Of a stretch of DNA of 64,000 bases, positions 1 through 64,000 are shown piece by piece. Under the pieces are notes generated by a model that was given only the letters and a program-made list of their open reading frames with translations, was not told the DNA's origin and made no database searches. Each line of letters starts with the position of its first letter. Position 1 is the first letter of the stretch. Source of the DNA: Chromera velia (lineage: Eukaryota > Sar > Chromeraceae). The stretch covers positions 30,252 through 94,251 of the forward strand of contig JAHBMJ010001206.1 of NCBI GenBank assembly GCA_018398765.1, read 5' to 3'. Position numbers and translations under genes: made by a program.

Positions 1-2825
1 TGCCGATCCTCCTGCAGTCGCGCTTCCTGCCCCTGAGACCGCTGCCTGCCCCCCCCCCCCTTCTTCCTCCTCATCTGACTCGTCGTCATCCGACTCCCCC
101 GAGGAAGAGGAGTCGTCTCCGGCAGGACGATTTGCAGAGAAGTCCGCTTGCTTTTTTGTCTGCAGATGAAAAAGTGTAACACGCACGGGGGAATTAGTGG
201 GAAGATGAAAGGAGAGGGACCCCATGTTAATCCACAGACATGCGCGCGGGTATTCTAGAGAGCTGAAGGGAGGCGCTAGAAACAAAAATCGGTTCAACAG
301 GATCACAACCAGAAATCGGTGCCAAGGACAAATTGACAAAGGGCGGATGAGCTGCCACGTTGTCAAGACCAACGGTGAAAAGGAAAAGTCTTATCCAAAC
401 CGCACAAACATACATGGCCATGCGAAGGCAAGTAGAGGGGGCGAGCAGCAGGACGCATGAGATACCAAAAATCAACAAAAAGACAAACAAGGCAGATAGT
501 GAGACGGGCAGGCAAACGGCAGGCGTGCATGCTTGCTGTGCACAGCTAGAGGGCAACAGAAAGCTTGCCCGTCCGTCTGTGCGCATGCATGAGAGACGGG
601 CCGACCAACCGTTGGTTGACTTTCGAAAACTGAAGGTTCCTGTTTCTTGGTCGCAGCCGGCGCCCCCGCCCTGTACGCGGCCGTGCTTTGACCGGGAGTG
701 CTCTCGAAAGCTGACTTGGTGTCCTTCTTTGGAGGCTCCGGGGCACTTTGGCCTGCAGAGCTCGGGCAGACGGCACCGAAAAATTCAGTGAAGTGACAAC
801 AATCACACCTGCAACTCTTGGAGGTGGTCAAGCGAGAGAATGCAAAAGAGCAGCTGTATGGCAATCCGGTTTCGAAGAGTGACATATAAAGCTTGAAAAC
901 ACTGAAGATGACATATCAAGCAAGCATGTCAAGAGCGCAAAATACAACGTGAAGGGCCATACGGAGCGCCAGAAGGATACGCAGGCGCACCCACCTGCTA
1001 CGTAGGCCGCCTTGGAGGCTTGTGGAGCACTTTCGAATGTAGACGGGCCTTGTGCCGCTGCAAAGAGACAATGCAATCATGCATGCACAGAGATTCGTTA
1101 GTGAAAGCGGACGGTGATCAGAGGCAACACTGCAGACAGACGGCCTGTCACGGTTCGGAATGCCTCGCACCACAGTGCGTTCGCTCTGCATTTCTTTGTG
1201 CCAAAAAGGGCTGAAGGTCCAGAATCATACTGCGCATTCTCCCCACAACATCCTGAAGTAGAATGACTGAACAAGTAGAGGCAAGCAACCTCACTAACCG
1301 GCTTGGGCGGGCTTGCCACACACGAAGTCCGCAGCGACCGATTTTCTCTGTCCTGAGGCCTCAAATGCGGCAGGCTCGTCTTTCCGTTTCGCTTCCACTC
1401 CAGACCGATACTCAGCTGTGCCCTCTCTGACTTCGCTCTCGAAAACAGACTTCGTCGTTGCTTTTGCAACTGCTTCGGGCTTCGCGGGCTGTGTCTCAGA
1501 CGAGGAGGCACTGTAGTCTGCCCTTGACTTCGTCTCCAGCTGGCACTCAAACACAGAGGGCTGCGGATCTCGCGTACCGTTCGGCCGAGAAGGCGGCGCT
1601 TCTGCAGAGAGATGACAGATACGAAGAAAGGAAGGATGCGTGTGTACTTCAACTCACAGAGCAGCAGGAGGTCCTGAAAGACCGACCATGACAAAGAAAC
1701 AAGGGATCCTGATGCCCCAGAGAAAGATTTGGAAGCAGGAAGGCTTTCGAATGAAAGGTCTGCGAAAGGTCTGTTTAGTTGGTAGGGATATCTGTATGAG
1801 CTCTGACTGACCGCCGGCACGATATTCTGCAGCGCTGGGCTGAGGGGCACTTTCGAAGGTTGAGGGCGTATCCTTTTTCTGGGTTGGCGGAGGCGCTTCC
1901 CCAGCTCTGCAGACAACCATGTAGCCAGTCAGTGCACAACGGGCGCTGAGAAACAAACGCTTCATGCGAAACGGCAGTCACAGAAACAAAAGGCACGGCG
2001 GAGGAGGCAGTACACCAGGCAAGACATGACGAAGAGGCCATCAGATTGAACAGAAAAACAGCAAAAAAAAAAAACCAAAACGATGTACAGCTTCTTGACG
2101 GACTTGTACTCCGCAGTGGTCGGCCTCTGTTCAGACTCAAACACGTGTTTAGTCTCCTTCTTCGGCTCCTCCTCTTCCTTCAGCGGAGACGGCTTCGCCT
2201 CGTTCTCAAATACGGAGGGTTCGTCTTTTTTCGGCTTCTCCTCTGAATCCTTCTTCTCAAGTGGCACATTCTCGAACACTGATTGGCCATCATTCGCACG
2301 ATTGACAGATTCACCTGCCCTAAAATCGGCGGCAACGGTCTCTTTTGCGCCTGCAGCTTCAAACACGGAAAGCCCACTCTTGTCACCGGCACTTTCTGCT
2401 GGCTCACCCGCACGATAATCTGCACCCCCCTCAGCTGGCTCTGACTCAAAGACACTCTTTGCAGGACCTTTGTCTTTTTTCTTCTTTTTCTTCTTTTTTA
2501 CTTCAGAGGTAGAATGAGACGGCGGATTTGGAGTGGAACTTTCTGGAGCTGTACCACTTTGAGGCTGTTCCTCGGGAGGAGGCGGAAGCTCTGCTGCCTG
2601 ATCTGCCGGGGGATCCTCCTTGCTGCCTTCTGCTTCTGCTGGAGGGCCTGCCTCTGCTGCGGGGGGATCAGCTGCCGCCGACGGTTCTGGTGGAGGGGGG
2701 GTTTCCTCCACAGGTTGCACTTCCGCCTCGCTCTGCAAAATCGGAGGAGACAAAGTGTCGATTTTTTGGAAAGTCTGCGAAAAAACAGGGTCCTAGAAGG
2801 CTGTGAAGTAGAAAATGCTTACCAT
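1..2825 (-). CDS. Tandem FE..YRAG repeat protein, 3' end outside window
   Basis: No known family recognised. Seven exons on the minus strand fit in phase: 2823-2825 (ATG only), 2104-2732, 1812-1906, 1299-1601, 995-1057, 610-752 and 1-159, the last open to the window edge (at least 465 residues). After a Pro/Ala/Glu-rich N-terminus and a run of lysines, a unit recurs about twelve times. It starts with SVFES, STFES, SAFES, FEN or FEA and usually closes, after 8-20 residues, with AEYRAG, ADYRAG, ADFRAG or AAYRAG. Five of the introns fall at or just after the closing motif, so exons partly match repeat units. The last exon turns acidic and then glycine-rich. It is charged and disordered-looking, with no TM or signal peptide. 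A structural or cortical scaffold role would be a guess. It lies head to head with the three-TM gene at 4220. Confidence 0.72.
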
Positions 2826-4219
2826 CGCTCACTCAGGCTGTGTCTGCACGCGGGAACAAAGTCGCCATCAAAGGGTATACAACAGATTCTTCCCCCCCTT
2901 TTTTGAAGAGGGGTGGAATGACGCTTCGGTTCACTCAAAAAGTCCAACTCTGAGCAGAAAGGAAGGCTCCCCCTTATAAGCTGCTGTCCGGAGAACTACT
3001 CTTGCAGAGCAAGGCAAAATACCTAGTGCTAGTCGGTTGTGTGTGATGGAAGTTGTTTGACCTGTGCATACCTGTGCAATCATGTGCAATCTGATCAACA
3101 ATCCTGACTTCGATCTTCGATCGATGACAGGCAGCCGCGCCGCGGGGTGCGTGTTTTGGCGCGGCCCGGGCCGGGCCCGCGGGCCCGGCCTCGCGGTGGA
3201 ACGGGCAAGTCTGCATGTAAGAATGTGCAACACTCACCGCGTCAGTACCGTCGTGTTGCACGAATGCATGTTCAATGCATGCAGCGATCGATACCAGTTG
3301 TGCAACAAAAAGATCGATCGATCGACAGCAATATCTATAGCCAGCTCGATCAGTGTGAGAGGGGGATTTCGAGATTTCTTTGATCCAATATTAATAGCTA
3401 TTCGTAGTGACGTACACATGTCATTCTGTAATAATATTGATAATTGATATCGGTGTATCGACGTATATATTGCTTCAATGGAGATTAGCGATTGAATTGC
3501 GTGACAGTGACAATACATTGGCCATGCAAGCCGTCTATATATATAGACTATGTACTTAATTGTTGCATGCAACCTTGGACGGAGGTACACTCATGAAGAG
3601 CTATACCCTCTACTTCGTTCGTGCTGAATGCAGTGTTGCACGATCTTCCGGGCTTCACGCACATATCGATATGCAACAAGCCGTCTTATGCAGGATCTCC
3701 TTTTTGCAGGGGCCTCTTTTCACTGATCAATTCGATCACGCAGCCAGGGCTCAAGGTTTACACGGGGTGAATTGAGAGCTGCGTTCTTCCCTGGGGTGAA
3801 TTGAGAGCGACAAACGCAAAATGTCTTCCAGGGAGAGTCCAAATAGGGTTGCAGAGATCGGCAGGTAAGCGCTGCGCGGTCGCTGGACACGCGTTTTGTG
3901 CTCTTTGTGCTTTGAAAAGCGAACATCTGGAAAGCGATCAGGGATACATCTCACTCCTTGCAGCGTTTTCATAGCCGCTTTCGTTGTCGGCTACGCAATT
4001 CAGGGTCGGCAATTCACAGAAAACCCCTGTTGCCTTCTTCTGGCTGTTCTACTAGATGCAAACAAGCCTTCTGCGGATGCTGTGAACTCGTGACCCTCGT
4101 CAGGTGCCGCGCTCGTGTATGATCTTTCGTCGGAATGCGATGTCCCACTTCAGATCTGGTCGGCCTCGATGTCTCGATGAAGTGATTCGATTTCAGTTAT
4201 CGTTTACTCAATCTTCCAC
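2826..4219. promoter_or_regulatory. Divergent intergenic region with CpG-rich core
   Basis: This is the intergenic space between two divergent genes. Around 3127-3200 it has a nearly pure G+C core full of CpG. On both sides the words TGCAAC/GTTGCA, TGCATGCA and GATCGATC are dense (for example 3220-3330, 3555-3575, 3640-3680). A 16-bp unit, GGGGTGAATTGAGAGC, is repeated 29 bases apart near 3765-3810. No open frame here looks coding. The same composition and words recur upstream of other divergent genes in the window, so I read it as a bidirectional promoter. TATA-like AT runs occur near 3470 and 3535, but no start site can be fixed. Confidence 0.5.
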
Positions 4220-4897
4220 ATGAACGGGGTGCTGAGCAGGACGGTGGTGGCTTTCCTCCTCTCGCTTCCGGTCTCGTTCTTCCTTACGCTCATGGCCAAG
4301 CAGGGATATTCCTTTGGGTGCGTTCGTATACGCTGTGGACTGGTATTTGCAACGCAATGCGGCCGGACAGACGCCTTTCAGGAGCGTCAAGTCCGCTTTC
4401 GTGCCATGTGTTTCGCAGCTTTCTGATTGTCTCCGAAGCACTCGCGGTGGTGGCAGCTCTGATCTGGTCTACACTGGGTACCTACTGGGCCTTCTCTTCG
4501 CAAACATGCACGACGACAGCTCCAGCTTTGTACTGGACAACGTTTGTGACGCTGTCGTTCATTTGGTTGGTGTGTCTGGCCCGGGTCAGCGCGTTTTCTG
4601 GCGCGGCTGGAATATTTTTGGAGCATGTCCAAATCTTCCGAATCTTGCAGGAGCGTATTGGTCGTCTTCACTCTGAGCTTGTTTATCTCTACCATCTTTT
4701 CGACCATTGGAGCTTCAATGTGAGTCCGGGGGCCGAGTGAACTCGTCATGATGGGAACAGTCGTCCGTTGGGGCCTTGAATGCTTCGGCAAGCCTTGAAT
4801 GAATCTGCAGGAAAGCTCAAGATCGAAGGAACTTTTCGGCGGCGGCATGAGCCTGCGGGGTGTCGATCTAGCCTGCGGGATTCCTCTGTACACATGA
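4220..4897 (+). CDS. Three-TM hypothetical protein, 161 aa
   Basis: Not recognised. Three exons, 4220-4317, 4419-4719 and 4811-4897, join in phase (98+301+87 nt) with donors GTGCGT and GTGAGT and acceptors CGCAG and TGCAG. The product has three hydrophobic stretches: residues about 8-25, 34-58 (FLIVSEALAVVAALIWSTLG) and 69-92. A short polar tail ends IPLYT. The size and helix spacing suggest a small integral membrane protein. The first helix could act as a signal anchor. Both introns are about 90-100 nt. The AT-rich island begins roughly 160 bases downstream. Confidence 0.62.
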
Positions 4898-5059
4898 ACA
4901 CAACTCCCCTGCGCCAACGTACACCTCTGATCCTGACCTCGAGTGATGAGGCAGCGAGAGGTTGATCAGGCCAGCATTCAAAGCGGTCTTGCACTTCTTT
5001 CCTTTGACACATGGTGTCGGTACTAGCTTCTTCAATTGCGCGCGCTGGCAACTTCAACC

Positions 5060-7160
5060 TCTGCTACGGAAACTCTTTTCTTAAGAAATGTAAATCAGAT
5101 TGCATTGAAACAAAAAAAACCTTAGATGCCTTTTAGGCACATCAGATTCCTTTTTTGACTGTTACATGCAGTTCAATTTCATGTAATATATATAGACTAC
5201 GTGTATATTTTCTTATGTTAAAGCACAGAACCTATTGTTTTGAAATGAGTAGCTTATAAGTTTATATCTAGATTTATATATTTTAATTGATGCAGTGTTA
5301 AATGCACAAAAACCTCAATCATCGTTAAATGCACTGACATCTGACTTCTAAACTTAGCTTAACAAATCAAACTTAGTGTTAATTGTTAATTCTAAGCTGT
5401 ACACAGTACGGTTAGGAGTTACTACCGGCCTCTTTTAGCCAGTAGTGAGTTACCGTCAGTTTGGTAACCATGAGACGGTAACCGGCAAGCTTAAAGGCGT
5501 ATACCACTACCATGGTAGTTTAAGGAAAAACTCTAATAAAACAGTTACTAAACCTATTTTAAAGCCTAACCACTTAAATTATTAGCAGTTTAAAGCACTG
5601 AAATGATCATATTCAAATAATATATGCTATACATATAGTGATATACTAGTTAGAGTTTACTGAGTTCAGTCATAAAATGATGAACATTGAATTTTACTAG
5701 AATGAACTTTTAATAAATGCCAAAAATATGATTTTTACTAGTCTAAAATTGGTTTTGCAGGTCTAGTTTAACTCAGAATATGGCAAAATCTGCCTGTTTT
5801 TAGCTACTACCACTACCATTGGAATATTACTACCGTAACCACAAAATTGGTAACCAGGCGGCCTAGCAGCCACCTAGTAACCATCTTACTTTCGTTACTC
5901 CTAACCGTACTGTATACTAAGCTGCCAATTAATTATTCAAGTGTTATTGAATACCGGCCCTTGCATTTCATCATCATCATCATCATCATCATCATCTGAC
6001 AATATCCATCTGACATCATTATCATTGTATGCCATCCGAGTGGATATCGTCATTTTCCGATGATTAGGCCTAAGATTAGGCGTTTAATGTTTAATAAATC
6101 AACACAGGCAGTGCAGGTACTTTATTAAGTTAAAGTTTCAATTTTGGTTTCAAAGCCAGTTTCAAAGAATCAAATTAAGTTGAGTTAGTTAATTTTCTAC
6201 TAAGCCACTTTTTAGTTGAATTCTATGCCATGCACTATAAAGCTTTAAAAAAAGAAAACTGAGGCCAACTTTCTTTCTTTTTTTTTTTCTTTAGATCTTT
6301 AGTAACTTTATAAATGAAAATCACATTCAAATGAAAGGTTTGATGCTAGGTTGCTAGCATACGGACTAGCATATGCATATAAAAGTTGTAGGTGAGACTG
6401 TGTTGGATGACCAGAAAAAAAAAAAATTGAGACTGTGCTTCATATTTTAGGAAATAAAATTGCTAGTTATATTATTTTATATTGTATTTAGGGTTTAAAA
6501 CGTTTTAGGCTTATAAAAGGTTTAGTAAACAACCTAGTCTTTCTATTTGAATGAGGGAGGGGACCTGATTTGGCTTGTTTTCTTATAATAAAGCTTTAAA
6601 CAAAGAAAACTTAGACAAACTTTCTTTCTTTCTTTCTTTCTTTTTAACTTTAGAGTGCATGGCTTAGGTTGAATTCTGATGTTTATATGCAAAAGGTATT
6701 AAAAATTATTACATTTAAATTAATGCAAAATTAAATTGTAAAAAAATACTATTAAAAGGAAATCACAGAGCTATAAAAATTAGTACGCAAAGTAAAAAGA
6801 AAAGAAAAAAAAATCATTGGCAACTCGAGAAGAAAATTTAAAATACAAGTTAAAATTTAGATTATCATATATGTTTAAAAATCAAATTCTAATTATAGTA
6901 TATGGTCATCGACTCATCGTAATGATGATAATGTAGGGTTAAGTCTCACACTAAACATGCCAGTGCCGAATCCTAAATCACTACTAGTATATACTAAAAT
7001 CACTAGCAAGATTTTATAGAAATGCCAGGACACCCATTCAATGTATTCATTGGGGAGAAGGATTCTGAAGGAATAGAAATATGAATCATATGATTATCAT
7101 AAATTTGAGTGTTGGCTTCTTGTATATAATCATCGGGAGTTATCACCCTGCCAGTGTATC
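5060..7160. other. AT-rich gene-free island
   Basis: Base composition drops sharply to AT-rich for about 2.1 kb, with no credible ORF. It contains the MITE at 5400-5916, an ATC trinucleotide run at about 5967-5998, and a direct repeat of about 45 bases (ATAAAGCTTTAAA followed by AAAGAAAACT and a CTTT run) at about 6237-6290 and 6586-6640. Similar islands occur at 17540-18370, 22640-23240, 44335-45870 and 53090-53830. Confidence 0.7.
5400..5916. mobile_element. hAT-like MITE with 8-bp TSD
   Basis: The two ends are inverted repeats. The left end reads TACACAGTACGGTTAGGAGT and the right end, on the other strand, TATACAGTACGGTTAGGAGT, with one further mismatch in the next three bases. Directly outside lie identical 8-bp copies of CTAAGCTG at 5392-5399 and 5917-5924. 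An 8-bp target-site duplication with short TIRs is the hallmark of the hAT superfamily. The interior (517 bp in all) has no ORF and carries subterminal GGTAACC and CTACC words, so it is a non-autonomous element. The high TIR identity suggests it is not very old. Confidence 0.8.
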
Positions 7161-7356
7161 GGGCCCCAATTCTAGCCCCAATTAAAGCTTTGTTTGATGA
7201 TTGAATGACTGTCTTTTATGGGTTTTATAGAACTGAATCCTGAAGCAGAGTCAGAAGCACTTCCAGTCGCGAATTCTATAGTATGGTCGAGAACCATACC
7301 TTGGTGCACCGAGCCAAGAGGCTTGAGACTCAGGAGGAGCAAATCCCAGTTCTTGC

Positions 7357-10300
7357 CTAAAAGTGATGAACTCGAAATTTCCAAACCCCCTTCACAGGAT
7401 TGTAGTCCATGAACTCTGCTACGCCCTGCATGAAAACAAACGTACAGATCTGAATCCCGAAAGCCATTTGGGCAGGCTTGCTTCATTCCAGGGAAACATA
7501 CGCTGTGCACTTTCCTATGGAGCCTCTGTGTCCGGACAAAAACTGAGCGTGTGTGCCTGCAGTAAAAAGAGTCTTTGATTTCACTGTTGGTCGTCTGCTG
7601 ACCTTTTTCTTCTCCGTCATTGTCTGTATTTTCTTCTTGTACTTCTTCAATGCCTTTGTGTCAGACATGATTTCTGCAGAAGGCGGCCTGCAAATACAAA
7701 GACACGCAGAAATGAGAACACAGTGCTCCGCCTAAGAGTCTCCCATCGTTCGTGACAGCGTCTCTTCCTTAGCAGACGTCTCTGTAAACACTTTCTTTGA
7801 ACGTGTCGCAAGGGGGATATGAGGTTGCGGACTGGATGGCCGATCACACAAAAATGGGAATAGAATGAATCTGCCCATCAAATGAACCATCTTTCGAATA
7901 GAATGAATCTACCCATCAAATGAACCATCTTTCGAATGCAACCCACCAGCATTGGAAGAGGGTGATCTCTGCGCTCCGATTCAGACCCTGCAAACACACA
8001 TGCAAATTGGTTTCAGTATTGCGCTAAGCCGGCGGGAAAGTTTACTGGCATTTGAGATGCAGAGGAATTGAATTCTGGTTGAAGTCTTAAGATTACCCCC
8101 CCCCCCCCCCCCCAAAAAAAAAGGAGGACAAGAAAGAGAAGTTGTCTCACCAAGGTAACAAGGACTGGACGACAACCTACACTCAATTCCTACACTCAAA
8201 GTCACCACGCACTGGATCAAGGGAAGACCTTATTCAAAAAGAATGCAAAATCTTCACTCTGTCGCAGAGATTTGTCCCTAGTGCCATCCGAAAGATCCAT
8301 GCAGAGAATGCCGAGCCTCACGTACCTGTCCCACTGGAGGTTTTGAGGCTGCATCGGGATACACCAGCACCTCACCAACTTCCAGACGCACCACATCTCG
8401 GGGGTCGAATCCTCGGCAGTCTGGTTTCACTCACGCAACAGGGAAGATTGGGGGGAGGATTAAAGAATGAAGTGGCCAAAAAAATCACATGAAAAATCAA
8501 ATTTCCAGAGCAGGCGTTCAACTCACAAAAGCAACCAGATTCGAGGAAATAACGAGAGAGGAAAAGAGGGAAGAAAGGAAGAAAAAAAGAAATGACAACG
8601 CAAAAATGAGCAGAATGAAGAACCAGCCAAATGCAGATGGAAATCAATGCAGAAACGCATCCTGGGTTTTTTCCAAGGAACGTCATTTCAATTTCTGCAA
8701 TGGCTGCATACGTTCGGGACACAACGCCCCGCCTTTTTCTTCTTGAACTTAGCGTATGAGAGTCTCCTGTGCAATAAAGGAAATTTACAAAGAGACCTGC
8801 ATGCAGTCTCGTCACATGACCGACCCGTTACTCCTGGAAAAAAGATGTGCCCCACTCCCTTTCTGGCAACGATCAGATCCACAACCCTCGCCCTCTCTTC
8901 CTGCAAACATTTATGTACATGTGTTTGTCTATGTCTCGCGGTCTATATTGTGCATACACAGCATGATGTGCACATCATGATGAAGGGTACAGATGTGGAT
9001 AGTTAAAGACAGCCGGCGCATTGAAGGATTGTCAGAATACAAGTAGACATCACCTTCTTTTCAAATGGTGTATCTTGGAAAGTGGATCTCAATCCTGAAA
9101 GTCTCTATACCCCCCCTTTTTCTTTTTCTCTTCACATGCGCACCTCAGCTTCCCTGTCTGCTCCCGTGTTTTTTTGTTTGAAAAGACCTCCCTCAATTCT
9201 TTTCTACTCATTTTGACTCTTTTTCGTTCTGCGTTTTGTGTCTTCTGTCTTCCTTCACGCACCGGTGGCATTCGAGAGACGTCCGGAAGAACTGCGAGGT
9301 CTGCCTCCATCACGTCTGCGTCACGCTGCACTCATATGATTGATTGATTAATGCAGGCATCGATCCCGAATTTCACTGTGACCATAGAAGGCACGATTGC
9401 AACATTGTGCGCGAGAATCGTCACAGGGTTCCGCCTCCTCTCACAACGTTGCCCTGTATCTACGCAGCCTTCTGTGAACAGTTTTTTTCCGCATGACACA
9501 TTCAGAATGTAAAGCTGAAACGTCTGTGCCTGCCGGCTGCATCGCACTTCTTTCCAGCGGCAGAAAGGCGCGCCGAAGGAGAAAACGAAGATCATGGCAT
9601 GCTGACGAAAAAAGGATCGCCTGCAGGAGAGATATATGTCCAGAGACAAACAAAGGAGCGACTGCAGAAACGTTCGTCTGTGGCGAAAACAAGAGCGACA
9701 GCTACTAGGCAGCGCCTACCCACCTGAAATTTGCGGCACGCTTGAGGAAGCTCCATAGGCATACCGGTTCTGTAAGTACATTCATGAATTCATTCGATCA
9801 CGCATTCATTCATGCAGGCAGTCATTAATCTTCGAGGGCACATCGGCTCTGTATCCTGTCATGCAGTGTTCAAACACATGTCACAGACTGATCAATCACA
9901 TTGTGTGAGTGGTTTGGTCAACGGAAAGGTAGACGCGAAGACGACGGGGACATTCCGATGGCAGCCTCAAGTGTTCGCAAAAATACGATGGAAGAAGGCG
10001 AAAAAAAGAAAAGAAAAAAGGGGGGAAAGAAATGAGTGCGCAAGACACGCCAAGCCAACGCCTGGGACCAAAGGAACGATCCTCAGAGATCAAGCCTTGC
10101 TTGAGGTCGACAACCACGTACACTTCTCTCTGTGTACTTCCAGTTGGTGTGTGCAACCCCACTCTCACTGCTTGGCCGACTAGCTGACTGACTGACTTGA
10201 ACTTCTTCCTTTGCAAAAAGACCGCAAGGGCCCTGCACCAGACGGAGAAAGGGACCGCCTGTGGACACGCCGCCTGGAGACGACTTTCAGAGAGCTCCGG

Positions 10301-11003
10301 TGTATCCAGATACTTCTGCAGGCCGAGAGGGAAAAATCGCTGTATCTGGCGTTAAGGCTTCAAGTCATCTACCAGAAACAGCTCGACCTTCTGGTTATTC
10401 CAAAGACTCTTACAAAGAGAAGTACAGTGCCCAAGGAATAGCACCCGAGAGGGATAAGACGAGCAAAACCACAAGATGAGTACAAGCGGGTGTCTTCTGT
10501 GAAATCCCGACAGGTGTCACGCACGTTCTTATTCGAATGACGAGTTGGAAAGGGGTTTGCCCTCAGTTGTTTAAACATTAGTACGCACGTCACGTAAGTT
10601 CTTCGCCTCCTCAATGGAACAATTGTGTGCATGGAAAGATTATGAAATGAAAGACGCGGTGAGACATGTTCACATATGCTCTCCCCTGAGCAATTTGAGC
10701 TGACCCTGAGCAATTTGAACTGCTGGAGTCGAACAGAGTCAGGATGAAGCTTCGAAATTTTGGTCAAAGTGTCCGTCGCTGCAAATCCCTCAACCACCCA
10801 AACACATTACACTCCAACGCGCGCATGTAGACATACACACTCAATTCACAATGACACACTGACACACTGACATACTGATATACTGACACACACACACACA
10901 CACACTCACACACACTCACACGCACACACACACACACACGGACACACGGACACACGGACACACGGACACACGGACACACGGACACACACACACACACACA
11001 CAC

Positions 11004-11069
<66 letters not shown>

Positions 11070-11968
11070 TCTCGAGTTCTTTGTTGTCCTCTTCGTTGCT
11101 GTCGTGAATGAGACAGGGCGGAAAATAACCTTTCATATACAGAGGACACACGCACGCATTCCATGCACGTTTGTTTGTTTCTTCACTGCATGTGTACTGA
11201 CGCAACCAAGTGAGTGAAAGAAAAAAAGAAGTTTGACTTTTGGTAGTCGTGTCTTCCTCTTTCAATTGCAGGGCCTCACAACCTCAGCCACTTTTTCTAT
11301 ATGTTCTCGGAGTCTGCTAACCGAGGTCGATTCAATGAGCATCCTTGCACATTCACATGTGTGCACGACTGTCTGCATCTGTGTCGGATTTTGCAAACAT
11401 GGAAATTCCATCTTTTCCTTGTCATGCGTTCGTTCCTTTGTGACAATCTTCCACACACACTCCTTTGTGCTGCTGACCTCCGAGAAACTTCTTCACGCTC
11501 TGAGCGGAGAGGTCGGTCAGACCCAGAAGCATCGCAACGCATTCTAGGACCATCAAGGCGGCTGCAGAAGAAGAAAAGGAAAGGAAAGGAAGCCTCATCA
11601 AAGTGCCATTGTGAGAAAATGCAAAGGCCTCACGACGGATCAATCTCCAACAGAGGACGAGTCGACAACCGATCAACGGACACATCAGCCAATACGATGA
11701 TGAAGAAGAGCAGGAAGGAGTCTTGTCCATCTCTTCAAAATCCGACTTCTTTCTTCTTGCGTCCGGAATCAAAGTCACAAAAAAATTCAAATTCTGTGCT
11801 TCCCTTCTCTCCGGTCCTTCCTCCATCTGGGAAACAGACTCAGTCACTCACCAGCAGCATCGGTCTTCTTTCCCTCCTTCAGCTCTTTCAACCCAGCAGC
11901 ACTCATCTGCGAAACAGCCCACACCATCGCCTTCTCTGCAAGCGTCGCTTCCATCCGGGCCCTCCTCT

Positions 11969-12006
<38 letters not shown>

Positions 12007-12729
12007 GCACGCACGCACGCACACGCATGCAGACCAATGAAGACTTTGTACAAAAGCAATCATATACCGGCAGAAAAAAGAAGCCTGGGTGGAGACAGAA
12101 CTGTTGAAGGCGATCTCCCACACTCAGAGAGAAGAAGAGCTGCATTGATCAGCGGGATCGGCCCATTCTTTCCTCATTTCTCGTTTTCCTCCTTCCTTCC
12201 GTCCTTCCTTCTTTCCTTCCTTCCTTTGCTCATTTCTTCCGACAGAGAACACACGCCACAAAAGCATAGCGGGCCAAGATTGCTGTGTTGTTCTCTCTGT
12301 CTCTCTGCTCTCAGTCTGTCTATGAGAGCGCTGAAAGGATGGGGCATGCAGAGGGATACGCTTAGAGGAACTCCTTTAGGGGAACAAATTCCTTTCCTGA
12401 CCTCGGCAGCCATTCGGAGGCTTGTGGAGATTGCCCGTCTCTCCCCATTCTGCAAGGCGAAGAAAGAGGGAGGTGGTATAATTCCTCTTCTACTTCTGCG
12501 GTGGATTCCTGCCTCTGTTTTGTATTCCTATGGCAAACACGCACACACACACACACACACACGCACACACACGCACACACACGCGCACACACTCGCACAC
12601 ACTCACACACACTCACACACTGACACACTGACACACTCACACACTCACACACTCACACACTCACAGACTCACACACTCACAGACTCACAGACTCACAGAC
12701 TCACACACTCACACACTCACACACTCACG

Positions 12730-12764
<35 letters not shown>

Positions 12765-15700
12765 GCACATACCCCGAACGAAGAAAGCCACACGTGGAAT
12801 CGGCCGGCTGGAGCTGATTCCTCTGGTAACAAAATTGGTGGCTCGTTTCCGCCGTTTGTCATTTTGTATCGACCTCTATTTATCCTTCTTCGGACTTTCG
12901 GTTGTTTTCAGTCGAGAGTAAGAGACCAGCCAAGAAAGAAAGAAATCAAAAAAGGAGAGCGGGAAATAAAAAAAGGAAGAATGAGACAGCTGGAGATCAA
13001 AGAAGGAATATGAAGAGTTTGATTGAGAGACACCAGCGCAAACATCTGATGCGAAAAACCCAGTGAGGAAAAAGGCGTGTATGTTCATATTTGTGTGCGT
13101 GAAATCGTATGGAACCAACCTTTTGTGCCTGTATTGACACCGGACCGTTCCGTCCCCCCTCGTTCGTTTGTTTCCTTCCGGTCATGCGAGAAGAACCCTC
13201 CTGGTCCTCGTCCGTTTCCTCGACTGTGCTAAGGGGGGGGGGATTGGGGGCTACAAGGGGACTGTGGGGGCTCGGCCTCTCACCTAGAGAGGATACCCCG
13301 GCCCCTGTTGGGTCTACAGGGCCAGTCATGAGGCTGTCGGGGGTAAGTGTGGCATTTCCGTTGGTCAGAAGATCGGTCTGTTGCCTCCAGCCTCTTGAGC
13401 TTTCAAAGGACTGTGGAGACACTTCGGGAAGATTGAAGAAGATCGGACGGGGCGGGGGTGCAATCGAAATACTGTGCGTGTGCGTAAAGTCCCCTGATGA
13501 AGTGACTGTAATGTCTCCCACTCCCCAGGAGACGCCGCCTTGATTGGGGGGTCGGCCTGGTGACGGGGTGGGCGAAGGGGTGCGTGAGGATGTGAGGATT
13601 TGTATGGCCGGTGATCTTCCGGGAGAAAGTAGAGGCTGGTAGTTATAGGACCAGAGATCGTCGTTGAATGGATCAGGAACTCCTTCCGTCTGTTGCTGGA
13701 TGGTGGATGGAGACCGAAATGTGCTCATTGGAGTTCGTCTTGCTGTCTGCTGTTGTCTGTCTATGCTGTCCTCTTCAAAAAGAGGGGAACCTGACGCTGA
13801 TGGTGCAGACGGGGGAAGGGGGGGGTCTAGGAGGGCTGCAAATTGCTTGGAAATTGTTCTCAGGTCTCTGCTTTCATATGGAGATGGGGGTCGGTCTTTG
13901 AGCTCCTGCAAGGGCAAAGAGGGGGGGAGTGCTGAGAGAGAAGAACCAGCATGGGTTAAAAACCTCGACTCGATAGGAGAGATACGGTCAGGCGGGTATG
14001 GTGAAGAAGGGAAGAAAAAAAGCACAGGCGGGCAGAAAAACAGACGAAAGAGAAGACACACGAACAAACAAAGTATCTAACGGGATTGAAATCAGTCACG
14101 TGAACTGGCGAATCTAGATGATGACATGCGGCCGAAGATCCACATTAGTGAGATTTCGACACCAGTCAAAGATATTTGTTTCAAATCAGTCACAGGCAAA
14201 CCGTTTCCTCCCTGTCTTCCTTGAGGCTTTCTTTCAGAGCTCTGTCTCTCATTCGTTTTTCATTTTTCTTTTGGCCCTGTTGTTTTCTGCCGACCAACCA
14301 TTCGATGATCAATCAATTCGTTGTGCAGCAGTCCTACCGACAAAACGACTGACCGCTCTGGCAAGTTCGTGCTGCTCCTCGGGACTGAGGTCCCTTGGAG
14401 GGGACCCTGTCTTGGACTGTGCTGCAGTCTCATATGCAAACTCGCGGAATCTGCCCTCGAGACGCCTCTGCAGTCTCTCCTGCCTGTCCGCTGCCTGTCG
14501 CCTCAAGAAACTCTGCACACAGAGACAGTCACACACGCACACACAATGTGCAACGCTATGCAGTGACCTCGTCAAGCTGTCATTGCACGCAGATGTGTAT
14601 TTGCACTGTTAAACCGTTTTAACCATGCAATGTTTGAGACGAGGAAGACACACAGGCACAAACGACGGAGCAAAAAGAACGATGTTTACTGCCAATCAAC
14701 TTACTTCCTCTCACGGCGACCCCCCCTTCCCGTACGCAGCCGAAGGTTTTTCCTCTCTGCCACCCTGTAAGCCTATTGTTGGAGACATCGCATAGACGGC
14801 CCTGTATATAAATGTGTGTGTTCAATCGGTGCACCCGACCTGCTGTTCTGCTGCGAATGTTTTGACGTGCTGCAGCTCCTGCAGCTGTCTGTCAAGTTTT
14901 GAGTTCTGCTGTCTGAGTTCTGACATCCCGGAGTCGTCGCAGAGGTAAGGCTGCAATCAGGAGTGACAGACAGGACGCCAGGGAGCAAGAAGCAATCTCT
15001 TCGGAAAGACAGAAAGGCAGGCTCACCATCAGTGCCCCTGCTTCTCTGAAGAAAACAAGTATCAGAGGGCAATGGGAGACACGGACCAGAGGGGACGCTG
15101 TGGGCCAGAGCAGAATGAGAAGATTGAGCAGGCAAACAGACAGACGGAAAGAAAGCACGAAAGATACCAATTTTGGGATACAAAAGAAAGATTTTATGGC
15201 CAAAGAGAAACGACGGAGAAACAAATTTGTGCCTTCGAGCAACGTAAAATGAAGCAGAACAGCAGAAAAGATCCTGCTCACCCTCAGCGGTCTCTCTATG
15301 AAATGATGGCAAGACGAATCGGCCCCCAGATGCTTGAAGCTCTCTCCTCCGTCTGGAAGGCTGCTTGACGACCCCCCCCGTCCGCCCTCCCTGTGCTTCC
15401 CCGAGGAGGGCAAGAGAGACGGCAGATCCCTCGCCAAGTGCTCCCACTCCTTCCCCCGGTTCAACAATGCCCCCTGGACGCTATCAAGCTCTGCAGGTGC
15501 TGAGGGGTCAACAAGCAGAGTGTACAGGCTGGGGGGCACCACAAGGCCTCCTGCCAGGGAAGGGACAGGCGCAGGCGCAGGAAGCACGCCCAGGGAGCTT
15601 CTTGTCTGTTGCATGGGGGGCTGAAGGGACGTTGACGATCCGATTTGAGGAGAAAAGGGTGGCAGGAGCGGCGGGTGGGAGGAGGAAGAGACGAGAACGG

Positions 15701-16910
15701 CAGCAGGGGTGACAGGGGGAGGGGGGACGTGAAGGGAAGCGGGGCTTTGGGGGATTGCACCGACAGAGTTCACAGAGAGGAGGGAGGTGCCCCGAACATG
15801 ATGCTGATCGGGTCTCTGCAGCCATTCATCCATGCATGCACACAAACAGGCATGAACATACACACCCACAAAGAGAGAGAGAGAGAAGGGGTAATGATAT
15901 CTTCCGGAGAAAAGAAGAGAGAAAGGCTGCTTCCCCGGGCTTGTAGACTGAGAAGGAAAGGTTTGGAGGAGAAAAAGTAAAGTTGCTTTTGTGCAAATCA
16001 CTCCTCCTCATCAGTCCAAACCTCAAGAAAAACAGACGAATGCTGATGGAGGTGTGGCTTGCTTGACCGCCTCAATGCGGCAATACCTATCTCTCTCTAT
16101 GCCTCTCCTATGAAAAAGGTCCGCGGTGATTTCCTGTCTTCTGCCATTAGACATCTAGACAGACCAAGAAGGATACAGAAGCAAACTGACAATGGACGGG
16201 TTTTGGGCGTTGCTCTCTCTTCGTGGATGCGCCTCCCCTGACGCTCCTCCCTCACCTCCACCCTCACCCTCCTGCTGCTGCTGCTGGGGAACGACCACGA
16301 CTGATCCTCGAGCAGTGGCTGCACTTTGTATGGAGGTCCGGTGGAATGCAGCAGAGGGAAGAGGAGCAGGTGGAGGAGGGATCACGGTGAGGGACGGGGA
16401 AGGCGATTGTCTCGTGAGTCTGTGAGTCGCTGCTTGCGAGATGGCACTGCCCCTCTTCGGTTCAACCACAGAGGGCTGGACAGTGACAGGGGCGATGAAG
16501 CTTGGAAGGGAGTGTGCAAGGATGTTTGGAGACGTTTGAGTTTGCGTGAGCCGTCTGTGTGTAACAAGCGGGTGTTGAGGCGGAGGAAGGAGGACTGGAT
16601 GTCTTGGTGGTGGCACGAAATTCACGTGCTGGACAGAGGAGGGCGCTGGACGTTGTGTAGGTGCAGGGCTGCTTCTGTTCACCTGCAGAGGCATAGAAGT
16701 CTGAATGGTTTGGTGGGAAGTCCGATCTTTTAGTGCTGGCGTGGTTGTTTGTTGTTGCCCAGGTTGGAGGTAATAGTGTTGTCTGACGGAAGGCTGGAGA
16801 GGAAGGGGAGAGAACGAAGGAGCAGGAAGGGTCCGAAGAGGGGAAACCGCCTGAGCCTGAACAGCTCTCGATCGGGGCCCCGGAGCGATGTTGGTCCGCT
16901 TCTCCTGCAT
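7357..16910 (-). CDS. Dynein-type microtubule-binding domain plus NUP98 autoproteolytic domain protein
   Basis: Seventeen exons, 3225 nt (1074 aa), are phase-consistent throughout: 16191-16910, 15282-15815, 14840-14950, 14354-14512, 13120-13905, 12402-12449, 11852-11966, 11478-11561, 10705-10778, 10197-10315, 9724-9769, 9263-9325, 8825-8900, 8326-8420, 7947-7987, 7603-7687, 7357-7425. Residues 1-420 and 509-770 are Pro/Ser/Gln-rich, and 420-508 is a coiled coil. Residues about 795-915 match the dynein stalk head: [37 protein letters not shown] and [11 protein letters not shown] fall in the order and spacing known from dynein heavy chains. Residues about 935-1074 match the NUP98 C-terminal domain: [43 protein letters not shown] and [15 protein letters not shown], then stop. 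No FG repeats and no AAA+ modules are seen. If the two halves were separate genes, the break would lie near 9800-10200. The ATG at 16910 is the simplest start. Confidence 0.68.
10889..11070. repeat. CA, GGACACAC and GA microsatellite
   Basis: A CA run passes into an 8-bp unit (GGACACAC) repeated about six times and then a long GA run. It lies inside an intron of the dynein-type/NUP98 gene. Other CA arrays in the same gene's introns lie at about 11971-12025 and 12538-12765. Confidence 0.9.
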
Positions 16911-17540
16911 GGTATATATCATGAGCAAACATACACACAGAAGAGGCAATGATGCAAGCATGCAAACAACAGTTTACAGCTAACTGCACCGACCTCGGAA
17001 AGCAGGGCAGCTGGGGTCGGGACACGGCACAGATACGCATTGGATGCGCTGCTGTCGACTAAGGCAGGGTTCCAGCAAGATATCATATCGTCTACTTCAG
17101 TCGTTTCACCCCATCAACACTCTCAGGTGTACACAGATCGATCAGTCTGGGCGCACACTGAATCTCCATGCATGGACATGCCTAAGGAATGGGTGAAGCG
17201 TTCCTCATTTTGTAAATGGGCTTTGCGGATCCCGTCTACACACTTCCCCACGGTGTCTGTGGACATTGCGTTGTTCAATTGAGAGTCTCAATCCTGCGTG
17301 TGTAGATGTACATCTATGCACTTTCTGACACGTATATGTACGTACGGCATATATGCAAAAGTGCCGCCAGTCGCGCGCAAACTTTCGCGCACATGCATGC
17401 ACGCTTTTGTAAGCAATCGACCGCATCGTTGACTTGGAGGACAATTAAAATCCCCAAATCGCGATAAATCTCCTCTTCTCTCTCCTAGAGTCTTCCTTTT
17501 GTACGTTTTTCTACCATGTCGTTGAAGCCCCAAGTGATAA
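16911..17540. promoter_or_regulatory. Upstream region of the NUP98-domain gene
   Basis: No convincing ORF. It contains TGCATGC words (about 16955-16965 and 17390-17400), a GCGCGC patch near 17370-17395 and several TATATG words. This resembles the other upstream regions here but is weaker in CpG. A 5' leader exon ending near 16994 is possible. Confidence 0.3.
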
Positions 17541-18370
17541 GCCGCATTAAAATTGATCGATGAGCAGACTTGCTCCTAAATTTAAGATAGGAAGAAACAG
17601 AATTCTTTAATAAACTAGGCTAGATCCGCCTTTTATATGTAGACATGCAACACACATATACAAAAACCCTCAATTATCAAAATCTAAGGAAAATTTCTGT
17701 TTTACTATTCTTCTTTTACATAAATAGTCCCGAAGGCGACATCAAAGCCATGGTAGCTCTAAAAGTTGATTCACTGTTTAAGTTGATATTTGTAGCTAGA
17801 TTTGTAGCTTGCGGCTTACTATCTAGCTTACTGCTGTATTTTAAAATACTTCGTAGAGTCTAGTAGAATCTATATCTTTATCAAAAAACTCTTAAAAACT
17901 GCAATCTCAAAAAATGAATCAAAACTAGACTTTTTTTATTCTTTAAAATATTGTACAAGTAATGTATTATGTTTATAAGATTTCTAGAACCCCCTTTCAA
18001 TCCAGATTTAAATGTTTTAAAATTTTAACTGTACGTAATCTTTTCTAGAATTCTTTTTAAAATTTGAATACTAGTACTACGCTTAAAAAAAGAATGACAT
18101 TAAATTTACTGTGATGATTAAAGGATGATGATGATGATGACATCAAACAATGATCTCACTGAAAGTCACTTCCTTGCAATACAAAGTGTTCTACTACTAT
18201 GTGGGAACCGATACTATCGTCGACGTGGTAGCACTTTAACAACGACATAGACCCCCCACATTCTTTTTAGCAAGTAAGGCAGCTTGTACAACAGCAACTA
18301 CTTACAAAGAGGACAAATCTCTTACTGGTTGGAGTCACAAGCTCGACCCGCGACGAGTTTTAGTCGACTG
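17540..18370. other. AT-rich gene-free island
   Basis: AT-rich sequence without credible coding potential, with a GAT trinucleotide run near 18122-18140. It separates the 5' end of the NUP98-domain gene from the 3' end of the ferredoxin-like gene. Confidence 0.6.
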
Positions 18371-18469
18371 TCGCTCCCTTGCGCCCCCTCCTTCCCGGTG
18401 CAAAACGTGCACCAGGATACACAGAGTAATTCCTGAAGACTTCGCAAGCTCTTTTTACTTCTTGACTCC

Positions 18470-19061
18470 TCACTTCTCTTTGTTGACATAGACAGTAAAC
18501 GACTTCGGCATGTTTGGTACTTTGTAGATGCACGGTCGGATATCGACGCTTCTCTTCGTTGCAGGGTTGAAGAGTTCAGACTCGCACGTTCCGCACTGTC
18601 CGTTGGTGCACTTGTACTTGCACGGGACTCCCACCTCCTCCATAATGTCCTTCAGGGACTCTCCCGGCTCGGCATCCACTGCTACATTCTTCGGTTGAAA
18701 GGTGATTTCGACAGTTGATGCCCTCAAAGAGGAGAGCTGCGGAGCAGGAGAGAAAGAACGGTCAGAAGAATGCAGTTTTACAGCCTGTCTGTGTGGCAGT
18801 AAGGTGCAACACAGGCACGCATAGATGGATGGAAGAAATAATGCACGTGTCGCCTTCTGGGTACATGAAAAGATTGATAGGAGGCAGGAGCTACAGCGAG
18901 ACACGTCTCTCTGAGACAGAAAGGGAAATGGCGAGATCCGTTGGCTGCATTCGCCACGAGAGAGAAGAAAGGTTCAGTTTCTGGCTCCCTCAACAACTGC
19001 AATCTGGATTTCGAAAACAGAGACAAAACAGCAGGGGGAAAAGCAGGAAGGAAGGAAGGAA

Positions 19062-19116
<55 letters not shown>

Positions 19117-19333
19117 AAAGAAAGAAAGAAAGAAAAAAAGAAAGAAAGAAAGGAGGGAAGGAGGGAAGGAAGGAAGGAAGGAAGAAAGAAAGAAAGAAAG
19201 AAAGGAAGGAAGGAAGGAAGGAAGGAAAGAAAGAAAGAAAGAAAGAAAGGAAGGAAGGAAGGAAGGAAGGAAGAGAGAGAGAGAGAGAGAGAGAGAAAGA
19301 AGGAAAGAAAGAAAGAAAGAAAGAAAGAAAGAA

Positions 19334-19376
<43 letters not shown>

Positions 19377-19423
19377 GAAGGAAAGAAAGAAAAAAAGAAA
19401 GAAAGAAAGAGAGCGAGCGAGCG

Positions 19424-19474
<51 letters not shown>

Positions 19475-20623
19475 AAGGGAGATCGGAAGGAAGGAGGGAC
19501 AAAAGGAAAAAGGAAGGCAGGAGGACAGAAAGAAAGGAAGAGAGAAGACAGAAAGAAAGAGAAAAAGAAAGACGGGAAGGAAGGAAGGAAGGAAGGAAGG
19601 AAGAAAGGAAGGACTGAGAGAGTACTGAAGAACAAAACAAAATACCTGCGGGGCCGTTGGGGGGGTCCACAGAAGGAAGAGAAGACAGGGGCAAGCTCAC
19701 TGACCGCTGATCGTTGTCGCGGATCGATTCTCAGCAGAGTGAAAGCTGACGTCTGCAATCAATTTCTCAACCAATCAGAAGGGGAGGAAGGAAGGAAGGA
19801 AGGAAGGAAGGAAGGGAAGGAAGGAAGGAAGGAAGGAAGGAAGGGAAGGAAGGAAGGAAGGAAGGAAGGAAGGAAGGAAGGAAGGAAGGAAGGAATGGAA
19901 GGATTGACGCATCGTCGAACGAAAACCACCAGGCTGCCGCACATCAGCAAAAGAAGAAAGAGGACCTTCACGTATTCGCGAATCGGGGAAGGCTTGTCTG
20001 AATTCGGCACGAACACGAAAGCCAGCCATTTGAGGGTCGGGACGGGATGCGCGAGTGCCACAGAAATCGTGCGTGTGCACACATGTGGTGGGGTCGGAGG
20101 GTGGGAGATGAGATGCTGGGTAGGTTTACAAGAAGGAAACTTTGCGAAAGGGGCCCGTGGAGGCGCGGTGAAGAGCTTGAAAGCAGAAAGAAGCTGGTCA
20201 CAATGCCATTCCGAGACAGTGTGATTAGAAAAGGGGGGGGGTTCACATGAGACAAGGTACTAGAGGACGGTCGATAGAGAGGAGTAAGCAATTCACACTG
20301 GTGCCAGAGAAAAGAGAAGGCTGCGCACAACGGGGGTGAGGGTGAAGGGGTAAGGAGCAGAGCCACCGGAGTCTCGCGGCCTGGGAAGATGGCACGCCCA
20401 GGTCACTTGTGGGAAGAGCAGAGAAACCAAAAAGACTGCAAGACACTTCCACAGGTGCAGGAAGGAAGAAGGACGAGAGAAGGGGAGGTTATGGGGAGCA
20501 GTCGATTCCGGAGACGGCAGATTATTTTGCATGACACACGCCTAGGCAGGTGAGGGCATTCAAAGTGCCGACCTGAAGGACCAGGCAAAGGGCAACGAGG
20601 CAATGGAGTACAAACTGCTGCAT
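18470..20623 (-). CDS. Plastid-type 2Fe-2S ferredoxin-like protein, 121 aa
   Basis: Three exons, 20573-20623, 19705-19752 and 18470-18736, all phase 0. Exon 1 is MQQFVLHCLVALCLVLQ, a hydrophobic signal peptide. Exon 2 is TSAFTLLRIDPRQRSA, an arginine-bearing transit-like segment starting SAF, like the ASAF motif known from complex red plastids. Exon 3 carries the ferredoxin fold. C72 is followed by C76, C81 (x4) and C84 (x2), with a last cysteine at C102 in RPC. The C-x4-C-x2-C core and GTCESELF match plant-type 2Fe-2S proteins, but the spacer to the last cysteine is shorter than in photosynthetic ferredoxin. This fits a ferredoxin-like assembly or NDH-type subunit better than the main electron carrier. 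Both introns are filled with GAAA/GGAA repeats. The exon 2 choice rests on phase and splice sites only. Confidence 0.7.
19035..19894. repeat. GA/GAAA/GGAA microsatellite block
   Basis: Mixed GA, GAAA and GGAA repeats at about 19035-19615 and GGAA/GAAGG repeats at about 19781-19894, almost free of pyrimidines on the plus strand. They occupy the two introns of the ferredoxin-like gene and straddle its 48-nt transit exon. Confidence 0.95.
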
Positions 20624-21180
20624 AGTGACAAACGAAAAGCTGCTGGCTTTGCCAGAAAGTGAAATCTCCAGCGAGTCAATGGGCGAATCAGTCTGGAACT
20701 CGACGTCTCCTTGCACCCTTTCTTCAGGGCAACGGCACCTTCAGCCTCACAAGTGGTGGAACGCGAAGAGGGGCTCTGTCGTCGGCTTGTGGAAAGATTA
20801 GAGACCTATACACGAGAGCACGCACACCACATGCAAAATCATGCAAATGCAGATCCTATCAGATCCTCCATTGAAGAAGGCGAACGCTGTGTGCCAGATG
20901 GGAAATGTCACCCCGGACATCTCCCCTATTCTCGCCTGCATGGCAGCAACCCTGCATAAACTCAGTGCACGACCGCGCCAGGGGTGACTGGAGCTAGGAG
21001 AGAGACCACGATGAGACCACGTGAAAGATCTTTGAATCCCCGTCCGCAACGTGTCAGACTTCGTCATCTCATGTCACTCCAATCCGGCCTAACATTAGCA
21101 AGAGCATGCATACAATCGCATTGCCAAAATCTCACTAGGAGACGCATCTGTTATTGAGAGTGAAGGTGGAGACGGCCACC

Positions 21181-21591
21181 ATGTTTTCCTTTCTTTCTGC
21201 GTCCGATAAAGAGGGCCAACATGAAGTCTTCGAGGCCTTGAAGCCGTCGGATGTGGTGGAACTGAAGAAAGACGTAGATGCAGCGCGCCCTAGCACGCCA
21301 CAAAGTTGTCAGCAGATTCTTGCGCTGGCTGAGAAGACGAGCAGCTGTATGTCTCGTTGTGAGGAAAGAATTCAGAGAGAGATGGAGGATCAAAAAGCCG
21401 TCTCCGTCTCCCCGGGGGGGGAAGAGGCACACTCTTCCCCAGAACGGAAGGGAGAGAAGCAGGAGAGGGAAAAACTCGGCAAGACAAAATCGAGTGTCGA
21501 TCTCTTCGTCGAGGAACGGTACAAGAAACTACGTGGACTCTGTGCAAGTGCGTGCACCCAAAAGTTCGTGGAGGAGACGGGCTTTAAGTGA
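21181..21591 (+). CDS. Small twin-CX3C protein, 136 aa
   Basis: A single open exon. I chose the ATG at 21181 because it sits in GCCACCATG, a strong eukaryotic start context; an in-frame upstream ATG at 21154 has a poorer context. The product is helical and charged, with CMSRC (C56, C60) and CASAC (C121, C125). Paired CX3C motifs are the signature of small TIM chaperones of the mitochondrial intermembrane space, and the segment before the second pair (EERYKKLRGL) and after it (TQKF) fits that pattern. However, the spacer is about 60 residues rather than the usual 11-16, with an acidic and Ser-rich insertion. A divergent small TIM-like protein is possible but not secure. Confidence 0.5.
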   Translation: MFSFLSASDKEGQHEVFEALKPSDVVELKKDVDAARPSTPQSCQQILALAEKTSSCMSRCEERIQREMEDQKAVSVSPGGEEAHSSPERKGEKQEREKLGKTKSSVDLFVEERYKKLRGLCASACTQKFVEETGFK

Positions 21592-21979
21592 TTCTGTTCC
21601 CGTTCATTTTCCATGCAGTCCGGATCATCGAACGACAGCATACGTCCTGATAATGATATCATCGACAGAAAGACGCGCTTGCTGACGCTTATATGTTTCT
21701 GATTGAGATGTAGACGGATTGTCTCTTACGTCATTGTGCGTGGCCGTGTGTTTCATAAGCGGAAGTTCAGTGTGGTTTCTCTTTTGGTCCAACATTTGGT
21801 TCAATGGACTGACGCACGTATAATTTCTTATTTTTCCTTTTTTTTCTCCGCTGGGCTGTTGTGTGGGGCGGTCATAGGGGTGAGAAGGGACAGGCAGAAC
21901 GGATGCAGAGAGAAGAGAGTCCCTGTGGAAGAGCGGAGGGGAGAGCGTTCGGACAGCGGTTGAGAGTCAAAGAACGGAA

Positions 21980-22490
21980 AGGGTAAGCCCTACAGAGTGA
22001 GGACGAAGTGAGAAGCTGCAAGCGGCAGTGAAGGACACGAGGGAGAGGGGGAGGGGAGAGAGGGGCAGAGGCAGAGAAGCAGATGGAGGAAAGGTAGCCA
22101 GGTAAGACTTAGGGGGGCGAGATGTGCACAGAGAGCTGCGGACGAAGGCACAAACGGAGAGAGGGAAAGGCGGAACGGGAACGGATCTCTGTAGAGTGGG
22201 GGCAGGGACTGGCGGTAAGGATTGTGGTGTATGCCATGGCAACTGATGCTTTGGTTAGATGAGGGAGGGAAACGGGGGGGATGCCATTGGGTGGCCGAAG
22301 AGCGATCTGAAAATGTGGGTTGACCTTGCCTCGAGTTCGTCCAGCAAGGCAGCTGCACGGGATGAGAATGAACGTTGAGAACACAATGAGGTGCAGTGGA
22401 GGGAGTTAAGGCGGAGGGGCGCGGGAGGATTACACGGAAAGAGACGAGAAAAAAGAGAGAGAGAGAGAGAGAGACAGACAGAGACACAAA

Positions 22491-22554
<64 letters not shown>

Positions 22555-22640
22555 AAGAGAAAGAGAAAGAGACTCTTTAAGAGAGAGAGAAAGAGAGAGA
22601 GAAAGAGGGAGAGAAAGAAAGAGAGAAAGAGGGTCTCCTC
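21980..22640. repeat. Purine-rich sequence ending in GA/CA microsatellite
   Basis: About 450 bases of G/A-rich sequence with no credible ORF, followed by a GA-CA-GA compound microsatellite at about 22454-22635. Confidence 0.75.
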
Positions 22641-23240
22641 AACCTACTACTTGAACCAAGTTCTTGAACCTACTAGTAGTTTAAAACTTTTTTTTTCTTA
22701 AATTCCTAGTTAAATTCATAAATCAAAATCTAAAAGACTGGATCATAGTGAATGTGATATCAATCAATTTCTAGACTGAGCCAGAAATTGAGGAATGTTC
22801 AAGTTCTTTTTTTACCATCCTTTAAAAAATGTTACTAAAAAGGTAGTAGCTAGATCGAGCTAGTAGCTAGAGTGATAGAATAGGATTAAGATTAAGATTT
22901 ATGTTCTGGATTCCCCCACGGTCGACTGCCAGGGGTAGGCTTACACTGTAAACATTTAGGTAAACACATATAAGGCTGGCAAAAAAAATAAAAGAAAACT
23001 GTATATAGTATAGAAAAGTGATAAAAATTTAAATCTCCAATTAACGTGTTTAATTATTAATTAAATTAACCAGTTTTTTTTATAGAAAGAGAAATTAAGC
23101 AGGTAACTTTGAAAACAACTAGGAAAAAAACAGCTATATTCATTCTTTTGTGACCCGAACAGGGTCTAGGGGGCGGGGGGGTCACCCTGCGATCCGGTGA
23201 TAAAAAAAAAGGGTTTAGACGTATGTGGCTGTTGGTGTTA
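22640..23240. other. AT-rich island with a small hairpin
   Basis: No coding signal. At 23152-23166, GACCC and GGGTC form a 5-bp stem around GAACA, beside a run of G. A stronger hairpin with a similar loop lies at 28393-28417. Confidence 0.5.
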
Positions 23241-23830
23241 AAAGGGAGTGGTCAAACTTCTTCCATAAGAAGTCTTTATAACAGCCTTGAGTCAGATTCT
23301 TGGGAGTTGCTTCCCTGTGGAGACTCCAGGCCTTCTGTTTTTTATCATTTCTATCTTCAGTTGCCAGAGCGGTCTCCTTTCAGCCTCTCTGGTTCTCCAT
23401 AGCCCTCTACTGCCTTGCAATGTCAGCCAGCATTTCCAAGTTGCTTGTCCGACTCGTATAGAAGGGGGCACAGGAACCAGAGTTGTTATTCTCTTCACGG
23501 GACCTAAAATTTAGGAACGAAAGCCAGAACGTGCATTCATGAGTTCAAATCGCATTGGGGGCAATGAACTGAATGGTTGAATTGACTCCAAGACCGGTCA
23601 GCCAAAAGAGCCAACCATTACTAACCGATGAGGTGCAATCTTCTTGAGGTGTTGCTGATCTGTTGACGCAGGAATAGCTGTGACCAGCACATACGCCTTC
23701 AGAAAAAAAAAGCGTGCCGGAGATGGAGATAGACGGAGGGAGACAGAAGAAGCATGCTTATGCCTGCCTGTTTTCACCTGTAGCTGTGTCTGCGTGCGCC
23801 TGTCTGCCTACCTGACAAAGTGACAGTCAC
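23240..23830. other. Unassigned sequence
   Basis: Mixed-composition sequence between an AT-rich island and the minisatellite. Short open frames exist on both strands, but none shows codon-like bias, splice support or a recognisable motif. Confidence 0.3.
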
Positions 23831-23839
23831 TGTCTGTGT

Positions 23840-24685
23840 AAGTCATGAGGGGTGAATGAATGAATAAATAAATAATGGATGGATGGTCCAGGATGGATGG
23901 ATGGATGAATGGATGGATGGATGGATGAATGACTGAATGTTGGAATGGCTGACTGACTGAGTGAGTGAGTGAGTTGATAAGTGAGTGTGGATAGGTGAGT
24001 GAGTGGGTGAGCAAGTGAGAAATGAGTAGGTGAGTGAGTGAGTGAGTGGATGAGTGGGTAAGTGAGCAAAGATGGGTAACGGAAAGAGCGAGTGAGTGCG
24101 GGTGGATGAGTGAGTGAATGAATGAATAAATCAATTGATGAATGGATGAGTGAGTGAAGGAGGTGTGAAAGGGAAGGGGTCTAAGAGAGAGTTAATGATG
24201 ATGATGATGATGATGTATGGGGTTAAAGCCGGTGAGCCGTATAGACTCTGGTCAACCTAGAGCGTCATACATAGAGTTAAACTTTCGACTTAGGCCCCAC
24301 TGGGGTAAATTGAATCGATGGGAGCATGACAGGGGTGGGGCTCCACCTCTAAGCAAACAAATGAGTGACCTTAGTGAGGCTGGGTGGCAGAGTGGGTGAG
24401 ACTCTCAGTGAGTGAATGAGGCCCTGGGAGTTAGTGAGTGAGTGAGTGAGCACGGATGAGTGCGTAAGTATGGGAGTGAGTGAAGAAGTGAGTGGGTGAG
24501 TGAATGAGTGAGTGAGTGAGTGAGTGAATGAATAAATGAGTGAATGAGTGAGTGAATAAATGAATGCATGAATGAGTGAGTAAGTAAGTGAGTGAATGAA
24601 TATGCAAGGTGAATGAGTGAGCAGCTGAGTGAACGAATCAGTGAGTATGAGTGAGTGAGTGAGTGAGTGAGTGAGTGAGTGAGTG
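23840..24685. repeat. GAGT/GAAT/GGAT minisatellite, left part
   Basis: Degenerate tetranucleotide array of GAGT, GAAT and GGAT units, interrupted at about 24215-24400 by a non-repetitive island that is not explained by any gene. Together with the array at 27751-28020 it appears to be one tract split by the LTR-flanked element. Confidence 0.85.
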
Positions 24686-27600
24686 CGTAACATTGTGAGG
24701 CTAGCCAGCCGTGCAACGATACGCGAAGCAGCATGTTAGGCCGTATCGAGATGTGTGCAGTTCGAGCGTATTTGCATCCATACAATTAAGCTACGCGCAT
24801 GCATGCAGTCAGCCGTGAGTCAAGCCTTCGTATAAAAGTCTGTAAGGGAGTATCTAGAAGTAAGAACCTTGTATGACAGAACTTCTTATACCATATAAGC
24901 CCCGTATAACAGCTAGCCACTGCATCACACTCCGTAGCGTGGTAGCAGAGCGAAACGATCAGCCTTAGTGGAGTTCGCAAACCGTCCGTCTCACGTCGTG
25001 AACACATTCTCTGTCTGACAGTATGAGGTCTCTTTGCAGCTTCACACAGCTTGCACTGACTATGCACGCAACCACTGCAACAAACAGAAAGTACGAGTTC
25101 ATTGCTTTGCCTTGTGAAAAGTTCTCAGAAGTCTTCAGTAGCACGTTGGTAATGTCGATCTGGGAATGTTTCGGAAATTTTCTTTCGCTTGTATGTGAGT
25201 TTCAAAAATTCAAGGACATTCCATCCAGAGAAGTGCAAGCGAACGGTGAGAGCCTCTTGAAGGAAGGGTTTGAGATTGCAGAGCGACTCTTGGAGTCCAC
25301 AGGAGCCAGTAGACCGTCTGTTCCACCAACTGGGATTTCTAAGAAGCAGAGTGCAGTCCAACATGCGACTCGACACACCGATACGGGCAAACCGAAAACT
25401 CGCAGAGGTCGCAGGTTAACAGAGGCGGCCTGGAAGAAAAAAGTGGCAGAGCAAATGCAGTCTCAGCAATCATCTGAGCATGTAATGCTGGTTGCCCAAA
25501 AGGTTCAGCAGGGAGAGGGAGGAAACAGAAAGTCCAGCAGCCCAGAGACGTCTTCTCTGAAGGCATGCGCAAGGCCCCAGGCGCACATAGAAATGCAAAT
25601 CGAAGTGGAGAGAGAGGTAAAGCGAGCAGGCAAGGTTTTAACAGCAATCACTCGAATTCTTCTAGACGCTTGCAACAATGGAGGAGGCCTGAGCGAGGGA
25701 CAGAGAGAGAGAGAAGAATTATTCCATCAGGTACCCCACGGTCTGAATTCTATATGAGTGAGGAGGATGTGGATTGGGTCGAAGATACACTAGGCGATGG
25801 CGGTATTCGCGTAAGGCCGCACGGCTGTGCGCAGTCGGGCGTCTCCAATCACTCACAGCAGCAAACAGATGTGCAGATGTCTGGGGTGCGAGAGGCAAGT
25901 ATTCCTGTGAGCTTCATGGGAGCCACACTCGCTGGAACTCTAAGTACGACGTTCGACTTCAGTCAGTCGTCCCAGAAAGAAGGCAGAGGGACGTAGGAAA
26001 TGCATTGCTAAGAGGGGAGTGGATTGTCAATTCCGATGGGGGTGTGTTCTTTACGACGCCTCAGACGACTTTTGATTTCAGTCAGAGCTCTCCTATGATG
26101 GCTCCTACCGGAGGGGATGGTCAAATGAATGAGCCCACTCCGATGGAGCTGTGCCGGATCGAAAGGAGTAAAAAGGATGAAGGAGGTGTGGGGAAGGACT
26201 TGTTTGAATCGCTGTATGGAGTTGGGAGTTGGAAATTGAGAGAGCAAATCCACTGCCAGTCTAAGAGACCACACAGCCCATCTCCACAGCTCAATCGTTT
26301 GGAGACAGGTAGGCAGGGAAATGACTTTGGGGGTGGGAGTCCGGGGAAAGCAGAGAGACAGAAACAAAAGCGCTAAGAAAAGAAAGAGAGAAAGAGGCAG
26401 GAAAACCACGAAAGGGAAATGTTGGCTGTGAGGCAAAAGAAGGAGACGGACAGCCATTGGTCTCCTCTGTCTCCAATCAGTGAGGGAGTGGAGGAACCGG
26501 CAGTCTCGTCTGATGGTTTGACACCGTCTCATCAGGCTAGGCGTCAGCGAGAGAGAACGGAGGCGAAGAACAAAGAGAAAGAGAGAAGGCGAGCAGCCCA
26601 TGGAAAACTAAAGACGCCAGTCCCACCGCGTGATCCGCTCCAGCATAAGTATTGGGAGGATGTGTCTTTTCATTTTTGGTTGGGAAGGGAGGACTTGATT
26701 CCAAATGTTCAGGGAATTGGCACGGCAGACTGGCATGCATTTTTGACATGTCGTGGGTGTGGACAGACAGGGGAGACATTTTACAGGGAGATGTATGGAA
26801 ATGGAGGGGGTGTGATGCCGTGTGTGCCAGAAGTGAGACCTGCAGTGCGGTAGACGAGGAGCGTACGGACCGCCCACACTTCAGCGCAGTCTTCTATCAG
26901 TCCACAACCTCTATCAGAGCAGCAGCACTCGGATCAAACAGATGGGAAAGAGCCGGGGGTGATTGTGGGGCCAACCGATTAGGAGATGCAGTACTATGGC
27001 ATCCAGTGGACTCCGTGACTGAAGGAACAATTTTTAGCTGATGTATATGTTTTCCGCCCTTTTGCGTCTGATTTTTTTTTCTTTGTTGTTGTCCTCATGC
27101 GCGTCACACTCTCTCTGACCGAGCGTGGATGCGGCCTTGAAGGGGGAGGGGGGATATGCATTGGGTATACGGTGGAGTCAGTACGGATGGTGGTTAGGAG
27201 TAACTGTTGTGATTGTTTGACTGGAGTGGACTGTGATTCGATGATATGAAAGAGAGGAAGAACCATAAAAAAGATGGTAAAGGAAATTCTGAAAACAGAA
27301 ATGAGAGAGAGTTGAAAGAAAAGAAAAGAAAAACAATCTTTGGTTTTCTACGATACCGCAGGTATAAGGAAAAGCGATGATCTAATCAACGATCATCACT
27401 CCATTGCCCAAAAGAGTTGCATAAGAAGATTCACTTGCATTCTCCATATAAGCTAGCGTGGACGTGGCTTCAGGGGGGAGGTGGCACGTAACGTTGTGAG
27501 GCTAGCCAGCCATGTAACGGTATGTGAAGCAGCATGTCAGGCTATATCAAGATGCGCGCAGTTCGAGCGTATTTGCATCTATGCAATTAAGCTACGCGTA

Positions 27601-27749
27601 TGCATGTAGTTAGCCGTGAGTCAAGCCTTTGTATAAAAGTCTGTAAGGGAATATCTAGAAGTAAGAACATGTAAAAACCTTGTATGACAGAACTTCTTAT
27701 ACCATATGAGCTCCGTACAATAGCTAGCCACTGCACCACACTCCGTAGC
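24686..27749 (+). mobile_element. LTR-flanked non-autonomous retroelement fossil
   Basis: Two direct repeats, 24686-24938 and 27487-27749, flank about 2.5 kb. TGGTAGCAGAGC, the usual initiator-tRNA-type primer-binding site, follows the left repeat at 24940-24951. A purine-rich tract precedes the right repeat at about 27473-27485. Both signs give a plus-strand LTR element. The LTRs differ at about 23 positions of roughly 250, all transitions, plus one small indel, so the copy is fairly old. The interior has open stretches of unknown product with a small cysteine-bearing segment near 26740-26770, but no reverse transcriptase or integrase that I can see. GAGTG lies on both sides, compatible with a target duplication, though the host tract itself is GAGT-rich. 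It looks decayed. Confidence 0.65.
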
Positions 27750-27750
27750 A

Positions 27751-28020
27751 GAGTGAGTGAGTGTAGGAGGGAGGGAGAGAGTGAGTGATTGAGTGAGTGA
27801 GTGAATGAATGAGGGAGTGAATGAGCAAATAAGTGAGTCATTGTGAGAAAGTGAATGAATGAATTAATAAATGAATGAATGAAAGAATAAATGAATGAAA
27901 GAATGGATGAATGGGTGGGTGGGTGGGTGGATGGGTGGCGTTGAGTGGGTGAATAATGAGAATTGCTGACTGAGTGATGGTAAGTCACGGTGAGTGAATG
28001 AGGGAGTCGGTCACTTAGTC
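27751..28020. repeat. GAGT/GAAT minisatellite, right part
   Basis: Continuation of the tetranucleotide array seen at 23840-24685, now on the far side of the LTR-flanked element. Confidence 0.85.
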
Positions 28021-28039
28021 AGTCAGTAGTTTTTAAGTG

Positions 28040-28063
28040 ACTGTGTCTCTCTCTTTCTCGCTT

Positions 28064-28131
<68 letters not shown>

Positions 28132-28132
28132 A
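28040..28132. repeat. CT microsatellite
   Basis: Almost pure CT run of about 90 bases directly upstream of a possible splice acceptor at 28178-28180. Confidence 0.95.
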
Positions 28133-28180
28133 CTACGTTGTCTCAGAACTTATCTGTGTGAATGTGTCCTTGTTTCTCAG

Positions 28181-28237
28181 GGTGTTGTGCACGGAGTGGA
28201 CGATCTACAGAGCTATCTTGATCCAACGGATTCATAA
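28181..28237 (+). CDS. Possible orphan terminal exon
   Basis: After a pyrimidine-rich stretch ending TTTCTCAG, an open frame reads GVVHGVDDLQSYLDPTDS and stops. The acceptor context and codon usage look exonic, but I cannot find a donor exon upstream on this strand. It could be the last exon of a gene whose intron holds the minisatellite and LTR element, or chance. Confidence 0.25.
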   Translation, partial: GVVHGVDDLQSYLDPTDS

Positions 28238-28239
28238 TC

Positions 28240-28692
28240 GCAGCTTTGTGAGTTTTTGTGGGGACTGCTAGGAGAACTGTGACCATTTAGACTTAGATGG
28301 TGATCAATGCATCAAGTACACACCTTAGGTTTTTTCGAGGTCGGACCTTTACGACCATGCAGCTAGGATATACTAAAGGGGGAGGGGGGGGGTTTTGCGA
28401 CCCGAACGGTCGCAAAAGAATTTTTTGATGGCCCCAATGCAAGACCTCATGCTAGAAGTAGTAGGTTAATTCCGCCTAAGGTGCTTTCCCACCTATTCCC
28501 ACTAATTCCCACTTAGTCTATGCCCTAAACAATATCATTATGGAGTACTAACCACTGTGACTACCTCTGTACCCACGAATTTGCCCACGTAGCCTCAATA
28601 GACCAACTAAGACCAACATTTCCTGATTTTGAATTGCATTTTCTCGTCGATCCTCAATTTTCCACATTGCGTAAGCATGTAACAAAGTGCTC
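28240..28692. other. Gene-free interval with a perfect 10-bp hairpin
   Basis: No ORF of note. At 28393-28402 the arm TTTTGCGACC pairs perfectly with 28408-28417 around the loop CGAAC, next to a poly-G run. It lies 3' of the MRS2-like gene. Confidence 0.45.
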
Positions 28693-28820
28693 TTATGCGA
28701 GACGCAGGTGGGAACGCAAAAGCAAGGCTACAGCACACACGGAGAGAACCACGGGCGCCATGCAGAAACTTCCTGCATAAAGAAAAGCCGTCATGCTGTC
28801 CTCGTATCCGTTCCTGCAGT

Positions 28821-28857
<37 letters not shown>

Positions 28858-31800
28858 ACACACACACACACACATCCATGGAGCCGCATATTCAATAAAC
28901 TTGACAGGCAATCCGATGAAATGCAATTCTTTCACATAGATCAAACACAACGGATCGAGTTCAGACTGGAATAACAGAAATCACGTTGAGGTTCCAATTG
29001 ATGGCATCGGGCATGGATGCACACAGCTGATCAGTGCACTGACTTGAGGTTCATCCCCAACACAGATGCCACAACGGAGGAGAGGGCGGCAGTTGTAGCA
29101 ATGACAGTCAGACCAAGGTCGACCTTCATCACGTCGTTCCGCACCACAGCCAGACGCAAAGTCATCAGCTGGACCCCGTTGTCTAGTTCCTGAGAGTATT
29201 TACATCCATCCATTCATCCATCCAGCCAGGCAGGGAAATAAACGAAGAGAGAAAAAACCAAACCTCGATTCCGTGTCTGAGATTTTTGTACCACCGACAT
29301 AGTGAATGATATGCAGAGCGACCCACCGACGGTTTGACTTGCAATTGCCTTGCTGCTCTTCCATTTGGCTAACAACGTAACGCACCCGTGCTGACTCACG
29401 GACATGCAGTCCTCCTGGCTCACAGTCCCACTGAATTCCGACAACCGAACGGATGGACCCACAGAGAAATTTACTTACAGGCTAAGGTACGTAGGTTGGC
29501 AGACTAATTGATCGACACAGAGGGAGACTGTAGCTTTCTGACAGAAAGACTCCATGTTTCTTTCTTTAGACAGACAGACTGACATACATACGGACACTAT
29601 CAGGCCATGCATTCTTGTCTAACTGACTGACTGACTGACTGACATGATCGAGGAAGTCCAATTCCTGCAGGATCTGTTCGAGTTCTCGGGCATAGTCTTC
29701 GAGGACTAGCTCGGCCTCTTCAGGGACAAACCGAGCTAAGCGGAAAGTGGCCAGACTGACAGCACCGACTGAAGGGGCTGCGGTCGGGGCACGTCTCCAT
29801 GCTTGTGAAGCAGGCACATGGGCCCCGGCATACCCCCTTTCGTCAACAAGTGCAGTAGACGAATGCAGAAGCCGCCGGGGCCCCCCATGATGGTTACCGT
29901 AGTCGTGCGACCCTCTTCCGCCATGCAGGAAGCGGACGTGGGACGCAGGAGAGCGGAGGCGGGAGTGTGGGGATCCCCCGAGGGCTCTCGAGGCACTTAC
30001 CTGCAGAATTAGCAGTAGAGACAGCGGTAGTGCGTCAAAGTCTGCTCTTGGAGATCTAATCCATTCAGAAAGAATGCGGTGAAAACACAAACAAATGCGG
30101 AGTCCGCGAAGGAAAGGACAGGCGAATAGAAAGCTGATGATGACAACAAGAAAGTGCACAAACAGAATGGGCATACACAAAGTACACAGGCTTTCCCTCA
30201 ACTGTCCCCTCCAGCCCCAACTACCCTTCCAACACCCATGAGGGCAGACATCATGTCGTCCTCTTGCATCCACTCCATCGACTCTCTTTTGAATCAGTCA
30301 GCCTGTTTCCGCTCAAAAGCCAAAAGGTGCCAACCAACCTGTATCGGAATGGGGGTCATCGACGACTGAGAGGTAGAACGCCTGTGTCCGCGCGATGCCA
30401 TTGGAAGTGTTCCCTGCCCTCCCCCCCCTGCTCCGCTCAAGTCTCTCCCTCTGTCCTCCCGTAAGGAACCGTCTTTTTCTTTTTCCTTTTCTCTCTCTTG
30501 CCCTGGAACTTCAAGATTGAGTGACATCACGTTTCCCAGCGTCTCGGCAGCCTGGGCCCCTGTTCGTATTGGCGTTTGCCGCAGTGGGTCTGCCTGGGCC
30601 CTCGGTTCTGTCTGGGCCCTTCCATCTGTCCTCAGGGGGCTCTCAGCACAACTGCGGGGCTCCAGCCCTTCTCCTCGTGCAGAGATCTCCGGGGAGTGGA
30701 CCATCGCTGCGGACCCAATGTGCAGGTTCGCGTTCTGCATGGATCAGAATGGAAGCAGAGACGAGAACGCCCCCACATGAAATACATAACTGTTCAGGAA
30801 ACATCCTCTTGATAATAAGTTGTGGTGAGGTCCAATTCTCCATTCATCGAAGCCATCAGGAAAGCAAGCGAGCATGAGGTCAGGTAAGTAAACGGCATAC
30901 GCTAGAATCAAATCTGTCCAGCCAGGCACACATACTTGGTCCTCTTTTTCCGGCACGATGCATGCTGAAATGAAGAAGCTGCTGGGAAAAAGCCCCGTCT
31001 ATCTTCCGTTGCACTCCCTGCCTTTTTGTCTGTGTCTTTCAGCTGAAGATGGTAGCGCTCTTCTCCCCTCCCTCTGGACATCCACAACTGAGCATACTGA
31101 GAAGAGAAAAACAAATGGTCACAGACACACGAGAAAGCAGGCAGACCCACGTCCGTATCATGGTCTGCTGAGAGGTCCAGCCATGCGAGAGCTCGGTCGT
31201 CTTGCAGCGTCTGCACGAACGCAGAAAGGCAGCGAGGAGAGGGAAGAGGAACACCATCAGTGGGAATAGAATTCGATCAGCAGAATGGAATGGAAAAGAG
31301 AAAAAAAAAGAGAAGGGAAAGGAACAGTGGAGAGAGTTGAAGAAAGGAAAGCGGCCCCATGGGATGCCTCGATGGGATGATTCCCCCAAGAGTTTCCCAT
31401 CGGGAGGGGGAGGGAAAGAGAAAAAATCATAGAGGAAGGAAGTGGGAGGGAGAGATTGAAAATTAAAGAGGGAGGGAGGGAGGGAAAGAAGAAAAGCCCG
31501 AAGGACTGTGTTTATCGGATTGTTTTGATCAAAACAAGAAGGAAAAGACGAAGGAAGGAAGGCAGGAAGAAAAGCAAACCGATTGACCTCTTTGATAGCG
31601 CCATGAGTCTTTTTGACTCTTGCCTGAAGTGCTCTCAGTTGACACCTGTACTTATGGAATTCCGACAACGACTCCTCTGCCTCCTCTGACTCTTCCTCTG
31701 TGTCGTCCTCTGAATCTTCTCCCCCTCCTTCCTCTCCGTCATGATCCTCTCCTGCCATTCCTATTCCTGCTGTTGTGTTGGAAATCCGTCTCTTTCTTCT

Positions 31801-34067
31801 GCTCTGCTTTGCACACCCACATGCCCACCTCCCTGTTTTTTTCTTCTTCTGCACCCCTCCCCCCTTTCCGCTCCCGGAAGTCCTCTCTGACAATTGGTTC
31901 ATCAACACATCCCCCCTCTGCTGGAGAGGAACGAAAACCGAAAAAAACGCGCGGAAGCACTCACACAGTAGAGCGTCGACACAGCGAATGCCAAAAGCGG
32001 TCCGACCCTGCAGTACGAAAATTTGTGCACACATGAAGAAGCACTCAAATGAAGGCACAAAACGGCAATTAACAGAGTGAGAAGTTCCAACATTGGAGGG
32101 AGACATGCATTGACGAAACATCTCCATCTCTGCAGGAAGAGAAGCGACGCTCTGGGACGGCAAAATCGAAAAAAAAAAAAAGCGAGAGCTGTCAGAAACA
32201 CAGTCCGGATTTGGCGGGGAAAACAAATCTTTTTGCTGAGAAAGGAACAAAGACGAAATTAAGCAAGAGTGTTCTGTCTACTAAATCTGTTTTCACGAGA
32301 TGTTCTGCCTGTTCTCTCAATTGCCTCCCATTTCATCCAACGGCCTCCATTGGTTGATTTGACTGACTCACGTCTGATGCTACAGCGGATGCCGAGACCT
32401 TCTCCATTCTCTCCACAAGGGAACAAAAAGCCACCGCCAAGGCAGGCAAGAGATGCCCATTATCTTCAGAAGAATACCCTCCATTGTTCTCTACAGCCGC
32501 CTCACTTACTCGAGACCCTTCCCTCTGTAGACCTCCATCCCGTCTCCCCTCTCCCCTTCCTCTCTGCACTTCCCTTCCCCCCCGGTGAGAAGAGGAAGCC
32601 CCTTCCCCTCCCTCGACGTCCAATCCTGCGCCTTCCTCAAACTCCTCTTCCTCTGTACTCAGCCGAACAAACCCAACACGTCCTTGTGAGCTTCTTTCTT
32701 TCGACCTGCCCCAATCCCAACCACCCCACCATCCCCCTGTATTTCCTGGCCTGTCCCCACCCCTGTCCCTGTCGGGAGGTGAGAGCCTTCTACGAGAAGG
32801 GAGGGACAGCAGGGGCGCAGACGAGCTTCCACTCCCATTTTCCTTCCCTCCCTCTGCTCCATGTTGGTACTCCTCTCGCAACTCTTCAATACATTCCGAC
32901 CGTATCTTTACATCTCCTGTCAGATTCTCATCCCCTTCCCCTTCTTCTGCAACGCTGTCTAGACCTGCACTTGCTGCGGCAGCAACCCCCCCAGAGCTGC
33001 CTGTGCCCTCCGACATCCGATGAGGCAACCCGCGATGGATCTGTAACGCAGAAAACGGCCTGCTGGGACCGCCCCAACTCGGCACTGCAGCACTATGTCC
33101 CTCCTGTCCCACATCTCTCTCTTCCTCTTCAGCCCTCTCGAGATTCTGTTGTTGCTGCATTTGACGGTGGGGTGTTCCGACAGCGGCATGAAGAAGAGAG
33201 GCTGCTGAAGGTCTCTCAGGAGAATTGAAGGGCTTCTGGCGGTCGAGGAATTTTTCTTCCAGCTCGGTCATCTTGGCTGCCACCAGGGCTTGAGAAGCGT
33301 CGTTCTTCCTCTTCGGCTTCTTCCTGCTCTGTGATGATCCTGAAGGCTGAACGACCAGGGAAGAGCTGGCCGATAGAAGGGGTCTGCAGGAAGGAAGAGA
33401 GAGAAGAACAGGTGATAATTGACCAATTTGATGCGCAATGGAATCGGAAATCGCAAGAAACAAAAAGTGGTTGCGAAAATGGAGACGGGCGTGCCGGGCG
33501 AATCTCCAGTTTCAAAGCCGTGCAGCCTGCTTAATGCCTCTGAAGGGAGGGGGGATAGACATGTACAGACGGAAAGACGGCTTGTAGTTGCTGAAGCAAG
33601 AGAAAAGGACGATTAGTGCGCGAAGTACTGCCCCCTTCATTTGACTACCTTCCTCTTCATGAGTGAATATGAGTGAACGCGCTGACCTTCTGTGAGACAA
33701 GGACGTCGACAGTCCGGGTCTTCTGGCTGTGGCAGAGAGGGGAGCCCTTGTGTCACCCCCCCTGGAGAACTCCGCAAACTTCGGGAAGAAAGATCGAGAG
33801 GTAGCGGCATCACCCATACCGAGGGGGCTGTCTGTGTTCGAAAGACTTGCTGACTCTCTCCCTGCTGCTCCCTCTCTTCCACTGTCCCTGCTGAAGACCC
33901 CGGATCCCCTTCCCCCTGTATTTCCGTTTCCGTTTCCAGGTACAGTCTGAGCGAGGCTGTCCGAAGAAGAGGTGTACGCCTCCAGACAAGCAACCAAGAG
34001 AGGATCCCATAGAGGGGGCAGAAGAAAGACCTGCGTGGTGTATGCAACGCAACCACACACACACGCG

Positions 34068-34133
<66 letters not shown>

Positions 34134-35860
34134 AATCAGGAGGGGTTGACAAAAACCAAACCGAAGACGGCTGCAAGGAGAGGCCTCAGTCGATCACTGA
34201 ATCAAAGAGGGACAGAATGGTTCCAGCGTTTCTCTCAGAGACATCGATGAGCTGGGAAGGGCCTGAAAGAAACAAAGGGGCGGAGCGACCAGGTAATTCA
34301 GCCAAGACAAGCCAAGCCAAGTGGAAAGGGTTTCTGATTTGCTGTCTTCCACTCATGTTCTCTTCTTCTTGAGTCCTCTCTCAGTTCAACTGACCGACCA
34401 ACTGACCTTATCTGCCAGTACAGCACACCGAAACGGAGGCATGTTCAGAAGGAGACACCCCCTGCGGACTTCTATGGAAGGTTGCTTGAGGGAGAAGCCA
34501 GAGAGCAAGTCCCTCAGGTCCCGGTATCTGCATGATGAAAGGGGGGCAGATATAACAAAGTTCCTTTCACTCTAACAAAGAGAGCTGGACAGAGAAAAGC
34601 CGGCCAAAAAAATAAACAAAAACACACGCTCTACTTCCGGCAGTGCAAACTGACCCACCCAATCAGCAAAATTGGGAGATTGAAAACGGGTTGAGGATGG
34701 AAAGGGAGAAGAAACGTGACGACCCCTCTAAGTCTTCAGACTAGAGACTGTGGGTCCCCACGTGCAGAAGCAATGACTTGAAAAAGGGGCGACCCCCATC
34801 AGAAACGGAGGGACCAAGCTGCCCGCACACAAGAGAGGGGGGCGGGGCGGTAGGTCACTCAATCAATCAGTGAACCCCTGTCTGTCTGATTGGTTTACTG
34901 ACTTCAGCTCTGATGCCTGTCGGGTCCTGCAGATCGATCGGAAGGGTGCAACAAATGCATGAGCGCATCTGATTATCATTTTCTTTGCGAAATGCATCTG
35001 GCCGAATTTCTTTTCTCACATACAGTTTCTGCAGCGGGGTTCTGAAATCAATGTTGACTTGCCCATGTCGTGGTCTGCACCATCTCTTCGTCCCCTGAGT
35101 AAGCAAGGCGAAATGAGTGGAGAGAGCAGAGACGAGGGTCAAGGAACGCCAAGCGAGGAAGGTACATCGTGGAAACGTATGATACATGTTGGGTTACAAA
35201 GGACGCATTGCTTTCTCTTTGGACGGACGTACATGTCGGCAGATGCCTGTGATCTGTCATCTTCAGCAAAGCTGCTGTTGTCTGCCGATCCATTGGTTCG
35301 TTGAATGTTCAGCTGCAGACGCGCAAACAATTCCAGCGCCCCAAACCGCTCTTCCCGGCTCCTTCCTGCATGCAGTGTGCACACAGCCATCGCATACAGA
35401 GACACACTTCTTCTTGAGCATCATAGACAAACAATCTTGCCAACGGAACCACGAAATATCCAGGGCAATCCTTGATTCGTGTGAGTGTCGTTGTCACGCT
35501 ATGGTGTGGACCCCCTTTTTCACCAGTGAGAGACTATCCTTTTTCACCATTTAGCAGGGCTGAGAGAGACTATCTGAATGGCAATTTTGAAAAAGAAAGA
35601 GAGCACAAGAATCAGACGACAAGGGAAGAGGAAAACAAAAGCCACGTACCTCCTTCCACAATGACAACTGCCACTTTTTCCTGTCTGACGGTTTCTCGCC
35701 TAACTGCCCGTGCAATGGAAGCCCTCGTGGTCGCCCCTGTCATCTGTGTTGCTCCTGTTTTCTCCCTTTCCCTTCCCCTGCTGATGTGCTGGTGTTGTAC
35801 TTTGGAGACAGTCACCCGAGATCTGAGGCCAACTGACCCCGCCCCTTCTGGAGATGCCAT
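28693..35860 (-). CDS. CorA/MRS2-type Mg2+ channel, multi-exon
   Basis: Thirteen exons found: 35650-35860, 35229-35365, 34903-35094, 34407-34527, 34198-34251, 33687-34030, 32372-33383, 31588-31803, 31151-31210, 30339-30734, 29644-30000, 29044-29189, 28693-28768. All junctions agree in phase except 34903/34527, where a small exon or another donor is missing. MRS2 landmarks appear in order: RDLRDL, PSIEVRRGCLLLNM, CAVLADK, the helix LRALQARVKKTHGAIKE, TLQDDRALAWLDLS, ELVLEDYARELEQIL, VQLMTLRLAVVRND, then TM1 ending GMNL (the GMN selectivity motif) and TM2 MAPVVLSVCAVALLLR. About 1100 aa is over twice the usual MRS2 length. The extra length comes from Ser/Gly/Glu-rich exons, especially 32372-33383. 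The final exon uses a GAAG acceptor to keep frame. The N-terminus is basic and could be an organelle leader. Confidence 0.75.
34058..34132. repeat. CA/CG microsatellite
   Basis: CA run with a short CG stretch, inside an intron of the MRS2-like gene just upstream (minus sense) of the exon starting at 34030. Confidence 0.95.
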
Positions 35861-36923
35861 CCCGCCTTTCGTCCACACAGTACAATCTCAGCGTACAGAA
35901 GCAGGGCCTTAGAAGAGACCAATCTCGTCTGCTGACGAAGAAGGCAAACAGATGTTTACTTTTAGCGAATACGACACGAAAACGGAATAGTTAATGTTCC
36001 GCAAAGTTCTGCGTTTTTTTCATGAGTGGATCCCCTCTTCAGAAGGACTCAGCACCTGTTCTAAGCACAGAAAGCCACCCGACTCAGGAACATTCGATCG
36101 ACACAACGCGAAAGACCTACTTGATCTGACAAGTATGACAGTGACATGCAAGGAAACGCAGTTGCGCATATCTTTCCTCACCGACGCTCGAAACGACGCG
36201 GCAGCACAAATGCGCTTGCTCTGCGCTTGCCACATCGGTCGTACAGTTACTCTGAGGGAGTCTAGTCGTACATAGACGGATTGGTCTGTTGTGAAATGTT
36301 GTGAATCGCAGTGATATTAATATTAATATATCTCTGCGATTCTGTGGGACACAATGTCATACAGTCAGCTGGACTGATCGACAACAGCTAGCGATCGATC
36401 CGCGCCTGTTAAGCCATATGTGGCCGGGGCCTGCATGTGACCGCGCGGCGGCCGCGCGCCGCGCGTGCATGGCCCCGCGGAGGCCGGGCCGGCCTCCTCT
36501 GCCTATATCGATATATCCGCAGCGTCAGTGTTGCATGCGCACAGCTTTAATCGAAGTGTTGCGCAATTAACCAATTAATGTTGCAAGTGTTGCACATACA
36601 GAAACTTCAATGCATGCATATGCAGTCACGTATACCTGACTGCTTGGGTATCTTAAAAGTTGAATGTGTCCACGAGCTTTCTGAGAGAAAAACACATGCC
36701 TCAGAAAGGAGTGTCGGTCCGATCAAAAGAGGGCAGAGGCTCAGTTTTGGATGCTGGACTATCTGATGTGTGTGGAGCGCGTCGACTGTTTGCATGCCGT
36801 TCTCGACGTGTTGGGGTAAATCGGTGCGAAAGGCGTAGGCGCGGCTTTGAACGTGAACATTGAAAGCATGTCCACCTCGAGGACTGCCAGTGGAATTTTG
36901 CAGTTGCACACCTTTGCATCCTT
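35861..36923. promoter_or_regulatory. Divergent promoter region, MRS2-like / MscS-like
   Basis: CpG-rich core at about 36438-36500 made of CCGCGCGG- and GCGCGC-type sequence. It is flanked by repeated TGTTGCA and TGCATGCA words (36525-36620) and GATCGAT words (36378-36400). Layout and words match the region at 2826-4219. No coding frame is supported in it. Confidence 0.5.
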
Positions 36924-38183
36924 TTGGATGCCCTTCTTCTACTTTCTTCTATGGCTCTGCGCACTGTCAGACATGTGCAGACAGTGTGGAGGGACCTCTA
37001 CTCAGCCGGGCTTCTTGCACACTCGCGGACGTCTCAGGAACTCTCGCACTGCGCCGCTTTCTCGAAGGCGGGTGCATTCACCCCTACTCTTGCCTGTCAG
37101 TCCTTCATCTCTTTGCAGAGTCTAAGGTCTCCTTTCGGTCTTCCTCAGAGAAAGTTTCCATTGCTGAGAAAGTTCTTGCGTTCTGACGTTTCGCACCGCA
37201 ACCTACTTGTCCATGATGCGCCTTTGCTTCTTCTTCCCACGGGGACAGCAGTGGTCAAGGCTCTGTACAGATGTGGGTGTTCGACCAATACCTCCCGCTT
37301 CCTGCCTTGCTGCGACATCCACGTGTCTCCTTCCTGCAAGTACAATTTAAGGGGTACAAAAGTCCCCTTGAATAGACGAACGTCAGTCCTCTTTCAGTCA
37401 CAGCGGACCTCCATTCCGTCTCTGCAGAAGCAGAAAGCCTTCGCAGTGGTCTTGTCTTCTTCTCAAGGCCAAGAGAGAAGCGAGGAAGATGGACCTGCCG
37501 AGCCAGGCGCCAACGGTAGAGCGGAAGAGGAAGAGCAAGTAGCAGAGGCACAGCGCGATGCGTGGAACTCGTTCAGTGAGGAAGAGGGGGCGTTGTCATC
37601 TTCTTCGCCATCTAACGAGACCCTTAGTGGGCAGGTGAAGCTGGAAGGAGAAGCATCGACTCCCGGCTTGCTCCAAGAGGGTTCATCCTTTTCGAGAAAC
37701 GCGTTTTTTCTGCGTTCCTCTTTCAAAAAAATGTTTTTCTTCGTCCCCTTTTTTGACTTTCTCCTTGCAACGACAGGATTGGTGACAGACAGAGACACAC
37801 GTCGGTTCCTTGCGTGGGCAATTTCATGGAAGGCATACGTTTCGTTGCTTATCTGGGTGCTGCACAAGCTGGGGTTTGATAAGAATCACTTGTGGACTGG
37901 GTTTGGAGTTTCTGGACTCCTTGCTGCGTTTGCATGTCAGGAGGTTTTGACAAATATGTTGAGTGGGAACCTCCTTCAGTGCCTTGTAGGGGAAGACGTG
38001 ATAATCAAACAAGGAGGTCACGACTATCGAGGGCATGTAGAAGCAATCAACACGAGGACTTTGAAGCTCATTACGCCTGATGGTCTCATCATTCTTCTTC
38101 CCTGTGCTCTTGTATGTTCAAGTCCGATTGTCATTTTGAAGAAAAAAGAAGCAGAAAAACGCCATCCAGGCGCTTCCAGCTGA
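36924..38183 (+). CDS. MscS-like mechanosensitive channel, 419 aa
   Basis: Single open exon. The C-terminal part carries the MscS core. A pore-lining-type helix from about residue 323 contains LWTGFGVSGLLAAFACQEV and LTNMLSGN, followed by the beta domain with GEDVIIKQGG, GHVEAINTRTLKL, DGLIILLPC and SSPIVILKK. This is the order and spacing of MscS (helix TM3, then the Sm-like domain). Two further hydrophobic helices precede it at about residues 273-290 and 297-315. About 270 N-terminal residues are Ser/Arg-rich with an acidic stretch, as in organelle-targeted relatives. The large C-terminal vestibule of bacterial MscS is missing. Start: ATG 36924, with a second in-frame ATG at 36951. A hydrophobic leader (MPFFYFLLWLC) is open in another frame here, so an unrecognised 5' intron is possible. 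Confidence 0.72.
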   Translation: MDALLLLSSMALRTVRHVQTVWRDLYSAGLLAHSRTSQELSHCAAFSKAGAFTPTLACQSFISLQSLRSPFGLPQRKFPLLRKFLRSDVSHRNLLVHDAPLLLLPTGTAVVKALYRCGCSTNTSRFLPCCDIHVSPSCKYNLRGTKVPLNRRTSVLFQSQRTSIPSLQKQKAFAVVLSSSQGQERSEEDGPAEPGANGRAEEEEQVAEAQRDAWNSFSEEEGALSSSSPSNETLSGQVKLEGEASTPGLLQEGSSFSRNAFFLRSSFKKMFFFVPFFDFLLATTGLVTDRDTRRFLAWAISWKAYVSLLIWVLHKLGFDKNHLWTGFGVSGLLAAFACQEVLTNMLSGNLLQCLVGEDVIIKQGGHDYRGHVEAINTRTLKLITPDGLIILLPCALVCSSPIVILKKKEAEKRHPGASS

Positions 38184-38329
38184 CCTCAAAAAGCAGATGA
38201 GTGAAACGACACTATAGACGTTTAAAAAATGAGTTTATCTTTTTTTTCGTTTCAGCAATATTGTCATTATATTGACCTAGCTCGATCTGGAGTTGATATG
38301 GGTTGATTTCTAGATTGATTTACTAATGC

Positions 38330-41300
38330 TGTAAGCTGTTTTACTGGAGTCTTAGTACTATCAGATACAGATCGTTAAAATCTGACAGACACCGGTTGGT
38401 TTGGTCTAACAGTTAATGTCAATCTCGAGCATTCTTAGTGATGACGTCAAGCAGACACGTCAAGCATGCACTTCACCAAAATCACTTAATGAAAGCATGC
38501 CCGACTTCACGATGCGCGACCTCGTAATACACCCATGCACGCTATGTGGCCCGGGTCCCCCGTCCGGCCCACATCTGCCTGATGCTTGCCAGCCCTTTAT
38601 TACTCAGTCTTCTTATTAGGTGGAATGCCCCTCACACTTGCCCGCCTTTTAAGCCAATGTCCACGCTTGGCTCTGAAGACTGATATATTAATCATGTATC
38701 CATCGAGCGATCGGACAATCAATTCTCATGCCTATCTATCTTTTCATCAAGCGCCTATCTAGCATGCCCTCGAACGATCGAGTCATCATCATACATTGTT
38801 TCTCACCTTATGCCTTTCCTCCCTCATACTGCCCGTCTGTCATTTTTCTTTCCTTTTGAAATCAGCGATCCTTTCTTTTGCTTTCTTAAGATTCTTCGCT
38901 GGCTTCCACAAAGCATCCTTCACTCCAAACCCTTTTCATTTAACTAAATAATGCTGCTTCCCTGAAATTCTCTTGCTGTCCAAAATTTTATCTACCTTGT
39001 ATTCAGGGCCCTCGAACCTTGGAAGTCTAACTACAGGTGGAGGGTCACCCGGCTCTCTCACATACTTCTTCAGATAGTTCATATTCACCATAGAATGAAT
39101 GCGAACTCCTGCCGGAAAGATCAACTCATATACTTCCCGTGTGATTGCCCTCTTTACCTTAAAAGGACCAAACCACACAGGCTCAAGCTTCCTCTTTACT
39201 CCCTCTGGCCTTCTTTTTTATTCGAAAAATTCTCTATGCACCAATACCCAATCTCCTGAACCCAATTCCAGTTCCGTATGATAACGATCATAATAGCGAG
39301 CTACCGTCTCCCTTGCTCACTCCAGGCACTCCTTCGCTTGTGCCATCTCTGCCCTGTGTCGTGTAGCGAAGTCAGCTGCTGCCAGAGACAGCAAACTTCC
39401 CCGAACAGGCACTGCAGGCAGTCAGATTGGATCAAAGCTATGCACAAATCTAAATGGTGAGAGACCTGTCACTAGATGTACACTGTTTCTATATGCAAAC
39501 TGACATGCCGGCAAAGCCTCGGCCCAGTCTTCCTGATGGTCCATCACGAAACACCTCAACATCTCCCTGATCGTTCTGTTGTCTCTCTCTGTCTGTTCGT
39601 CTGTCTGTGGGTGTCTGGAAGAGCTCATCTTGATTTTTGATTTCCAGAATCTTTGCAATTCTTGCCAAAATGCAGAGATGAAGCGAGGATCGCGATCAGA
39701 GAGAAGAGAACGAAACATACCGACCGAGCACACCACTCTCTCGAATACAATCGATGCTGTCTCTTCTCCCGTAATCTCTTCCCACACCGGGATGAAAAAT
39801 ACATCCTTTGACAAACGATCAACAACAGAGAGAATTCCATCCACAATTCTTCCCCAGTACAACGTTCTCGGCAGACCAAACAGGAAGTCGAGAGAAAGAG
39901 ATTCATATGGACACTCAGAGATAGGCAAAAGATTGAGCAGACCAGGTCTTTTCTGGGTGGAATGTTTTGCTCTCTGACAGGCATCACACCAAGCCACATA
40001 CTTCTTGACTGATAAATATATGTTGAGCCAGTAGAACTTACTGTTCAGCTTGAAAAATGTCTTTTCTGGCCCCAGATGTCCTCCAACCACCGTGTCATGA
40101 TGCTCAGAGATCATCTGCCTCTGCAGAATATCAGTCGGAATGGCCAATCTGTCTTTGAAATAAAGAAAGCCATCAACAAGAGTGAATGGTTGAATTCTTA
40201 TTCTTAAGTGTCGAGGCACAGGCACCTCTGGATGCTTCAATACTTCGATGAGCTCCTGAAAGAATCTTTTTTTTTTGTATCCTCCTTTCACTTCCTTCAA
40301 GAACTCTTCATTCACATCCACTCTCATCTCAATGCCTGCCAATAGTCTTTTCGCTTCCTTTTCTTCTTCCTTTCTCTTTTCAGTCTTTTCTTCCACTCCC
40401 TGCTTTTGCTCAGTTCTCACAGGCTTTCTGCTCAATACATCTGCCACCCAATTTTTACTTCCAGGCACGTATCGAGGCGTGATACCTATCTGGTCCGACA
40501 ACAAAACCCAACGACGCATGCGAGAAGACATTTACATTCGATCGGCAGTCGACATGACTGTCTTCAAACTTTTATGATCACTCCATACCTGGGTCGTACA
40601 CGAAACGTACGGATGCCAGATCTTGACTGCGAACACATAAGCAAGGAACTCCTTGTCTCTGATGTGGTAGTTCTTCTCTGCTGGGCTCATTATTCTCGAA
40701 GCAAATGCACACGGCCAAAGGATCCCGACATGTGGATCCTTCTACATGAGCACAGCAGCAACAGTCGCAGTCTTTTCACATGCATCAGCAAAACTTTTGA
40801 ATGGACAAGTAGGATCAGGAATGTACAATTCAGTCACCTGCTTAACTGCTTCTTTGACTGCCTCAAAACTCGCCTGCTGCTCTTCTTTCTACTCAAACTT
40901 CACCGTCTTTTTCAGCAAGCGATAAAGAGGCGCAGCCTTCTTGCTGAATTCAAACACAAAACGTCTCACCCAAGAAGCCAAACCAAGAAAAGAATGCAAC
41001 TCACTCACATTCTTGGGCATTGGCCAGTTTTCTATCTTTTCTATTTTCTTTGTCTCTGGCCTCACTCCTTTCTCTGAGATCCTCAGCACCAAGAATGTTA
41101 CCTCTCTTTGAAAAAAATGACACTTCGACAACTTTGTAAACAGATTTGCCTATTTGAGGAGAAAAAGAACATAAGAGACATGCCGTTCATGCTCCTCTCT
41201 CGTCTTTGAATAAATTAGAATATCATCCAAAAATACAGATACATACCGATCAAGGCACTCCCTCAACATATAGTGAATCAATCGTATGGCTGCCGGGGGG

Positions 41301-44300
41301 GCATTCGTTCATCCAAAAGAGACCACCAGCCATTCATAATTCCCATACCTCGTCGTAAAGGCTGTTTTGGGCATGTCTTTCTCTCTTATTCTCATCTGAT
41401 GGTAGTACCGTGAAAAATTTTACCCTATACAGCCTATCGATCAAATCTTGAGGATGAGGCAATGGATGCTTGTCCTTCACTGTGATTCTATTTAATTCCG
41501 TATAGTCACAACACATCCTCTGAGTCATTGTCCCATCCTTCTTTGCCACAAACAAAACTGGTGCTGCAAAATGAGAACAAGACGGTCGAATGAATCCTTG
41601 CTTCAAATATATATCAACTTGCTTCCTCAATTCATCCAGCTCACCCAAAGAGAGACGATAGGGTGGGCAAGCTGGAGGCGGGTGTCCTGGTTCGAGATCT
41701 ATCTTGAAGTCAAGTCCTTCCCCCCACGACGGCGGCAACCCTGTCAAGGAATCGGGAAAGAGAGATGCATTGTCTGCCACAATTGTCTTCATGTCGATCA
41801 GCACGGTCGATTTCTTCAGGTACTCACGGACCTCAGTCAATTTAGGCGAAGAGAGAACAGGATGATCAGAAGGAAGAGAAGAGAGAAAATCATCATTCAT
41901 TGCCTCACTACCCCTAAGTCCCTTTCCATTCTCCCCAGCATTCTTTCTCCCCCCGTCTTCACTGACTTCATGCAATCTCTGAACCCTGCAGGCAACCCCA
42001 GTGGACTCACCAAAAGGGATTTTTGTCTGCAGTCTAACTAGATGGCAGATAGCTCCTTTCTGGATCGCCCGCTTTGCCTGCATAGAAGAGAGAAGAAGAG
42101 GAGTGCTGAATGTTTATTCCTCGTCCTCTTCCTCCAACTCCACATCTGGAACCCAATAAATCAATTTCCCTCTGAACTAAAAACGTAGACTTTGAGACGA
42201 CCACTGCAGTTCAGGCTTATAGGCATGACCCCACTTTGTCCCTAAGATCAAATCATACTCATCCACGTCGGCTGACATTGCACCCACTGTCTCTTGATAC
42301 CCCTGAATGTTGATTGGCACTGTGGGTGCACACTCACAGACCGACCGAGTCTTCGAGGATTTGAGGGCACCGTGTAAGTTGACGGGTCGTCTCAATCTGC
42401 ACACATGGAGATGGTGGGCATGAGCAAAATGATAGTCAAGATAAATATCATCTACACCTGAATCAACCAAAACTCTGACAGGTACACCAGTCACTCGACC
42501 TAAAAACATAAACAACCCCGGACGGACCCCTATTTCATTTTCCTTCTCCTTCATTTTCATTGGCACATCTTCATTCTTAGGGCTTCCTCCCATCTCGGGG
42601 CACTGACCACAAGTTTTGAGTCCCTCTGCTCCTATCACCTCATCCGTCTCGAAACCTCTGTAGATCGTTCGAACTCCCCTACCTGCCAGCTTTGTTCTAC
42701 CTCTTCCTCTCCCTCTGGGACCACCGTCTCTACGTCCCCCTCTTCACTGTGACTAGCCCAGAGGTGGCCATGCTTGGGCAGTCAGGAATGGAGCTCTAAA
42801 CCCTCTGCGATCTCCTTGGTATCCGCCTCTGCCCTGCCCCCATCCCCCCTGCCTGAAGTCTTCACGGAATCTCCCGTAGTCCTGCGAGTCCCAAGGGTTC
42901 CCTCCGCCAGTGAGTCTCCACATTCCAGAGAAGTTTCCACCGAGTCCAGAGAAGGGACTTGGACACTACTTAGCAGTATACCCTGTGAGGCGGCATCTGA
43001 AACACCTTCCCTCTGCAATACAGAGAGACCTCTCTGCCGGTGTGAGTGGTGGTGGGAGTTGACGGACCCCACACAGGTCCATGGGGACGGGCCCTTCCTC
43101 TTATCTCAATGGAGAGTTGCGTCAGGCACTCTCCCCACCACTCTCAAAGGCACTCAGCCTTTGGAAGTCTTGTGTCCCGCCTCGCGGTCCTTCTCCACCA
43201 GAGAGAAAGACCTCAAGCTTGCTTGCCGTCTTCATGGCAATAACCAAGTTGACCGAATGCGCCTTATTTATTTCAAGGCGGACATCTGCTGGCAAACCAG
43301 AGATGTAGTCTTCAACGATGTCTTTCTTGATCAACTGGCCCTTCAGTTTCGCGACAAGCGGCTTGAATCGCTTGTTGTAGTCGTCGACCCCAGCTCCAGT
43401 GCATCGGCACTTCTTCAGGTCCTTTTTGGCCTTCTGTCTGGCCAGTGTGTCTGAATAGTGCTCGATGAGGGCAACCTTCAACAACTCCCAGTTCTGGAAT
43501 GGTCTGTTCTCGACCTCATAGAGATCAAACCATTCCTTGAGGTCCTGGGACATTCTGTTCTTTGCCACCAGTACCTTGTCCAGGTCCAACACTTTCTTAA
43601 GTTTGTAGAAGTCTTCTACGTCTTTCAACCACCTGGTCAGCTTGGCCGTCACTCCAGAGAACAGAGCAGGGGCCTCGCACAGCTTCATGTAGTACGACGA
43701 GGACGCAGTTATACTTTGGGCTGGCACAATGGCAGGTGATGTTACCGTTACCTAGACAGATTCCTGAGACTCTGAGGCTTGAGAAACAAGTAATTGCAGA
43801 GTTTCTCCATGCAGGTTTTGCGTCGCCTGCATAGAGTCGATCCGCTGAGACAATGCTTCAATGGCCCCGACAATCTGCAGAATCCCCGGAGCTAGTACAT
43901 CCTCTGTCACACCTTCCATCGACGTATGGAGTCGACAGTTAGTAGACTGAACCAGTCTGAGTACATTGAATTCAACAAGAGCGTTCTCCCTTAACTGAGG
44001 GTGGAACGAGGCTCTAAACTACCAGATGTAAGCTGTTTTACTGGAGTTTTAGTACTATCAGATACAGATGGTTAAAGTCTGACAGATATCGGTTGGTTTG
44101 GTCTAACAGTTAATGTCAATCTCGAGCATTCTTAGTGATGACGTCAAGCAGACACGTCAAGCATGCACTTCACCAAAATCACTTAATGAAAGCATGCTCA
44201 ACTTCACGATGTGCGACCTCGTAATACACCTATGCACGCTATATGGCCCGGGTCCCCTGTCCGGCCCACATCTGCCTGACGCTTGCCAGCCCTTTATTAC

Positions 44301-44333
44301 TCAGTCTTCTGATTAGGTGGAATGCCCCTCACA
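38330..44333 (-). mobile_element. Ty3/gypsy LTR retrotransposon fossil
   Basis: Two 307-bp LTRs, 38330-38636 and 44027-44333, start TGTAAGCTG and end CCCTCACA on the plus strand. The element reads on the minus strand. A primer-binding-like TGGTAGTTTAGAGC lies just inside the right LTR. The order is gag (about 43.1-43.7 kb, with its tail further down), aspartic protease (about 42.2-42.6 kb), reverse transcriptase and RNase H (about 40.5-42.1 kb), and integrase (about 39.4-40.5 kb, with an HHxxxxGGHLG-type zinc motif) with a C-terminal piece near 38.9-39.2 kb. This order is that of Ty3/gypsy. The coding region is broken at several places. The LTRs differ at about 13 of 307 positions, mostly transitions, suggesting moderate age. 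The flanks AATGC and AATGT may be a 5-bp target duplication. Confidence 0.9.
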
Positions 44334-44334
44334 A

Positions 44335-45870
44335 ATGTATTAATTCAAATCATTAGTTTCTCGATCTTATTTTTTCTAGGCGGAGGATATTAAAAACAAT
44401 AATCAAAAATAATAATCAAAACAAAAAAAAAATGACCATATGATTCAAATGCAAAAAATATAAAGTTTGACCTATAGGTTGCTACGAAGACCTTCCGGTC
44501 ACCTAAAAACGTATTCAAAAATTCAAATGAATTGTTTTGGGATTTTTGAAAGCAATTGTATAGATTTTAATGAAGATGAATTCTAAAGTTAGTCTGTATA
44601 TATCGTACTATACGATAGGCTGAATTATACAATTTTTGCATTTCCTTCTTCAAGAATTTTGATAACCTCAATCGGCAGTGATTCGGCACCTCCGCCTATC
44701 CACTGACCCACCCATTGTTTCCTGCCGGCATCTTCATCTTTTTTCTTCTAATTTTTTGGAACTCTGAAAGCTTCGCTGCTTTCACGATCCTGAAAATATT
44801 TTTAAAACGCGTTCTGTCATTGTCTTCAATCATGAGACCAAAAGTTGCAGTCTCTGCATTTCGCTCACACCTAGGCTCACACCCACCCGTTCTCCTTAAT
44901 GATGTTGCCAGCATCATCGTTGAATAGTCTTCTTCTTGCTTCTTCAGGCAGTCCTAACACACAATGTAAAAACGCTGGTTACCAAAGGGATTGGTAGGGA
45001 TCGGTCGGTGTGTAAAATTCAATTCTAGCGTCACTCAGTAATTTGAGATTCATTTGAATTCATTTCAGTCAGTTCCGTGTGTAGACTTCCATCTCCTCTT
45101 GTGGATCTCTGTGGATCTTTATATAAAAAACTAAATTTTAATCATCATTCTCTTTATAAAGCTGGTTAAACCTCCTAGTAAACTTTAGTTAGAACTTATG
45201 TCTTAACTAGTGTCTTGATTTATATTTGGATGGTTTCAAAAATAAAAAAAACCAAAATCAAATATTAAAAAAAAAAAACCCGAAAAATGATGTTATGTTT
45301 TATTCTTTGATTTTGATGTCCTACGCCCAGCATTTTTTTTAGTTTCTCTTATTATTTTTAAACTTTTTTTTTAAACAAAATTATTATTTTGACCTGATCT
45401 GCATAAAACAATTAGCAGCGATTTTTTTATGTGAGACAAAATTCTTATTTTTTAGAATTTGAATTGTCCTTATCAGAGACTTTATGTCATATTTCTTAGA
45501 GCTAGCATATCATTAATTAATTAATATAAACAAAAAAACAGAAACAAGGGGTCTCATTTCAACTTCGTTTGAGCCTGAGCAATTCAAAGTTGTTTTTATG
45601 ATTTTTTAGGTAACTTACACGTCCTTAATTTTTTCCTGTTTTCTTTCAAGATTAAATTGTCTTACTTGTTTATTTTCATATCTGAAGATACCATTGCCAG
45701 TAATCTGTATACGGTAAACAGCTATTATTCAATGTATATACTTAAGAAAACAAACACGGAGCTATAGACATAGAGACTCTCAGAATTGTTCTTCATTTGT
45801 ATGAACATATGGGGGTCAGAGCCTGATTTATCTGATCCTGAGATCTGAAAAATTTGAAACATCAAAGCGT
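44335..45870. other. AT-rich gene-free island
   Basis: Low-GC sequence with poly-A/T runs directly beside the gypsy element. A 73-codon frame on the minus strand near 44696-44917 (with KIRRKKMKM) has no start or splice support and is not annotated. Confidence 0.6.
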
Positions 45871-45892
45871 CAGTGGACTCGATCGCCGGAGA

Positions 45893-46256
45893 TCAAGCCG
45901 GAACAACGGGGAGGGCTGACTCGGAACCATTGGAAACTGGGCGCAGCCACCCGCAGGCCTTACAGAATTTCCAGCTGGGGTCCATCGGTTCCCCACAGTC
46001 CCTCTCTCCGCACACGCCGTCCCCGAGACGTGCCCAAACAATCAAGGACCCACGGCTGCCCCTCTCAATGGGGTCCGTCTTGTGCCAGCAACTGAAGCCA
46101 GAAGGGAAGTGTCAATCAATTTGTAGTCATGCAGGATCAGATTCAAAATCGACCCACCAACTTGCAACGATGTGGGAGAAACATCAACAACGCACCGCAA
46201 AGTAGTCAAGCGTTCGCAGACTTGTGCGAGAAGCAGCATGCAACATCAACAAAAAC

Positions 46257-46293
<37 letters not shown>

Positions 46294-48531
46294 AGTGGGA
46301 CAGCGAAGAGAGAAACAGTGACACAGACAGGGAGTGAAACAAAACGAGAGAGACATTGGAACATACACACCAACGAGGGAATAGATTTAGGTGGAATCAC
46401 GTCAGAAAAGTCTCGTAGGGTGCCCGACATAAGAAACTCCAGGCCCCCCACCTCAAACCCGAAACATGAATTGGAAATTCTCCGAACCGACCTGCCATCG
46501 TGCATCACGGCTGTTCCCACTTTGTGTGCGTAAGTAAGGACCCTCTCCTCCTCCCCCGGAGGGTCGATCTGTGCTGAGCCATCGTCGTTCTCTTCGTCTT
46601 TTTTTGGCGAAGCCACAGCCCTCCCCCGCCTCCCCTTCGGAAGAAAAAATCCGACAGTCGACCCCTGGAGGTCGTCGGATGCATGGACGCACAGATTGAT
46701 CGTCACCGCACTTCTGCAGGCACGCAAGGAGGAAGGAAAGCACAGTGAGGGGCTTGACGTCATCTTCAGGGATCCATAAATAAAAGAGAAACGGGTACAC
46801 ACAAAGGAGACAATCACCCAAGAAATGATAAAAAGGCAGAACCGGAGCCTTGGGTAAGTGGGAAGTCCAACCGCTTGACCTTGAGAGACCTCAAAACGCC
46901 AAATTCTTGCAGGACTAACTGAATCTTCTGGCAAACGTGAGAGAGAGAGCTCATGAATTCGTTCATTCTGTAGCGACGAGACGACCGAATGGAGTACAGC
47001 TAGGTATTTGCGAGACGTTCACTCAGCATGCCGAATTGTGTCTGTGGATTTGTGTCCCGCTGAGGAGACTCCGACATCCTTCCTATCTGTCGGCCTCTTC
47101 TAGTCTTCCTTGATTCTTGCTCTACCTCACTGTTCTTCAATCTGTCTTCATGCAGTACTGCACTTTGCTCTTTCAACCTGAAAGGAAATGTTCTTTCTCT
47201 CAATGAATGCCCTTTCAACTACATGTAGAGAGGGAAGCTGACCTGTCACAGTGCACTTTGAACTTTGCGTTCTCTTCCCTCCCCACGAAGTTGCGAGTCA
47301 AGAACGCGTGATACACTCTGCATGGGGGTCTGCCTGCTTTCTCTGCCGCTCTGTTCGCTCCTTTCTCGACAGCCTCGAGAAGTGGCAGGAAGCCGCAATC
47401 CTGTAAGTTGCCTAGATTGCCGTCGTGCCGTTCGTGAAGAGGAAGACCTAAGTCTGGGTGGTCTCTCACAAACTTCTCGTAATGATGAATCTCCTCCCAA
47501 ACAGCTTTGCAAAATGCAGAATTGGCAAGGGGAAACGCAAACACCCCGTCTGAAATCTCAGCAGGAGACTGTGCGGACTCATTTTCAGTACTACTCTCTG
47601 TGTCTGTCTTGAACATTGCAGCACAGACCTCAGTCGGATCGTACAGAAAAGAATGTCGGGGCGCGTAGTGCTGTTCAAGTAAAGAAAGTCCCTTCAGTCG
47701 GAGCTCTTGCTTTCTTGCCGTCTCTGCCTTCAGTACTCGAGACCTCAAAATTTTGTTCCGGGTAATGGACGCCGTCTTGGCCTCCTCGGCTCCCGGTATC
47801 ATCCCATTGACCTCCTTCTCCCCCTCGTCTATTCCTAGATGAGCACACAGAAGCAACGCAGTTGCCAAAAGTTCTTTTCTCTTGACGCTCTCAACTGCCA
47901 ACGAGGCCATCTCGTCGGCTAACACCTGCAAAGGAGCGCGCCCAAAACTGTCGGGTGCTTCGGCCCAGGCTTGGCATCTAGTGTCTTGGAGGAAGAGCTC
48001 CACGATGGGGGCGTGGCCGTTGCAGGCGGCAAGGAGGAGGGGGCTTCTCCCTCCAGCCTCAAAGTGCGGAAGTGCCTGACCGAGGGCGATTTTGAAGTCT
48101 TTGGTCCTCATTTGCTCAGCCTCTTCTTTGGAGAAAGGACTTTGCAGAAGGTGTTTTAGACACGCCTCGTACCCCTGCTCGGGACAGTGGAAGAGAGGAC
48201 CGTCACCGTGGGGCGCAGGGTGGCGGTACATGGGATTCGCTCCCATATGGATCAATTTTGCAACAGCGATGGGAAGGTTACTCACGCAGGCAATGTACAA
48301 AGGCGAGCCCATGCACTCTGCTTTCTCAGTTGAGAGCGAGGATGAAGATCCTTGCTGGGGCTTTGGAGAAGCCGCATAGAATTCTTTGTCAATGATGTTG
48401 CATGGAGACGGTGCTCGAGCCACTTCTCCGGAAAAGGGGGGGAAAAGGAAATCCTGGAGGACTGAGGAATCAGGGGCTTCTTCCTGATCGTTCAGGACAG
48501 ATAGAAGATCACCCAGTTGAGAGCTGGACAT
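45893..48531 (-). CDS. Ankyrin-repeat 2OG-Fe(II) oxygenase, 569 aa
   Basis: Three exons, 47243-48531, 46492-46713 and 45893-46091, with agreeing phases (1289+222+199 nt). Residues about 75-105 (GSPLYIACVSN, KLIHMGANP) and 161-205 (GRSPLLLAACNGHAPIVELF) are ankyrin repeats. A coiled or charged linker follows. Residues about 345-525 form a prolyl-4-hydroxylase-like double-stranded beta-helix: FPLANSAFCKAVWEEIHHYE, the helix-side LPLHERHDGNLG, and the iron ligands H427-x-D429 in VHCDR and H507 in WHKTDP. R517 in GSRGSLIVWARL sits where the 2-oxoglutarate-binding arginine is expected. TINLCV and GTAVMHDG are the usual strands. The fold is that of PKHD/procollagen-lysyl-type hydroxylases acting on protein side chains; the substrate is unknown. 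There is no signal peptide, so cytosolic or nuclear. It lies divergent from AP4S1. Confidence 0.82.
46258..46292. repeat. CA microsatellite
   Basis: CA run inside the second intron of the ankyrin-oxygenase gene. Confidence 0.95.
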
Positions 48532-49320
48532 CTTGGACGGGTCCTAAGGGAAACGTGGAGGTCTGTGCCAGGATACGGTGCAAAATTCTCTGTAAAAGTA
48601 TCTTCAGCTGCGCTTCTGGCTGAGCACACCTTCGCCGACGCGCAACGAAGGTAGATGAAGACCTGGAACAATGCAGCTGGTAGACATTGTACTGCAACAT
48701 TGTTAATTGTCACAAATCAGTGGGAATCACTGTTTCTCCACTTCAATGTGTGACGAGAAAAGGTCAGTCAAAATGACCACAACATTTTTTTGTGCGCGCG
48801 GGTGTCGCCGCCTTCTCATATAGCTGGGCGCCGCCCGCGGGGGCCGGGGCCGCGCACGCCGCCTGCATGGCCGCACCGTCGACCCTGCATGCATGCTCCG
48901 CCGCCGTCTCCAGATGTCTCCAGGCTTTCAGGCTGAGTTTCAGCCTTGAAAGTCTCGATCTGACAGGATGTCTCGATCACATACAGAGTGACTTCAATGA
49001 ACTTCGCGATCGTCGTCGAATCAATTGACTGTCAGGGAGGAAAGACCTTGCAGCCTCGAATGGAGCAGTTGGAGCAGCTCCCTTCACTGACTTCTGTCCA
49101 GCCCTCGAGATACTTTGCCAATTGACCGTTTGTTACACTTAAGTTCACGAAGCTCAAGGTCTCGCTGTCGAACGCTGACCGCCGTGGGCGGCTTCTTTTG
49201 ACCCATAGTCCGTGTCAAGAAATCTAGAGAACCGACTCCTAGATAAATTGACTCTTCCGGGGAACGGCTGGGCAAGCCGGAGTTTTCTTAAAGAGAAAAG
49301 AAGAGGAGGGTCCGAACAGG
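48532..49320. promoter_or_regulatory. Divergent promoter region, ankyrin oxygenase / AP4S1
   Basis: 789 bases between two divergent start codons. A CpG-rich core lies at about 48790-48880, with TGCATGCATGC at about 48885-48895, TGCAACATTG near 48690-48705 and GCGATCGTCG near 49005. Composition and words match the other divergent regions here. No TATA box is evident. Confidence 0.5.
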
Positions 49321-50246
49321 ATGATCAAGTTCATTCTGATGGTCAACAAGCAGGGCCAGACCCGGTTGAGCCAGTACTACGACTACCTTTCTATCCCAGA
49401 GAGGAACCAGCTGGAGGGGGAGCTGATCAGGAAATGCCTCTCTAGATCAGAAAATCAGGTCAGGGCGGCACAGCAACGGGTCGGAAGGAGAGACAGTGGA
49501 TCGTTTCTTTTCTACAGGTCTTTGAATTCAAACGAAACTACCAGAAGCATTGGCGTGCATGTGTGTGTGCCTGGATGCGAGGGTGCGTGTGTGTGCGTGT
49601 GTGTGTGTGTGGGAGAGAGAGAGTTCGACTTTTTGTTGGGAAGGAGGGGAGGGGGTTGCCAGTTTCTGTGGATCTGCAAGCTTTCTTGTTCGGAAAGAGC
49701 AAGGGATCTGCAAGGGTTTCCGCCCCCCTTCTTGCCTGCTTGCACGCAGTGTTCGTTCATGGAGTACAGGCAGTACAAGGTCATCTACCGGCGCTACGCC
49801 TCTCTCTACTTTATCGTGGGCACCGACAATGAGGATGAGGTGGGCCCCTGTGCCTTTTTTCGTATTATGGTTGTGTCCCCTGCCTCGTTATGCGCACTGA
49901 CAAAAGAGACACGGTGGGAAGCTTTGTGAAGGAAACCCAGTCAAATGAATGAATGGAGAAGCAAGTAAATAAGTAGATGCATGAATGGATGGATGGATGG
50001 ATTAAATGAATGAGCAAGTAAGAGGGTGAATGCATGAGTGGCGTGGGAGTAAATGAGTGCATGAATGAAAGAACGAGTAAGTAAGAATGAATGAGCAAGC
50101 AAGTGACTGAATGAAAAAATGAACGAGCGAGCAGGTAAGTGAATAAATAGTTGAATAAACAAATGGATGCCTGCCCCATGAATGAATGAATGAGTGAATG
50201 AACGAACGAACGAAAGGAAAGAAAGAAAGAACGAACGAACGAACGA

Positions 50247-50278
<32 letters not shown>

Positions 50279-50311
50279 ACGAACGAACGAACGAACGAAA
50301 GAACGACAGAA

Positions 50312-50347
<36 letters not shown>

Positions 50348-50682
50348 ACGAACGAAAGAAAGAAAGAAAGAAAGAAAGAACGAAAGAAAGAAAGAAAGAA
50401 AGAACGACAGAAAGAAAGAACGAAAGAAAGAACGAACGAAAGAAAGAAAGAAAGAAAGGAACGAACGAACGAACGAAAGAAAGAAAGAAAGAAAGAAAGG
50501 AACGAACGAACGAACGAAAGAACGAACGAAAGAAAGAAAGAAAGAAAGAAAGAAAGAACGAACGAAAGAACGACAGAAAGAAAGAACGAACGAAAGAAAG
50601 AAAGAAAGAACGAACGACAGAAAGAACGAAAGAAAGAAAGAAAGAACGAAAGAACGAACGAAAGAAAGAAAGAAAGAACGAC

Positions 50683-50713
<31 letters not shown>

Positions 50714-51145
50714 GAGAACGAACGAACGAAAGTACAAACGAACGAAAGAAAGAACGAACGAAAGAAAGAACGAAAGAAAGAAAGAACGAACGAACGAAAG
50801 AAAGAAAGAAAGAAAGGAACGAACGAACGAAAGAACGAACGAAAGAAAGAAAGAAAGAACGAACGAAAGAACGACAGAAAGAAAGAACGAACGAAAGAAA
50901 GAAAGAAAGAACGAACGACAGAAAGAAAGAACGAAAGAAAGAAAGAAGGAAAGAAAGAACGAACGAACGAACGAAAGAAAAAAAGAAAGAAAGAAAGAAA
51001 GAACGAACGCATGAACGAACGAACGAAAGAACGACAGAAAGAACGAAAGAAAGAACGAACGAACGAAAGAACGAACGGACGGACGGACGAAAGAAAGAAA
51101 GAAAGAACGAACGAACGAACGAAAGAAAGAAAGAAAGAAAGAAAG

Positions 51146-51187
<42 letters not shown>

Positions 51188-51228
51188 CAGACAGAAAGAA
51201 AGAAAGAACGAACGAACGAACGAAAGAG

Positions 51229-51259
<31 letters not shown>

Positions 51260-52547
51260 ACGAACGAACGAACGAACGAACGAACGAAAGAAAGAAAGAA
51301 AGAACGAAAGAAAGAAAGAACCGACGCATCAATGGACGGTGAGTGAAAGTGAAGGGGGACACGAACGGATGCATTGAGAAATGGAATTAATGAAAAGAGC
51401 GGTGAATCATTGAGTGAAAGGAAGAGTACATCGACGGAGGAGATGAAGAAGGCAAACAGCAACGAGTCCTCTCTGCAAGGCCATCTGCGTGAATGACCGA
51501 ATTACTGTTCCTCGGACTCCGTCCCCACCCCCCTTCATTTTCCCGACTTCCCATACAGAGCAGTTGCCCAGTCTCTCTCTGCTCTGCAAGCTCGTTTCTC
51601 TCTCTTCCCCCGTGTTCGGCACACAGGAGGGTCTGCATACGCCAATGTCTTCTCATTGTTCGGCATGTCTCTCACTCTCCCTCTTCTCTCATTTATTCTG
51701 ATCTGCCCCTCTCACGCAGAATGAGCTGTCCGTTCTTGAACTGATCCATACTCTGGTGGAGACCCTGGACAAATACTTCGAGAATGTGGTCAGCAGTCTG
51801 CACTCACGCAAAGAAAAACGAACCAGAAGAAGAAAACCCTCTTTCTTTCTCGGTTTCTCCCCGTCTTCCTTCCCGGCTTGGATGCTCTCCTGCCTGGTTG
51901 TGTTGTAGAAACAGCGCACAGCTGAACACTTTTTTTTCCTCTCTTTGGAGGACCTGAGTGGGAGTCTGTCTGCATGCACGCGCGTCCAGCGTTTTGCATC
52001 CCGAGTGGGCAAAGTTTTCCTTGCCTGTCGCCTTCTTTTCAACCGCGCTGATTCCACAGCCATGCACAAAGTATCGGAATCATGGGGCGGTTTCGGGGAT
52101 TTTCTCTCTTTTTTGTGTTTTTCCATCCGATTCTTGCTGAGGCAATGGCTGGACTGAGACAAAAATATTTTCTTTCAGCGAGGGGAAGTAAAAGTGTTCA
52201 AATGAGATGCTGAAAGGAATGAATTCTCTCCAGACCTGGTACTGCGAGAAGATTCTCACAATAATGGAATTGGCTGGGGTCCCGTAAGTCCGGCATATTC
52301 GCTTTTCACACCTGCGGGGCTGGTTCGAATTTGACATACAGAGAAAGACAGAGTAGAGAGGAAGGTGCAAAACCCTCCAGCTTATGTTCCTCGAACAAGA
52401 ACCACATCACTCCCCCTCCCCCCCTCTGTGTACGTCTGTGTGCTTGACTGCAGTGCGAGCTTGACGTAAGTCCTGTTCATGGTTGGCAGCCGAAGAGAAG
52501 CGGAGAAAATCAAATGAAAGAAATGGAGAAAGACGGGGTACCAAAAC

Positions 52548-52587
<40 letters not shown>

Positions 52588-53050
52588 GAGCGGGTGTATG
52601 CACAAGTATATGAATGTACGTATGTTTGTGTGTATGTACGAGAGAGACACGACATTTCTTTTTCAGCATTCGCTCCTTTCCTTCCACCTGTCTCCATCCG
52701 TCCACTTCCTGGCCCCCTTTGCGTGCATGGACTTCTGCATAGCACCGACAGAGTGACGACACGAAGGTCATATTTCGTCTCAACAAAACGGGTTGAACAC
52801 ACCGAATTTCCCGTACACAATCAACACTCATTCGAGTGTGAGGCTCTTCGCAGTAAGGACAAGAAGCATGCCACCCATGTTTTTCTTATTCTCCACAGTA
52901 GCTTGCTGCTCTATATGCATGCAGATCATGTTCAACCTCGACAAGGCCCATTTCATTCTCGATGAGATGGTCGTTAACGGGTGCGTAATGGAAACAAATA
53001 AAGCAACCATTCTAGCTCCTCTGAGACTGATGGAAAAGGCTTCTCAATGA
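49321..53050 (+). CDS. AP4S1: AP-4 complex sigma subunit, 144 aa
   Basis: Five exons, all phase 0: 49321-49458, 49750-49839, 51720-51788, 52454-52465 and 52925-53050, together 435 nt including the stop. The 144 aa equals the length of human AP4S1 and the match runs end to end without gaps: [86 protein letters not shown] and [15 protein letters not shown]. The sigma subunit is the small longin-fold chain of the AP-4 coat, which sorts cargo at the trans-Golgi. Exon 4 is only 12 nt (Cys-Glu-Leu-Asp), flanked by TGCAG and GTAAGT. Intron 2 holds a GAAA/GAAC repeat of more than 1 kb. AP-1 sigma is the main alternative, but MIKF, CSF and the LDEMV.NGC...TN signature favour AP-4. Confidence 0.92.
50198..51320. 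repeat. GAAA/GAAC tetranucleotide tract of about 1.1 kb
   Basis: GAAA and GAAC units run for over 1100 bases with almost no T on the plus strand, in AP4S1 intron 2. Units are grouped in blocks (several GAAA then several GAAC), suggesting block duplication. A GGAT/GAAT/GAGC tetranucleotide lead-in lies at about 49945-50195. A GA run sits near 51152-51180. The long open frames it creates on both strands are artefacts. Confidence 0.97.
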
Positions 53051-53059
53051 CTTCTCTCT

Positions 53060-54185
53060 TTCAATCGTTTGTGCGTGATGATCTTGCGGCGGATTCTTCC
53101 CGCGCGATTCTAGCTAGGATTCTAGGGTGATGATAGCATTATAGACTTGGTAGGTATTAGATAGTATTTATAGTGGCGCTGAATATATATAGTTGAGTTT
53201 AATGAGTTATAGTAAACCCAAGTGGTGCGCTCACTGGCTTTAACTGCCTCAATTCAATTCAATTCAATTCAATATGTGCAAAAAAAATTTATATTTTGTT
53301 TAGGATTAGGGTGAATGATTGATTGATTGATTGATTGATATGTTCCGCCCTAGGGCCTTCCCGCTATGTCTATCTGTCGCCAGAAAATCACTAAGTCTGA
53401 CTAAGTGTTAATACACAAAATCCAAACAAAATCAGAAAACGTGAAGAAACCACTGTGACTTCAACTGTTCAACATTTATTGGATCAAGTCCACTTTCAAA
53501 GTTTAACTTCCAATCCTTAAACTAATCCTTAAATCAGACTTAGAATTAAGATAATCAATCACTCAATCAATCAAATTGAATAATTTGAATCAATCAAAGA
53601 CAAATGAATTCAAAGTTAAATTAAAACTTAAAAGAGCTTAGTAACAAAAATATGATCAAAATTATATCAGCTAGTAATATTGTATTGTATTGTTATATCT
53701 ATAGCTAGAATTATACTGCCGCAAGTGTAATTGATAGGCTTCCATTGAAGTTCTACTACGTTTTCAATTAAAAATTTTATTGGACCGATCTGACAAAGTG
53801 GGATAGTCTGCTAGGGTGTACAATAGTGTGAAAGGTTATCCAACTCTGGTCATCGTTGAATCGGTATCGCTAGAGGTATCGTTTATCATGCATATGCAGG
53901 CTCATGCACTTCATACAAACGATCGTACAAACGATCCAACTTCTTCATACTCCAGTGGCACTGTATTCGGATCTATTCTGCTCGACCAGCGGATTGTCAT
54001 GACTTCAATTAAATTTACATCTATAATCATCTATGCCCTCCATCATCACGTCCGAGCAGTGCATGGGAATACCCTGAGAGAAGTATAGCCGCTGTTGACT
54101 TGTCTTCCCTCCTAGCTTCCCTCACTCTCGATCCCTCCACTGGCATCGATCCTCTACTCATCATGCCAATGAATCCTCCTGCTTC
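53060..54185. other. AT-rich intergenic island between convergent genes
   Basis: It lies between the AP4S1 and MRT4 3' ends. It contains AATTC repeats (about 53254-53275) and a GATT run (about 53318-53340), with no coding signal. The last 100 bases are pyrimidine-rich and run into the MRT4 stop. Confidence 0.6.
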
Positions 54186-54950
54186 TTACACTCCGGGGGC
54201 CTCCTCCATCTCCTCACCCCCCTCTTCCTCCTCTCCGGAATCCTCCTCTTCCCCTTCCCCCTCGCCCCCATTGTCTTGCTTCTTCTTCTTCTTCTTGTTC
54301 TCGACAGGGTCGGGGTTCGTCCACACGTCCTCGATGTTCACCGTGAGCCTTGCCGTCTTGGCGTCCACCTTTTTCAACAACTGCGCAGCCTGAGGGGTCA
54401 GTGTCTCTCCCACCCGGCACACCGTGATGTCCTCCAGGAGGTGGATCTTCCCGCTCTCCACTGCGACAGGGAGTCCCAGCTCTCTGAACTTGTTCTCCTC
54501 TGAGGCCGGCCACTTTAGGAAAACTTCCGGGCCTTTCTTCAGCGTCACAGTCGATAGTGCAGTTGTGCCCGGCTTTGCATGACAGGCGGGTGTGTATCCA
54601 TCGAAGCGTCTTCTGACTTGAGGGTCAGAAAGGTCTGTGAAAAGAAGGGCCTTTTCGAATTTGAGTTGCTTGGAGATGCGAGAAACGCCCTCCTTCAACT
54701 CATCCTCGGCACTCTTGCCGAGTGCGACTTGCTGGAGTTTGTTGTTTCCGTAGACCAGGGCTGAACCCCTCATATGCGAACGCAGTCCGAAAAGGAAAGT
54801 ATTGTTACAGTTTTCCATGCTCAGAAGGTACGTGTACTTGTGCTGTGTGCATGCGTCTCGGGTCTTTTTGATTATTTTGTCGTTCCTGCTAAGGCCCTTC
54901 ATGACCTTGCAGCCTGGCACCCTGAAGGGTCGTTTCGACTTGGGCGGCAT
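54186..54950 (-). CDS. MRTO4: Ribosome assembly factor MRT4 (P0-like), 254 aa
   Basis: Single exon. I start it at ATG 54950 (MPPKSKRPFR), since the 33 residues open upstream are hydrophobic and unlike the family, whose members begin MPKSKR. Family landmarks in order: YTYLLSMENCNNTFLFGLR, SALVYGNNKLQQVALGKS, ALLFTDL, RFDGYTPACHAKPGTTALSTV, LGLPVAVESGKIHLLEDITV, LTPQAAQLLKKVDAKTARL and VNIEDVW. MRT4 is the nuclear paralogue of ribosomal stalk protein P0. It occupies the P0 site on pre-60S particles in the nucleolus until late maturation. A lysine run and a long Glu/Gly-rich acidic tail (about residues 212-254) close it; acidic tails are common in this family. It is divergent from PMS2 and convergent with AP4S1. 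Confidence 0.9.
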   Translation of the reverse strand: MPPKSKRPFRVPGCKVMKGLSRNDKIIKKTRDACTQHKYTYLLSMENCNNTFLFGLRSHMRGSALVYGNNKLQQVALGKSAEDELKEGVSRISKQLKFEKALLFTDLSDPQVRRRFDGYTPACHAKPGTTALSTVTLKKGPEVFLKWPASEENKFRELGLPVAVESGKIHLLEDITVCRVGETLTPQAAQLLKKVDAKTARLTVNIEDVWTNPDPVENKKKKKKQDNGGEGEGEEEDSGEEEEGGEEMEEAPGV

Positions 54951-55948
54951 CTTCAAAAAGATGAAGACGGCACGGCACAGAAGGAAGACAAAAGTCGAGC
55001 ACTTTCTCTTGACTTGGAGCAGCAAAGAGATTGCGCAACAGTACTTCACCTTCTCCCAGCTGATCGACCGGGAGAGTGCGAAGATTCCTAACAGAACTGG
55101 GAGAGGAAAACCCAGGAAATCAGGATGTGGGGCTACAGGCTTTCAATCAGTTGCTTTGGCGAGTCGAAGAACGCAAGGATATGATTCAAGCGAAGAACTA
55201 AACCCCCAACCTCTCTGCAAAATGCGCACAAGAGGAGGAGTTGATGAGATGATTCCTGTCGACAGAAGCCAGAAGGACAGAAGATTCCATACGACGTACA
55301 GATGTGTCAAGAAGGTTCCAGGTCGATGAAGGAAGGTGGGTGAATCTCGCAAAGACTCTGACAAAGGACTGCATGAGTTTCTGAAAACTTGAGCGATCTT
55401 GAGCGTATAGAGGCGCCGTAGACGGGGCGCGGCGTTGTCGCGGGGATGCGCGTGGTGACTGGGTGGGCTCGACCGCGTCGTGAAGAGTCCAAAAAAAAAA
55501 AAAAAAAAGTCTGATGTTCAGACTGCGTGACACAGCGAAAGTTATTTTTTTCGGACCCACTCTGTTTTGATCGAAGTTTGAAGACTGGTAACTTTGAACA
55601 TGTTGGAACTTGCATGATCGATTGACCCATATGCATCAGTCGGGTTCGTCGCAGAAGAAGCTGGAAGAATGGAAAGAAGTGCGAGGTGCAATTGGAAGTG
55701 CAGGTCACTGTAAAGAATTGGGGCGTTGTTGCGGTCGTGAGACGCGGACTTTTCGATCGTCCTTTTCGTAATTCCGTCTCCGCACTTGAGTGCTTCTTGC
55801 GAAACCAATTTCTTCTCTCGAAATTGCACCAGCAGTCAAGTGTTTCTTTGAAAGACGTGGGGCAAGTTTTCTCGCTGAATTTTTGCTTTCGGCGAGTATA
55901 TCAGAGGTTTTTACAGAGGTGGATACAGAGAGAGAGAGAGCTGGAAGG
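54951..55948. promoter_or_regulatory. Divergent region, MRT4 / PMS2
   Basis: About 1 kb between divergent start codons. It has a short CpG-rich patch at about 55412-55475, a poly-A run at 55491-55508 and TGCATGATCGATTG near 55609-55622. It is a weaker version of the other CpG-core divergent regions. Short frames here lack support. Confidence 0.4.
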
Positions 55949-56536
55949 ATGGCGGGAACGGCATCTGCCATCAACCGCATTTCTGCGGATGTGATTCACC
56001 AGATTTGCAGCAATCAGGTGGTGGTGGACTTAAAGACCTGCATCAAGGAGCTTGTGGAGAACAGCCTCGACGCACATGCAACGAATATCGGTCGGTAGGG
56101 CGGCCTGGCACGCTGAGTGAGGACGAGGCATCGCTACTTCTCCAAGTTTCCGCCTCTCTATGAAAATGTCCGTGTGTTCCTTCTTCAGCAATCTACGTGC
56201 CGCCTGGTGACGCCACTATTGCTTGCTTGCAGAAGTTCGGCTTGTCGAGCACGGCATCGAGTCGATCGAGGTGCGGGACAACGGGTCCGGCATAGCGAAA
56301 ACCGACTTCGAGTGCATCAGTCAGTCCATCAAGGAAGCAAGTTGACTGGCAGCCTGTCATGACAGGGAGAGAGAGGAATAGAAAAAGAAAGAGGGGGGNN
56401 NNNNNNNNNNNNNNNNNNNNNNNNNNNNNNNNNNNNNNNNNNNNNNNNNNNNNNNNNNNNNNNNNNNNNNNNNNNNNNNNNNNNNNNNNGGGGGAAGAGG
56501 GAGAGGGTCGAAGAGGGGGGGAAGGAGAGAGGGAGA

Positions 56537-56583
<47 letters not shown>

Positions 56584-59362
56584 GCATTCAACTGAAAAAT
56601 GGAGCACTTGAGACGAACAAAGCGTGTGAAGAGTTCAGAGGAGCGGACGAGGACACAAGAAAAAAACCGGTTGACAGAGAGGCAACGGAAGATCGTGCAC
56701 AAAAGCACCACGCAAGCAGACACCACATTCAAGGACACGCAGATTGACACCCTGAAAACGTCGAAATCTGCCCTCATCACATCTCCCTCCATCCCCCTTC
56801 CCCCAACTGCAGCAAAGAAGCATGCCACGTCGAAGCTTCGGGCGTTCTCCGATCTCCACTCGAATCTCTCCACAATGGGCTTTCGGGTCAGTCAGTAGGG
56901 CAGCAGGGGTTTGCTGTACAGTGTCTTCTTTCGATTTGCTGATGCCATGGTTCAACAATTCCCTCTCCCCGTGCATCTGCCCCCCTCAATTGTGATCCAA
57001 TGTTGACCGGCGGGCTGGGCTCTTATCTGATTCCACAACTCCCATTGTGTGGAAGATTTGTCGATTGCATGCTCTAATGCTTCCATACTTCTCACTTTCC
57101 TTCCGAGGATTCTCTCCTCTCCTCTCTTCCGAGGATTCTCTCCTCTCCTCTCTTCTTCTCAGGGTGAGGCGCTGAGTTCTCTTTGTGCGCTCTCTGAGTT
57201 GGTGTCTATTTGCACACGGACGGCAAACGACCAATCGGGAACCCTTCTGGAATTCGGAAGGGGGGGGGAGATCCTGAGCAGGAAGGACCTTGCAAGAGAG
57301 GTGAGCTTTTGTCCTTCCCTTTCCCCTGTCCCTCTTGCCCAGCTTGTGTAAACTCTTCAGGCCGAGTGCCCCCCTGATGATCCCTGGATCCTCTTCGGAC
57401 TCTTCTCTTTCTCCTTTTCTCTTTCTCCTCGATTGCCTTCACCCCCCTCGTTTCGTCACGTCACGCAAGACTCTTTCGATTCTCTCCCCCGGCATTTCAT
57501 TCATTCCCTTCCCTCACCCCTTCTCGGCTTTCCCCCATTTCCCTTTCCTCCTGTCAAATGGAAAATGAAGCTTCCCACCCCGCTGCTACCCGGTGATGCC
57601 TGTGAGCAGGTTGGTACCACAGTGACGCTTCGGGGCCTCTTCAGGGGTATGCCTGTGAGGCACAAAGAGTTCGTTAGGACCGCGAAGACACAGCAGGTGG
57701 GCGCATCGGTCCATCTGCTCCAAGCGTACGCCCTCATACACGGGAAGGTGGCCTTCAGGGTCACTAACGAGACCAACACGTCAGCAGGGGAGTGGGGAGC
57801 GGGAAAGACATTGAGGATTACACTAGTGTTGCTCTCTCTGGGCGTGCCTGCCACATTGTCTTGCATGACATAAATCACCCCCCTTCGTCTGTGCGTTCTC
57901 TGTGCTCCCATCCCTGCCTTCTCTGTCTGCTTCCTTCTTCCTCATTACCTCCATCACCCCACTTCCATGCCCCTCTCTGTCTTCCCCCTTGCCCTTTTCC
58001 CTTTCCCTTGTACTTTTGTGCAGAGGGCGACAGAGACGCGACCCTCTCCTGGCGACCTCTGGAAAGAACGCGACTCTCAAGAGCGCCGCCTCCGCTGTCC
58101 TTGGGAGCCGCACGGTGGCAGACATGAGGAGCTTGAACGTCAAGAAGGAAGTTGAGGAAGAGAGAGAAGAGGGAAAGCGGGGGCAGGAAGACGAAGAAGA
58201 TGGGGGGGCTGGTGCAGACAAAGACGGAAAGGTCCCCGGACAAGGGGGGGAAAGGGATGGACTGACTACGGAAGACGAAAATGGGAAAAGGGCAAACACT
58301 GACGCCGTATCCTCTTCTTCCTCTTACTCTCTTGGAGCATCAGAGAAACCCTCAGGACGCGCTAACTCCTTTGAAACTCCTGCGACTACCGTCTCGGCTG
58401 CCTCGTCTTCCTCAACCTCTCCGCCTGCGCATGCAACAGCCGCAGCAGCAGCGGAAGGTGCAGTGAAGAGGAAACAGCCAACCTGCTTGTGGAGGTCAGG
58501 CCTGCGCAGTTTTTTTTCTCCTGCCGAAGTCTCGAAGATCTGCCTGGTCTCCTCCCTGCCGGTTCCCCTTGTGACGTTCTCATTGGAAAAAACGGCTTGA
58601 CATCTCCCATTCCTGGGTGTCTGTGAGTGTCTGGCTGCGTCTGTGGTTATTTCTGTATGTATACCTCCCCCCCTTTTTCGTGTGAATGCAGACTTGATGG
58701 TTTGATCAGCAGTGCGTCGAAAGGACGTCGGACAGGGGATCTGCAGTTTTTCTTTCTGAACAAACGGCCGGTGGAGACGCCAAAGAAGATCGGGAGGTCA
58801 GTCGAGAGGGCGGGCCGGTTGGTTGGCGTAGCACTGTAAAGCAGTCCTGCATATTTTGCTTTCCTGAAAGCGACCTGCAGAGCCCCTATTCACAGGATGA
58901 TCGTTTCATTTGATGACTTATCGAATATGCGTTCTTGCAATCACTTTGACTTCACGCCCCCCCCCTCTCTTTCCCGCTTTCGTTTTTTGAGAGCAGCCTC
59001 GGAAGGAGATCCTTGGCAGAAAGGACACTGCAGATCGCGCTTGAATGCTGTTGTTTCTATCTATGCATTTGCCTCGCTACCTCCGTCAACCCCATTCTCT
59101 TTTTTGTGTGTGACTCGTTCCATCCCGTCAGCCTTCATGCATCCGTTTTTCCCTTGCTCCCTCCCCTACCTTCCTTCCTTCCTTCCTTCTTTCCTTCCTG
59201 CGTTCTCTTCAGGGCAATCAATGAGAGCTTCAGCCAGGTCTCCTCCCGCCTTGTGCCCGCCTTCGTCCTGGACCTCTCCCTCGATTTGCAGAACTTTGAC
59301 GTCAACGTCACCCCTGACAAGAGGCACGTGCTGCGCGCATCCATCCATACATCCATACACAC

Positions 59363-59409
<47 letters not shown>

Positions 59410-62400
59410 AGAGAGCCAGGAGAGACAACAAGGGGGGACGGTGATGGACAACCAACAGACGGAAGGAAGGCGGGATGGGGGCGGAACGGAATTCAGAAAA
59501 AAAAGAAAGAAAGAGCAGGAGTTGAACTGAACACCTGCGTGCAAACCGGTTCTGAGGGTCTCACAAAAGTTCTCAGAGGCAGGAACAGAAGGTTTTTTTC
59601 TTTAAGCTTTCCGTTTGTTCAGGCCGCAACTCCCACGCAAATTCTCTCACTTTGTCTCATTCTCCACCGACTTTTTCCTGATTTGTTTGCAGGACAGTCT
59701 TGATCGAGCGAGAGGCGGAGATTGCAGAGGCGATCCGGGTAAGAGGAGAAATTGCATGAGGGGGCGGGAGGCGAAGCGGGCGGACTGAGGATTTCTGAAA
59801 ACACGATTGAAAAAATTGAGCAGAAGAAGAGGGAAGGAAAGATGTCCTCTTCCTTCCTTTCGCGTAGTCTCTCCTCCAGTCTTTCTTGCCTGCGACCGTT
59901 CTGACACACGTCCACTCTCTTTCTTGTTCCTCGGACAGATGATCTGACTGACTATTGATGGCCCCCCCGGGCGCTCTCAGCTTTCTCCATTGGTTCCTTT
60001 TCGTCCCATTCCCGTGTCTGCTGCTATATTTCTGTTGCTGCGTGCAGGAGAGGCTCACTGCTGTGCTTGCACCCTCCACCGAAAGTGCCAACTTCGTCTC
60101 CCTGACGACTTTCTTCAAGCCAGTCGGAGGGGCCTCTCAAGAGGGCTTCAAGAAGGAGGAGGGGGCAGAGGGAGGACGGACTGAAGGAGAGGGGACAAAG
60201 AGGAAGAGAAATCCTGACCTTCCTGTCGAGGAAAAGGAAGAGGGGGATGAGAGAGAGAGACCTGCCACAAAGAAGGAAAGGGGGCTGCCTCAAGCGCTTT
60301 CAAAAAAATTGAAGGAGGGGACAGCAGACCATACAGACAGAGCAAGCACGGCAGTGAAGAGGCACAGAGAAGAAGACGAAGAGGAGAGTGATGATGCAGA
60401 TGAGAGAAAGGAGGAGACAGAAGGAGAACAGAGAAACCCAAAGACCTCTCGTGGCAATGTCATCAAATGGGTTGGTTTGCCTTCTTCCTCTTCTTCCTCT
60501 CGGTCTGCCGAGAGGGAGAAAGACAACAAAGAAGAAGAAGAAGGAGAGGACGAGGAGCAGGAAGAGTCCCCCCCCGCCCCTTCTCTTTCCAGTGCCGCCG
60601 CTGACGGCCCAGATCGAGGGGGGAAACGCCTTAAGCGACCCCCCGAAACTGTTGGCAGTGAAGCAAGTGAGCAGGAAGAGGCGGAAAAGGGGGGAGAAGA
60701 AAAGGATGTAGAGATAGTTGCAGTGTCAGCCCGTCAACCAACTCGTGTTGCTCCAAACGGACTTTCCCTTTCTCTGTCGTCGCAGCACCAACAGCAGCAG
60801 CAGAATACCGCTTCTCCCCTGCGCATCTCGATTCACTCAGAAGAAGAAGACAGCGAAAAGACAGAAGATGAAGACGAGGAGGAGGAGGAGGAGGAAGAGG
60901 ACCACCGAAGAGGCAAAGAGAATAGGGGAAGTCAGGAGAAACAGAATGAACGAGAGAGAAGGGTTGATGTGCTAGCGGAACAGCAAATAGAAGAGAAGGA
61001 CACAAAGCTTCAAGTGAGTGAAAAAGAGAGAAGAGACAGGCCAAACTCCTCCAAAGCTGGCCTCGGCATATCCACCTCTGTCCAAGTCATTCATGCTCCT
61101 GAGGAAAAAAGAGTGAGGGGGGACACCGATGTGATCGAAGGAGAAGGGAGAGAGAGCGAAGAAGAAGAGGACAGGGAAGGGTCTGACGAACCAGACTCGC
61201 CCTCTTCTCGTCCTCATGGAGGGCCTCTCGTGATTGAGTGGGGAAGCAGCGCCGCTCCCGGTCCTTCTTCCTCTTCCTCTTCAGCGTCTGTTTCCGCGCC
61301 ACTTTCCGCAAGAGCAGGCGCTCCAGCCGTCGTGCCGGTGCACATACCGGCCGACGCGGAACAGAGGGGGGATGAAGATAAACAGATGGAAGGGGAGCGG
61401 GGTGTAAACGAAGATGAACAGATGGATGATGTACAAATGATTGAAATCGGTGGGGGGACAGAGGGCAAAGAAGAAGAAGATGAGGAAAAAGCTGAGCCCC
61501 CATCTGCGAGAAGTCGTTCGAGGTCTCTGATGAAAGTCCAAAACCTCCAGGGAGGGGGGGTGGCTGTCATTCGGTGTTTCGGTGAGGACTCGCCGACCTC
61601 CTCTCCCCGTGCGGGTGCGGGGGCAAAGAACGACCGTGAGACGTCTGTATCAGCTGCGCGCGTTGCCTCCCCGCCCCGCTCGCCCGCCCCTCTGTTCGGG
61701 GACGATGAGGACGAGCGCGAAAGTGAAAAAGAAATAGAGCCTACGGAGGAACAGGAGGGGAGGGGGGAAGACAGAAAGCATCAGACGGGTGTTCATGCAG
61801 AGACCGAAAAGACTTCTCCCTCTGCTCCCTCTCCTGCAGTTGGAGAATCTGCCTCTCCTTCTTCTTCGTCTCCCACCCATCAGGGAGGCCCCAAGGTTCC
61901 AACTTCCCAAGTGCGTTTGGACGTTAACGCATTCCTCACTCGACAGAGAAAGAGGCTTAGCAAAAAAGTGCAAGCAGGAGCTGGGCAGGAGGGGGAGCGG
62001 CGCGGGGGCAGTTCGTCGTACCCCGCTGCTGCCGCTGCTCCTGCAGTGCGATCTGGTTCAGGAGGGCGTTCGCTGGTTGTCGGGGAGGGACAGTCGGATG
62101 GTGGGGGGATCTGTCGAGGGAAAGAGAGGCAGTCAGAAGGACGGTTAAGTGAGGGCAGTCAGGCAGGTGGGGGTATGCGTCTTCGGTTTGAGAAGTCTGA
62201 CTTCCTCCGTCTCCGTCTCTGTGGACAGTTCAATCGGGGCTTCATCCTCACTGCCTTGTTCCCACGGGAAGAAGACGAACATCTGCAGTCGGGGTTTGAA
62301 GGAAAGGAGAAAGAGAGGGTAGGATCAAGAAAGAGAGGAAGTGGGAAGGTGACGCTATTCATTGTGGATCAGCACGCTGCAGATGAGAAAAAAAGGTCAG

Positions 62401-63714
62401 TCAAACCATGTCTGGATGGTCTCTCCTGTGAAGGGCGAAAAACGTTTCGTATATGCTCCTTGCACATTCACTGTAGAGTCACCGTCTGCTGCTTTGTCAT
62501 GGTGACTTCCCCCCCCCCATCTTTCTCTCTCTCGTGGCCCACTTTCGTTTGATTCTCTTTATCATCTTTGCGTAAGCAAGCCAGAACAGGAGAGACTTTT
62601 CACTTTCTCTGTTGCGTCTCTCTCTTTCCTCCCCTGTGCAGATTCGAGGAATTGAATCTCCACACTGCCATCAAAACACAACCCCTACTCGCACCTCTCT
62701 ATCTACAGCTGACCCCGGCACAGGAACAGGTTCGTTTGTTTGTTGTTTGCCCCTCTTTCTTATGACTGCATGTGGGTTGTGTTCCGTCTGTCTGCGCTTG
62801 TGTCTTTCTTTTTCTTCCCTTTCTCTCTTTCTCCCTTCCTCTTGATCAATTGAAGAGACGGAGCTGCTAATGCCCGCTGTCTGTTTGTGTGCCTGCCTGA
62901 ATCCCTCCCTCCCTCCCTTGCAGGTTGCGAAGCATCAGTCCCCCGTGTTCAGTCTGAACGGTTTCCGCCTCCATTTCAACGACGAGAAGCCTCCAGGGAG
63001 GAGGGTCGCCTTGACAGCCGTGCCCTATCTCTTCGCTGGCAGGGCTGCTTTGGGAGAGGAGGACGTGCAGTGCCTTCTCCATTCCCTCGCAGACAGACCC
63101 TATCTGACAGGATCCTCGTCAGAGGATCATGAAGAGACCAACAGAGAAGAGCAGAGAGACGAAGGTCAAGCTGCACACCCTCATTCTCATTCTCATGGGG
63201 GGGAAGGGGAAGGGTGCTGCTGCGTGCCGCCTTCTCCCATGCCCCAGAGGCGCACACCCCCCTCTGATAAGAAGGACGACCCTCCCTCTTCGTCCTCCTC
63301 TTCCCCCCGTGCACATGAGGACAAAGATGCAGATGATGCGTCTCCGGTCTCTTCAGAGAGACTTTGGGCCTCTCACAGCCTCGAGGAGGGAGACGGGGTG
63401 GTTGGGGACATCCAGACGGAAATGCGGCCGTCTCTTCCTCTTCTCCTTCCTGGGGAAGACGAAGAAGAAGCGGCAGAAGGGGAAAACGAGGATGGGGGGC
63501 GAGACGAAAGTGGCGAGGCTCAGAGTTCATCTTCTTCCTCTGCCGCCTCTTCTTCCTCTTCGAAGACCGTCAAGGTGAAGGTGGAAGAGAAGGCAGCCGT
63601 AGTCGTGAAGAAGGAAGGAACGCAGAAGGAGAAAGAGAAACCGAAGGTCCCGCTCTGGAAGGGAGGGGGGGGCGTACCAAGACCTCCGCGTCTCTGGGCA
63701 TTCCTTGCCAGCAG
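55949..63714 (+). CDS. PMS2: PMS2-type MutL mismatch-repair endonuclease, 3' end outside window
   Basis: Twelve exons, phase-consistent: 55949-56090, 56233-56319, 56813-56886, 57163-57300, 57610-57779, 58024-58494, 58692-58796, 59213-59323, 59693-59738, 60048-62395, 62642-62729, 62924-63714 (1523 codons so far). The GHKL ATPase motifs are present: [30 protein letters not shown] and GFRGEAL. Next come LPVRHKEF-like [20 protein letters not shown] and [10 protein letters not shown]. Exon 10 adds about 700 acidic Ser/Glu-rich linker residues, then [10 protein letters not shown] and [13 protein letters not shown], the DQHA-x2-E-x4-E metal site of the nicking endonuclease, split by an intron. The last exon ends at LASR where FASRACRKS is expected, so the ACR and GRP motifs lie outside. 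Another insertion sits in exon 6 and one in exon 12. MutLalpha nicks the mismatch-bearing strand in the nucleus. PMS2 of animals is about 860 aa; this one is nearly twice as long. Confidence 0.93.
56399..56489. other. Assembly gap (91 N)
   Basis: Run of N in PMS2 intron 2, bounded by GA-rich repeat (about 56520-56582), so probably unresolved microsatellite. The flanking exons join in phase, so no exon need be hidden here. Confidence 0.97.
59356..59412. repeat. CA/GA microsatellite
   Basis: Short CA then GA run just downstream of exon 8, inside the PMS2 intron that appears to use a GC donor. Confidence 0.9.
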
Positions 63715-63961
63715 GTGAGGCCACAGGGTTCTTCCTTCCATGCGAGGAGGAGAGCTCTTGGACGCGATAGTGCAGGCAGACTCACTCGAAAGGCATGAAT
63801 GCGCTTGATAATCTAGACTACCATGAAACAGCTCTTCTCTGTCTTTCTTTACCTCATTTCTGCATGAAGAGAGCCCAATTGTCGGCATGCAGTTGGAAGA
63901 AAGAATTCGTATGCCTGAACACCGTGGATGTGATTTACCGGACTCGCCTCCCTCTCCCTCC

Positions 63962-63992
<31 letters not shown>

Positions 63993-64000
63993 AATGTGTG
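63715..64000. other. PMS2 intron running off the window
   Basis: Begins with donor GTGAGG. No frame encoding the expected ACRKS continuation is found. It ends in a CT/GT microsatellite at about 63962-63993. Confidence 0.7.

Follow-up and report, generated by a model that had tools for sequence, protein, structure and literature searches.

Results

A predicted 18-exon gene and its neighbours

The window, that is, the whole 64,000-nucleotide stretch of Chromera velia DNA analysed here, carries on its minus strand a continuous reading frame from 17086 to 7357, which comprises 18 exons separated by GT-AG introns and encodes about 1,103 amino acids. The predicted gene begins with an ATG at 17086, a predicted start of our choosing, and closes with a terminal TAG ending at 7357. 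The whole predicted coding sequence (7357..17086, minus strand) follows from frame continuity and GT-AG introns, with close alternatives at the borders of exons 11 to 13. An earlier note, made from the letters of this DNA alone, had counted 17 exons with all phases agreeing across 7357-12449. The frame is indeed continuous, although only 12 exons lie inside that interval and six more lead upstream to the ATG at 17086; the count of 17 had probably included upstream exons. The two peptides quoted in that note, one from a dynein stalk head and one from a NUP98 domain, are both present in consecutive GT-AG exons on the minus strand.

In an alternative model of this gene (1,109 aa), the introns measured 89-699 nt. 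Its borders for exons 11-13 were rejected, as they relied on the weakest donor among the 17 (at 0.2 bits) and on an acceptor that ranked among the two weakest. A micro-exon at 15045-15027, which broke the frame in the full model, was dropped. Codon usage, scored after training on 3,163 codons, discriminated poorly between exons and introns, with exons 2, 3 and 6 near zero, and no support was drawn from it. The sole run of Ns in the window (56399-56489) is distant from the gene, and a mis-join of the contig at the gene is unlikely.

The next gene upstream is represented by the end of a 2Fe-2S ferredoxin-type gene on the minus strand (approximately 18481-18720; PF00111 Fer2, E=7.5e-9). Also on the minus strand, an ORF at 54186-55142 contains a ribosomal L10P insertion domain (E=2.1e-17) together with an L10 domain and is presumably of the MRT4 type, and another at 47215-48543 contains ankyrin repeats and an OGFOD2-like domain (E=2e-7, barely over the cut-off). 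Minus-strand ORFs at 39422-43751 resemble, by eye, gag and pol pieces of an LTR retroelement. On the plus strand, a clathrin-adaptor small chain (PF01217, E=2.5e-7) has its first exon at 49252-49460, and a long low-complexity repeat tract lies just downstream of that exon. Two other plus-strand resemblances were noted by eye: ORFs at 59952-63718 resemble the C-terminal portion of a repair protein of the MutL/PMS2 type, interrupted by a long charged insert, and an ORF at 36864-38183 resembles an MscS-type channel. Neither a 74-aa piece of the former nor a 110-aa piece of the latter gave a Pfam match.

A Nup98 domain ending at His-Phe

Exons 13-18 (9325-9263, 8900-8825, 8420-8326, 7987-7947, 7687-7603 and 7425-7357; together 7357..9325, minus strand) encode a Nup98 autopeptidase domain at residues ~962-1103. 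Pfam assigned the last ~140 amino acids to Nucleoporin2 (PF04096) with E=4.6e-30 and 105.1 bits against a cut-off of 28.4, over profile positions 12-143 of 148, and reported no other family for the whole protein at E<=1. When the domain was searched against the PDB, 23 of the 25 sequences at E<=1 were Nup98, Nup145 or Nup116, the best at E=5e-22; the remaining two were SPT20 (E about 0.4). With both the PF04096 profile and the PDB matches in agreement, the NUP98 autoproteolytic domain proposed earlier is unambiguous.

Nup98-Nup96 precursors are cut after His-Phe. Here the stop codon comes directly after His-His-Phe, so that neither the Ser or Thr of a cleavage site nor any other residue follows His-Phe, and there is therefore no cleavage to perform. 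It is also through this domain that Nup98 is held at the pore. In an alignment with the PDB Nup98 domains, three residues are missing after Trp-Pro, near a lysine that we take to be a Nup88 contact of human Nup98, and this gap counts against easy docking. Profiles for Nup88 and Nup96 found no match in this genome and likewise none in any control genome, and hence do not bear on docking.

A PF04096 search of the same genome revealed four other places at E<=0.001. Two of them (contigs C3310 and C793) are of the FG-repeat type and end at His-Phe; a third (C167) has FG repeats and reads on past His-Phe with Thr-Lys-Tyr-Gly; the fourth (C220) contains a Nup98-type domain that is incomplete in the stretch read. 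The gene studied here was absent from these matches, probably because of its short exons. In a translated search, its product was 34-41% identical to those of C3310, C167 and C793 over 69-80 residues. For a single alga, having several paralogues of Nup98 seems unusual.

A dynein-like stalk head upstream of the Nup98 domain

Exons 7-11 (12449-12402, 11966-11852, 11561-11478, 10778-10705 and 10315-10197; together 10197..12449, minus strand) encode residues ~800-945, in which similarity searches identified a CC1-like first stalk strand and a dynein microtubule-binding domain (MTBD)-like domain. With a 171-aa query from the 1,109-aa model (exons 7-12), phmmer returned eight PDB sequences at E<=10. 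Five carried the name dynein heavy chain, the best at E=1.9e-5, and DNAH6 accounted for three of the five; two were chains of 4,191 and 4,625 residues named AAA+ ATPase domain-containing protein, and one was a designed retroaldolase (E=0.26). Of the eight, the first seven aligned where the MTBD of a dynein from the same genome aligns too. A 154-aa query from the final model gave six PDB matches at E<=10, all at dynein stalk heads and all among those seven (best E=1.4e-5, three DNAH6). In a tblastn-type search of the own genome at E<=10, the sole match outside the contig carrying the gene (C1205) and the Nup98 genes was a dynein on contig C3589 (E=0.0023).

A profile was built from six dynein MTBDs of the same genome, one of them partial. 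It scored the 171-aa segment at 36.2 bits and a 140-aa core at 36.8 bits, and the match spanned profile positions 17-128 of 152, which is nearly the whole head. The best of 5,000 shuffles of the core (4,736 reported) reached 11.4 bits against the real 36.8, ruling out a signal from generic helix or composition. Among 556 six-frame ORFs of the window, the highest score with this profile was 5.0 bits, from an ORF that holds exon 9 of the same gene. Comparison with five own-genome dyneins by hhalign gave 96.7% and E=4e-10. The nearest of the own dynein stretches compared was that on C3589, at 27.0 bits, with the next at 20.7 bits. As C3589 is nearest and DNAH6 makes up the top three of its PDB matches, we infer that the MTBD-like domain derives from the DNAH6 class.

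The domain is also divergent. The Pfam stalk model PF12777 did not report the region at E<=1 or at E<=10. Only four of the 17 positions invariant in five own-genome dyneins are kept, the hallmark prolines flanking the head (Pro-Pro in CC1, Pro in CC2) are lost, with Thr, Asp and Ser in their place in the alignment, and at most a short second stalk strand is present. Given the four of 17 positions and the lost prolines, microtubule binding cannot be assumed. These same features, together with the blindness of PF12777 to the region, would suit a real fusion whose MTBD-like part, either a relic or a helical bundle put to another use, no longer binds microtubules and serves as a spacer or a module for protein binding in a structural nucleoporin without FG repeats. 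However, similarity over nearly the whole head would be unexpected for a useless relic, and we regard this reading as rather unlikely.

The earlier note had called the region a dynein stalk domain and had named profile searches against the stalk and Nucleoporin2 families as a check. Nucleoporin2 was found, whereas the PF12777 stalk was missed, which by the note's own rule counts against the claim. The dynein assignment is thus upheld by phmmer, the tblastn-type match, the own-genome profile and hhalign, but not by PF12777 or by conservation of the invariant positions and prolines. In our weighing, the more specific dynein comparisons outweigh the missing PF12777 match and point to a dynein-type head.

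Neither FG repeats nor a dynein motor accompany the two domains

The N-terminal region, about 800 residues delimited by translation and composition, is encoded by exons 1-6 (17086-16994, 16904-16191, 15815-15282, 14950-14840, 14512-14354 and 13905-13120; together 13120..17086, minus strand). Pro, Ser, Leu and Gln are abundant in it, and a short, charged helical segment lies around residues 450-535. No FG dipeptide occurs in the model's first 800 residues, which thus lack the FG or GLFG repeats found upstream in FG nucleoporins. Likewise, the AAA_9 motor had no match on the contig carrying the gene, in contrast to a dynein heavy chain with its AAA+ ring. The earlier statement that the usual partner contexts of both domains are missing therefore agrees with what we found.

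In the own genome, a PF12777 profile search gave 29 matches on 14 contigs. AAA_9 was also present on 13 of these 14 stalk contigs, and the remaining stalk (on C1340) lies at a contig end; a search with this family would overlook other orphan MTBDs that are equally divergent, and hence the result does not imply that the present one is unique. The AAA_9 matches on contigs C1651 and C2261 are identical in score (169.1 bits) and length, reflecting either a dynein that duplicated recently or a copy left uncollapsed in the assembly.

The nearest dyneins being of the axonemal DNAH6 type, a fused microtubule binder might act at the flagellar base or axoneme rather than at the nuclear envelope. The ciliary work cited in this connection, to judge by its title, concerns a diffusion barrier, and the first 800 residues here are free of FG; we consider a flagellar role very unlikely.

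The junction between the two domains

Splice matrices were built from the gene's other 15 introns, and the in-frame paths through exons 11-13 were enumerated. The best path ends exon 11 at 10197, takes 9769-9724 as exon 12 and starts exon 13 at 9325 (28.4 bits); the runner-up scored 27.9 bits, 0.5 lower. In the best path the two domains are joined by the 46-nt linker exon 12 (9724..9769, minus strand), whose splice-matrix scores are 8.0 and 7.3. The junction 10197/9769, on which the earlier proposal of a fusion turned, thus belongs to the top-scoring in-frame path among those enumerated. Exon 11 donors are modest, with 4.2 bits for the one used in this path.

The same DNA could instead hold two neighbouring genes: one encoding the N-terminus and the MTBD-like domain and ending near 9896, the other encoding a small protein that consists of the Nup98 domain only and starts at an ATG in exon 13. 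Indeed, the frame of exon 11 is open as far as 9896, exon 13 has an in-frame ATG just before the Nup98 domain, and an equally good link was possible in 14 of 197 unrelated stretches of the window (3 of 200 were dropped for N). On the other hand, just 2 of 200 dinucleotide shuffles reached the linking score, and the gap between the domains is intron-like and no longer than the introns inside the MTBD. To our knowledge, a protein made of the Nup98 domain alone would also be unusual. For a direct join without exon 12, the score was reached in 7 of 200 shuffles and 17 of 197 stretches. We judge two separate genes to be unlikely and a single gene quite likely. Hence, of the dynein-NUP98 fusion claimed earlier, the identities and the order of the domains stand; the fusion itself is the better model, resting on moderately strong evidence from splice sites and reading frame.

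Discussion

As read from the sequence, a dynein MTBD-like domain and a Nup98 domain follow one another in this order along an in-frame splice path, on a contig free of a motor match and behind 800 residues free of FG. We conclude that this is a real and unusual domain combination, probably encoded by one gene, for which a tethering function is a good hypothesis and not a result.

The explanation we put forward, tentatively and at a little under even confidence, is that one gene codes for a Nup98 paralogue that lacks FG repeats, bears a grafted dynein head and links pores or the nuclear envelope to microtubules. Such a paralogue would need no self-cleavage. A dynein MTBD, closest to those of DNAH6-type inner-arm dyneins, would have been captured without its motor and placed directly upstream of the Nup98 autopeptidase domain, and the 800-residue N-terminus ahead of it would probably be disordered. 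If one transcript covers both domains, the C-terminal domain would, like that of Nup98, dock on a subcomplex of the nuclear pore, and the MTBD-like head, separated from it by some 30-45 residues, could touch microtubules. Through these two contacts the protein would link pores or the nuclear envelope to microtubules, a tether role that is possible for a protein of this predicted architecture. The broader proposition, that a chromerid-type alga made a dedicated pore-microtubule linker by grafting a DNAH6-type dynein tip onto a Nup98 anchor, and thereby a covalent connection between pore and spindle, is more speculative, and we hold it as a conjecture that may well prove wrong.

If true, the tether would name a candidate link between pores and microtubules in a relative of the Plasmodium lineage and make the question testable; in related parasites, a connection between pore and spindle has so far been suggested by microscopy. 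It would also represent the use of a dynein MTBD without a motor and of a Nup98 domain as a pure anchor without FG repeats. During the closed mitosis of Plasmodium, pores cluster as rosettes around the microtubule-organising centre (the centriolar plaque), and the available part of a review terms this clustering a potential functional connection (PMC12306155).

In the openly licensed literature, we found neither a study of Nup98 or nucleoporins in Chromera velia nor a fusion of a dynein MTBD with Nup98, which agrees, for openly licensed papers, with the earlier assertion that no such fusion has been described. The Chromera genome was annotated with Augustus, according to the portion of the report available (PMC4501334), so that the locus may already have a gene model.

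Several known systems share parts of this architecture. Compared with Nup98 and Nup98-Nup96, including yeast Nup145N and Nup116 (autopeptidase S59, PF04096), the C-terminal domain matches and the His-Phe at which the precursors are cut is common to both; in contrast, the predicted protein has no FG in its first 800 residues, a dynein-type domain instead, and nothing after His-Phe. The stop after His-Phe is shared by the FG-type products of C3310 and C793 in the same genome, whereas the FG-type product of C167 reads on. Compared with the stalk head of DNAH6-class dynein, there is similarity over the head, and CC1-like residues precede it; however, there is no motor on the contig and no long second stalk strand, and the hallmark prolines are gone.

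We know of no dynein-type domain involved in the spindle role of vertebrate Nup98. Vertebrate Nup98 has been reported, in the part of the paper available, to bind microtubules and MCAK (PMC3864359); it is likewise a Nup98-family protein with a reported microtubule role, whereas here a dynein-type domain lies within the chain itself. In the neighbouring apicomplexans, the relatives of Nup98/Nup100 are Toxoplasma Nup302 and Plasmodium Nup221, which the accessible text describes as FG nucleoporins, with loss of the cleavage motif reported for the Plasmodium Nup98-type protein (PMC6062611). Whereas these are of the FG type, with no dynein-type domain mentioned in that portion of the source, the predicted Chromera protein is FG-less in its first 800 residues and carries a dynein-type domain.
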